Assembly: GCA_038881635.1 (NCBI GenBank)
Contig: JAVZPJ010000011.1
Location: 1 to 41,814, forward strand
Length of the DNA: 41,814 nt
Reading direction: 5' to 3'
Origin: Sulfolobales archaeon
GTDB lineage: Archaea > Thermoproteota > Thermoprotei_A > Sulfolobales > AG1
Under the pieces are notes generated by a model. The model searched no databases and was not told where the DNA came from. It worked only from the letters and a program-made list of their open reading frames with translations. A program made the position numbers and the translations under genes. This document shows positions 1 to 41,814 of the stretch, piece by piece. Each line of letters opens with the position of its first letter. The stretch's first letter is position 1.

Positions 1-45
1 CACAAAATAACAAAGAACTAGAAGCCCGGGTTGTGGTGTGGTGTG

Positions 46-124
46 TGGTGCGGCGGCCGGGATTTGAACCCGGGATCGCCGGCTTGGGAGGCCGGCGTCC
101 TAGACCAGGCTAGACGACCGCCGC
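46..124 (-). tRNA. tRNA-Gly (anticodon CCC), CCA encoded
   Basis: Read on the minus strand, a complete cloverleaf is visible. It has a 7-bp GC-only acceptor stem (50-56 with 118-124), a D arm, a 5-bp anticodon stem CCGGC/GCCGG enclosing loop CTCCCAA (anticodon CCC, decoding GGG), a five-base variable loop, and a T arm with loop TTCAAAT. Discriminator A is at 49 and the CCA end is genomically encoded (46-48). No intron is present at 37/38. The very GC-rich stems in otherwise AT-rich DNA fit a thermophile. No clear T-run follows the 3' end. Confidence 0.96.
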
Positions 125-180
125 CGTTTCTATTTTTCTATATCTGTCTAATAATTTTATTTTTGGGGGTTTTCTCTGTT

Positions 181-240
181 GTGTTTTTATATTCTTGCTT
201 TTCATAAGATGCTTATGGGTTGGATGTGGGGGTGTTTTGA
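181..240 (+). promoter_or_regulatory. putative TATA box and ribosome site of the PfpI-like gene
   Basis: A TATA-like stretch TTTTTATATT lies at 184-193. The purine-rich GGGGGTG at about 226-232 sits eight bases before the TTG start at 241. The ribosome site supports the TTG start. The TATA assignment is by pattern only. Confidence 0.4.
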
Positions 241-828
241 TTGGTTGGGAAGGCTAGGATTTTGATTATTGGTGGAGATGCTGTGGAGGCTTTAGAGATC
301 TTCTACCCCTACTTCAGATTGAAGGAGGAGGGCTGGGATGTGGATGTGGCGGCACCTACTAGAAAGCCTCTTAGAACTGTTGTACATGATTTTGAAGAGG
401 GTTGGGAGACTTATACTGAGAAGCCTGGCTATAGATTTCCGTGGGTTGTAAAATCTCTTTCAGAGATCAAGCCAGAAGAATATGACGGCCTTGTAATACC
501 CGGCGGCAGAATGCCGGAGTATGTGAGAGTAGCAGCCTCTCAACATCTCGAGAAGATCCTGAAACACTTCTTCGAAAGCGGAAAACCAGTTGCCGTAATA
601 TGCCACGGCCCACAGATACTCGCCGCATTCGGACTCGTAAAAGGAAGGAGAATGACAAGCTACATAGCTGTAAAACCTGAGGTTGTGAACGGAGGAGCTG
701 TCTGGGTTGACGAAGAAGTTGTCGTAGACGGTAATCTAGTAAGCTCGAGAGCATGGCCTGACAACCCTGCTTGGATGAGAGAATTTATAAAGCTTGTTAG
801 AAAAAGAATCGAAGCCCAACCAAAGTGA
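241..828 (+). CDS. PfpI/DJ-1 superfamily protein (intracellular protease/glyoxalase-like)
   Basis: A 195-residue class I glutamine-amidotransferase-like fold protein of the PfpI/DJ-1 group, cytosolic. Seen: an N-terminal beta strand with GGDAVEALE (acidic residue near 16, as in the PfpI triad), IPGGRMPEYVR at 86-96, and the nucleophile elbow AVICHGP with Cys121-His122. Length and motifs match PfpI-type proteins, which are described as oligomeric proteases, deglycases or glyoxalase-like stress proteins. The substrate cannot be read from sequence. The start is TTG with GGGGGTG eight bases upstream. It stands alone, between a tRNA on the other strand and a GNAT gene 82 bases downstream, and a T-run follows the stop. 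Confidence 0.9.
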   Translation: MVGKARILIIGGDAVEALEIFYPYFRLKEEGWDVDVAAPTRKPLRTVVHDFEEGWETYTEKPGYRFPWVVKSLSEIKPEEYDGLVIPGGRMPEYVRVAASQHLEKILKHFFESGKPVAVICHGPQILAAFGLVKGRRMTSYIAVKPEVVNGGAVWVDEEVVVDGNLVSSRAWPDNPAWMREFIKLVRKRIEAQPK

Positions 829-837
829 AACATCTAC

Positions 838-853
838 ACCCTAAAAATTTTTT
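838..853 (+). terminator. putative T-run terminator
   Basis: AAAAATTTTTT directly follows the PfpI-like stop. A run of six T is enough for archaeal RNA polymerase termination in known cases. There is no hairpin beyond the A/T pairing. Confidence 0.4.
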
Positions 854-910
854 AGAGAAACCACCATATTCTTATAACTCCACCTACCACTCATATACTC
901 TGGGCATCAA

Positions 911-1522
911 TTGAACACCAGCGAAAACCTAGTAGGCTTGTATCACAGAGACTTCACAAGACTAGCTCTACTGAGAGAACACATGGGATTCTGGCACTAC
1001 TTCTTCGCATCCGCAGTCGAGAAGATCGGAGGAGGCATTGTAGATCTAATCCTCTCCAGCGAGAGAAGACTAGTAGGTCAAGGAGTATTCTACAAGATAG
1101 CAACACCAGAAATAATCCTAGGAGTCATATACTACCTGGTCATCGGAAGAGAATTCAGAGGAAAAGGCTTTGGAAGAATCCTGCTAGCAACTCTAGAAGA
1201 GATCTTATCATGGGAAGATGCCGAGATCTTCATCGCATCAACCACTCTAGATAACGAAGCTTCAAGAAGACTCTTCAGATCTCTAGACTACAAAGAATTC
1301 TCCTGGAAGGATCTATACAAACTACTAGGATCCGAAGAAACCGAGATACTTAGAAAAGCTTTATGCAGCTATGAAGATGATCTTATCATGATCAGATTTG
1401 AAAAAAGAGATATAAAAGATCTGAAGAAAGCTCTCAACAAGGAGAACACCTCCAGAAAAACCATAGAGAGAATCTGGAGAGAAATATGCTACACACCATG
1501 GCTCAGACTAAGAAGATCCTAG
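911..1522 (+). CDS. GNAT-family N-acetyltransferase
   Basis: A 203-residue protein carrying the acetyl-CoA-binding motif A of GNAT enzymes: YYLVIGREFRGKGFGRILL at about 74-92, with R-G-K-G-F-G as the pyrophosphate loop, followed by IASTTLDNEASRRLFRSLDY, the usual motif B region with Asn and an aromatic end. Such enzymes transfer acetyl groups from acetyl-CoA to amines. The acceptor here is unknown. The last ~60 residues are charged and lie outside the core fold. The start is TTG at 911 with no good ribosome site, so it is uncertain. It reads as a monocistronic gene convergent with the MFS gene. Confidence 0.85.
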   Translation: MNTSENLVGLYHRDFTRLALLREHMGFWHYFFASAVEKIGGGIVDLILSSERRLVGQGVFYKIATPEIILGVIYYLVIGREFRGKGFGRILLATLEEILSWEDAEIFIASTTLDNEASRRLFRSLDYKEFSWKDLYKLLGSEETEILRKALCSYEDDLIMIRFEKRDIKDLKKALNKENTSRKTIERIWREICYTPWLRLRRS

Positions 1523-1562
1523 ACACCCTAGAAAAACAAAACACACCAACCCAGGATCCAGC

Positions 1563-2798
1563 CTAGAAACCTCGACCTCTACCCCCTCCAAACCTCTTCA
1601 AAACCTGATCTGGGAAGAAGAGAGGAAGCAATATAAATGCCACCGAATAGAGCATGCTCGTGAAGATAAGCGGTGCCTCCAGATACACCTCCATCAGAAC
1701 ACCTCCAACAACTCTACCCACTCCAGCAGGAATCTGCCACGCAACACTAATCAGAGAAGCCCCCCTACCTCTATACCTGCTAGGTATCACACTCATCTCA
1801 AAAGCCTGATAGAGCGGATTTGCAACATTCATTAGAACTGTTCTCACAATATACAGTAGAGATGCTTCTAAATAACTTCTTGAGAAAGTCATCGCAAGCA
1901 TCAATAGAATACTTGGCGATGCTATAATCATATAAGCTCTCAGAGGACCTCCAACCGCGATACTAAACCTAGGTGTTAAAAGCATTAGAAATCCCATTAT
2001 AAGATTCTGTACCCCGAATACAAGCCCTAGATCTCCACTTGATGCATTGAATTTGAGAACAAAATAATAATCTATAATATGTATAGACATGCCAGCTCCA
2101 AAACTCACCACAGCATTCACAATCACAAGCTTAAAAAGCAATCCCAAAAGCATTCTCAAAGTAGCAGGCTTCTCCACAATACTCTCAGGATCATCAGAAT
2201 ACTTCCACCCTCCACCACCAGCAGATCTCTCTCTAATCATATAGAGAAGAGGTATAGAAGAAACCGGAAGAACCACTCCTAGAAATGCTATGACAATTCT
2301 ATAAGCCTCCACAAGTCTGAACCCGTAGATCTCCTCCATAAGCAGAGGTATCCATCCTCCAAAAGATCCAAGACCTACTCCTACAGATGATACCGCTGAA
2401 ATATATGGAAAAACCTGATCAAAACTTCTACCTCCAGCCACTCTAGTGACAAGCACAAGACCTGAAACATTTGAAAGCCCTAGAGCTAGCCCTCCCAGAA
2501 GAAAATAAGCATAGACCATGAAAATCTCTCCCAAAGACAGGAGAATAAGACTAAAACCCCATAGAAATAGAGAGAACATTAGAACCTTTCTAGCCTCAAT
2601 AAAATCACTAAGCCATCCAGAAACCACTGTAGCAAGCAGAGAGAGCAGCAAACTCAAACCACTTAAAAACCCATAAGCTGAAGCTTGAACACCCAGCTGC
2701 CTGAGATACGGAGCATTAACACTCCACAGAAAACCAGATACCACGGAAGATATCAGACTCACAACTATTACAAGCCTCAGATCTCTGGAGACCGCCAA
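1563..2798 (-). CDS. MFS transporter
   Basis: A 411-residue integral membrane protein with about 12 hydrophobic segments and the MFS loop 2-3 signature in the form SGWLSDFIEARKVLMF (about 60-75). A charged central loop around 190-210 divides two six-helix halves. It most resembles drug/sugar-type MFS permeases. The substrate is not deducible. The start is TTG (2796-2798) giving MAVSRDLR. The C-terminus is glycine/arginine rich. It is convergent with the GNAT gene and shows no operon partner, with 200 bases to the next minus-strand gene. Confidence 0.85.
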   Translation of the reverse strand: MAVSRDLRLVIVVSLISSVVSGFLWSVNAPYLRQLGVQASAYGFLSGLSLLLSLLATVVSGWLSDFIEARKVLMFSLFLWGFSLILLSLGEIFMVYAYFLLGGLALGLSNVSGLVLVTRVAGGRSFDQVFPYISAVSSVGVGLGSFGGWIPLLMEEIYGFRLVEAYRIVIAFLGVVLPVSSIPLLYMIRERSAGGGGWKYSDDPESIVEKPATLRMLLGLLFKLVIVNAVVSFGAGMSIHIIDYYFVLKFNASSGDLGLVFGVQNLIMGFLMLLTPRFSIAVGGPLRAYMIIASPSILLMLAMTFSRSYLEASLLYIVRTVLMNVANPLYQAFEMSVIPSRYRGRGASLISVAWQIPAGVGRVVGGVLMEVYLEAPLIFTSMLYSVAFILLPLFFPDQVLKRFGGGRGRGF

Positions 2799-2998
2799 TA
2801 CACACTCAAACCTTTAGAATAAAATCTTCTAAGACTAATATCTTAAGACTAGCAAGAGAAGATCTCAATCCCTAGTGAAGAAAGAGATCACAAGAAAATC
2901 TGAAACCCGCCGGCAATACAATCTAGAATAATTTAAATTCCTCCACCACACCCCCAAACCCAGCTCCAAACCCTACTTCTAATCCTCTCATAAGAAGT

Positions 2999-4402
2999 CT
3001 AATAATGAGATAAGATCTGCACATATAATGCCGTGTATAATCCTGCTGCTAACTGGATCTTAACAAGTTTACTGATATCTATAACACTATATCTTCTCTC
3101 TTTCTCGAGGAATTCAAGAATCTCTTTAAACCTCATATCAACCTCCTCACCCACTCTCCTCAGCTCTCCTACTCCACTCTCCTCCTCAAGTATTCTCAGC
3201 AGTCTTCGCATCATTCCTACTAGGAGAAGCGAATAGAATCTTCTTATGTATAGGCTGTCGAAAACCTCAGCTATTGTCGCTCTCCTAGAAAGACCTGGAT
3301 CTTTTAAAGCCCATCTTCTCTCAGCTTCAATAGCTTTAGGAGCTGTCTCTATAAAGTATTCTATTGATTCTATCAGCAGTCCTGCTTCTGAACATATATC
3401 CACACCTCTCTTTAACTCTTGAATTCTACTCCAGATATCTCTAATAAAACTGTAGATCTCTTCCCTCCATTTTATAGACTCGAGAACAGCATCTCTTCTT
3501 ATAATATCCGACTCACTTACATCCTCGATCCTAGGATCGTATAGATATGGTACTTCTGTCACAAGCTCTACAACAGATGGATTCAACTCTCTAGCATAAT
3601 CATAGCTACTACCACCATGTCTTATAACTTCAGCAGGATTCAATCCCTGGGATTCTAGAAAGTCGTAGTAGTCTTTCACAGAAACCATCATATATACAGC
3701 TCTCGAGAGAGTACGAGCCCATGGAACCTCAGGTTCTCCAAGACTTAATGGTATTCCAAGAGTTCTAGGGTAGAGCTGAAATATAGGATATAGCAGTGGT
3801 GCCTCAGCTGATATATAGTAGTATACTCCTCCAAAACCTGCGTTATGAAGACTATATATAAAATCAGGTCTATACCGATCTATTAGATTCATTAGAGCTC
3901 TAGTCCCCGGAGTAGGATTCTCAAATGAATACATCTTATACCTTATAGGAAAACTCCACTCAATCTGAACATTACCAGCAGGTCTGTAGTAGTTCTCAGC
4001 ATAAGTCTCTATCGTAAAAGGCTTCTTAAACCAGCCTTCATTCATCCTCAGCCCATCAACATCTACAGCTTTAACAACAACCCATGTATAGTTATAAAGC
4101 TTTCTAAGCTCCTCATCAGATGCCAGAACCCTTGCTAAGTACTCGAGAGTAAGAGTTCCAATAGGCTCATTAGGATGTGGTGCTCCGAAGAGAAGCGCGG
4201 TTTTAGAACCTCTACCTATGATCAGAGCTCTAATCCTCTCACCACATCTACTACTTCCAGCATCTACCACTCTAACAACATCTCTATACTCTCTAGCTAG
4301 CATATCCGTGGAATCCTCAAGCTCTTTAAACGTCATAAAACCTCTGAAATCAGGCACACCCTCTAGAACTCTACCTATCACATCTAGAGCCTCATGAGAC
4401 AT
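2999..4402 (-). CDS. M14-type zinc carboxypeptidase-like protein
   Basis: A 467-residue protein whose first ~300 residues look like an M14 metallocarboxypeptidase. The zinc motif is GAPHPNEPIG (His76, Glu79), with the third ligand in YSLHNAGFGG (His186) and a candidate catalytic Glu in VVELVTEVPYLY (279 or 283). The C-terminal ~150 residues are helical and charged and are not part of the core. No signal peptide is visible, so it is probably intracellular. M14 enzymes cleave C-terminal residues or amide bonds. The substrate is unknown. The ATG start follows an AT-rich region, and the gene stands alone. Confidence 0.8.
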   Translation of the reverse strand: MSHEALDVIGRVLEGVPDFRGFMTFKELEDSTDMLAREYRDVVRVVDAGSSRCGERIRALIIGRGSKTALLFGAPHPNEPIGTLTLEYLARVLASDEELRKLYNYTWVVVKAVDVDGLRMNEGWFKKPFTIETYAENYYRPAGNVQIEWSFPIRYKMYSFENPTPGTRALMNLIDRYRPDFIYSLHNAGFGGVYYYISAEAPLLYPIFQLYPRTLGIPLSLGEPEVPWARTLSRAVYMMVSVKDYYDFLESQGLNPAEVIRHGGSSYDYARELNPSVVELVTEVPYLYDPRIEDVSESDIIRRDAVLESIKWREEIYSFIRDIWSRIQELKRGVDICSEAGLLIESIEYFIETAPKAIEAERRWALKDPGLSRRATIAEVFDSLYIRRFYSLLLVGMMRRLLRILEEESGVGELRRVGEEVDMRFKEILEFLEKERRYSVIDISKLVKIQLAAGLYTALYVQILSHY

Positions 4403-4793
4403 GAGAATATCATCTAGATACTACTAAGCATCAGAGTTAAAAACCGATAACAGAGATCTTGAGAAGTAATGAATCAAGATCTTATAGTTATCTCTATAAC
4501 AACCGATATATGTAGAAGACAGTTCCAGACCTGAAAGTTCTGAGATCTCGAGATATATTGCTTCTAGAGATAGAGAACATAACAAGATCTATAGATCTAT
4601 AGGAGCTGATGAAGGTCATAGCCGGAGTTTAAGATATGAGACTTATATCAGAGCTGAACCCTTGTTTTTAACTGATCTATAGATAAAAACCTAGAACCTA
4701 TACATATCACAATACCAGACTCTTAGCTCAAGAACTTTAATATCGTCAAGCACTAGCTACACACATGAAAGCTCTTTAATCTCCATACCAAGA
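4403..4793. other. 391-base intergenic region, no gene seen
   Basis: The longest frame checked here (about 21 codons from an ATG near 4469) is unconvincing. The stretch is AT-rich with several short palindromes built on AGATCT. It separates the end of the hydrogenase/maturation operon from the divergent-in-function M14 gene, both on the minus strand. A weak box C/D-like pair at 4606-4657 was considered and rejected. Confidence 0.5.
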
Positions 4794-5558
4794 TCACAGG
4801 TGCTTCACAATACTCGATACAATCTTACTATGAATATCCTTATACAAGCTGGTTTGTTTTAGCAGTGAGATACTGCCATAAGCTTTTTCCAATGAAGTAT
4901 CAAGTCTGAGTATACCTAGAACTCTAATATTTTCGTTTCTCAGCTCACTTAATAATCTCTCCTCAAGATCTTTATCACCAATGCTCATATTAAATATCAA
5001 ACCTATAGGTTCTATCGAGAGTTCTCTGAGAACCTTTACCAAGTTTCGTGTAGGCTGAATTGAGAGAATACTTGTATTTGAAATAATTAACGGTCTGGTC
5101 AAATCCTTCATAAATTTGATGATATTTAGGTTAACATCTGTGAATGTTGGTGGAGGATCTACTATTAAGATATCAGTGTCTCTCCATATAGTTATTGATA
5201 GTATTTCTTTGAAAACTTCATCTAACTCTCTACCTCTGAGAGGTGTTGGGTTACCTTTAGTATAATACGCTAATGTAATAAGTCTTAAGCTGTCTATACG
5301 TGGAGGTATAATACCTTTCTCCTCAACAGGTTTAATAATCTCAATATCTACACCTAGTACTATGTGTAGTGTTGGATTTGTAAAATCCATATCTATTAAT
5401 CCAACTCTATAACCATGCTCGCTTAGAGAGAGAGCTAGGAGAGATGCTATAGTAGTTTTACCAACACCTCCCTTAAAACCTAGAACAGGTATTATAGTTC
5501 TAATACTACTTAATCTCTCTCTAATCACATGTATTCTAGGATCTATCATGTTGCTCAT
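4794..5558 (-). CDS. MinD/Mrp-family ATPase, probable archaeal-type HypB (nickel insertion)
   Basis: A 254-residue ParA/MinD ATPase with deviant Walker A KGGVGKTT at about 29-36 (signature Lys29), switch I LIDMDFTNPT and Walker B ILIVDPPP. It overlaps hypA by an ATGA junction and is the last gene of the operon. Known: in Thermococcales the HypB partner of HypA is a MinD-type ATPase rather than a SIMIBI GTPase. Inferred: this gene does the same, driving Ni transfer from HypA to the hydrogenase large subunit. No CxxC is seen, so a plain Mrp Fe-S carrier is less likely. The alternative is a general MinD paralogue. Confidence 0.78.
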   Translation of the reverse strand: MSNMIDPRIHVIRERLSSIRTIIPVLGFKGGVGKTTIASLLALSLSEHGYRVGLIDMDFTNPTLHIVLGVDIEIIKPVEEKGIIPPRIDSLRLITLAYYTKGNPTPLRGRELDEVFKEILSITIWRDTDILIVDPPPTFTDVNLNIIKFMKDLTRPLIISNTSILSIQPTRNLVKVLRELSIEPIGLIFNMSIGDKDLEERLLSELRNENIRVLGILRLDTSLEKAYGSISLLKQTSLYKDIHSKIVSSIVKHL

Positions 5559-5953
5559 GTCTCTATAACCTCAACAATCTCCTCTATATAAACACCTCTC
5601 CCACTAACTATTTCAAAATCTCTAGAATTACATTTAGGACACTTAACATAGGCGTGTATAGACTCAGGTATGAAGTGTATCATTTCAGAGATATCTTCAC
5701 CTAGGTCTTCAGGATTTACACTCCACTCATAATTACAAAATCTACACCTAAGACTTATACCTATATCTCTTACCTTGACCTCAACTTCTCTAAAACCCTC
5801 AATCCTCAGCAATTCTTTCACATTAAATACTAGAATATCTTTATCTATATTCTGAAGTCTTCCTACAGCGATTGTCACCCCTACGATGGTTCTACCTCTA
5901 TAATTGTTAACAATATATCTCACTATAGACTCTGCAATAGCCCATTCATGCAT
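5555..5953 (-). CDS. hypA: Hydrogenase nickel incorporation protein HypA
   Basis: 132 residues starting MHEWAIAESIV. Met1-His2-Glu3 is the conserved nickel site of HypA. The zinc domain has CRFC (Cys70, Cys73) and CPKC (Cys105, Cys108), separated by a ~31-residue insertion as in archaeal HypA. It delivers Ni to the apo large subunit together with HypB in the cytosol. It lies two bases after the endopeptidase gene and overlaps the MinD-type ATPase by four bases, so the two are probably co-translated. HypC, D, E and F are not in the window. Confidence 0.93.
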   Translation of the reverse strand: MHEWAIAESIVRYIVNNYRGRTIVGVTIAVGRLQNIDKDILVFNVKELLRIEGFREVEVKVRDIGISLRCRFCNYEWSVNPEDLGEDISEMIHFIPESIHAYVKCPKCNSRDFEIVSGRGVYIEEIVEVIET

Positions 5954-5955
5954 TG

Positions 5956-6477
5956 CTATAACATCCTCTCAGATTTTCTACTGCTATTTGATGTATATAT
6001 AGAGTCTATTATCTTGATCACATCACTACATATCTCTGAGATCTTATTTTTAAGCGTATCCGAAAGCTCTTCTGAGAGAGTCTGAGTATCACTTATACCG
6101 ATACCTATAACATATATCTTCTCGGGAGGCTCTAGATTATATACTTCAAGGATTCTTAGTACATCTGCAAGGCTTAAGGAGTGAGGAGCTTTTACATGAC
6201 TTCCATAGAAATCTTTAGGATCTATAAGATGTACTCTACCAATATCATCTGGATTGTCAACGATAATACTATCTACTATGATCAACTCCTTAACACCACT
6301 AATAATATCTAGTAGAGATATCCAGGATCTCTCTAGTATCTCTACTTCAAAGCCTCTCTTCTCTAGATCTCCTCTTAGCAGTGATCCTATTACTAACCCT
6401 ATTTTATCTTCAAGAAAAATACTATTACCTAGAAAAAGAATTTTTCTATCTCCTCTAGTTTTCATATTTGATGCCAT
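5956..6477 (-). CDS. [NiFe] hydrogenase maturation endopeptidase (HybD/HyaD/HycI family)
   Basis: A 173-residue protease expected to remove the C-terminal tail of MvhA once Ni is inserted. Seen: LFLGNSIFLEDKIG near 14-27, where Asp24 aligns with the Ni-sensing acidic residue of HybD, then IIVDSIIVDNP with the second Asp, and APHSLSLADVL with the conserved His. The ATG starts directly after the MvhA stop codon. A second ATG four codons in is possible. Its position just behind the large subunit gene points to MvhA as its substrate. Confidence 0.85.
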   Translation of the reverse strand: MASNMKTRGDRKILFLGNSIFLEDKIGLVIGSLLRGDLEKRGFEVEILERSWISLLDIISGVKELIIVDSIIVDNPDDIGRVHLIDPKDFYGSHVKAPHSLSLADVLRILEVYNLEPPEKIYVIGIGISDTQTLSEELSDTLKNKISEICSDVIKIIDSIYTSNSSRKSERML

Positions 6478-7956
6478 CTAATCTCTAAGATACTTCTTTC
6501 CTAAGAGCTCTCCTCTCTCATTATAGAGTTCTACCACGATCTTTAACTCACCTGGTAATGCATGAGTTCCACATGCATGACATGGATCGTAGGCTCTGAA
6601 AGCCATCTCAACCATATTGAGGAGGCCTTCTCTAACATCTCCACCCTTAATTAATGCTCTCGCAGCTTTATCTATAGACATGTTTATTCTCGCAGCATTA
6701 AACTGTGTAGCTACTAGTAGATTAGCTTTTCTCAGAATACCTCTCTCATCACTCTCATAATGGTGTATGAGAACTCCTCTAGGAGCCTCAACAACACCAA
6801 TACCTGTAGGACCTGGAGTCTTAGTCGGTATGTTAAGCACCTCTCTACTCTCAATATCCGGGTCTTCAGCAAGTTCTTTAATCCTCTCAGCAGCATATAT
6901 AATCTCTACCACTCTAGCCCAGTGCATTGCCAGAGTGTAATGCGCTGGTTTCTCACCTAGAGTCTCATACATCTCCTCGAAAGCTTGCTGAGCCATTGGA
7001 GTTGCCATAGAATCTGAGACATTTAATCTCGCTAGAGGTGCTACACATAGTATTCCACTATCAGGTCCTTCGACGAAACCTTTCCATCCAATCGGCTTCA
7101 AGTATGGGAATTTTATATATGTCCACGGCTCTATATGCTCAGCTATGTAGTTGAGGTATTCGTGGACATCGAATTTAGCGTATTCTCTCCCCCTAGGATC
7201 TATTATTCTAAGCTTGCCGTCGTAGAAGTTTAATCTATTCTTATCATCTACCAAGCCCATATAGTAAGTCTCATGTCTATAAACATCGCTTGTTACAAGC
7301 TTATATATGCTTGGATCACCTAAGACAATACTCTTAAAGATCTTATGCGTTGTTATTGCAATTTCTATTGCTTCATTAACAGATTCTCTCAGCTCTTTAA
7401 CCACCTCCGGCTCTAAAGGTTTCGATATACCACCAGGTCTACCAAAAGGTGGGTGGATTGTTTTACCCATAATCTTCTCATTTAACTTTCTAAACTTCCT
7501 CCTAACACTCACTATCTTATATCCTAGAGCTCCAACTTTCTTTAAAACACCAACTATATTCCTCTCTTCTTTAGGAGCTTCTGGACCTACTATGAAATCC
7601 GGTCCTGCAAGCACGTAGAAGTGCAAAGCATGGTCTTCAAGCATGAAGATATTATATGCAAGTTCTCTGATCTTCTTCGCTGCAATCGGAGGATCTACAT
7701 GGAATAAATCATCTAACGCCTTAGTAGAAGCCATATGATGTGCTGTAGGACATACACCACATATTCTAGGAGTTATCACTGGCGCATCCTCAGCAGGTCT
7801 ACCTTCTAAGAACTTCTCAAATCCTCTCAACTCTGGTACCTGTAGATAAGCTCTTATACAATCTCCTTTTTCATCAAGGATAGCTATAATTCTCCCATGA
7901 CCTTCAAGTCTTGTTATAGGATCTATTACAATCTTCCTCATCCTAAAACTAGACAC
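6478..7956 (-). CDS. mvhA: Group 3 [NiFe] hydrogenase large subunit, MvhA-like
   Basis: About 492 residues carrying the active-site NiFe(CN)2CO centre. L1 motif is RICGVC and L2 motif is DPCHACGTH. All four Ni-binding cysteines are present. After the L2 His there are 27 residues, the tail expected to be cut by the endopeptidase encoded next. Overall it resembles the F420-non-reducing MvhA of methanogens and archaeal sulfhydrogenases. Start: GTG at 7965, 7956 or ATG at 7941 are all possible. GTG 7956 has GGGGTGG about six bases upstream, while the family normally begins near the ATG, at RKIVIDPITRLEGHG. It overlaps the end of mvhG. Confidence 0.93.
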   Translation of the reverse strand: MSSFRMRKIVIDPITRLEGHGRIIAILDEKGDCIRAYLQVPELRGFEKFLEGRPAEDAPVITPRICGVCPTAHHMASTKALDDLFHVDPPIAAKKIRELAYNIFMLEDHALHFYVLAGPDFIVGPEAPKEERNIVGVLKKVGALGYKIVSVRRKFRKLNEKIMGKTIHPPFGRPGGISKPLEPEVVKELRESVNEAIEIAITTHKIFKSIVLGDPSIYKLVTSDVYRHETYYMGLVDDKNRLNFYDGKLRIIDPRGREYAKFDVHEYLNYIAEHIEPWTYIKFPYLKPIGWKGFVEGPDSGILCVAPLARLNVSDSMATPMAQQAFEEMYETLGEKPAHYTLAMHWARVVEIIYAAERIKELAEDPDIESREVLNIPTKTPGPTGIGVVEAPRGVLIHHYESDERGILRKANLLVATQFNAARINMSIDKAARALIKGGDVREGLLNMVEMAFRAYDPCHACGTHALPGELKIVVELYNERGELLGKKYLRD

Positions 7957-8944
7957 TCCTACCACCCCACTTCATTAAATTAAGTCTAAGTCTTGAAGCT
8001 GGTAGTGTGAATTTATAGACTAAACCCGCAGGATCTGGCAAACCTTCCTCAATTATTCTAGCTATCTCTCTCTCATCCTTAGAATCTATTATACTAGCAA
8101 GGAATGATATAACCTTACCACCGTAATCTATATGTGTCTCTAGAGGACCGTAGCATCCTATACATGGCATAGCAGCTTTAGGACATAAAGCAGTACATCC
8201 TCCTCTAGTAGAAGGCCCTAGACATGGGATACCTTGAGCAAGTAAGCATTTCCCAGGATCTATTCTCGTATTATATATTCTAGATATCTTCTTAACTAGA
8301 ATCTTCTCTGGCTTAGTTGCATTTAGCGGACACTCATCGCAGAGAGCTCTCTGAGAAGCTCCTATAACCGAACCTTTTGGAGGTATCTTTCCACTGAGTA
8401 GCATCTTTAAAGCATTGAGAGTAGTCTCCGGTGTTGGAGGACAACCTGGTATATAATAGTCTACTTCAATAACAGCGTTCAAGGGTAAGAGTATTGGTAG
8501 AAACTCTGGAAGCTCTAGTTCTACACCTTCCTCAGCAACATATTTAACCATAGGCTTCCTATCTCTCTCATATACTGTTGGCACTTCAGAATAAACTCTC
8601 GATAATATCTCCTCACGAGAGTAAAGATTAGCTAAACCAGGTACTCCACCCCATGAAGCACATGCTCCATAAGCTATAACAATCTTCGCTTTTCTTCTAA
8701 GAAGTCTGGCCATCTCTACATGCTCGGATAGTCTTACACCACCATTTATTAAAGCTACATCCACTGATTTATCTGGAAGCTTCTCAACATCTTCCTTCTT
8801 AAAATCTACAGCTACAGGCCAGAATACTATATCTAAGATGTTAATCAGCGACGGCTCATCACTTACAGCATCAACCTGAGCCTCCTCACATCCACCACAG
8901 CTAGCCATCCAGTAGAAAGCTATACGTATCTTACCCTCACTCAA
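7949..8944 (-). CDS. mvhG: Group 3 [NiFe] hydrogenase small subunit, MvhG-like
   Basis: A 331-residue Fe-S subunit passing electrons between the NiFe site and MvhD. Seen: proximal cluster ligands ASCGGCEE (Cys16, Cys19), AYGACASWGG and PGCPPTPETT. Further cysteine-rich sections LCDECPLN and GGCTALCPKAAMPCIGC would hold the medial and distal clusters, as in MvhG. There is no Tat signal, so the enzyme faces the cytoplasm. The TTG start at 8944 overlaps the mvhD stop, and the 3' end overlaps mvhA. The overlaps imply tight translational coupling in the order D-G-A. Confidence 0.93.
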   Translation of the reverse strand: MSEGKIRIAFYWMASCGGCEEAQVDAVSDEPSLINILDIVFWPVAVDFKKEDVEKLPDKSVDVALINGGVRLSEHVEMARLLRRKAKIVIAYGACASWGGVPGLANLYSREEILSRVYSEVPTVYERDRKPMVKYVAEEGVELELPEFLPILLPLNAVIEVDYYIPGCPPTPETTLNALKMLLSGKIPPKGSVIGASQRALCDECPLNATKPEKILVKKISRIYNTRIDPGKCLLAQGIPCLGPSTRGGCTALCPKAAMPCIGCYGPLETHIDYGGKVISFLASIIDSKDEREIARIIEEGLPDPAGLVYKFTLPASRLRLNLMKWGGRSV

Positions 8945-9368
8945 TCTTTCCCACCTCTCTCACCACCTTAAGAGGTCCTAGTTTTCTAATCTTCTCAACC
9001 ATATCCTGAGCTACTTCAATAAGTTTCTTAGCATCTGAAGCCGCTATCCACTCCAGCCTAAACCTCTCAGATTCCACACCCAACTGTTCTAAAAGTTTTC
9101 TCAGTAGAATTGCTCTTCTAAGAGCTTTATAGTTGCCCTCTATATAGTGGCAGTCTCCAGGTCTACAACCAGCAATAATAACACCATCAGCTCCATTAGC
9201 GAAAGCTTCTAATACAAGTTGAGGATCTACTCTACCAGAACACATAACTCTTATAATTCTTATATTAGGTGGATACTTCATCCTGCTAGTCCCAGCTAGG
9301 TCTGCCGCTGCATAAGCGCACCAATTACATGCAAACATCAAGATTTTAGGCTCGAATCTCTCACCCAT
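8937..9368 (-). CDS. mvhD: MvhD-like [2Fe-2S] electron-transfer subunit
   Basis: A 143-residue MvhD/FlpD-family protein. Cysteines at 14, 17, 43, 68 and 73 (FACNWCAY, VMCSGRVD, AGCRPGDCHY) match the [2Fe-2S]-binding pattern of MvhD, which docks hydrogenase onto HdrA. In Desulfovibrio-type QmoB the same domain is fused to the HdrA C-terminus. Here it is a separate gene four bases downstream of the HdrA-like gene. The ATG is preceded by GGGTGAG. This subunit is the expected physical link between the hydrogenase half and the Qmo half of the operon. Confidence 0.93.
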   Translation of the reverse strand: MGERFEPKILMFACNWCAYAAADLAGTSRMKYPPNIRIIRVMCSGRVDPQLVLEAFANGADGVIIAGCRPGDCHYIEGNYKALRRAILLRKLLEQLGVESERFRLEWIAASDAKKLIEVAQDMVEKIRKLGPLKVVREVGKIE

Positions 9369-9372
9369 ACTC

Positions 9373-11310
9373 TCACCCTTTGAATGCTCTTACTTGAGCA
9401 ATAAGCTGTACATCTTTAAATCCTCTCTGCTGCATAGCTCCAGAGGGGCATGCCGCAGCACAAGTACCACATCCAGCACATAGAAGGGGGTTGACTGAGG
9501 CTATAGTCCTACTATCTACTTGCTTAAGTGATATAGCGTTATAAGGACACATGCCTATGCATACTCTACATCCGCTACATAGATCCTCATTAACAGCTGC
9601 TATCTGAGCCTCGCCAGCTATTATATCTTTACTAAGAATCGATAACGCTCTTGAAGCTGCAGCACTTCCATGAATTATACTCTCAATAACACTCTTAGGA
9701 CCAGTCACAGCTCCAGCTAAGAATATTCCTCTACTCGCAGCCTCTACCGGTCTGAGCTTTAGATGTGCTTCATTTACAAATCCTTCTTCTCCACAGCCTA
9801 CCCTGATAACATCTAATACTTGTCTCAAATACTTTCCTGGAGCCATACCTACAACTAGCACGACTAAGTCTGAGGGTATCTCTAAGTACTCGTTAATAGT
9901 TATATCACGTACATAGACTCTAATATCTCCATCTTGAACTCTAACCTCTGGAGTCTCCCTATATCTAACAAATCTAACACCTTTCTCTAAAGCCTTCCAA
10001 TAAATATCTTCATCATAGCCGTAGGTTCTTATATCCTTGTGAAGAATATATATTGAAGCATCTGGCATCTGCTCTAAGATCTTAATAGCAGCTGATAACA
10101 TAGCTGAGCAACACATTCTAGAGCAGAATTCATAAGATCTAGGTGTAGTCTTTAGAGACCCGACACATGATATGAAAGTTATTCTCTTAGGCATGCTACC
10201 ATCTACTACAAGCCTCCCCCTAGTAACCCCCTTCTCATCGAGAAGTCTATGTAGCTGGAATAATGTAATAACCTTACTACTTAACCCATAACCTAGCTCA
10301 CCCTTCTCAGGATCATAAGGATCATATCCTGTAGCTAGGATTATAACTCCAACCTCAACCTCCTCGACACGCTCCTGTTCTGATAAATCTATGGCTTTAG
10401 CAGGGCATACTTTAACACACTCACCACAGAGAGTACATGCTTCTAGGTCGATCGCGTATATAGGTGGGTATGCTCCCTCAAAGGGTATGTAGATCGCTCT
10501 CCTCTTCATGATACCATACTCATACTCATTAGGTACTTCAACAGGACACACCTTAACACACTCACCACAGAGAGTACATTTTGAATTAACACGTCTCGGT
10601 TTAATCCTAATCCTAACCTTAAAACTCCCAGCTGAACCTTCAACAGATTCTATCTCAGAATTCACATAAACCCTTACACTTGGAGTCTTAGCCAGTTCAT
10701 TAATAGCTGATTTTACGAGTTCATCACCTCTAACCCCTAGATATCTTATTAAGGGGATCCTAGCCGTGTGACCTCCTAGCGCATGTTTCCTCTCAACTAA
10801 GTACACATTAAATCCTGCTCTAGCTAGTTCAAGAGCGCTCCTAATTCCAGCAGCACCTCCTCCGATTACTAGTGCATTTCTAACTACACCGACCTTAGCC
10901 TCTTCCAAAGGCTCTAGTAAGGCTGCCTTAGCTACAGCCATTCTAATTAAATCCTTAGCTTTTTCTGTAGCCTCTCTCCTATCAGTATGAGCCCATGAAC
11001 AATGCTCTCTAATATTAACCATCTCGAATAGATACGGATTTAATCCACCTCTCATAACTGCATTCCTAAATGTTACCTCGTGAAGAGCTGGAGAACATGC
11101 TGCGACAACCACTCTATTCAAATTATACTCTTTAATATCATTTACAATGAGCTCCTGCCCTGGTTCTGAGCACATGAACATGTAGTCTCTAGCTATAACA
11201 ACATTTGGTAGTGTTGTAGAGTATTTAACAACTTCTTTAACATCAACAAGCCCAGCTATATTAGTCCCACAATGACATACATACACTCCTATTCTAGGCT
11301 CATCGGGCAT
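9373..11310 (-). CDS. HdrA/QmoB-like FAD iron-sulfur subunit
   Basis: A 645-residue flavoprotein. Order of domains: N-terminal HdrA cluster domain (Cys12, Cys14, Cys47, Cys72 and Cys104), FAD Rossmann motif VIGGGAAGIRSA near 148-159, two inserted [4Fe-4S] sites CTLCGECVKVCP near 245-256 and 292-303, the SCVGS and FCSRMCC region, and two C-terminal [4Fe-4S] sites (CSGCRVCIGMCP near 578, CAGCGTCAAACP near 611). The start was moved to the ATG at 11308-11310, because GGAGGTG lies seven bases upstream. The longer GTG/TTG-type extension would overlap qmoA by 68 bases. It lacks the TLDC-x2-C segment that its neighbour has, and it lacks a fused MvhD domain. It resembles QmoB more than methanogen HdrA. 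Confidence 0.9.
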   Translation of the reverse strand: MPDEPRIGVYVCHCGTNIAGLVDVKEVVKYSTTLPNVVIARDYMFMCSEPGQELIVNDIKEYNLNRVVVAACSPALHEVTFRNAVMRGGLNPYLFEMVNIREHCSWAHTDRREATEKAKDLIRMAVAKAALLEPLEEAKVGVVRNALVIGGGAAGIRSALELARAGFNVYLVERKHALGGHTARIPLIRYLGVRGDELVKSAINELAKTPSVRVYVNSEIESVEGSAGSFKVRIRIKPRRVNSKCTLCGECVKVCPVEVPNEYEYGIMKRRAIYIPFEGAYPPIYAIDLEACTLCGECVKVCPAKAIDLSEQERVEEVEVGVIILATGYDPYDPEKGELGYGLSSKVITLFQLHRLLDEKGVTRGRLVVDGSMPKRITFISCVGSLKTTPRSYEFCSRMCCSAMLSAAIKILEQMPDASIYILHKDIRTYGYDEDIYWKALEKGVRFVRYRETPEVRVQDGDIRVYVRDITINEYLEIPSDLVVLVVGMAPGKYLRQVLDVIRVGCGEEGFVNEAHLKLRPVEAASRGIFLAGAVTGPKSVIESIIHGSAAASRALSILSKDIIAGEAQIAAVNEDLCSGCRVCIGMCPYNAISLKQVDSRTIASVNPLLCAGCGTCAAACPSGAMQQRGFKDVQLIAQVRAFKG

Positions 11311-12628
11311 AAGCCGCCACCTCCCTCCTGCTGATAGCATATGTAGCCGCTCTAACAGCTGCCGCACTACCCTGAGCTACAGAATCCGGGATATCTTTAG
11401 GTCCTGTAATCGTTCCAGCCATGTATATCCCTTCAATAGGGGTAGCTATAGGATCCTGAGGATCTAATGTTTTAGGTCTTCCACCCTCTACAAGTCCTAG
11501 ATCAGCTAGGAATGCTGGAGTATTGGGTACTATTCCTAGAGCTAGAACTACCATGTCAGCTTCTATCTTCTCTATAGTACCTTTTAGAGTATCTTCGTAG
11601 GCTATTATTAGATTCTTAGTCTTCTCATCTTCAATAATTTTAGCAGGTCTCCCTCTAATGAATTTGATCTTAAATTCTTCAATAGCTCTCTCATAGAACT
11701 CCTGAAATCTTTTACCAAAAGCTCTTATATCCATATACAGAATTGCTATATCAACATCTGGTTCATGCTCTTTAGCTAGGATAGCCTGCTTTATCGACGC
11801 CATACAACAATATGCTGAGCAGTATGGGTTAATCCTATAATCTCTAGAGCCTACACACTGGATAAATACTATCCTCTTAGGATGCTTTTTATCAGATCTC
11901 CTTAATAACACACCTCCAGTAGGTCCTCTAGCATCTAGTAATCTCTCAAACTCGATATTAGTATAAACATTAGGATACCTACCGTAACCATAGAGTGAGA
12001 GTGCTGGATGCTTAGGATCTACAAATCTATATCCTGTAGCTACTATTACAGCATTAACATATAATTGTATAATCTTCTCTGTATCATTAAAGTTTACTGC
12101 TCCACTAGGGCATACCTTCTCGCAGAGTCTACATGATTTAAGCTTAAAATACAGACATATGCTGGGATCTATTATAGCTTTTAATGGGACAGCCTGGGGG
12201 AAGGGTATGTAGATAGCTTTCCTCATTGATAGACCTTCATTAAACTCGTCTGGAGCTCCTAGTTTATCCTTAGCAGGGCATTTCTCAACACAAGTACTAC
12301 ACCCAGTGCACTTAGTTTCATCAACATATCTGGGATACTTCTTAATGATAGCTTTAAACACTCCATTTTTCTCTCTTGTTAGACTAATAACCTCGGCATT
12401 AGATATAATCTTTATATTAGGATTCCTAGCAACCTCAGCCATTTTAGGAGTTAGAATACATGAAGCACAGTCTAGAGTTGGAAATGTCTTATCCAGCTGA
12501 GCCATCCTACCTCCTATGCTAGGCTTCCTCTCAACAAGATAGACCTTAAATCCCATCTCTGCAAGATCTATGGCAGCCTGGATTCCAGCTATACCTCCGC
12601 CAACAACTAAAATCTCACCACTACTCAT
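11300..12628 (-). CDS. QmoA-like HdrA-family flavoprotein
   Basis: A 442-residue FAD protein. ILVVGGGIAGIQAA (6-19) binds FAD. TFPTLDCASCILTPKM (48-63) is the conserved HdrA cysteine segment. [4Fe-4S] ligands are CTGCSTCVEKCP (107-118) and Cys158 with CRLCEKVCP (166-174). FIQCVGSR and YCSAYCC follow. Unlike full HdrA it has no N-terminal cluster domain and no C-terminal ferredoxin domain, which is the architecture of QmoA. Known: QmoA and QmoB pair within the quinone-interacting membrane-bound oxidoreductase. It overlaps qmoC by four bases (ATGA) and the next gene by 11. Confidence 0.88.
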   Translation of the reverse strand: MSSGEILVVGGGIAGIQAAIDLAEMGFKVYLVERKPSIGGRMAQLDKTFPTLDCASCILTPKMAEVARNPNIKIISNAEVISLTREKNGVFKAIIKKYPRYVDETKCTGCSTCVEKCPAKDKLGAPDEFNEGLSMRKAIYIPFPQAVPLKAIIDPSICLYFKLKSCRLCEKVCPSGAVNFNDTEKIIQLYVNAVIVATGYRFVDPKHPALSLYGYGRYPNVYTNIEFERLLDARGPTGGVLLRRSDKKHPKRIVFIQCVGSRDYRINPYCSAYCCMASIKQAILAKEHEPDVDIAILYMDIRAFGKRFQEFYERAIEEFKIKFIRGRPAKIIEDEKTKNLIIAYEDTLKGTIEKIEADMVVLALGIVPNTPAFLADLGLVEGGRPKTLDPQDPIATPIEGIYMAGTITGPKDIPDSVAQGSAAAVRAATYAISRREVAAYAR

Positions 12629-13752
12629 CGAACAAACCCCCTCTCCTTAAGCATTTTAAGTCTTGCAAAGTATATGGCGAAGGGTCTATAAGCTAGATGC
12701 GACCATTTACCGAAAGGTACCATTAATACTAGAAAGCATGCAGCAAATATTATATGTAGTGCAAACATTACATAGGTTAGGAGCGGGTAATCTAGAGTTC
12801 TAAATATTCCAGTTAATACCCCGGATGCTACAGTTAAAGCTAGCAACCACGTGTAAATCCAGTCGCTAGTATGAGAGTACTTCCATACATGATACTTCTT
12901 CTCAAATCTCCCCTTAATTATATAGAATAACCCGATCAATAGTAAGATTATAGATATAATGCCTAGAATACTGAGAGGATGTTTAAATAGGAATGGCTCG
13001 TTAGTAAGAGTAAATCTTAGAAGAACAACGAATAATAGAAATGATAGAGCGTAGCCATAGAATATCATTAAATGAATGAAGTGATACTTTCTGAAAGAGC
13101 ATTTTGAAAGTTTAACCTGGGTAAAGAAATGCTTTGGAATCTCAACCAGCTCCCTAAGCGCCATACTTAGAGGTATACCTTTAAGGCTTCCAACAGTAAA
13201 CCTATACATTCTATAAATGTTTAATAGAAGGAATAAAGCTAGCAATGCAAATACTATTAATCCTGCAGTATCAACAACTACTACAGGAGCAAATGTTTCA
13301 AGCATTGTACGATCAGTAATAATAGGGCCTCTAAAAATCAAGCCGATAAGTAGTGTTATGGTAGCCACCACAAGTACTCCTATCAGCCAACCATACTTCG
13401 TTAAATGTAAAAATCTTGAAACACGACCTGTAAAATCATATTTAATTATAAGATATCTTCTAGCAGCTGCAAGTATCTCTGAAGGATCAGCTCCTTTAGG
13501 ACATGAATCTGAGCAGTCGCCACAATGATAACAAAGCCAAGGCTCAAGAGATGCAACAAGCTTATCCTCAACACCTAGTTTAACATATTTAATAACTTTC
13601 CTGGGGAAAGGCTCTCCACCATACTCCTCAGAGAAAGGACACGTAACTGTGCATACACCACAATCAAAACACTTACGAATACCAGATGCTCCAAGCATTT
13701 CAAGTGTGTTCATAAGATCAGGTTTAATTCTAAGAATACTTATTTTTGTCAT
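12625..13752 (-). CDS. QmoC-like membrane heme b / iron-sulfur subunit
   Basis: 375 residues. The N-terminal HdrC-like domain has two [4Fe-4S] sites: Cys28, 31, 34, 38 and Cys74, 77, 80, 84. The C-terminal half has about six membrane helices (near 121-141, 155-180, 224-246, 259-280, 297-317, 325-346) of the NarI/DsrM type. Candidate heme ligands are His224/227, His294 and His333. This is the QmoC domain fusion, which exchanges electrons with menaquinone. No HdrB-type CCG domain exists here or nearby, so a heterodisulfide reductase is unlikely. First gene of the operon; the ATG is 27 bases from the TATA centre, predicting a leaderless mRNA. Confidence 0.88.
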   Translation of the reverse strand: MTKISILRIKPDLMNTLEMLGASGIRKCFDCGVCTVTCPFSEEYGGEPFPRKVIKYVKLGVEDKLVASLEPWLCYHCGDCSDSCPKGADPSEILAAARRYLIIKYDFTGRVSRFLHLTKYGWLIGVLVVATITLLIGLIFRGPIITDRTMLETFAPVVVVDTAGLIVFALLALFLLLNIYRMYRFTVGSLKGIPLSMALRELVEIPKHFFTQVKLSKCSFRKYHFIHLMIFYGYALSFLLFVVLLRFTLTNEPFLFKHPLSILGIISIILLLIGLFYIIKGRFEKKYHVWKYSHTSDWIYTWLLALTVASGVLTGIFRTLDYPLLTYVMFALHIIFAACFLVLMVPFGKWSHLAYRPFAIYFARLKMLKERGFVR

Positions 13753-13790
13753 CAGTATATATTATTATCCAAAACTTATATTTTTTCTTT
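13753..13790 (-). promoter_or_regulatory. TATA promoter of the qmo-mvh-hyp operon
   Basis: On the minus strand the TATA element AAATATAAGTTTTGG covers about 13771-13785. Its centre lies 26-28 bases before the qmoC ATG, so transcription would start at or next to the start codon. The same 15-base string with one change (AAATATAAGCTTTGG) stands before the cobalamin/iron-type binding protein gene near 41.58 kb. Confidence 0.6.
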
Positions 13791-14217
13791 AATGTGCATT
13801 TGAATGAATATATGTATGGTTTCAAATAGTTCTTTATAAAACATTTTTATTATAGCTTATATATAATAAAGTGTTTTAAGAATTACTACTATTACTATGG
13901 CTGATATTATTAAGGCTACATCTAATATTTTAGTACTCAGAGGTATTTCAATAGGAGTCTGATAAATAGACTATCGAAAGACCTTGAGAGATAATTCTAT
14001 CTTATACTTTTAACGAAGGCTACATACTTCTGGGAATGATCTTTGAGGAGATCTCTACGATGCGAGGTTTATATCAGGATTGAATCTTGTGAATAAGATA
14101 TAATAGGGTTAATAGATTAGCAGATCAATTTCATTATCTCTTCACAGGTTTAAAATAAGAACAGTATACCTATATACTTATTTAAATAAAGAAAAATACT
14201 TTTTTAATGAGGGAAAT
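13791..14217. other. Divergent intergenic region between the two hydrogenase operons
   Basis: About 430 bases of AT-rich DNA between two oppositely directed hydrogenase operons. No convincing gene was found. A short minus-strand hydrophobic frame at 13857-13970 has no start codon. Any shared control of the two operons would sit here. No operator with clear symmetry was identified by eye. Confidence 0.5.
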
Positions 14218-14258
14218 CTATATAAATCCTCGCAAGTGCTATATATATTGGAGGGTGA
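14218..14258 (+). promoter_or_regulatory. TATA promoter and ribosome site of the membrane-bound hydrogenase operon
   Basis: CTATATAAAT at 14218-14227 is a canonical archaeal TATA box. About 25 bases on lies GGAGGGTGAG (14250-14259), a strong Shine-Dalgarno placed just before the ATG at 14264. The spacing predicts a very short leader and marks the 35-codon frame as the true first gene of the operon. Confidence 0.7.
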
Positions 14259-14263
14259 GTATT

Positions 14264-14371
14264 ATGTTAGGTTTTAATCCTCTCACAGAGTTTAAAATAG
14301 TGCTTATGCTTCTAGTGGTGATGCCGGCAGGATTATATTTCTCTAATTATAGCATGATTGGATCTAGCTAG
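14264..14371 (+). CDS. 35-residue small membrane protein leading the group 4 hydrogenase operon
   Basis: A very short frame, MLGFNPLTEFKIV followed by a hydrophobic stretch LMLLVVMPAGLYF, ending SMIGSS. It could form one membrane helix with a polar tail. It has one of the best ribosome sites of the window (GGAGGGTGAG, about five bases from ATG) and is the first frame after a clear TATA box. It ends 11 bases before the next start. No family recognised. It could be a small accessory subunit comparable to single-helix subunits of complex-I-like enzymes, or a leader peptide that couples translation. Confidence 0.6.
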   Translation: MLGFNPLTEFKIVLMLLVVMPAGLYFSNYSMIGSS

Positions 14372-14382
14372 AGGTGGTGGTA

Positions 14383-14718
14383 TTGAGCTCGGCAAGTTTA
14401 ACAACAGGGTTAATCCCGATCCTAGTTATTGGAATCTTTTTCACCGGTATCTATATTCTATCCTATAGATCTTCTCTTCTCAGAGCCGGGAAGAGTAGGG
14501 AGAGAGCTCAGCCTTATACATCAGGAGTCTTGTTCAACACCAATCAATTCACGCATGTGAGCGATATGATTGTGTTCTTATCCATGCTTCTCGCAATCGA
14601 ATCTCTTATCATAGTTATATTCCTCGCAGGTGCTTCTCTCTGGCTTATGGCACTCTTCTCTGCATCTCTTCTCGTTGTAGTTCTCGGATATCTCATCTGG
14701 ATTGAAGGAGGGTTCTGA
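14383..14718 (+). CDS. NuoA-like small membrane subunit of the group 4 hydrogenase
   Basis: About 111 residues with three hydrophobic segments (near 7-26, 60-82, 85-106) and a cytoplasmic loop with RAQPYTSGVLF. That loop recalls the PYExG loop between helices 1 and 2 of NuoA, but with Ser in place of the Cys usual in complex I. Position at the front of an A-B-CD-H-I-J-K-L-N order supports the A assignment. The start is set at TTG 14383, because GAGGTG at 14371-14376 is six bases upstream. A GTG at 14374 is the alternative. The assignment is inferred from topology and gene order rather than strong similarity. Confidence 0.6.
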   Translation: MSSASLTTGLIPILVIGIFFTGIYILSYRSSLLRAGKSRERAQPYTSGVLFNTNQFTHVSDMIVFLSMLLAIESLIIVIFLAGASLWLMALFSASLLVVVLGYLIWIEGGF

Positions 14719-14720
14719 AG

Positions 14721-15173
14721 ATGGCGAGAGATAATCTTCGTATGATTAGGAAAAGTCCTTGGGTCTTCCACTTTAACTCGGGAGGCTGTAATGGCTGTGA
14801 TATCGAGGTTGTAGCTGCTTTCACTCCTAAGTATGATGTGGAAAGACTTGGCATGACTCTAACTTCATCTCCTAAGCATGCTGACATCCTGGTTGTGACA
14901 GGTCCTGTCACTAGACAGGTAGCGGGGTCTCTAAAGATGATCTATGATCAGATGCCTGAGCCTAAGATTGTTATAGCTATTGGAACATGTGCTTGCAGTG
15001 GAGGGATCTTTCGAGGAGGATATAATGTTATAGGAGGTGTTGATAAGATTATCAAGAACGTCATATGCGTACCAGGCTGTCCTCCAAATCCTAGAGCTAT
15101 CTATTCCGTGATCAAGAAATTATACGATAACAAGATCGGAGGCGATGAAGGTAATGGGAGCAGTAGATCTTAG
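14721..15173 (+). CDS. Group 4 [NiFe] hydrogenase small subunit (NuoB/EchC/MbhJ-like)
   Basis: A 150-residue Fe-S protein with the four ligands of the N2-type [4Fe-4S] cluster: SGGCNGCDIEV (Cys23, Cys26), GTCACSGG (Cys90), and VPGCPPNP (Cys120). It passes electrons from the ferredoxin-like subunit to the NiFe site at the membrane surface. Short, with no Tat signal or extra clusters, as in Ech/Mbh enzymes and complex I. Two bases separate it from the A-like gene, and its 3' end overlaps the C/D fusion by 29 bases. Confidence 0.93.
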   Translation: MARDNLRMIRKSPWVFHFNSGGCNGCDIEVVAAFTPKYDVERLGMTLTSSPKHADILVVTGPVTRQVAGSLKMIYDQMPEPKIVIAIGTCACSGGIFRGGYNVIGGVDKIIKNVICVPGCPPNPRAIYSVIKKLYDNKIGGDEGNGSSRS

Positions 15174-16812
15174 AAGAGATAAGGATTCCTCTGTAGTCCT
15201 AGTATCTCCAGACTCCTTCCCCGAAGCTATTAAAGCTACTATACCAAGCTACCCACATCTGATAACTATAACAGCTGTTCACATTGACGGCGGTATTGAG
15301 TTGATATACTCTTTCGATAACCTGAGAGGAGAGATGAGAAATATAATAGTAAGACTTCCAGAGAAGGAAGCTTCTATCCAGAGCATAAGCTCCTATCTCA
15401 AGGGATCCTATATATACGAGATGGAGGTAAGAGACTTATTCGGAGTAAACTTCCTAGGACATCCAATACCTAGCGCCAGACTTCTCCTACCAGACAGCTA
15501 CCCAACCAACGCACCACCACCACTCCTAAAAACAGTATCACTCGAACAACTCTCAAGAATACTAGATGAAGCACAAAGACAGGAACCCCCTACAATGCTC
15601 ACACCTGTAACAGGATCCTCTAGATATAGTGTTGAAAGTCTAGTAATACTCCCATTCGGCCCCTACCACCCCGCTCTCAAAGAACCCGAGCACTTCGCTA
15701 TAGCATTGGAAGGAGAGAGAATAGTAGAAGCCATGCCTAGAATAGGCTATGTTCATAGAGGTATAGAGAAGCTTGCTGAAAACAGAACATATCTACAAGT
15801 ACTCTTCCTAGTCGAGAGAGTATGCGGTATATGTAGCTTCCATCATTCATGGACTTATACAATGGCTGTAGAAAAGCTACTAGGCATAACACCTAGCAAG
15901 AGAGCAGAGTATCTGAGAACACTAGTCGCAGAACTCGAGAGAATACACAGCCATACTCTCTGGATAGGACTTCTAGGCTACTGGAGCGGTTTCGACACAA
16001 TGTTCATGTGGCTTTGGTCTGCTAGAGAGAGGATTATGAAGCTTCTAGAGATGATAGCCGGGAACAGAGTTAACAAGTCATTTATAACAATAGGAGGTGT
16101 GAGACGCGATGTATCAGATGAGAAGCTGAAGATAATATTGAGAGAGATAGCAGAATTCGAGAGAGAATTCAGAAAGATAACAGATGAGGTAATGTCTTAC
16201 GACCCCCTCATAGAGAGAGTAAGAGGTATAGGCTCTTATAATGCGGAGACAGCAATCCTCTCAGGAGCTGTAGGTCCCGTGCTAAGAGCTGCTGGAATCC
16301 CCTACGATATTCGAAAGATAGAGCCCTATGGAGCTTATCCAGAGATCTCATTTAACGTGATCACAGGAAGCAGAGGAGATGTTCTATCTATCGCAGATGT
16401 AAGAGTTAGAGAAACATTTGAATCTATAGAGATAATTAGACAAGTCATAGAGAAAATACCCTCAGGAAATCCTGTTCCTCCCACATTCTTCACAGGCGGA
16501 GGCAGAGATGGAGAAGCTATCGCTAGAACAGAACCTCCTAGAGGAGAACTCTACTACTACATCAGAGGAAGAACTGGGATGAAAACCCCTTACAGAGTTA
16601 AGATCAGAACTCCTACACTTCCCAACCTCGTTCTAGCTTCAGAAGCTCTTAAAGGCTATACCTTATCAGATATTCCTCTAATACTCACTATGATAGATCC
16701 TTGTTTCAGCTGTGAGGATAGAGCTATAGTATATGTTGGAAGAAGAGATCCATTCATAGTTAAACTACATCGAACCCCTCCCAGAGAAATCAGCGGAGGA
16801 TGCACCCTATGA
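15145..16812 (+). CDS. Fused NuoC-NuoD-like large subunit of a group 4 [NiFe] hydrogenase
   Basis: 555 residues. Residues ~1-140 are NuoC-like, ending with YEMEVRDLFGVNFLGHP. Residues ~160-555 form the catalytic large subunit. Both nickel motifs are intact: RVCGICS (Cys227, Cys230) and DPCFSCEDR (Cys520, Cys523). Complex I NuoD has lost these, so this is a true hydrogenase. About 29 residues follow the L2 Arg and may be trimmed. A C-D fusion is known in some hydrogenases and some complex I enzymes. Two starts compete, ATG 15145 (GGAGG only two or three bases upstream) and ATG 15154. Confidence 0.94.
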   Translation: MKVMGAVDLRRDKDSSVVLVSPDSFPEAIKATIPSYPHLITITAVHIDGGIELIYSFDNLRGEMRNIIVRLPEKEASIQSISSYLKGSYIYEMEVRDLFGVNFLGHPIPSARLLLPDSYPTNAPPPLLKTVSLEQLSRILDEAQRQEPPTMLTPVTGSSRYSVESLVILPFGPYHPALKEPEHFAIALEGERIVEAMPRIGYVHRGIEKLAENRTYLQVLFLVERVCGICSFHHSWTYTMAVEKLLGITPSKRAEYLRTLVAELERIHSHTLWIGLLGYWSGFDTMFMWLWSARERIMKLLEMIAGNRVNKSFITIGGVRRDVSDEKLKIILREIAEFEREFRKITDEVMSYDPLIERVRGIGSYNAETAILSGAVGPVLRAAGIPYDIRKIEPYGAYPEISFNVITGSRGDVLSIADVRVRETFESIEIIRQVIEKIPSGNPVPPTFFTGGGRDGEAIARTEPPRGELYYYIRGRTGMKTPYRVKIRTPTLPNLVLASEALKGYTLSDIPLILTMIDPCFSCEDRAIVYVGRRDPFIVKLHRTPPREISGGCTL

Positions 16813-17780
16813 GCTATCCACTTCCTCTAATACCTCTCATGGTTCTAGCCTCTATCATAGCATTCCTACTCCTAAGCTTCTTCTTCGAGTGGGTAGAGAG
16901 AAAAACTCTAGCGAGAATTCAGAAGAGAATCGGACCATACTTCACAGGCCCGGGAGGAGTTCTTCAACCATTAGTAGATTTTCTCAAGCTACTAAGCAAG
17001 AAAGAGCTGATCTCTGAAGGAACAGATATTCTTCTCTACAGGCTTTCAGCATTGATCGGTGTCATCATCCTAGCATATGGATTCCTCTACATACCATTCT
17101 TCTCCACAGACCCTCTCCTAAGCTTCGAAGGAGATCTACTGATGATAATACTCGTATTCATCCTAACCTCCTTCTCATATCTTATCGCGGGAACATCTGT
17201 TAGAACTCCATTCACTCTGGTAGGCACGAGCAGATTAATAGTCCAGTACTCTCTATACGAGCTTCTATACCTCTCATGCTTCGTCATAGTATTCTTCCAA
17301 GTAGGCTCTCCAACAATCTCAGAGATAGTCCGCTACCAGGAGCAGAGCATGCCTCTCATAATATTCCAGCCACTAGGATTCATCGTAGCAGTACTCTCTC
17401 TCCTAGCAAAACTCGAGAGACCTCCCTTCGACCTTCCACATGCTAAGCAAGAGATTGCCGCAGGCTGGATGAGCGAGCTCTCAGGCAGAACTCTTGCCTT
17501 CATAAGACTATCTAACAACATGGATCTAACTTTAAGCACACTACTCATCGTAGCCTTCTTCCTCGGAGGAGGATCCGGGCCTATGACCTCTACAACACCG
17601 ATTCTATGGCCTGTATACTTCCTGATCAAAGCTCTAGCCGTTCTAATCCTACTCACACTCATAGAAGGAATTGCTGTGAGAGTTAGAAGCATGTATCTTC
17701 CCATGAGACTTGCTCTCCCACTCTCATCCCTACTAGTTGTTCAAGCGATACTAGTCATAGGCTGGAGGATGGGATTATGA
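16809..17780 (+). CDS. NuoH/HyfC-like membrane subunit
   Basis: A protein of about 323 residues with roughly eight helices. The H-subunit signature is near the N-terminus: ERKTLARIQKRIGPYFTGP, then GVLQPLVDFLKLLSKKE. A second family motif follows in LERPPFDLPHAKQEIAAGW. Known: this subunit links the catalytic module to the antiporter-like pumps and lines the quinone or proton funnel in complex I. The start was placed at ATG 16809, in an ATGA overlap with the large subunit stop and with GGAGG nine bases upstream. The ATG at 16800 lies inside that ribosome site. Confidence 0.92.
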   Translation: MSYPLPLIPLMVLASIIAFLLLSFFFEWVERKTLARIQKRIGPYFTGPGGVLQPLVDFLKLLSKKELISEGTDILLYRLSALIGVIILAYGFLYIPFFSTDPLLSFEGDLLMIILVFILTSFSYLIAGTSVRTPFTLVGTSRLIVQYSLYELLYLSCFVIVFFQVGSPTISEIVRYQEQSMPLIIFQPLGFIVAVLSLLAKLERPPFDLPHAKQEIAAGWMSELSGRTLAFIRLSNNMDLTLSTLLIVAFFLGGGSGPMTSTTPILWPVYFLIKALAVLILLTLIEGIAVRVRSMYLPMRLALPLSSLLVVQAILVIGWRMGL

Positions 17781-18148
17781 GAAGAAGATATGGAAACATG
17801 GTTCTTGAAGCTATAAGAAGTCTTCTTAGAAAACCAGAGACTCTACCTTCGAAAGAGATCGAGAGAAAGATCTTCACAGAAGAGTCTAGAGGGATCCCGA
17901 CTCTTATAGCAGATAAATGTATAGGATGTTCTCTATGTGCAATGACCTGCCCCTCTCAGGCTATAACAATGATACCTGGAGGAAAGAGATCTATAGGAGG
18001 TAGAGTTATCGAGATCAAGATCCCGAGCTTCGACTACTCTAAATGCATATACTGCGAGCTCTGCGCCCAGATCTGCAAACAGAACGCTATAGAGATCAGA
18101 AAAGATCAGGATCCTATAATAATCATGAAAAATGGTGAGAGCCGATGA
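17777..18148 (+). CDS. NuoI/HycB-type 2[4Fe-4S] ferredoxin subunit
   Basis: 123 residues with two [4Fe-4S] motifs: CIGCSLCAMTCP (Cys48-58) and CIYCELCAQICK (Cys90-100), where the usual proline after the last Cys is Lys. It would take electrons from soluble ferredoxin and hand them to the small subunit. A ~30-residue N-terminal amphipathic part probably lies on the membrane. It overlaps the H-like gene and the J-like gene by ATGA junctions. No NADH-binding E/F/G subunits are present in the window, so ferredoxin is the likely donor. Confidence 0.92.
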   Translation: MRRRYGNMVLEAIRSLLRKPETLPSKEIERKIFTEESRGIPTLIADKCIGCSLCAMTCPSQAITMIPGGKRSIGGRVIEIKIPSFDYSKCIYCELCAQICKQNAIEIRKDQDPIIIMKNGESR

Positions 18149-18600
18149 ATGATATCTCATCAGCTCTCGCAGTGTTGGGAGCTATGTTCATAATATACTC
18201 GCTAATTAGCATTAGATGGTCTGTATGCGTGATCTCGATCTTCTTAGGCTCTCTACTTCTAGGTACTTCAATAGCTATCAAAGTAGAACCCATGGCTGGA
18301 CTAGCTGTGATCATTATATACAGTGGAGGGCTTACAGCTCTCACATATATAGCATCTATTCTGCTCAGTAGAAGAGAGATCGAGATAAAAACGATCATGA
18401 GATTAGTAGAAGTAGTAGCACTACCACTTCTCATATCAACTCTATTCTCAATCACTCTCCTAGTAAAAGATTTAGAGAGTAGGATAAGCATCACAACCCC
18501 GGTCTTCTCAATAGGTTCTCTTGATATAACCTCCCTCTCTATAGCTCTTGTAATGAGTGTTGGAGTCATAATCATCCTACTCGGAGGTGGTAGAAGATAG
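18145..18600 (+). CDS. NuoJ-like membrane subunit
   Basis: 151 residues with five hydrophobic segments. The stretch AVIIIYSGGLTALTYIAS matches the helix 3 region of NuoJ, where a Tyr-x-Gly-x2 pattern makes the pi-bulge involved in coupling. It starts in an ATGA overlap with the ferredoxin subunit and its last base is the first base of the K-like start codon. In Mbh-type hydrogenases the equivalent position is taken by an MrpA-tail protein. Here the sequence looks closer to NuoJ, though this needs profile comparison. Confidence 0.8.
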   Translation: MNDISSALAVLGAMFIIYSLISIRWSVCVISIFLGSLLLGTSIAIKVEPMAGLAVIIIYSGGLTALTYIASILLSRREIEIKTIMRLVEVVALPLLISTLFSITLLVKDLESRISITTPVFSIGSLDITSLSIALVMSVGVIIILLGGGRR

Positions 18601-18878
18601 TGTTATTATCAGATCTCATAATATCATTCCTACTCGTGAGTGCTGGCATAGCTTCTATACTTATCTATAGAAGTCTCTTCAGATTTATCCTAGGAATCTT
18701 CTCAGCATCTCTAGGAGCAGTATATCTTCTCTCATCACTACAATTCTCATCTCCGGCTATAGTGATCATAGCAAGCATTCTAGGGATCTCTGAAGCAGTT
18801 CTAATATCATTTCTACTCTCTCTTGCTAGAAGCAGAAGAGTAGAAGATTTCGATGAGTTAAGAGAACACTCGGGGTGA
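18600..18878 (+). CDS. NuoK/MrpC-like membrane subunit
   Basis: 92 residues with three hydrophobic helices, the length and topology of NuoK/MrpC. ILGISEAVLISFLLSLAR in the third helix carries a glutamate in the position typical for the family's buried carboxylate, and the charged tail (RSRRVEDFDEL) is cytoplasmic. The GTG start shares one base with the preceding stop (TAGTG). Its place between the J-like and L-like genes is the same as in Nuo and Mrp operons. Confidence 0.82.
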   Translation: MLLSDLIISFLLVSAGIASILIYRSLFRFILGIFSASLGAVYLLSSLQFSSPAIVIIASILGISEAVLISFLLSLARSRRVEDFDELREHSG

Positions 18879-18884
18879 GATCCT

Positions 18885-20564
18885 ATGAACACTTCCTCAA
18901 TCCTACTACTAGTTCTCTCAATGAACAGCTTCATAGCCTCTGCTCTGATACTTCTCTTCAGAAGGAGAATAATAGCTGAGATCCTGGCAAACGCTTCAGC
19001 ATTTCTCTCTCTAGCGATCTCAGCATATCTCATGATATATGAAAGACTACCCATACAAGTATCAATACTTCCACACATCTCTCTATACATGGACAAGCTC
19101 TCCGCAGTATTCTCTCTAGTCATAGGTCTCATAGGATCTGCTGTCACCATGTACAGCATTGAATACATGAGAGAAGCTAGAGATTTCACAAGATACTACT
19201 CTCTAATATCTCTCTTCATAGGAGCCATGCTAAACCTGGTTCTAGCATCCGACATAGTATACCTGCTTCTCAACTGGGAGCTCGTAGGATTATGCAGCGC
19301 TCTTCTAATAGCATACTGGTGGGAGAAGAGAGAAGCTAGAAGAGCTGGGATGAAGGCTCTTATAATGACCAGAATAGGAGATATAGGTTTGATAGCTTTT
19401 GCATCAATCTCGATATACTATGGATTCTATAGTATTCCAGAAATCCTAGGATCTCAAGAGACAGCCTTAAAACTAGCTCCATTCCTACCACTCCTAGTAC
19501 TCGCAGCAATAGGAAAATCAGCTCAATTCCCACTACACACATGGCTGCCAGATGCTATGGAGGGACCTACAACTGTTAGCGCACTTCTCCATGCAGCGAC
19601 AATGGTTAAAGCTGGAGTATATCTAATGCTTCGATTCCACCCGATTCTCATAGAGAATCAGATGACTACAACCCTGCTCTTCATATTATCTCTCATAACA
19701 ATCTATCTATCATCTCTCGCAGGACTTGTTTCAATGGATATAAAGAGAATTCTCGCTTACAGCACTATCAGCTCTCTATCTCTCATGTTCCTAGCCATAT
19801 CAGTAGGCGAGCTCTACATAGCTCTTCTCTATCTATTCAACCACGCTCTATTCAAAGCCTTGCTATTCCTAACAAGCGGTAGTGTAGAACACTCTCTACA
19901 TACAAGAGATATATCAAAGCTGAGAGGACTTTGGGCGAGAGGATTCAGAATCGAGACAATAGGCTTCCTAGCTGGAGCTCTCAGCGCTGCAGGACTTCCT
20001 CCTCTCTCCGCAGGACTTGTAAAAGAAGAACTTCTCATCGGAATATCATCTGAGATGACACTAGTAGAACGCTACCTAGTTACAAGCACTATATCATTTC
20101 TAATGTCTCTCTTCATAATGAGACCCTTCGTACTATCATTCATAAGCACTATAGAAAGAGAGAGCAGAGATGAGAAGATGAGAGAACCTATAATGAATGG
20201 TGTTAATCTGATCCTCCTTATAACGACCCTCACAGCATTCATCCCTACATATATTATCTCAGAGTATCTCGGGGTAGGATATTTAAAATCTGAGATTCAT
20301 GTAGCTCCAATACTTGGAGTATTACTTGGAATAATATGCGCATTTCTAATACCAAGGATCAGATTAGAGATAAGTGATCTCATGAGGAGATTCGTGGAAA
20401 CCTCTCTAGGACTTGATCTCATCTACAATAGATTGGGAGAGGTATTCTACGAAAGTTTATCTATTAAGAGTTCTAGAGTTAATAGTGGCAGAGCTTCTCA
20501 AGGTCTGAAAGGACTGATAATCATCATCATTATAATAACCTTGATCGTGGTGATCTCCTCATGA
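18885..20564 (+). CDS. NuoL/MrpA-type antiporter-like subunit
   Basis: 559 residues and about 14-15 helices. Proton-channel residues are visible: the glutamate helix LLNWELVGLCSALLIAYWW, LLHAATMVKAGVYLMLRF with the broken-helix lysine, and FNHALFKALLFLTSGSVEH. Shorter than NuoL (~610), it still has a C-terminal amphipathic part and a final helix (about 540-558), which may act as the lateral arm. It would translocate H+ or Na+ driven by hydrogenase turnover. The ATG follows GGTGAG. Confidence 0.92.
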   Translation: MNTSSILLLVLSMNSFIASALILLFRRRIIAEILANASAFLSLAISAYLMIYERLPIQVSILPHISLYMDKLSAVFSLVIGLIGSAVTMYSIEYMREARDFTRYYSLISLFIGAMLNLVLASDIVYLLLNWELVGLCSALLIAYWWEKREARRAGMKALIMTRIGDIGLIAFASISIYYGFYSIPEILGSQETALKLAPFLPLLVLAAIGKSAQFPLHTWLPDAMEGPTTVSALLHAATMVKAGVYLMLRFHPILIENQMTTTLLFILSLITIYLSSLAGLVSMDIKRILAYSTISSLSLMFLAISVGELYIALLYLFNHALFKALLFLTSGSVEHSLHTRDISKLRGLWARGFRIETIGFLAGALSAAGLPPLSAGLVKEELLIGISSEMTLVERYLVTSTISFLMSLFIMRPFVLSFISTIERESRDEKMREPIMNGVNLILLITTLTAFIPTYIISEYLGVGYLKSEIHVAPILGVLLGIICAFLIPRIRLEISDLMRRFVETSLGLDLIYNRLGEVFYESLSIKSSRVNSGRASQGLKGLIIIIIIITLIVVISS

Positions 20565-21868
20565 ACATGGAGTCTCAGATTCTCATTCTCATACTCATAT
20601 ACACGATTCTATCCTACACCATATACTCCTTCTCAAGAAGATTCAGAGATACATCTATCACTCTACTTTCAATAATAACAGGAGTTTCAATAGCTTATCT
20701 CTCTATCGAATCTAGAGGTGTGGGAGGTCTAATAGGTTTAACAGGATCAATAACACTACTAGTGTCACTAGCAATAGCCGAGATCTATAAGATAGAGAAG
20801 AGAGCTATGCTCTCAATACTAGGAGTATACTTCCTATCAACCTCACTTCTCATCCTAACCACAGATAGCATTCTAAGACTTTTCATATACTGGGAGATAG
20901 TTGCAATGCTAATGATCGGAAGTCTAGCTCTCTACAGAAGTAGAGACGGCTATGAAGCCGCACTTAAGTACGCAGTCATATGCCTTCCAGGCTCTATAAT
21001 AGGTCTCATAGGCTTGATACTAGCTGTCTCGGAAACAGGATCTTTAACCTTTCCATATATCCTCTCCGAAGCCAGCATCATTTCTAAAACTCTCATGGTG
21101 ATAGGCTTTGGAACTGAGATAGCTTTATTCCCAATGTACATATGGCTTCCCAGTGTTTATCTAGGTATGCAACCTCTTCTTCTAGCGATCGAGGTTGTTT
21201 CAATACTCCCTGCAACATCTTATATTATAGGAGTTATAGCTTCTACAAATCCTGTGATAGCTGTGTCAACTTCAACTCTAGCTCTCCTAGGATCTCTTAT
21301 AGGATCTCTCTCAGCCATTGTACAAAGAGATCTGAGAAGACTTCTAGCTTATAGCACTCTCGCACACACAGGATACATAGTTCTAGGAATCTCTGTAGGA
21401 ACCACTCTGGCTACAAGCTACGCCATATTACACATGATCGCACATGGAATTCCTAAGGCATCACTACTAGCAGTAGCTTTCATCCTTCTAACAAGATCAG
21501 GTGCAGACGATCTGAAAAACTTATCAAGCTTAGGAGGAGAGTATAGATTCATATCAATAGGAGGAGCTCTAGCACTTCTAGGACTACCACCATTCCTCAG
21601 CTTCTGGAGCGAGCTCTATATATTCCTAGGAACATTCTATGCTGGAATCATGTGGAGCATGCTAGCCATAGTCTATGCAATCGTGATCATCCTCTCAACA
21701 GGTTATGCCTTCAGAATAGTATACGCATACTCTGGAGAATCAACTGAGAAAAAAGATGTGGGAAGAGATCTCTCAGGAATCCTAGTTCTAATACTCTTCC
21801 TACTCTCACTACTCTTATCACCTTTACAAAGCCTGATACTTCAATACTTTCTAGGATTCTCTCCATAG
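20561..21868 (+). CDS. NuoN/NuoM-type antiporter-like subunit
   Basis: A 435-residue, roughly 12-13-helix protein of the proton-pumping antiporter family. Seen: IYWEIVAMLMIGSLALY (channel glutamate), KYAVICLPGSIIGLIGL, QRDLRRLLAYSTLAHTGYIVLGIS and HMIAHGIPKASLLA with the lysine helix. It is the second pump-like subunit and the last gene of the operon, joined to the L-like gene by ATGA. Two antiporter-like subunits sets this apart from Ech (one) and puts it between Ech/Mbh and complex I. Confidence 0.9.
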   Translation: MNMESQILILILIYTILSYTIYSFSRRFRDTSITLLSIITGVSIAYLSIESRGVGGLIGLTGSITLLVSLAIAEIYKIEKRAMLSILGVYFLSTSLLILTTDSILRLFIYWEIVAMLMIGSLALYRSRDGYEAALKYAVICLPGSIIGLIGLILAVSETGSLTFPYILSEASIISKTLMVIGFGTEIALFPMYIWLPSVYLGMQPLLLAIEVVSILPATSYIIGVIASTNPVIAVSTSTLALLGSLIGSLSAIVQRDLRRLLAYSTLAHTGYIVLGISVGTTLATSYAILHMIAHGIPKASLLAVAFILLTRSGADDLKNLSSLGGEYRFISIGGALALLGLPPFLSFWSELYIFLGTFYAGIMWSMLAIVYAIVIILSTGYAFRIVYAYSGESTEKKDVGRDLSGILVLILFLLSLLLSPLQSLILQYFLGFSP

Positions 21869-21903
21869 AAGTATTCTGAGTCATTCAAAACCTCAAAAAG
21901 TTT

Positions 21904-22401
21904 CTAGATCTCAGTATATTCTCTGAGTATCAAATTCATTGAACTGATAAATCTCTTAACAGGTGGAGATAGCTCTTCTCCGATATAGAATCTCTCACCT
22001 CCTATACCTATGATAGTGATCTTCTTAAGAGGAGCACTAGCTTTTAAAATCCTGAGAACCATAGAAATAGGAATTCTATGAGACCAAACAATCTTCTCAT
22101 CCAGATCTTCTAAATCCATTAAGAAAACCCTTCCAGCATTCTCAACTCCAAGAGCTGCGGAGTCAAGAATTAAAAGTCTCTCAGGCTTCTTCCTCATAAT
22201 TCTATCAAGACAGTTCTCAAGTCCTTCTTCGCATAGGATTATCTTCTCTTCCTCTGTAAGATCTCGTAGAATACTGCAGAGCTTTAGAGCTGCAGCATCA
22301 TCAGATCTGAATCGAGTCCCAATACATATGATAAGAGATGTGCAAGTTCTAATCTCCTCCAGTATTAGATCTGCTAGTTCTTTCTCTGATAATTCTCTCA
22401 A
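21904..22401 (-). CDS. HycI-type [NiFe] hydrogenase maturation endopeptidase
   Basis: 165 residues. ICIGTRFRSDDAAAL (about 30-44) aligns with the N-terminal Ni-binding motif, with Asp39 in place of HybD Glu16 but without the usual glycine after it. LLILDSAALG supplies the second Asp, and WSHRIPISMVLRIL the conserved His. It is convergent with the group 4 hydrogenase operon and most likely processes that enzyme's large subunit, as HycI does for HycE. Together with the protease at 5956-6477 there is one processing enzyme per hydrogenase. Confidence 0.85.
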   Translation of the reverse strand: MRELSEKELADLILEEIRTCTSLIICIGTRFRSDDAAALKLCSILRDLTEEEKIILCEEGLENCLDRIMRKKPERLLILDSAALGVENAGRVFLMDLEDLDEKIVWSHRIPISMVLRILKASAPLKKITIIGIGGERFYIGEELSPPVKRFISSMNLILREYTEI

Positions 22402-22594
22402 GTTTCATCATATAACTATTTAAATCCTTGAATATTTAGAATATTTATGAAGACCGAGATACTCTAGATGTCATGACTTGGAATATTTAGATGTTATTAG
22501 CTTAGATCTGTATGAGAGTATCATGGTGTGAGAATGCTACAATCAGAATCTGAAGAGATCTATAGATCTCTAGCTCTCTCACAGAGATCTTATA

Positions 22595-23653
22595 ATGAAG
22601 ATCTGGAGAATATATTCTCTAAATCCAAGATCTCCCAGAGATCCTAGGAGGAGAAATATCCTGAACACAGAGAGATCTATCATACTCGGAGTAGATTCAG
22701 GAGCTACGAAGATAGAAGTAGCTGTAGTAGATCTCGAGGGCAGACTTCTAAACCTGATCCGAGAAGAATCCTCTGGAAATCCTGCTTCAATAGGTTTTGA
22801 GAGATTTACAGAGAATATATCAAGAGCTCTAGAGAAGACCCTAGAAAGATTCCAAGGATATCGTGTGATAGGCTTAGGCATAGGACTGGCAGGATTTCTA
22901 GAAGGCTTCTGGAATGAGAGTATAAGGAAGATACTCTCAAGAATCCTAGGAGAAGATCTCAGAATAATAATAGTTGAAGACATCCACGCATCACACATCT
23001 CCGCACATCTATTCGGAGACGGAGTAATAGGTGTTCTAGGTACCGGGAGTAATTTCTATGGAGTATGCAGAGGTAGAAGCTGGAGAGTTGGAGGGTGGGG
23101 TCATCTTGTGGATGATAGAGGAGGAGCCTATAGTATTGGAGTTCAAGCTCTTTCGAAAATCTTCAGATCTATTGATGGTAGAGCTGATCACACGATTCTA
23201 CTAGAGTACGCATTAAAACACTATAATGCTTCAAATATTCATGAGCTGATCTACAGAATATACTCTTCTCCAGATCCTAAGAGTCTGATAGCTTCATTCG
23301 CACCTAAGGTATTCAAAGCATTTCTAGAAGAAGATCCTGCTGCTGTAGAGATTATAAGAAGTGAGGTGAGAGAGATCTCTCTAGCTATAGCAACCATCAT
23401 GAAGAAGATCCAATGCCTCAACATCCCTACAGCTCTGACAGGATCTGTTTATAAAGAGAATAGATCTCTGCTTAAGAAACTCGTAGAAGAAGATCTGAGT
23501 ATGAGATTCAATATATCAATAGATATAAAGGATCAGATCATAAGAGAATCATGTGCATCTGCACTGATAATTCTGAGAGAGATAACCAGAAGATCCTTCG
23601 AAGAAAAACTAGAGAATATAATCAGATCATGCGCTCAAAATCCTGTCTCTTGA
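22595..23653 (+). CDS. BadF/BadG-family ATPase, probable N-acetylglucosamine/hexosamine-type kinase
   Basis: A 352-residue ASKHA-fold protein. Phosphate 1 motif is ILGVDSGATKIEVAVVD, and the phosphate 2/adenosine region is VIGVLGTGSNFYGV followed by GGWGHLVDDRGGAYSIG. These are typical of eukaryotic-type GlcNAc kinase and archaeal broad hexokinases. No cysteines of the (R)-hydroxyacyl-CoA dehydratase activators are seen at the subunit interface positions. ATG 22595 gives an Arg/Pro-rich 22-residue extension not seen in the family. A strong AGGAGGAG (22646-22653) lies seven bases before an in-frame CTG at 22661, where homologous sequence begins. Confidence 0.78.
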   Translation: MKIWRIYSLNPRSPRDPRRRNILNTERSIILGVDSGATKIEVAVVDLEGRLLNLIREESSGNPASIGFERFTENISRALEKTLERFQGYRVIGLGIGLAGFLEGFWNESIRKILSRILGEDLRIIIVEDIHASHISAHLFGDGVIGVLGTGSNFYGVCRGRSWRVGGWGHLVDDRGGAYSIGVQALSKIFRSIDGRADHTILLEYALKHYNASNIHELIYRIYSSPDPKSLIASFAPKVFKAFLEEDPAAVEIIRSEVREISLAIATIMKKIQCLNIPTALTGSVYKENRSLLKKLVEEDLSMRFNISIDIKDQIIRESCASALIILREITRRSFEEKLENIIRSCAQNPVS

Positions 23654-23862
23654 GATCCTGCTGAGAAATCCTAAGAAGAATGCAATAGATCAGCAGTGCG
23701 ATAATATGTGAAACTTCTCATCTGATAAGGATCAGGAGCTTGAGCATGCTTCTTCATAGATCTCGAGAGAGATATTAAACTCTATAACTGCGACTCCTCT
23801 TACATCGAGGATTATCAAGATATTTTAATAGGATGCATATGTATTATTAGCGTAGAAGAAGA

Positions 23863-25095
23863 TTGAAGCATGAGAGATTTATCTGGAGAATTCTCGCTAT
23901 AGAGATCTATATCCCTTCAGTACTTCTAGCAGTATCAAGAGGTATCATAATAACAGCTCTCCCCATATATCTTCTCATACATGGATACCCGTATACCATG
24001 GTTAGCATGGTGATATCATCTGTTAACATAGGTGCTCTCGCAATAGACTTTCTAGCTGGATTTCTCCTCTACATCTTAGGATTCAGAAGACTTAACACAC
24101 TCGCGATAACCCTGATACTACTCTCAATATTCGGAATCCTAATACTCAATGAAAACTACCACCTACTACTAGTACTCCTCGCATTCTTCGGCGTTGGTAG
24201 AAGTCTGTGGTCTATGTCTAGGAAGTATTTTATAAGTGCTCACATACCTTATGAATTTAGAGGAAGAGCTTCATCATTTATAGGAGCTTCTGAGAGGATC
24301 GGATTATTCGTAGGACCTCTAATAGTTAGCATAGTACTCGCACTAGCTGATGTCTTTCATGCATTGATAATCTCCACGATCATAGCCTTACTAGTTCTAC
24401 TACTAGATCTTCTACCTAGAAAAGAGCTTGAGAATAGCCGGAGCAGTACCAACCCTATAGAAAAATATGATCCCATAGATCCTCAATATAGATCTATCAT
24501 AGAAGAGATCTCATCACTACTGGGATTTAGATTTATAATGCTATACACAGCCTTATTCATGATACAAGGCATCAGATCTGTTAGACAACTCATGCTACCA
24601 TCAATAGGACTAGATCTCGTAGGATTAGAATCATCCTTAGTAAGCCTAGTTATAGGAGTTGCAGGAGCATTCGACGTATTAATGGCATACCCGGCAGGAT
24701 ATATAATGGATAGGAAGGGGAGAATCTACGCAGTATCCACGAGCTTCACCATAATCTCACTCTCCTACATAATACTCTCGCTATCTAGAAGTCCTGCAGA
24801 ATTCATTTTCGGAGCATTAATACTGGGAGTAGGCAACGGGCTTGGTGCCGGGAGCATGATAACTATGGGTACAGACATATATAATATAATTAGAAGAGAG
24901 AAGCAAGCAGTAATATTCTTAACACTCTGGCAGTTAATAGGAGATCTAGGCACTGTTATAATGCCTATTCTAATAGGCTTCATAGCATCATCACAAGGTC
25001 TTGTAATAGCATGTCTCATAAGCTCAATACTTTCAATAGTATCAGTAGTATTAATGAACCTCTTCGGAAGAGATATATCCTCACTACCAAACTAG
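23863..25095 (+). CDS. MFS transporter
   Basis: 410 residues and about 12 helices, with the loop signatures FRGRASSFIGASERIGLF (mid-N half) and GYIMDRKGRIYAVS (between helices 8 and 9, the second MFS signature). A hydrophilic linker at about 190-215 joins the halves. The TTG start at 23863 directly follows an in-frame AGA run after a stop. The upstream TATA-like TATTTTAATAGG is about 35 bases away. Substrate unknown. It follows the sugar kinase on the same strand by 209 bases, which hints at, but does not prove, a sugar role. Confidence 0.83.
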   Translation: MKHERFIWRILAIEIYIPSVLLAVSRGIIITALPIYLLIHGYPYTMVSMVISSVNIGALAIDFLAGFLLYILGFRRLNTLAITLILLSIFGILILNENYHLLLVLLAFFGVGRSLWSMSRKYFISAHIPYEFRGRASSFIGASERIGLFVGPLIVSIVLALADVFHALIISTIIALLVLLLDLLPRKELENSRSSTNPIEKYDPIDPQYRSIIEEISSLLGFRFIMLYTALFMIQGIRSVRQLMLPSIGLDLVGLESSLVSLVIGVAGAFDVLMAYPAGYIMDRKGRIYAVSTSFTIISLSYIILSLSRSPAEFIFGALILGVGNGLGAGSMITMGTDIYNIIRREKQAVIFLTLWQLIGDLGTVIMPILIGFIASSQGLVIACLISSILSIVSVVLMNLFGRDISSLPN

Positions 25096-25263
25096 TGATC
25101 CTATCTATAGATTCTACAGATCCTCGATATATAGTATTCATATGAAGACATTCTCTCATTCTGAGAGATCCTTCTAGGTATAAAATATATGAGAAGGCCG
25201 AGATCAAATAATAAGATAAGATATGATTAATAGATTGAATCGAAAGATTTTAAACATAGACTT

Positions 25264-26142
25264 CTAAGACCTTATCTGATAACTTCTCAGAGATCTTATT
25301 CTCTCTAGAAATATTCTAACCTTATCTCCTTCTCTTCTCATAAAATCTCTCCATTCATCTTCCGAGAAAGCTTTATTCCAAGGCTTTCCTACAACTCTGA
25401 TCTTGTTTCTCTCAATAAACGCTATATCTCCTCTTCCATACACACAATATTTACATGCTACACATGGTATTTCCGGACATGTTAAAGCATTCCCTCTATA
25501 AGTGGTTTCAATACCAGCTTCTAACCACTCTTTCATTTCGGCTATCCTAGATATATCTGGCATAGTATGATCTGTTGATGCATAGAGTGCTACATTGCTT
25601 CTTCTCCTAAGCTCATTTAATCTATCGAATAACTCTTCTGCAAGTTTTCTCGGGTTGGATAATTCGATCTCTCTATAACTTTTCTCAACTCTATCAATCC
25701 ACCAGCTTCTAGTATAGCTCCATATTCTTACACCTTTCTCTCTCAATAAGTCTGAGAGTTCTAACCATAGATTCACATAATCTGGATGATAGAAGTCTCC
25801 CACTACATGAAGCCTCAGTAGAACCTCTCCTCTATAGAATTCTTTCTCAAGAAACTCTCTAGAGTAGAATTCTATCTCATCAATCACTTTCTTAACAAAT
25901 TCTCTTGGCTTGTAAAGAGCTATTCTGATAGCTCTATTCATTGCATCTATAGAACTGATATCCTCAGAAGGAGGCTTGTCAATACCATAACAATTCTGAA
26001 GACACCACACACTAGCACCAGGACATGTTCCGTAGAGAAAAGCCTTAAGACCAAAACCTCGTGGGATTCCTCTAGGTAGATTTATATGAAGAACTTTACC
26101 CATCTTACTATTACCTAAGACTATGATACCTTCTCTAAGCAA
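25264..26142 (-). CDS. GP88-like protein with two cysteine clusters
   Basis: 292 residues. It resembles the GP88 family, named from mycobacteriophage gene 88: TCPGASVWCLQNCYG (Cys40, Cys47, Cys51), then LRLHVVGDFYHPDYVNLWLE, a signature strand-helix, then VRIWSYTRSW. A second cluster TCPEIPCVACKYC (Cys223, 228, 231, 234) lies near the end. The seven cysteines suggest an Fe-S cluster or zinc. Function unknown in the family. The TTG start has GAGGTG five bases upstream. The gene begins nine bases after the phosphoribosyltransferase stop, so the two form an operon. No other phage-like genes are nearby. Confidence 0.72.
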   Translation of the reverse strand: MLREGIIVLGNSKMGKVLHINLPRGIPRGFGLKAFLYGTCPGASVWCLQNCYGIDKPPSEDISSIDAMNRAIRIALYKPREFVKKVIDEIEFYSREFLEKEFYRGEVLLRLHVVGDFYHPDYVNLWLELSDLLREKGVRIWSYTRSWWIDRVEKSYREIELSNPRKLAEELFDRLNELRRRSNVALYASTDHTMPDISRIAEMKEWLEAGIETTYRGNALTCPEIPCVACKYCVYGRGDIAFIERNKIRVVGKPWNKAFSEDEWRDFMRREGDKVRIFLERIRSLRSYQIRS

Positions 26143-26151
26143 CGCGACACC

Positions 26152-26883
26152 TCATGATCTTATAAGTGGTGATATTTCAGCTGAGGTTCTCCGGATCTCT
26201 ACACCTCTATTATCAGAAAGTCTTAGAACACCTGATGCTTCAAGTCTTCTAAGCGCTTCACTCCAGTATATCCCCAGAGATGAAGGATGTAGCCCATACC
26301 ATTCCATGAAGAGATCGTTTAAATCATTAAAGCTTACGATCCTACCAGAAAGATCTGGTTTCTCTCTCAACATTCTCATTATAAGACTAGTCAGATCCTC
26401 AACTCTCTTCCAAGGATATATATACCAATCCCACTCTCTTTCTTTTAATTCCTCAACATAATAATCAGGTTTTATTCTTGCCATAGATGTCACAATAGTT
26501 ATAGCGGCGGTTTTAATTTCTCTAGGTTTCCATTCTCTCTCTACATACTCTCTAGCAAGAATCATACTTAATCCTGTATCTACTATGTCGTCAACTAGAA
26601 GAACCCTTCTACCACCCATATCATCCAGAATACTATGCCTAAACCTGATTCTAGCATTATCACGTCTATCAGCTTCAATCCAGTGAACAACTTGAATACT
26701 TAGAAGTTCTCCAACACCTAGAAAATCACATAGAAGTCTTGCAGGAACATATCCTCCTCTAGCTATTGCAACTATAGTTGTAGGAGTCCAGCCAGAGGAT
26801 CTTATAAGGTCTGCAAGTTTAAAGACCCAACTAACAATCTCCTCCCATGAGATTAACCTAATTCTAAGCCTGGGTCTAGGCAT
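26152..26883 (-). CDS. Purine-type phosphoribosyltransferase with C-terminal extension
   Basis: 243 residues. The N-terminal ~165 residues are a type I PRTase: VAIARGGYVPARLLCDFLG and the PRPP loop RVLLVDDIVDTGLSM (about 93-107, DD then TG). The acceptor base cannot be named. Archaeal relatives act on xanthine/guanine or hypoxanthine. The last ~75 residues (LNDLFMEWYGLHPSSLGIYW, EALRRLEASGVLRL) look like a winged-helix domain, so an auxiliary DNA- or protein-binding role is possible. First gene of a two-gene operon with the GP88-like gene. Confidence 0.85.
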   Translation of the reverse strand: MPRPRLRIRLISWEEIVSWVFKLADLIRSSGWTPTTIVAIARGGYVPARLLCDFLGVGELLSIQVVHWIEADRRDNARIRFRHSILDDMGGRRVLLVDDIVDTGLSMILAREYVEREWKPREIKTAAITIVTSMARIKPDYYVEELKEREWDWYIYPWKRVEDLTSLIMRMLREKPDLSGRIVSFNDLNDLFMEWYGLHPSSLGIYWSEALRRLEASGVLRLSDNRGVEIRRTSAEISPLIRS

Positions 26884-27250
26884 GATCTAAATCCCCTCTT
26901 AGATGATTTTAACAATACTTAAAAATAATAAGAGAGAGTGTTTTATCTTGAATACCTAGATCTTTAATATATTAATATTAAAAAGATCCTATTAAATGCT
27001 AATGAAATAGACCTTAACTATAGAAGTAGGCACCTTCTCTAAATCTCTTCTCCCACTATAAACCTGATTTTAGTTTCCTTACAAGCCTCAGAATTCTTAT
27101 GTTATGAATAACATTTCTTATTACTATAGCACATGCTTGGCAGAAAAATTTTTGAAACTTCTCCAAGAGATCATAATGTTTCTAGGCTTTGAGCTTCGAT
27201 ACACATGCGATCTGCTGAAGGATCTTTTTATCATGCTAAAGATCTTCAGT
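26884..27250. other. 367-base AT-rich intergenic region, no gene seen
   Basis: No frame of convincing length or ribosome site on either strand. The left part near 26,890-27,000 would contain the promoter of the minus-strand PRTase gene. The right part is the trailer of the DUF998 gene. No stable hairpin or boxed RNA motif was recognised. Confidence 0.5.
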
Positions 27251-27811
27251 CTATCTAACTCTAAGTGCATACAATGCTGAGAATATTGAGAGAAGAGCTA
27301 TTTCATAAGCCTCTAGCTGAGCTATGGAGGACCATTTTATGAAAACTCCTAATAGTCCTAGTATGAATAGGATTGCTATAGAGATTGCAAGTATGCGATC
27401 TCTTCTCATAACTCCTATACCGTATATGAGAGCTCCTAGGAATGTTTGAATGAAGAACCATGTTGAGATGAAAACATGAGGTCTAGTGCCTTCAGGGAAC
27501 ACTCCTATGAGAGATAGGAATACTCCTCCTATGGAGAGATAGGATCCTCCTACATATTCTAGTGCGGTTCTTGATCTTAGGATCATGTGAAGAGCTAGTA
27601 GGATTACGAGAATACCTGATATTATAAGACCTGTATTAAAGATCCAGGGATTCACAGCTTGAGAACCTCCCAGATCGCTGAAAGCATTCTTGTTAAAATC
27701 AAACCAGCTGTTATAGGATATGGATATGAGAACTGATATCAGGAAAACTAGAGATGCAAGAACACCTGAGAATCTTAGGATAGACATTATCCGAGAACCC
27801 GTGAAAACCAC
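27251..27811 (-). CDS. DUF998 family integral membrane protein
   Basis: 186 residues and six hydrophobic helices. SYNSWFDFNKNAFSDLGG, followed by NPWIFNTGLIISGILVI, is the DUF998 pattern: helix 1, then a periplasmic loop with Asn-Ala-Phe-Ser-Asp-Leu-Gly, then helix 2. FPEGTRPHVFIST is the second conserved loop. The family is common in archaea and has no known reaction. It lies 54 bases after the TusA-like gene on the same strand and may be the last gene of the SelD-like operon, though DUF998 genes are usually solitary. Confidence 0.8.
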   Translation of the reverse strand: MVFTGSRIMSILRFSGVLASLVFLISVLISISYNSWFDFNKNAFSDLGGSQAVNPWIFNTGLIISGILVILLALHMILRSRTALEYVGGSYLSIGGVFLSLIGVFPEGTRPHVFISTWFFIQTFLGALIYGIGVMRRDRILAISIAILFILGLLGVFIKWSSIAQLEAYEIALLSIFSALYALRVR

Positions 27812-27865
27812 CGTTTAAGATCTTCCTATGAAAAGTTAAAAATAAGAAGATCTTGGGATCTCTAC

Positions 27866-28114
27866 CTATAATATCTTCTCCACAACTCTTATAGTTATCA
27901 CCGCAAATCCTTCTCTCCTCTCAATAGATTCTATCCTTAGTCCAACCTCCTCCACATGCTTAGGTATATAATCTATGCAACTCTCATCATCTGTATAGAT
28001 CCTTATAACACCTCCTTCACCTACTCTGAACAGGATCTTGACAAGCTCTACAAAAGGTTTAGGACATAACTGACCTCTTGTATCTAAAACCTCTTCCCTC
28101 ACATCATCACTCAA
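27866..28114 (-). CDS. TusA/SirA-family sulfur carrier (first of two)
   Basis: 82 residues, IF3C-like alpha/beta fold. VLDTRGQLCPKPFVELV carries the CPxP motif with active Cys17, which in TusA proteins holds a persulfide. TusA relays sulfur for tRNA thiolation or molybdopterin synthesis, and some members (the YedF type) occur beside SelD. The start is TTG 28112-28114. It is 52 bases downstream of the SelD-like gene and shares its strand and operon. It is only distantly similar to the second copy at 29613-29891. Confidence 0.88.
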   Translation of the reverse strand: MSDDVREEVLDTRGQLCPKPFVELVKILFRVGEGGVIRIYTDDESCIDYIPKHVEEVGLRIESIERREGFAVITIRVVEKIL

Positions 28115-28166
28115 TAGAATTCCACCGCCTTCTCATTTATACTCTCTAGAAACTGATAAACCTATT

Positions 28167-29606
28167 CTACGAGACCTCATAGTATTCGAATTCTCTAAGG
28201 TAGGTCTTCGAAGCTATGAATCTCCTCAGATTAGAAGGCGCCAGAACCCTGGGTCCTTCTCTTGAGATAATTCTTCCAATTCTCACTGGATTTTCTCCAT
28301 ATCCTCTCAACTCCTCCTCGATCTCTTCAATAACTCTTTCACTCGCTACAAAGATTACAGCTCCATTAGTTCCAGCCGTGGCATTAGGCATTATATAGCT
28401 TCTCGTGGCAAACTCGCTGAGCTCAGGAGATATGAGTGGTATTCTCTCTAATCTTATAGATGCTCCAGAGAGTTCTGCAAGCTCCTTGATAACATACACT
28501 CCTGGTCCTGTCACATCTGTCGTAGCCGCTATATGTCTGCTAGGATCGAATTCTTCACCTATCTGAGGTAGTTTCCCCTCAATGATCCTGGCTATATGGA
28601 TATTAGGTCTGCTCATGAGATCTATCACATATCTCTTGATCTCTAGAATCTTTTCAATAGTAATCCCATAGCTTCTTCTAAGCTCCTCAGCAATATCTCT
28701 ATCATACATAGCCATAAGATAAACGTTTATAGGAGCCAGCTCTCCGAAAGGTCTTGAAGCTAGGATAATCATTCCAGGAGAGATCCTGTCATAGAACATT
28801 GGAGGTGTTCTATCAGTCTCCGCAAAAACCGTGGCACCCATGAGAAGAGCTCCCGAGCTAGGCTGCGAAGCTCTAAGGATCCTGGCGCCAATACTCTCAG
28901 CAAGACTTCTCATGTTATCTTCAATGATATTCTTAAGCTTCTCTGATGGAGCATCTGCCACAGGTATGATCGTGGTATTCCTCCAAGCTCCTAGAATATA
29001 TAGATCGTTGAGAGAATTCCCTAGAGCTACCGCTGTCTGTCTAAGACTTCCAGGACTTTCTGCGGGGTCTATAATCTGAATCGTGTCATTATTACCTAGG
29101 ACAAGTCTATCTCTATCTCCTTCTACTCTTACGAAGTCGAAGAGCATGAACTGAGCCTTGGGATCTGCTGAAACTATTGAATGCCCTTTACCAATAACTA
29201 TTCTTCCAACAGATCTCGCGATCTTCTCGTAGACTCCTCCTACTATCCTCGAAACAAGCTCGGGATCTCCGGCATTCCTCTGATATATCTGAACTAGAAC
29301 TACAGCTCTCTCTGGAGAGAATCTTATCAGCCTCTCCTGATCAACCTCCTCCTCGCTTCTATATATCTCTCTATGAACTCTAAGTCCTTCAACAGATCCT
29401 TTGAATATATCAGCATCTCTTCGAGGAAGTATGCTCAATCCCTCAATCTCTAGAGGTTCTTTAATTCTTCTGAGAGCTGGATAGAGTACCGAGACTAGAT
29501 CTATTTTAACAGCACATCCCGTAGCCAGCGTCAGAGGATTTACACCGAGAGACCTGTATTCTTCTACTCTCTCTAGAAACTCTCTAGAGAGATCATCATA
29601 ACTCAA
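28167..29606 (-). CDS. SelD-like ATP-dependent kinase of the PurM/SelD/HypE/ThiL superfamily
   Basis: 479 residues. The N-terminal LATGCAVKIDL (Cys31, Lys34) matches the Cys-x2-Lys catalytic pair of selenophosphate synthetase. Downstream SPERAVVLVQIY, LGNNDTIQII and VALGNSLNDLYILGA fit the AIRS-fold ATP site. The C-terminal IAATTDVTGPGVYVIKELAEL recalls the DVTGFG segment of SelD. It is much longer than SelD (~350), with extra segments around 60-130. No selenoprotein or Sec gene is visible. It is flanked by TusA-like genes (7 and 52 bases), so activation of sulfur or selenium on a carrier is the inferred role. The TTG start is at 29606. Confidence 0.75.
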   Translation of the reverse strand: MSYDDLSREFLERVEEYRSLGVNPLTLATGCAVKIDLVSVLYPALRRIKEPLEIEGLSILPRRDADIFKGSVEGLRVHREIYRSEEEVDQERLIRFSPERAVVLVQIYQRNAGDPELVSRIVGGVYEKIARSVGRIVIGKGHSIVSADPKAQFMLFDFVRVEGDRDRLVLGNNDTIQIIDPAESPGSLRQTAVALGNSLNDLYILGAWRNTTIIPVADAPSEKLKNIIEDNMRSLAESIGARILRASQPSSGALLMGATVFAETDRTPPMFYDRISPGMIILASRPFGELAPINVYLMAMYDRDIAEELRRSYGITIEKILEIKRYVIDLMSRPNIHIARIIEGKLPQIGEEFDPSRHIAATTDVTGPGVYVIKELAELSGASIRLERIPLISPELSEFATRSYIMPNATAGTNGAVIFVASERVIEEIEEELRGYGENPVRIGRIISREGPRVLAPSNLRRFIASKTYLREFEYYEVS

Positions 29607-29612
29607 TTGATC

Positions 29613-29891
29613 CTACCTCTTCCTAATAGATATCCTAAATTCACCAACACCCAGCTTCTCAACAGATACTATCTCTAAACCTCTCTCCCTAGCTAGGTTC
29701 AATATATTCTCAACACTAGCTGGATTATCAACGAAAATTTCTAGAACAGATCCTCTCTCAATACTCTCAAGAGCTTTCAAAGCAAGTATCTGAGGATAAG
29801 GACACATATATCCTCGAGCATCAATCATGTAAAATCCTTCTCTAATTCTCAAAATCTCAGATCTTTTTTCACCCATCTTCTCATCCACCAT
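29613..29891 (-). CDS. TusA/SirA-family sulfur carrier (second copy)
   Basis: 92 residues with a ~20-residue N-terminal extension, then MIDARGYMCPYPQILALKAL. CPYP has active Cys30. The C-terminal beta strand IVSVEKLGVGEFRISI completes the TusA fold. First gene of the TusA-SelD-like-TusA run, six bases ahead of the SelD-like start. The promoter TATA at 29916-29925 predicts a nearly leaderless mRNA from the ATG at 29891. CPYP in place of CPxP variants with Lys suggests the two carriers have different partners. Confidence 0.88.
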   Translation of the reverse strand: MVDEKMGEKRSEILRIREGFYMIDARGYMCPYPQILALKALESIERGSVLEIFVDNPASVENILNLARERGLEIVSVEKLGVGEFRISIRKR

Positions 29892-29988
29892 TACTAAAAT
29901 ATATTTAACAGCTAAACTTATAAATATTCCATATATTTACATGTATATCATATTTATGTAAGCATATTTATTAACCTGAAAAAATACA
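29892..29988. promoter_or_regulatory. Divergent promoter of the TusA/SelD-like operon and MetE-like/rhodanese genes
   Basis: Minus-strand TATA ATTTATAAGT at 29916-29925, about 30 bases before the TusA-like ATG. Plus-strand TATA-like CATATTTATTAA near 29963-29974 lies about 20-25 bases before TTG 29989. Between them is an inverted pair TTACAT (29937-29942) and ATGTAA (29956-29961), the same half-site found before the tungstate importer. Confidence 0.5.
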
Positions 29989-30584
29989 TTGACAAATACT
30001 TATAATGACAAATTCTCCGTAGTGTCATTGGTGACATCCTTAAGCAGGGAATTAGATAGACTGAATCTCGAAGCTTTTAGATCTCTCTTAGAAGAAGTCA
30101 AGAGAAATCCTAAGCCTGCCTCGAAGATTAATAGGTGGGATGCTAGAGTGAGAGAACTTGGCGAGGGTTCTAACTTCAGATCATATGCTAGAGATCATAA
30201 TCTCCTGATCTCAGAACCTTCAGAACTTAGAAGACATGGTAAAAGTCCTAACGCTGTTGAATTTGTGATCTCAGCTTCTAGAGATAGAACAGGTGATCTC
30301 GATCAAAATATCAAGCTTTTGAAAGAATATCTAGGCGGTAGAGAAATAGTATTAGACGTGTTAAATCCTGGAAGTGATGAGATCGAGGATCCTAGGATTA
30401 CTGTTGCGAAAGTTGAGAGAATTCTGAAGCACGCTGACCCTAGGAAGATCTATCTCAACCCTGACTGTGGACCTGGAATATTCTCAAAAGCACCTTCTAA
30501 CACTCCTAGAAGTGCTTTTAGAAAATCGAGACCCATGAGAGTTGTGCCGAAGAACTGAGAAGAGCTTGTGAGGGATTAAATTGA
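29989..30584 (+). pseudogene. Decayed MetE-like (cobalamin-independent methionine synthase superfamily) remnant
   Basis: The open frame gives 189 residues, ending at 30558. Its second half matches the C-terminus of UROD/MetE-superfamily methyltransferases: EIEDPRITVAKVERILKH, then KIYLNPDCG with the last zinc Cys. Genuine members have ~310-340 residues and an upstream His-x-Cys zinc pair, which is missing here. After ATG 30535 the frame turns to MRVVPKN, but the -1 frame continues ESCAEELRRACEGLN and stops at 30582-30584, overlapping the rhodanese TTG start in a TTGA coupling. I infer an internal loss plus a frameshift. A new short functional protein cannot be excluded. Confidence 0.6.
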
Positions 30585-31402
30585 GAGATCTAGATATTCT
30601 ATACGTGGAACCCGAGGATCTTCTCAGGGGCGTCAGAGAAAAAAGATATATACCAATCGATGTGAGAACCTTCACATATTATACTAGATCTCATGTGCCT
30701 TCATCTGTATGGCTCTATGTCTGGGATCTAACAGAACACGAGAAAGGACATCCTTCAAAACCTAAGGATATATCAGAGATAGCGGTAATTCTAGGGAGAA
30801 ACGGCGTATCTAGAGAAGATCAAGTGGTCATAGTATACGATGAAGAGAGTATAGGATTAGCATCATATCTCTACTGGTATCTATATTATTTGGGTCAGAA
30901 CAATGTGAAGATGCTAAGAGGAGGATTTGAAGAATGGATGAAGAGAGGAATGCCAGTAGAGAAAGGAATTCTAAAACCCACACCATCCGAGTATAAACCT
31001 CTTCCGAGAGAGAATGTAAGAGCTTTCATAGATGATGTGATAAGGATCTCCAGAAGAGAAAGAAGAGGATTACTTCTAGACGTGAGAACATACGAAGAAT
31101 ATACAGGAGCTCTTAAAACCACGAGAAGAGCTGGAAGAATACCGGGTTCAGTATGGGTTCCTCTAGAGAGTTTTCTCAGAATGCTGAGAGGAGATGAGAA
31201 AGCTTTTGAAGAGGTTTTAAGCATTCTAAGAAGTTCTAGAGGAGAGCTTGAAGGTGATATCATAACATATTGTACTGTTGGAGTGAGATCTTCAGTAGCA
31301 TGGGTGGCTCTGAAAATTCTCGGAGGATTAGAGAGAGTAAAGCTTTATCCTGAATCATTCTACGAATACTCTTTAAGAGAAGATCTAGATATAGAGATCT
31401 AG
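30581..31402 (+). CDS. Tandem-rhodanese sulfurtransferase
   Basis: 273 residues with two rhodanese domains. The N-terminal domain (~5-128) has DVRTFTYYTRSHVPSSVW but in its loop the catalytic position reads VYDEESIG, with Asp in place of Cys, so it is inactive. The C-terminal domain (~145-270) has DVRTYEEYTG and the active loop YCTVGVRSS with Cys231. This is the thiosulfate/3-mercaptopyruvate sulfurtransferase layout. The TTG start at 30581 has GAGGG about seven bases before it. It could load persulfide sulfur onto the nearby TusA- or MoaD-like carriers. Convergent with the MoaD-like gene. Confidence 0.9.
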   Translation: MRDLDILYVEPEDLLRGVREKRYIPIDVRTFTYYTRSHVPSSVWLYVWDLTEHEKGHPSKPKDISEIAVILGRNGVSREDQVVIVYDEESIGLASYLYWYLYYLGQNNVKMLRGGFEEWMKRGMPVEKGILKPTPSEYKPLPRENVRAFIDDVIRISRRERRGLLLDVRTYEEYTGALKTTRRAGRIPGSVWVPLESFLRMLRGDEKAFEEVLSILRSSRGELEGDIITYCTVGVRSSVAWVALKILGGLERVKLYPESFYEYSLREDLDIEI

Positions 31403-31417
31403 ATCATATAATAAGGA

Positions 31418-31654
31418 TCAGCCTCCTGCAAATGGTGGCATAACCAGGATCTCATCTCCGTCTCTAAGGATCTGTCCTTTGCTAGGAAATCTATAGTTTA
31501 CAAAGAACACTGGTTTTATCCTTGTTTCTCCGAGCTCTTCTAATATCATTCTCTCTAGATCCTCTATAGTGGTATTGTCATCTACCTCTATAACGCGTTC
31601 TCTACCCATTTTCTCAGCATAGATCGATATGAATTTTATAATTATTCTCTTCAT
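31418..31654 (-). CDS. MoaD/ThiS-family ubiquitin-like sulfur carrier
   Basis: About 78 residues of beta-grasp fold ending in PPFAGG, the C-terminal Gly-Gly that is adenylated and thiocarboxylated. MoaD supplies dithiolene sulfur to molybdopterin or tungstopterin. Its place, divergent from AOR with 66 bases between them, suggests a role in cofactor synthesis for that tungstoenzyme. Archaeal SAMP-type protein modifiers are the alternative. The ATG at 31654 is chosen over the adjacent TTG at 31657, since GGGAG lies about six bases upstream. Confidence 0.88.
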   Translation of the reverse strand: MKRIIIKFISIYAEKMGRERVIEVDDNTTIEDLERMILEELGETRIKPVFFVNYRFPSKGQILRDGDEILVMPPFAGG

Positions 31655-31657
31655 CAA

Positions 31658-31720
31658 ATTCTCCCTAAAGAATTTATTAGTTACTAAAGTAAATAATAAT
31701 TCGAATTCTAAGGTGGGAGA
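31658..31720. promoter_or_regulatory. Divergent promoter between moaD-like and AOR genes with palindrome
   Basis: TTACTAAAGTAA at 31681-31692 is an inverted repeat (TTACT/AGTAA, two-base gap). It runs into GTAAATAATAA (31689-31699), which may double as the AOR TATA region. The AOR ribosome site GGTGGGAG lies at about 31712-31719. GTAAATAA is also one arm of the palindrome before the tungstate importer. Confidence 0.45.
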
Positions 31721-33616
31721 ATGCCTCCAGGAGGTTACATGGGCAGAGTTTTGAGAGTAGATCTCTGGAGTGAGAAAATCCGCGTAGAACAGCTCCCACC
31801 CGAGAATATCCTGCGTAGATGGCTTGGTGGTAGAGGTCTCGGAGTATACTATATGCTTAAAGAAGTTAATCCGAAAGTAGATCCTCTAAGTCCTGAGAAT
31901 AAAGCTATCGTAGCTACAGGACCTATCACAGGCGTTACCGGGATACCTACTGCTGGAAGATGGTGTTCTGTCACTAAATCACCTCTAACAAATACTATTC
32001 ATGATTCTCAGAGTGGAGGTAGGTTTGGTCCTGAGCTTAAATTCGCAGGCTTCGACCTAGTGATTATAGAGGGGAAGGCTGAGAAGCCATTATACCTCTG
32101 GATTCATGATGGAAAAGCTGAGCTTAGAGATGCAAAGAATCTATGGGGTAAGGATACTCATGCAACAACAGATTCAATAATTGAAGAGATGACTCCCGTG
32201 ATCGGGAGAGATGAAGCTAGACATATAAGTGTAGCCACCATAGGTCCTGCAGGAGAGAGACTTGTAAGATTCGCGGCAATAATAAATGAGAGAGGTAGAG
32301 CAGCTGGTAGAGGTGGTCATGGTGCTGTTTGGGGTAGCAAGAATTTCAAGGCCATAGCTGTGAGAGGTCATATGAAACCTCCCATAGGTAATGAGAGCAG
32401 GTATAGAGAGGTTGTAGCGAAATCCGCAGAACTTATCAAGAAATCTCCTGTCACAAGCGAGGGACTTCCCAAGTACGGCACCGCAGTACTGGTAAACATA
32501 ATCAATGCTCATGGAATATTCCCCACGAGAAACTTCCAGACAGGAGTATTCCCAACAGCGGATAAGATTAGTGGGGAGACTATAGCTAGAGAGATCATGG
32601 ATTGGGAGAAGCATAAAGAGGTGATATGCTGGGGATGTCCTATTGGATGTGCTAGATATACTAGAGTTAAGAGCGGCAGGTTCTCAGGCGAGGGCGACGG
32701 ACCTGAGTATGAGAGTGTATGGGCTTTAGGAGCTCAGACGGGAACAGATGATCTTGCTGCTGTAGCTAAGGCTAACTATCTCTCGAACGAGCTAGGCGTG
32801 GATACCATATCAGCTGGTAGCACTATAGGTGCTTTCTTCGAGCTTGTTGAGAAGGGTAAGATACCTAAGGAGAAGCTTAGAGGATTAGATGCTAGATGGG
32901 GTAGTGGAGAGGCTCTGGTAGATCTTATATGGAGAACCGCATACAGATCTGGTGTTGGAGATGATCTTGCTGAAGGCTCTATGAGAATGGCAAGCAAATA
33001 CGGTGCTCCGGAGGTTGCCATGGTTGTAAGAGGTCAAGAGCTTCCAGCATATGATCCTAGAGGAGTTCAAGGTCACGCACTAGCGTATGCCACCAGCAAC
33101 AGAGGTGGATGTCATCTGAGAGCTTATATGATATCTCCAGAGATTCTAGGAGTACCCATGCAACTAGATAGATTCTCTACAGAAGGTAAGGGTAAGATCT
33201 TGAAGGAGATGCAAGACGTGTTCGCAACAATAGATAGCATGGTTGTATGTAAGTTCGTCACATTCGCATACTACTCTGATGTTCTCGCTGAACAGGTATC
33301 CGCGGTAACAGGATGGGATATGAGTGTAGAAGAGTTTACAAAGATCGGTGAGAGGATCTATAATGCTGAGAGAGCTTTCAACGTGCTAGCATTCGGAGAC
33401 GGAGAAGAATATGATACACTACCTAAGAGACTTCTCGAAGAACCAATGCCTGAAGGACCTTCAAAAGGTCATGTAGCGAGAATTAAGGAGATGCTCCCAG
33501 AATACTATACTGCGAGAGGATGGGTTAAAGGTAGACCTACTAGAGCTAAACTCGAGGAACTCGATCTAAAATGGCTCGCAGACAAACTAGAGGAGGAAGG
33601 ACTGCTACCCGCATAG
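31721..33616 (+). CDS. aor: Aldehyde:ferredoxin oxidoreductase (AOR family, tungsten)
   Basis: A 631-residue tungstopterin enzyme oxidising aldehydes to acids with ferredoxin as acceptor. Seen: N-terminal YMGRVLRVDLWSEKI and RWLGGRGLGVYYM, typical of the domain 1 pterin site. The [4Fe-4S] ligands are CWGCPIGC (Cys303, 306, 310) with the distant Cys510 in MVVCKFVTF. The second pterin motif is DPRGVQGHALAYATSNRGG. Length and spacing match Pyrococcus-type AOR, though formate- or glyceraldehyde-type members look similar. MoaD upstream and a tungstate importer downstream support tungsten use. A T-run after the stop ends the transcript. Confidence 0.95.
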   Translation: MPPGGYMGRVLRVDLWSEKIRVEQLPPENILRRWLGGRGLGVYYMLKEVNPKVDPLSPENKAIVATGPITGVTGIPTAGRWCSVTKSPLTNTIHDSQSGGRFGPELKFAGFDLVIIEGKAEKPLYLWIHDGKAELRDAKNLWGKDTHATTDSIIEEMTPVIGRDEARHISVATIGPAGERLVRFAAIINERGRAAGRGGHGAVWGSKNFKAIAVRGHMKPPIGNESRYREVVAKSAELIKKSPVTSEGLPKYGTAVLVNIINAHGIFPTRNFQTGVFPTADKISGETIAREIMDWEKHKEVICWGCPIGCARYTRVKSGRFSGEGDGPEYESVWALGAQTGTDDLAAVAKANYLSNELGVDTISAGSTIGAFFELVEKGKIPKEKLRGLDARWGSGEALVDLIWRTAYRSGVGDDLAEGSMRMASKYGAPEVAMVVRGQELPAYDPRGVQGHALAYATSNRGGCHLRAYMISPEILGVPMQLDRFSTEGKGKILKEMQDVFATIDSMVVCKFVTFAYYSDVLAEQVSAVTGWDMSVEEFTKIGERIYNAERAFNVLAFGDGEEYDTLPKRLLEEPMPEGPSKGHVARIKEMLPEYYTARGWVKGRPTRAKLEELDLKWLADKLEEEGLLPA

Positions 33617-33636
33617 AGAAAACCACTATATACTAA

Positions 33637-33650
33637 ATCTTTTTTCTCTC
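33637..33650 (+). terminator. Pyrimidine-rich terminator after AOR
   Basis: CTTTTTTCTCTC starts 22 bases after the AOR stop. A run of six T followed by a pyrimidine tract is a common archaeal intrinsic terminator. Confidence 0.45.
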
Positions 33651-33727
33651 CTATCAATCTTCAAACTTACGATCTCAATTAGAAGCTCTCATCAGTGATG
33701 AAACTCTTGACGGTAGTGTTCTCTCCG

Positions 33728-33907
33728 TTAATCTTCTCCACCTGGCATTCCTCTGGGTCCGTGCTTTAGATAGTACTCGGGATCTCTCTCGAATTCTTTC
33801 TTACATGCAGAAGAGCAGAAGTAATAGATCTTACCCTTATAAACTGTTTTATACATGGTTCTACTGATATCAACCTCCATCCCACACACAGGATCTACAG
33901 CCTTCAA
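33728..33907 (-). CDS. 59-residue YHS-domain metal-binding protein
   Basis: A small gene. VDPVCGMEVD (Cys8) opens a YHS domain, then YKGKIYYFCSSACKKEF (Cys31, Cys35) and PEYYLKHG complete it, ending RGMPGGED. YHS domains occur in copper ATPases and in small metal-handling proteins. Here it sits between AOR and the molybdate/tungstate importer, 90 bases upstream of the importer's last gene but transcribed after it on the same strand. It could bind the metal or an Fe-S/W intermediate. The start is TTG (33905-33907), with an in-frame TAG two codons upstream and AAGGG as a ribosome site. Confidence 0.82.
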   Translation of the reverse strand: MKAVDPVCGMEVDISRTMYKTVYKGKIYYFCSSACKKEFERDPEYYLKHGPRGMPGGED

Positions 33908-33996
33908 CTTCTAACCCTTAAAATGGTATCCGAGCTCGATAATAAATAGGCTAATGCTCTTCTGAGAGGGGTTTAAAGAGTGTTTTTCTCATACTT

Positions 33997-35103
33997 CTAC
34001 TTCTGAAGATCCCTATTCGACTCAGGATTAGAGCATTTGATCTCGATTCTCTCAGGCGGTATGAAGATCATGATCTCATTCAAGGATCTAATCATATCAT
34101 AATCAGATGATAACGCTAGCACCATCCCCCCAGTATAGCAGTATAAAACTCTGCCAAGTGGTGTGACACCTTCTTCAACATCCTCGCATCGAATCACATT
34201 CGCCGCATTCTTCTTATCTCTCCATATCTCTACAGCCTTCGGAGGTATTATAATAAAACAACTGCTATCAGGATCTACAACTCCTCTCACAACAAGATCT
34301 CCTAGATCTGTTACGGCTATCATGTTATCATCTATCCTTCTAAAACCTCTAACAGGTAGAACATTGTATCCTAAAGCTTTAGAGAGAAATATAGAGCTTC
34401 TACAACTCTCTTCAGAGAAAGGTCCTTGATATGAGATCAAGCCTTTTTCTAAAACCAAGATCTTCTCTTTAAACACCAGCGCATCCTCCACATAGTTTGA
34501 GGCTATGAGAGTAGTGATCTTAAGTTTTCTAAGAAGAGTTTTAATCTCGATCCTTACCCTAAGTCTCGTCTCAGGATCTATATTCGAGAAAGGCTCGTCC
34601 ATTAGAAGAAGACGAGAACCGAGAGCAAGAGCTCTTGCTATAGCAGTTCTCTGTCTAAGACCCTGACTAAGTTCTCTAGGTCTAGCTCTCATATAATTCT
34701 CTAGCTCGAGTATTTCTATAGCCTCTCTAACTCTCTCATCAAGTTCTCTCCCTCTCAAACCTTTCTTCTTAAGACCTAGAGCTATGTTATCATAGACACT
34801 CAGATGATCGAATAAAATACTATCAGAGGGTATGTAGGCTATATTCCTATCCCATGGAGGAACTATGATCTCTTGATTCCTCTCCCCTGTTTTTCTAAGC
34901 ACAACTCTACCACCAATCAAGATCTCACCTTCTTCAGGGTTTATAAGACCTGCTACTATCTTGAGCGTAGTAGTCTTACCACTTCCATTAGCTCCTAGAA
35001 GCAGCCCGATCTCGCCCTCACCAAGGCTGAAACTCACACCATCTAGAACAACTCTATTCTTAAAACTCTTTCTAACACCTCTAACCTCCAGCAACTCTGC
35101 CAA
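33997..35103 (-). CDS. Molybdate/tungstate ABC transporter ATPase (WtpC/ModC-like)
   Basis: 368 residues. Walker A LLGANGSGKTTTLK (36-49), signature LSQGLRQRTAIARALA, Walker B SRLLLMDEPFSNIDP. The last ~110 residues are a TOBE/MOP-like regulatory region as in ModC-type ATPases (VRGFRRIDDNMIAVTDLGDLVV). It powers oxyanion uptake. It overlaps the permease gene by 23 bases and is third in the binding protein-permease-ATPase order. Sulfate (CysA) is an alternative substrate. The AOR neighbour favours tungstate. Confidence 0.88.
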   Translation of the reverse strand: MAELLEVRGVRKSFKNRVVLDGVSFSLGEGEIGLLLGANGSGKTTTLKIVAGLINPEEGEILIGGRVVLRKTGERNQEIIVPPWDRNIAYIPSDSILFDHLSVYDNIALGLKKKGLRGRELDERVREAIEILELENYMRARPRELSQGLRQRTAIARALALGSRLLLMDEPFSNIDPETRLRVRIEIKTLLRKLKITTLIASNYVEDALVFKEKILVLEKGLISYQGPFSEESCRSSIFLSKALGYNVLPVRGFRRIDDNMIAVTDLGDLVVRGVVDPDSSCFIIIPPKAVEIWRDKKNAANVIRCEDVEEGVTPLGRVLYCYTGGMVLALSSDYDMIRSLNEIMIFIPPERIEIKCSNPESNRDLQK

Positions 35104-35875
35104 CCTCTCTGGTTATACTATATGAGAAAGCTATGATGGCGAGTGCTGAGAGGAGATATATTGTGAGAACTGTTGATAGGATCCTGAGATCTCCATAGTT
35201 ATTAGCGTAGAAAAGCATTATTGGAAGAGTTTCAGTTCTCAATCTTATACCTCCTCCCAGTATGTATGAAGCGCCGAATTCTCCTAATACTCTTGTAAAT
35301 ATCACGACAGCTGATAACATGAACTGTTTACCGAGCATAGGTATTATAAGACGGAATAAAGCCTCTAATCTTCTGAAACCCAGTGTGAGAGCTGTCTCCC
35401 AGTATCCAGGGTTTATAGTCTGAAGTATCATCATGCTACTTCCAACACTCAGAGGTAGTGCTACTATTGTCTGAGCCAGCAGGATACCCTTAGGATCATT
35501 CACGATCTGCAGATATCTGTTGACGAGTTCTCCTAGAGGAGTCTGAGTGAAGAATATGAGAAGTATCAAGCCTATAGCTGCTGGAGATAGAGCGTTTGGA
35601 AGCATTATAAGCACCAGAGAATACTCTTGCAAACCACTCCTCCTCTCAACCAGATGATACCCTATTAACAATCCTAGTAGGAGAGCTACAGAAGTTGATA
35701 TAGCTGATGTATAGAGTGATAGGTAGATGCTGAGCCTAACCTCCTCTCTGTAGACCACATCCAAGGTGAAGAATTGAAAACTCCATATCATGTAGGAGAT
35801 TATCAGAACTAATCCTAGGATTAGAACTAGATAGAACACTATCCCCTGAGCTTCTATAAAACTTGAAAACCGCAT
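35081..35875 (-). CDS. Molybdate/tungstate ABC transporter permease (WtpB/ModB-like)
   Basis: 264 residues with six hydrophobic segments. The EAA-type loop reads ALTLGFRRLEALFRLIIPML (about 165-184), the coupling helix that contacts the ATPase. RVLGEFGASYILGGG follows, as in ModB/CysT permeases. It abuts the binding-protein gene with no gap and overlaps the ATPase gene, so the three are translationally coupled. Confidence 0.9.
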   Translation of the reverse strand: MRFSSFIEAQGIVFYLVLILGLVLIISYMIWSFQFFTLDVVYREEVRLSIYLSLYTSAISTSVALLLGLLIGYHLVERRSGLQEYSLVLIMLPNALSPAAIGLILLIFFTQTPLGELVNRYLQIVNDPKGILLAQTIVALPLSVGSSMMILQTINPGYWETALTLGFRRLEALFRLIIPMLGKQFMLSAVVIFTRVLGEFGASYILGGGIRLRTETLPIMLFYANNYGDLRILSTVLTIYLLSALAIIAFSYSITREVGRVAGG

Positions 35876-36889
35876 CTAACCGATTCCTCCGCACATGCCT
35901 GCCTTATCAGAGGGTATGCTAGTATATGGAGTGATTCTTCTTAGAGTATACGCGTCAATTATAAATCCATTCTCTACAGCCCACTCCCTGTTACTCCTCA
36001 GATAATCTGCTAGAAAATCTACGAACATCCTAGCTATCTCAGGATTACTCGTTGTATTTAGAACAGCTGCAACCTGGCAGGCGCTGTAGAGAAGATCTTC
36101 TTGTTTAAGCCATATGATCTTCAGACTACCAGGATACCAGTAGTAGAAGCTGTTCCAGCCAAGTCCGGCATCCACGGCTTTTAGAGAGAGCTGTCTAGCT
36201 ACGTAAGACTGGTCTGGGAGTATTATCAGTCTATCCTTTAGAGAGTCGTATAAGCCTAGCTTCTTCAAGATCTCTATAGATACATTGCCAGCTGGAGTAG
36301 TCTCTGGATCTGATATAGCAACTCTAAGTCCTGGCTTCACAAGATCATATACGCTCGTCACATTCCCTGGATTATCTAAGGGTACTAGAACCGCTATAAC
36401 CTGCCAGCCTAGAGGACGGATTGTGTCTCTGTATATCAGGCCTAGGTCTAGAGCTCTCTTGGCGAAATCCGAATCAGCGAAGAGCATGACATCACCTTGT
36501 CTGCTGATCATAACTCTATTAATAAGAGATCCTGTGCCTCCATAGACTACCTGAATCTCTATAGCATAACCTTTCTCAGCTGACCAGTTCTTGAAGATAG
36601 GGATCACGTGTTCTAAGAATTTTGAGAAGACAGGCGCAGAATAAACTAGAAGATTGTAAGACCTTGTCATATTGATCTCAGTAGTAGTGTTTATAGGAGT
36701 ACTAATAGAATGCTCCCCGCTAGAGAGATTTCTCATATAAAGATATGCTAGTGTTATAGATAGCACTAGCACTAGCACCACTATAACGGATATAATTCTG
36801 ATCATACTCATCCTACTCAAACCTTGAGAAGATCTCCAGGATCTCATGGGCATATGTATATCTCTACTGTTTACATTCATTAAAGACAA
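35876..36889 (-). CDS. Molybdate/tungstate-binding lipoprotein-like protein (WtpA/ModA-like)
   Basis: 337 residues. An N-terminal anchor helix (IRIISVIVVLVLVLSITLAY, about 30-49) is followed by an Asn/Thr linker and a ModA-type periplasmic fold: LLVYSAPVFSKFLEHVIPIF, VVYGGTGSLINRVM, ADSDFAKRA, VAISDPETTPAGNVSIEIL. The order of oxyanion-binding Ser/Asp/Tyr segments matches ModA. No lipobox Cys is evident. The TTG at 36889 or the ATG at 36880 starts the protein. The TATA at 36910-36923 permits either with a short leader. First gene of the importer operon. Confidence 0.87.
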   Translation of the reverse strand: MSLMNVNSRDIHMPMRSWRSSQGLSRMSMIRIISVIVVLVLVLSITLAYLYMRNLSSGEHSISTPINTTTEINMTRSYNLLVYSAPVFSKFLEHVIPIFKNWSAEKGYAIEIQVVYGGTGSLINRVMISRQGDVMLFADSDFAKRALDLGLIYRDTIRPLGWQVIAVLVPLDNPGNVTSVYDLVKPGLRVAISDPETTPAGNVSIEILKKLGLYDSLKDRLIILPDQSYVARQLSLKAVDAGLGWNSFYYWYPGSLKIIWLKQEDLLYSACQVAAVLNTTSNPEIARMFVDFLADYLRSNREWAVENGFIIDAYTLRRITPYTSIPSDKAGMCGGIG

Positions 36890-36909
36890 CCCATATATAT
36901 GAGAGAATG

Positions 36910-36958
36910 TCTTCTTATAAATACGAGCTTATAATTATGTAAATAAGTTTATTTACAT
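36910..36958 (-). promoter_or_regulatory. Promoter and perfect palindrome before the tungstate importer
   Basis: On the minus strand ATTTATAAGAAGAC (36910-36923) is the TATA box. Upstream of it, 36937-36958 is a perfect inverted repeat with 10-base arms, ATGTAAATAA and TTATTTACAT, two bases apart. Its position just upstream of TATA/BRE suits an activator or a BRE-blocking repressor. A metal- or oxyanion-responsive regulator is inferred. Confidence 0.6.
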
Positions 36959-37083
36959 TTTAACACATAAAAGATCTGAGAATACAGAGCAGTTTCTAGA
37001 ACAGAGTATCAAGCTTAAAAACCGTGATGATAGAGTAAGCACGAGCTTTTATCTTTAATTAGATTTTATAGATAGTGATATAA

Positions 37084-37569
37084 TTGGTTGAAGTAGGAGA
37101 AAAAGCACCTGAATTCAGTCTACTAGACACAGATCTTAAATTGAGATCTCTGTCAGAGTTCCTATCAAAGAGAAGATTTGTAGTCCTACTATTCTTCCCA
37201 GGAGCTTTCACCTCGGTATGTACTAAAGAACTTTGCACATTCAGAGATAAGATGGCGAGTTTTAATAGATTAGATGCTGAGGTTATAGCAGTCAGTGTTG
37301 ACAGTCCATTCTCTCTGAAGGCTTTCAAAGATTTAAACAAGCTTAACTTCACTCTTCTAAGCGATTTCAATCGAGAGGTTATAGAGAAGTACGACGTTGT
37401 TCTTCCAGATCTTCTCGGGCTTGGATTGAGAAGGCTTGCTAAGAGAGCTGTCTTCATTCTAGATCCCGAGGGGTTTGTAAGATATAAGTGGGTTGCTGAA
37501 GATCCTAGACTAGAGCCTGAGTATGATGAGGTAGAAAGGATTCTAGAAGAGCTTAAGAAGAGATCCTGA
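37084..37569 (+). CDS. Bcp/PrxQ-type peroxiredoxin
   Basis: 161 residues of thioredoxin fold. FFPGAFTSVCTKELCTFRD has peroxidatic Cys46 and a Bcp-type partner Cys51 five residues later. Arg in the active-site set is present further on. It reduces peroxides using a thiol donor and protects the O2-sensitive enzymes encoded here. The TTG start (MVEVGEKAPEFSL) fits the family N-terminus. A TATA-like CTTTTATC near 37047 gives a very short leader. Divergent from the importer operon. Confidence 0.92.
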   Translation: MVEVGEKAPEFSLLDTDLKLRSLSEFLSKRRFVVLLFFPGAFTSVCTKELCTFRDKMASFNRLDAEVIAVSVDSPFSLKAFKDLNKLNFTLLSDFNREVIEKYDVVLPDLLGLGLRRLAKRAVFILDPEGFVRYKWVAEDPRLEPEYDEVERILEELKKRS

Positions 37570-37657
37570 CAAGATTATATTTCTCGTGTTCTTCAAAAGA
37601 TCTTTTTAAATCCTATATCTCAGGAATAATACTAGCATGATCATATTTATCTAAAGC

Positions 37658-38449
37658 ATGTACAGATTTAAAAGCCTGAATATCTTCACACATAAAAATG
37701 GGAGTATATTGGAGTGGTCTACCGAGATCCCCAAAGAAATCTATGCAAAGCTATACGTGCCCTGGAGAAGAGTTAGAGTTGAGGTATCTATCATATCTAG
37801 ACTTCTCAAGAAGAATAATGCGAGAAAAGTTATCGAATTCGGATGCGGTGTTGGAAGACATGGGTATCTCCTCTCTAAAGAAGGTTTTGAAATCCTCTTA
37901 ACAGATGTGAGAGATTGGAGGATTGGAATGGCTAGAAAACTTCCTTTCAAGTACTATGATATTCTCAGAGGAGGTTTCATAGATCTCTTCGAGGGAGGGT
38001 ATTCTATGGCTACCATGATATTATTCGATAGAGAGAAGATGATCAAGGCTCTTAGAAATATATGGGAGAATCTAAGGATTGGAGGAGTCTTCATATTTGA
38101 TTATAATTTCTCAACATATGAAGAACCTGAGAAAGTCGATGTAAGATTTGACGGCGAGATCTACTCAGCTCTTCTGAGGAAGAGTATTTATAGAAAGATT
38201 GATGGTGGGTTTTTCTATGAGTACAGAGTTGAAGTGGTTAACAGCAGGGGAGAGCTTGTAGGTGTTGAAGATGCTTCATATCCTATCTATGGGAGAGAAG
38301 AGATCTTCAGAATTCTAGATAAGACTGATTTCGAGATTGATGAGGTGGTCTGGGCTAGCTGGGATCCTAGGAAGTACATGTATAAGATTCTTTCTTCAGA
38401 GGATGATGCTGATAGCATGTTCATCTCAGCTAAGAAGAGGAATAGATGA
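37658..38449 (+). CDS. Class I SAM-dependent methyltransferase
   Basis: 263 residues. Motif I KVIEFGCGVGRHGYLL (about 57-72) binds SAM. ILLTDVRDW is the acidic motif II. MATMILFDREKM and GGVFIFDYNF are later core strands. The C-terminal half (FFYEYRVEVVNSRGEL) is a beta insert typical of small-molecule methyltransferases. The substrate is unknown. The ATG start lies about 50 bases downstream of TTTTTAAATCC, a plausible TATA. It reads as monocistronic. Confidence 0.82.
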   Translation: MYRFKSLNIFTHKNGSILEWSTEIPKEIYAKLYVPWRRVRVEVSIISRLLKKNNARKVIEFGCGVGRHGYLLSKEGFEILLTDVRDWRIGMARKLPFKYYDILRGGFIDLFEGGYSMATMILFDREKMIKALRNIWENLRIGGVFIFDYNFSTYEEPEKVDVRFDGEIYSALLRKSIYRKIDGGFFYEYRVEVVNSRGELVGVEDASYPIYGREEIFRILDKTDFEIDEVVWASWDPRKYMYKILSSEDDADSMFISAKKRNR

Positions 38450-38550
38450 AAAGATCTTAGAATCATAATTATATCAGAGGGATACATGTATATATGAATC
38501 GTCTTCTGAGAACTTGTAGAAAGATCTGATGCAAATATCTGTGTAGAGTT

Positions 38551-39327
38551 CTAGGAGCTTTTATAGGGTATTACAATTCTTCTACCATTGAAGGATAGCT
38601 CCACCACGTTAACACCATAGATCTTTTCAATGAGTTCTCTCCTGAGAACATCACCGGGATCTCCTGATGCTACTATTAAACCTTCTGAGAGCATTATAAT
38701 CTTATCAGCATAAAGCGATGCAAGATAGAGATCGTGTATAGCTATTAAAGCTATTAGATCTCTCTCTCTACACATTCTTCTAACAAGATCTAGAGTCTCC
38801 ATTCTATATCTTATATCTAGAAATGCTGATGGCTCGTCTAGAAGTAGTATCCTAGGTTCTTGCACTAGAGCTCTTGCTATGAGTACTCTCTGAAACTCTC
38901 CACTACTAAGCTCGTTAAGCTTTCTATTAAGTAGATGTCTTATATTAACCTCTCTAGAGATCCTGTCTATAACCTCTATATCTCTCTCACTAGGCTTTAG
39001 ATCTAGAGCTTTCTGATGCGGGTATCTAGCTGTCTCTAGAAATTCTAGCACTGTTGAAGGTATAGAACTTGATATGTGAGGATCCACATACGCCGTGATC
39101 CTACTAAGCTCTCTAAGACTATATCTCTCTAGAGCTTTCCCATCGATATAGACAGCACCTCTCCTAGGCTTCACAATAGATGCTATTGTTTTGAGAAGAG
39201 TTGTCTTTCCAGAGCCGTTAGGTCCTATTATAAATACAGCCTCCCCAGACCTAGCTTCTAGAGATACGTTTCTGAGAGCCTGGATAGATTTATACCAGAT
39301 CTCAATACCGTCTACAATGATTCTCAT
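38551..39327 (-). CDS. Fe-siderophore/cobalamin-type ABC transporter ATPase (FecE/BtuD family)
   Basis: 258 residues. Walker A IGPNGSGKTTLLK (34-46), signature LSSGEFQRVLIARALV, Walker B RILLLDEPSAFLD, switch His in IAIHDLYLAS. The set is that of FecE/BtuD ATPases. It overlaps the permease gene by four bases and is third in the order binding protein, permease, ATPase. Whether the cargo is B12, heme or an iron chelate cannot be told. Confidence 0.9.
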   Translation of the reverse strand: MRIIVDGIEIWYKSIQALRNVSLEARSGEAVFIIGPNGSGKTTLLKTIASIVKPRRGAVYIDGKALERYSLRELSRITAYVDPHISSSIPSTVLEFLETARYPHQKALDLKPSERDIEVIDRISREVNIRHLLNRKLNELSSGEFQRVLIARALVQEPRILLLDEPSAFLDIRYRMETLDLVRRMCRERDLIALIAIHDLYLASLYADKIIMLSEGLIVASGDPGDVLRRELIEKIYGVNVVELSFNGRRIVIPYKSS

Positions 39328-40370
39328 GATCTCATCCTTCTAATAACAATATAAGCTAGAAAAGGAGATCCTATCAAAGCTGTTATGAAGCCTGTAGGAA
39401 TAGAACCTATCATAAGAACCACACCTATGACTCTAGATAGAACATCTGCTAGAAGAACTAGAAGACCTCCTACGAGGATTGATATAACAATAGTATACTT
39501 ATGATCAGATCCCACGAGAGCTCTAGCTATATGAGGCGAGGCTATACCTATGAAACCTATCACACCAACAATAGCAATAGTAGTTGCAGTAGCTAGCGCG
39601 GCTACTAGAGATGCTACCACCCTAGTCGTAGAAGGGTTAAAACCCACGCTCATAGAATACTCATCCCCATATAGATAGGCGTTAAGATGCTTGAAGAGAA
39701 TCATAGATGCTATAAAGCATATAGCGAGCGAGTACGCCAGATAGCCTACATCTCTCCACGAAACCGCTTCAAAGAATCCTGTGAGAAGATATATGAAAGG
39801 AGATCTCGTCATACTCTGAAGAATGTAGAGGAGAATGCTAGAGAGAGATGCAAAGAATGATGAAACGGCAACACCTGCGAGAACCATTGAAAGAGCTCCT
39901 CCTCCAGCGAATCTACTGAGGATCAAGGTCATGATATAGCCTGAGAAAGCTCCTAGAAAAGCTATAGAAATCATATAATACTTGTTATAGGCAAGACCTG
40001 AGTCTAGCTGTAATGCTATTATAAGTCCTAGAGCTAGGAATGATAATGAAGATGTTGATAATCCGAATATATATGGATCTGCGAGAGGATTTCTAGATAC
40101 AGCTTGAATAAGAAGTCCTGAGAGTGCTAGAGATGCTCCTACTAGTAGAGCTGTTAAACTTCTCACAAGTCTTAGATCTAGTATTGATGACAAGATCCTA
40201 TTCTCATCTGAGGATCTGCTGATTAAGAGATTCATGATATCTCTAAAATTCACTCCAGAGGATCCTATGGAGATCGATATGAGAAGAGATATGAAGATCA
40301 AGATCGTGAGGAGCAGAATGTATATAAAAAATCTAACTATTTTAGATCTCACGATCTCTAGAGTCATCAC
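39324..40370 (-). CDS. FecCD/BtuC-family ABC permease
   Basis: 348 residues and about ten helices. Family motifs: RLVRSLTALLVGASLALSG, AVSRNPLADPYIFGLS, and GVIGFIGIASPHIARALVG, with LIGSPFLAYIVIRR at the end. FecCD permeases move cobalamin, heme or ferric chelates. It starts two bases after the binding-protein stop. Confidence 0.92.
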   Translation of the reverse strand: MMTLEIVRSKIVRFFIYILLLTILIFISLLISISIGSSGVNFRDIMNLLISRSSDENRILSSILDLRLVRSLTALLVGASLALSGLLIQAVSRNPLADPYIFGLSTSSLSFLALGLIIALQLDSGLAYNKYYMISIAFLGAFSGYIMTLILSRFAGGGALSMVLAGVAVSSFFASLSSILLYILQSMTRSPFIYLLTGFFEAVSWRDVGYLAYSLAICFIASMILFKHLNAYLYGDEYSMSVGFNPSTTRVVASLVAALATATTIAIVGVIGFIGIASPHIARALVGSDHKYTIVISILVGGLLVLLADVLSRVIGVVLMIGSIPTGFITALIGSPFLAYIVIRRMRS

Positions 40371-40372
40371 GA

Positions 40373-41545
40373 TTAAACCACTCCTACTAAAATGATTCTA
40401 GCGATGAGCAGGATCTTTATAACATCAGCACTCTCAAATCTTCCGAAAATCTCTGGATGAAGTATCTTAGCAAGAATATTTAGAGCGTCAACAAGCCTGG
40501 GGCTAGGTCTCTGGAATGTGTCTGCAACCACACCTGTTATAACGTATACATCTCCATTCTTCCAAGCAGTTGTTCTAGTTATCGGAGAATTCGCCAAGCT
40601 ATTCTTTATATCGTTCACTGTCTCAGCACCTCCATGGGCTAGCACTATGATAACCTGAGGATCTGCTTGAAGCACGTCTTCATAGCTTAACTGAACCCAG
40701 CCTCTGAATCTATCAGCTATGTTAGATCCTCCCGCAGTTCTTATAAGCCATCCCATGAAAGTATCTCCTCCACCCGTCCACAAACCCCATGTTGGAGGTC
40801 CTATGAGTATTAGAACTCTCACCCTACTCGCATTAGCACTTGCTATCTTAGCCTGAACACTCGATATATTAGCCTGGATCCTTTCTATGAGATTTGCTGC
40901 GGCATCTCTTACTCCTGCTATTATTCCGATCGCTCTTATATCCTCATACAGATCATACTGATCTCTTGCCAGGTCGCATCTTAGAAAGAATGTTTTCACA
41001 CCTACGCTCTCAAGCTTTGGAGCGAAACTAGTCTCCTGAGGAGTCACTCCTCTGCACATGAACACTATATCAGGTTTCAACCCTATTATCTTTTCAACAT
41101 CAAGAGTCCAAGGACCTCCAACTACGGCTATCCTACCAGCCTTAACAAGCTCTAGAACCTCTGGAGGATAGTTAGAATAGCTATCAACACCAACGATCTT
41201 GTCGACCAACCCTAGAAAACCTAGGATCTCTGTAATACTTGGAGCTGTAGAGACAATCCTTGTCGGAGGCTTATCGATAACAACCTCTCTACCTAGAGCA
41301 TCTGTGATCCTCAAAGGCCACTCAGATACGTAGGTCTGAACTATGGTCGTGGTCTGAACCTGATAGAGAGGAGTTGTCACTATCTCTGTTCTAGTCTCTG
41401 TAACTATTTGAGTCCTGTATATGGGGGTGTAGAGCGTGGTATACTGTGGAGATTGTGTAGCTCCTAGATAAGGTCCTACTAGGATTCCTGCTAGCAGAGC
41501 TACTATCACTAGGATTGTCACAAGGATCAGATCTCTAGATCTCAT
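40373..41545 (-). CDS. Cobalamin/iron-type substrate-binding protein (BtuF/FhuD family)
   Basis: About 390 residues: N-terminal membrane anchor (LILVTILVIVALLAGILVG), a Thr-rich spacer, then a class III binding domain with ITDALGREVVIDKPPTRIV, LKPDIVFMC and SYEDVLQADPQVIIV. A hydrophobic tail DVIKILLIARIILVGVV ends it, which is unusual and could anchor the C-terminus. ATG 41545 is preferred to TTG 41578, because the TATA box at about 41579-41590 would place transcription start near 41559, downstream of that TTG. Confidence 0.88.
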   Translation of the reverse strand: MRSRDLILVTILVIVALLAGILVGPYLGATQSPQYTTLYTPIYRTQIVTETRTEIVTTPLYQVQTTTIVQTYVSEWPLRITDALGREVVIDKPPTRIVSTAPSITEILGFLGLVDKIVGVDSYSNYPPEVLELVKAGRIAVVGGPWTLDVEKIIGLKPDIVFMCRGVTPQETSFAPKLESVGVKTFFLRCDLARDQYDLYEDIRAIGIIAGVRDAAANLIERIQANISSVQAKIASANASRVRVLILIGPPTWGLWTGGGDTFMGWLIRTAGGSNIADRFRGWVQLSYEDVLQADPQVIIVLAHGGAETVNDIKNSLANSPITRTTAWKNGDVYVITGVVADTFQRPSPRLVDALNILAKILHPEIFGRFESADVIKILLIARIILVGVV

Positions 41546-41573
41546 ATATGGACTACCAATCCATATAATATTT

Positions 41574-41590
41574 TCCAAAGCTTATATTTC
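41574..41590 (-). promoter_or_regulatory. TATA promoter of the cobalamin/iron-type importer, abutting the CRISPR trailer
   Basis: Minus-strand AAATATAAGCTTTGG (about 41575-41589) is a TATA element nearly identical to that of qmoC. Its upstream edge overlaps the last few bases of the final, degenerate CRISPR repeat (41587-41610). Confidence 0.5.
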
Positions 41591-41814
41591 CAGTCTTTTC
41601 CTATTACTTCGGATATAATAAGAAACCCGGACAAGTACCCTTCCTTTCAGTCCTTTCTTATTGCTTCACGGGCTCATGATAGATCCCATGATTCTTCTCC
41701 AGTCCCATACATAGAGCTTTCAGTCTTTTCTTATTGTTTCGAAGAAGAGATTATCATAGTATGAATTACGCCTGAAAAGACTATCTTAACTTTCAGTCTT
41801 TTCTTATTGCTTCA
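41587..41814 (-). CRISPR. CRISPR array, trailer end (four repeats seen, runs off the window)
   Basis: 24-base repeats at 41587-41610 (degenerate), 41644-41667, 41717-41740 and 41790-41813. On the plus strand the consensus has CTTTCAGTC at one end and TATTGCTTC at the other. On the minus strand it ends CTGAAAG, the usual 5' handle of crenarchaeal crRNAs, so transcription should run right to left with the leader beyond 41814. The mutated repeat at the left fits the trailer end. Spacers are 33, 49 and 49 bases. No cas genes in the window. Confidence 0.92.

Follow-up and report, generated by a model that had tools for sequence, protein, structure and literature searches.

We find that the window, by which we mean the whole stretch of 41,814 nucleotides that was analysed, encodes a three-gene operon in which a SelD-like ATP-dependent enzyme lies between two TusA-type sulfur carriers, and we give roughly even chances to the reading that this operon is a sulfur-activation unit, in which TusA-bound sulfur would be activated in an ATP-dependent manner. 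As judged by profile, the enzyme is a full-length member of the NCBIfam family NF038049 (SelD_rel_HyperS, “SelD-related putative sulfur metabolism protein”), which it matches with 616.9 bits against a cut-off of 250 over residues 9-474 of 479. This is the family described by Li et al. in 2014 (PMC4210487) and is therefore not new; the “possible S/Se activation system” that an earlier note had read from the letters of this DNA was thus already published as a family. The genes concerned, with the neighbours to which we refer below, are:

29613-29891, minus strand: TusA-type sulfur carrier 1, the operon's first gene (92 aa, ATG start; CPYP motif; YedF-like N-domain)
28167-29606, minus strand: SelD-like ATP-dependent enzyme (479 aa, TTG start)
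27866-28114, minus strand: TusA-type sulfur carrier 2 (82 aa, TTG start; CPKP motif; of a subfamily other than that of carrier 1)
29989-30558, plus strand: remnant ORF of 189 aa, outside the system (5' part osmC-like, joined to a metE-like 3' part)
30581-31402, plus strand: tandem rhodanese of the thiosulfate/3-mercaptopyruvate sulfurtransferase type (PF00581, 91 bits), divergent from the operon
31418-31657, minus strand: MoaD/ThiS-like protein, judged to lie outside the conserved unit (PF02597, 35.6 bits)
31721-33616, plus strand: aldehyde ferredoxin oxidoreductase (AOR), judged to lie outside the conserved unit (PF01314, 502 bits)

The earlier note had placed the three genes in one operon at spacings of 6 and 52 bases, and the open reading frames and gaps are as it described (29607-29612 between carrier 1 and the SelD-like gene, 28115-28166 between the latter and carrier 2), both TTG starts being preceded by a purine-rich ribosome-binding-like sequence (aagaggtaggatcaa-TTG and aaggcggtggaattcta-TTG). 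The genome reading covered 1.40 of 1.405 Mb, with about 2.3 kb of contig 10 left out, and the only two TusA genes in it are those that flank the SelD-like gene. Neighbourhoods were counted for 65 SelD-like loci. In 52 of these a TusA gene is found no more than 8 genes away; 29 have one immediately upstream in the same orientation, and 23 have one at a distance of one or two genes on the downstream side. With the genome's only TusAs at its two sides and TusA close by in 52 of 65 loci, the adjacency of TusA and SelD-like genes exceeds chance.

The SelD-like protein has, in its predicted structure, the fold of a selenophosphate synthetase. An AlphaFold2 model built with 43 aligned relatives (mean pLDDT 94.3) found E. 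coli SelD (3u0o) as its best Foldseek match (E 4.4e-17), followed by human SEPHS1, Leishmania and Aquifex SelD and then HypE and ThiL, with the best PDB matches, to SelD/SEPHS1, running from E 4.4e-17 to 1e-14. Searches of the PDB by single sequence gave no match, and a profile search found human SEPHS1. The scores against the SelD equivalog TIGR00476 (26.6 bits, cut-off 125) and PRK14105 (34.4 bits, cut-off 291) both fall far below their thresholds. The Cys-x2-Lys of the earlier note is Cys31-x2-Lys34 (codons TGT and AAA), aligned by MAFFT with Cys17 and Lys20 of E. coli SelD, while Asn197, Asp201 and Asp364 correspond to its Asn87, Asp91 and Asp227 in both an hhalign profile alignment and MAFFT; all five residues are invariant among the 43 relatives. 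For Asp51 and Asp68 of E. coli SelD, motifs suggest Asp64 and Asp174 as candidate equivalents that are ambiguous in sequence alignments. The note had also envisaged that ATP-site residues might prove to be lost on alignment; those that could be mapped are all kept, and together with the catalytic Cys and Lys and the modelled fold they predict a SelD-type ATP-dependent enzyme.

The likeness to SelD thus comprises the fold, the Cys-x2-Lys and the Asn87, Asp91 and Asp227 equivalents, but identity over the fold is 15-17%, and the window protein, at 479 residues against 347 in E. coli SelD, is longer by 132, close to the estimate of some 130 made from the window alone. By alignment count the extra residues comprise about 14 at the N-terminus, about 91 between the Lys20 and Asp75 equivalents and 27 between those of Asp91 and Asp227, and the insertion of about 91 residues carries an invariant GKGH at residues 139-142.

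The two carriers belong to different subfamilies. Both match Pfam TusA PF01206 (73.2 bits for carrier 1 and 48.2 bits for carrier 2, cut-off 28.6) and share the CPxP motif common to YedF and TusA, yet neither reaches the equivalog cut-off for YedF or for TusA. The CPYP carrier 1 scores best with YedF among NCBIfam models (PRK11018, 54.2 bits, under the cut-off of 79); however, at 92 aa it is a TusA domain alone, without the DsrE-like C-terminal domain that defines YedF (PMC5322559), and it reaches 41.1 bits, under the cut-off of 110, with TIGR03527, which models YedF as TusA plus a DsrE-like domain. In a TusA tree, Thermoproteota TusAs encoded upstream are separated from those encoded downstream (99/96). 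Carrier 1 joins the upstream TusA of L052, the locus of the nearest relative, on the CPYP/upstream side (100/97). The partners of carrier 2 are the downstream TusAs of L053-L056 (99/95), a placement to be read with caution on account of its long branch.

The family is spread more widely than previously described. Li et al. report it from Sulfolobales and Thermoproteales, in genomes without the selenium trait, with SirA-like (TusA) and Prx-like neighbours and, in Thermoproteales, a fused acylphosphatase (PMC4210487). Of the 398 genomes searched in the phylum, 72 have an NF038049 match at E 1e-10, and in 58 of them it passes the cut-off. Matches below the cut-off fall into two sorts: family f50 contributes a divergent set (six genomes, of which three members, L046-L048, were read), and the others are short and probably represent different proteins with the PurM fold. 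Named genomes, when scanned, gave 63 SelD-like loci, and members beyond the two published orders occur in Desulfurococcaceae AG1 (the nearest relative, with 67% identity to the window protein), Pyrodictiaceae, Acidilobaceae, Ignisphaera and Aeropyrum, in several Thaumarchaeota (marine and groundwater MAGs among them), in Baldrarchaeota and in the bacterial Bipolaricaulota/Acetothermia. Single MAGs may contain binning errors, but several marine loci (L077, L078, L079 and L084) share the order SelD-like, TusA, TusA, rhodanese, which L091 has with one of the two TusAs. The description “hyperthermophilic sulfur-reducing archaea” thus no longer covers the family. The host of the window likewise belongs to neither of the two orders in the paper. 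The window gene has in common with the family the catalytic Cys and Lys, the lack of any known selenium use and the SirA/TusA-like neighbour, here present on both sides; the published Prx-like (COG2210/DsrE-type) neighbour is a feature of context, and the window genome has no DrsE_2 match.

Two observations on particular lineages may be recorded here. The three f50 proteins that were read keep the Cys but replace the catalytic Lys by Glu (CSNE), lack the NND motif and have no TusA neighbour; judging by these sequences they probably represent a lineage with changed or lost activity. Beside the SelD-like genes of L077, L078, L079, L084, L091, L097, L107 and L108, from marine Thaumarchaeota and Bipolaricaulota, are exported-looking beta-propeller proteins (YncE/YVTN type), and the bacterial ones that were read end in a Cys-Cys motif.

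Beyond TusA, the recurring neighbours among the 65 loci are YedE/Sulf_transp (22), tandem rhodanese (12), DsrE-type proteins (6) and an acylphosphatase, which is a separate gene in 23 loci and fused to the SelD-like protein in 12 (fusion being judged by length). The order YedE-TusA(CPYP)-SelD-like-acylphosphatase recurs among loci, and its fullest form, YedE-TusA(CPYP)-SelD-like-acylphosphatase-TusA, is seen in L067, with L076 similar. The rhodanese of the window, which the earlier note had named among the genes nearby, has a 52% identical homologue beside the SelD-like gene in L052 and homologues of about 30% identity beside it in Thaumarchaeota and Bipolaricaulota loci, so that this part of the described neighbourhood does recur elsewhere. 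A cysteine-synthase-like gene directly adjoins the SelD-like gene in loci of the Acidilobaceae type and in a Bipolaricaulota MAG.

The acylphosphatase bears on a first alternative, in which the SelD-like protein and the acylphosphatase would act as HypE and HypF do in NiFe hydrogenase maturation, handling a carbamoyl- or acyl-phosphate group instead of a free chalcogenide; Li et al. have a Model 1 that comes close to this (PMC4210487). The two systems share a PurM-type ATP-binding fold and an acylphosphatase-type domain, HypE is the next-best fold family for our model, HypF has an acylphosphatase domain (the HypF of the window genome is a match in C5), and in many lineages an acylphosphatase is fused to or adjoins the SelD-like gene. 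We nevertheless regard it as unlikely: the protein is closer to SelD than to HypE in sequence and modelled fold, with no HypE match at E 0.01 in a profile search (one relative reaches 31.8 bits, below the cut-off of 251.6), the SelD-type N-terminal Cys-x2-Lys is invariant, no carbamoyltransferase-type partner accompanies it, and its partners are sulfur carriers, not Hyp proteins. In the window genome the acylphosphatase that most resembles the SelD-linked partners of relatives lies at another locus as a standalone gene (C1:42738-43034), 52% identical to that of L054. In L050, L051 and other Thermoproteales the acylphosphatase is a C-terminal fusion, as Li et al. described (proteins of 567-586 aa), with the motif's Arg and Asn recognisable.

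Co-occurrence was assessed in 36 genomes with and 44 without a SelD-like gene, drawn as available; because the latter are not phylogenetically matched to the former, part of each p-value below reflects kinship. At least two TusA genes were present in all 36 carriers as compared to 7 of the 44 other genomes (p 5e-16, inflated by kinship), and a YedE/TsuA-type transporter (YedE/Sulf_transp) in 29/36 as compared to 3/44 (p 6e-12, likewise inflated). Contrasts within genera between genomes with and without the SelD-like gene point the same way, YedE numbering 2 vs 0 in g14, 2 and 2 vs 0 and 0 in g19, and 2-3 vs 0 in g45, and TusA 2 vs 0 in g14 and 5-6 vs 1 in g45, with a mixed picture in g19; the YedE trend is thus the same in three genera and the TusA trend in two of three.

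The same genomes bear on a second alternative, namely that the system belongs only to dissimilatory sulfur oxidation or reduction of the TusA-DsrE-Hdr/Apr type and has no biosynthetic role. DrsE_2 is indeed enriched (31/36 vs 9/44, p 5e-9, inflated by kinship), and AprA, confined to families f21 and f30, is found in 16 of the 36 carriers, that is, in all tested carriers of those families, and is absent from the g45 genomes without the SelD-like gene, in agreement with PMC4210487; within 6478-13752 the window itself encodes QmoC-like and HdrA-like proteins and a hydrogenase of Mvh type. AprA, DrsE_2 and YedE, however, were all absent from the window genome when searched for, the carriers include MAGs of marine Thaumarchaeota and Bipolaricaulota, and the cysteine-synthase neighbour points to biosynthesis, so that a purely dissimilatory role seems improbable to us.

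The third alternative concerns selenium. A true selenophosphate synthetase that feeds some other selenium use, such as a cofactor that contains selenium or a carrier of a new kind, would be expected to have the fold and active site of SelD, as is predicted here. In bacteria, YedE and YedF beside SelD mark selenium use (PMC5322559), and the same three superfamilies are neighbours in many relatives of the window operon, so that a selenium role might be read from them in this family too; in these relatives, however, SelD is replaced by the SelD-like protein, the Sec and selenouridine genes are absent and an acylphosphatase is added, and from the window genome YedE is absent. Orphan SelDs are known to serve selenium-dependent molybdenum hydroxylases (PMC2276186), and by analogy an XDH-type hydroxylase might be the client: such enzymes are enriched among carriers (25/36 vs 13/44, p 6e-4, inflated by kinship), and one adjoins the SelD-like gene in the Sulfolobaceae loci L049 and L085, but none was found in the window genome or in 10 other carriers, and we rejected this candidate. 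TusA number, and not XDH or AOR, tracks the SelD-like gene in every genome tested.

Of the known selenium sinks, neither SepSecS nor selenouridine synthase (SelU) nor tRNA-Sec was found, in the 1.40 of 1.405 Mb searched here or in the carriers, and selenocysteine and selenouridine use were rejected accordingly; no tRNA with a UCA anticodon is present. The lack of Sec machinery that the earlier note had reported from the window alone thus extends to the whole 1.4 Mb genome, and the complete selenocysteine system that would make the enzyme an ordinary SelD was not found. RF01852 also recognises class II tRNAs and so gives matches in all genomes, which we did not accept as tRNA-Sec; the only one over threshold here is tRNA-Ser(UGA). 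Matches to PF05889 in four genomes were likewise not accepted as SepSecS, being short, partial and near or just over a low cut-off, with a Bacillus subtilis control matching too; we read them as other PLP enzymes. Selenophosphate synthesis for another selenium use is accordingly a reading to which we attach little probability.

The earlier note had further suggested, from the AOR and MoaD-like genes nearby, that an activated chalcogen is used for tungstopterin or for the sulfido/selenido ligand of AOR. The setting is suggestive at first sight, with an AOR, a MoaD-like gene and a Mo/W-type ABC transporter within 8 kb in the window and six AORs in the genome. AOR is nevertheless present in 28/36 genomes with the SelD-like gene and 38/44 without it (Fisher p = 0.38), is not matched in seven family f5 (Sulfolobaceae-type) carriers (G028, G036, G067, G088, G119, G173 and G244) or in G302, and occurs several times over in many SelD-like-free genomes. 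The control genome of Sulfolobus acidocaldarius likewise gave no AOR match. In the flanking sequence examined for the 82 other SelD-like loci an AOR is found once, in L095, and a MoaD homologue never. The transporter comes after the AOR and adjoins it, which suggests that AOR, MoaD and transporter form a tungsten module of their own that merely lies alongside. We rejected AOR/tungstopterin as the general client, and sulfur or selenium activation specifically for these enzymes is in our view very improbable. What stands of the earlier suggestion is the combination of a SelD-type enzyme with TusA-type carriers, with no known route for selenium; what falls is the link to tungstopterin, and of the neighbours it named the rhodanese recurs and AOR and MoaD do not. 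The AOR of L095 (Caldivirga sp. UBA161, at 5-1591) is 34% identical to that of the window.

The clients suggested by neighbourhoods (AOR and XDH-type hydroxylases) are thus not obligate and the known selenium uses are absent, which leaves as the conserved set the SelD-like enzyme, the two TusA subfamilies, an acylphosphatase, and a rhodanese or YedE; the 1.4 Mb genome of this archaeon has a near-minimal version of it. A SelD-type active site, two kinds of carrier, a transporter or rhodanese and no selenium sink together argue for ATP-dependent activation of sulfur, most simply as thiophosphate. A sulfurtransferase, for which the tandem rhodanese is the probable candidate (or, in relatives, the YedE/TsuA-type transporter), would load sulfane sulfur onto the CPYP TusA; the SelD-like enzyme would take this sulfur, or sulfide released from the CPYP TusA, at Cys31 and phosphorylate it by means of Lys34 and the SelD-like Mg-ATP site, giving a thiophosphate-type product. 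Either this product or sulfur derived from it might then be received by the second TusA or by an enzyme that uses sulfur, and in most lineages the acylphosphatase would presumably take part. It counts against this reading that, to our knowledge, the carriers among marine Thaumarchaeota and Bipolaricaulota are not known sulfur reducers, so the source of the substrate probably differs among carriers, and that the window genome lacks YedE, DrsE_2 and AprA.

The cysteine-synthase-like gene that adjoins the SelD-like gene in the Acidilobaceae-type and Bipolaricaulota loci makes cysteine synthesis a candidate sink. In selenocysteine synthesis a PLP enzyme uses selenophosphate, and the analogy between that enzyme and the cysteine-synthase partner is suggestive only. 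We put forward more tentatively than the sulfur-activation unit itself, and as something we would not yet bet on, a dedicated thiophosphate-dependent pathway in archaea and some bacteria, parallel to that of selenophosphate, in which TusA-bound sulfur, activated by the SelD-like enzyme at the expense of ATP, would reach a PLP enzyme of the cysteine synthase type or another acceptor via the second TusA. We know of no enzyme that makes thiophosphate as a biological sulfur donor. Thiophosphate synthesis, with sulfur preferred over selenium, was proposed from fewer genomes by Li et al. (PMC4210487), in whose main text we found neither the association with YedE nor the pattern of two TusAs, nor the broader range of hosts or the AOR/XDH co-occurrence tests. 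Reviews of 2022 and 2026 still rate the function of the SelD-like protein as speculative (PMC9312934, PMC13188914), and in the literature to 2026 we found citations of the thiophosphate proposal and no experiment on the function of the family. With the recurring partners now mapped in many archaea and in a few bacteria, that function can be put to the test.

Some features of the window outside the system also deserve mention. The remnant ORF at 29989-30558 matches the OsmC (47-53% over about 79 aa) and the MetE of L052, where intact OsmC, OsmC and MetE genes followed by the rhodanese occupy the same place, so that a deletion in the window likely gave rise to it. On the minus strand at 6478-13752, genes for F420-non-reducing-type hydrogenase subunits (VhuA/VhuG-like and MvhD) adjoin two HdrA-like genes and one for a QmoC-like membrane protein, in a host genome without AprA. 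At 14374-22401 lies an operon for a complex-I-like membrane-bound hydrogenase or oxidoreductase, followed on the opposite strand by a hydrogenase maturation protease gene.
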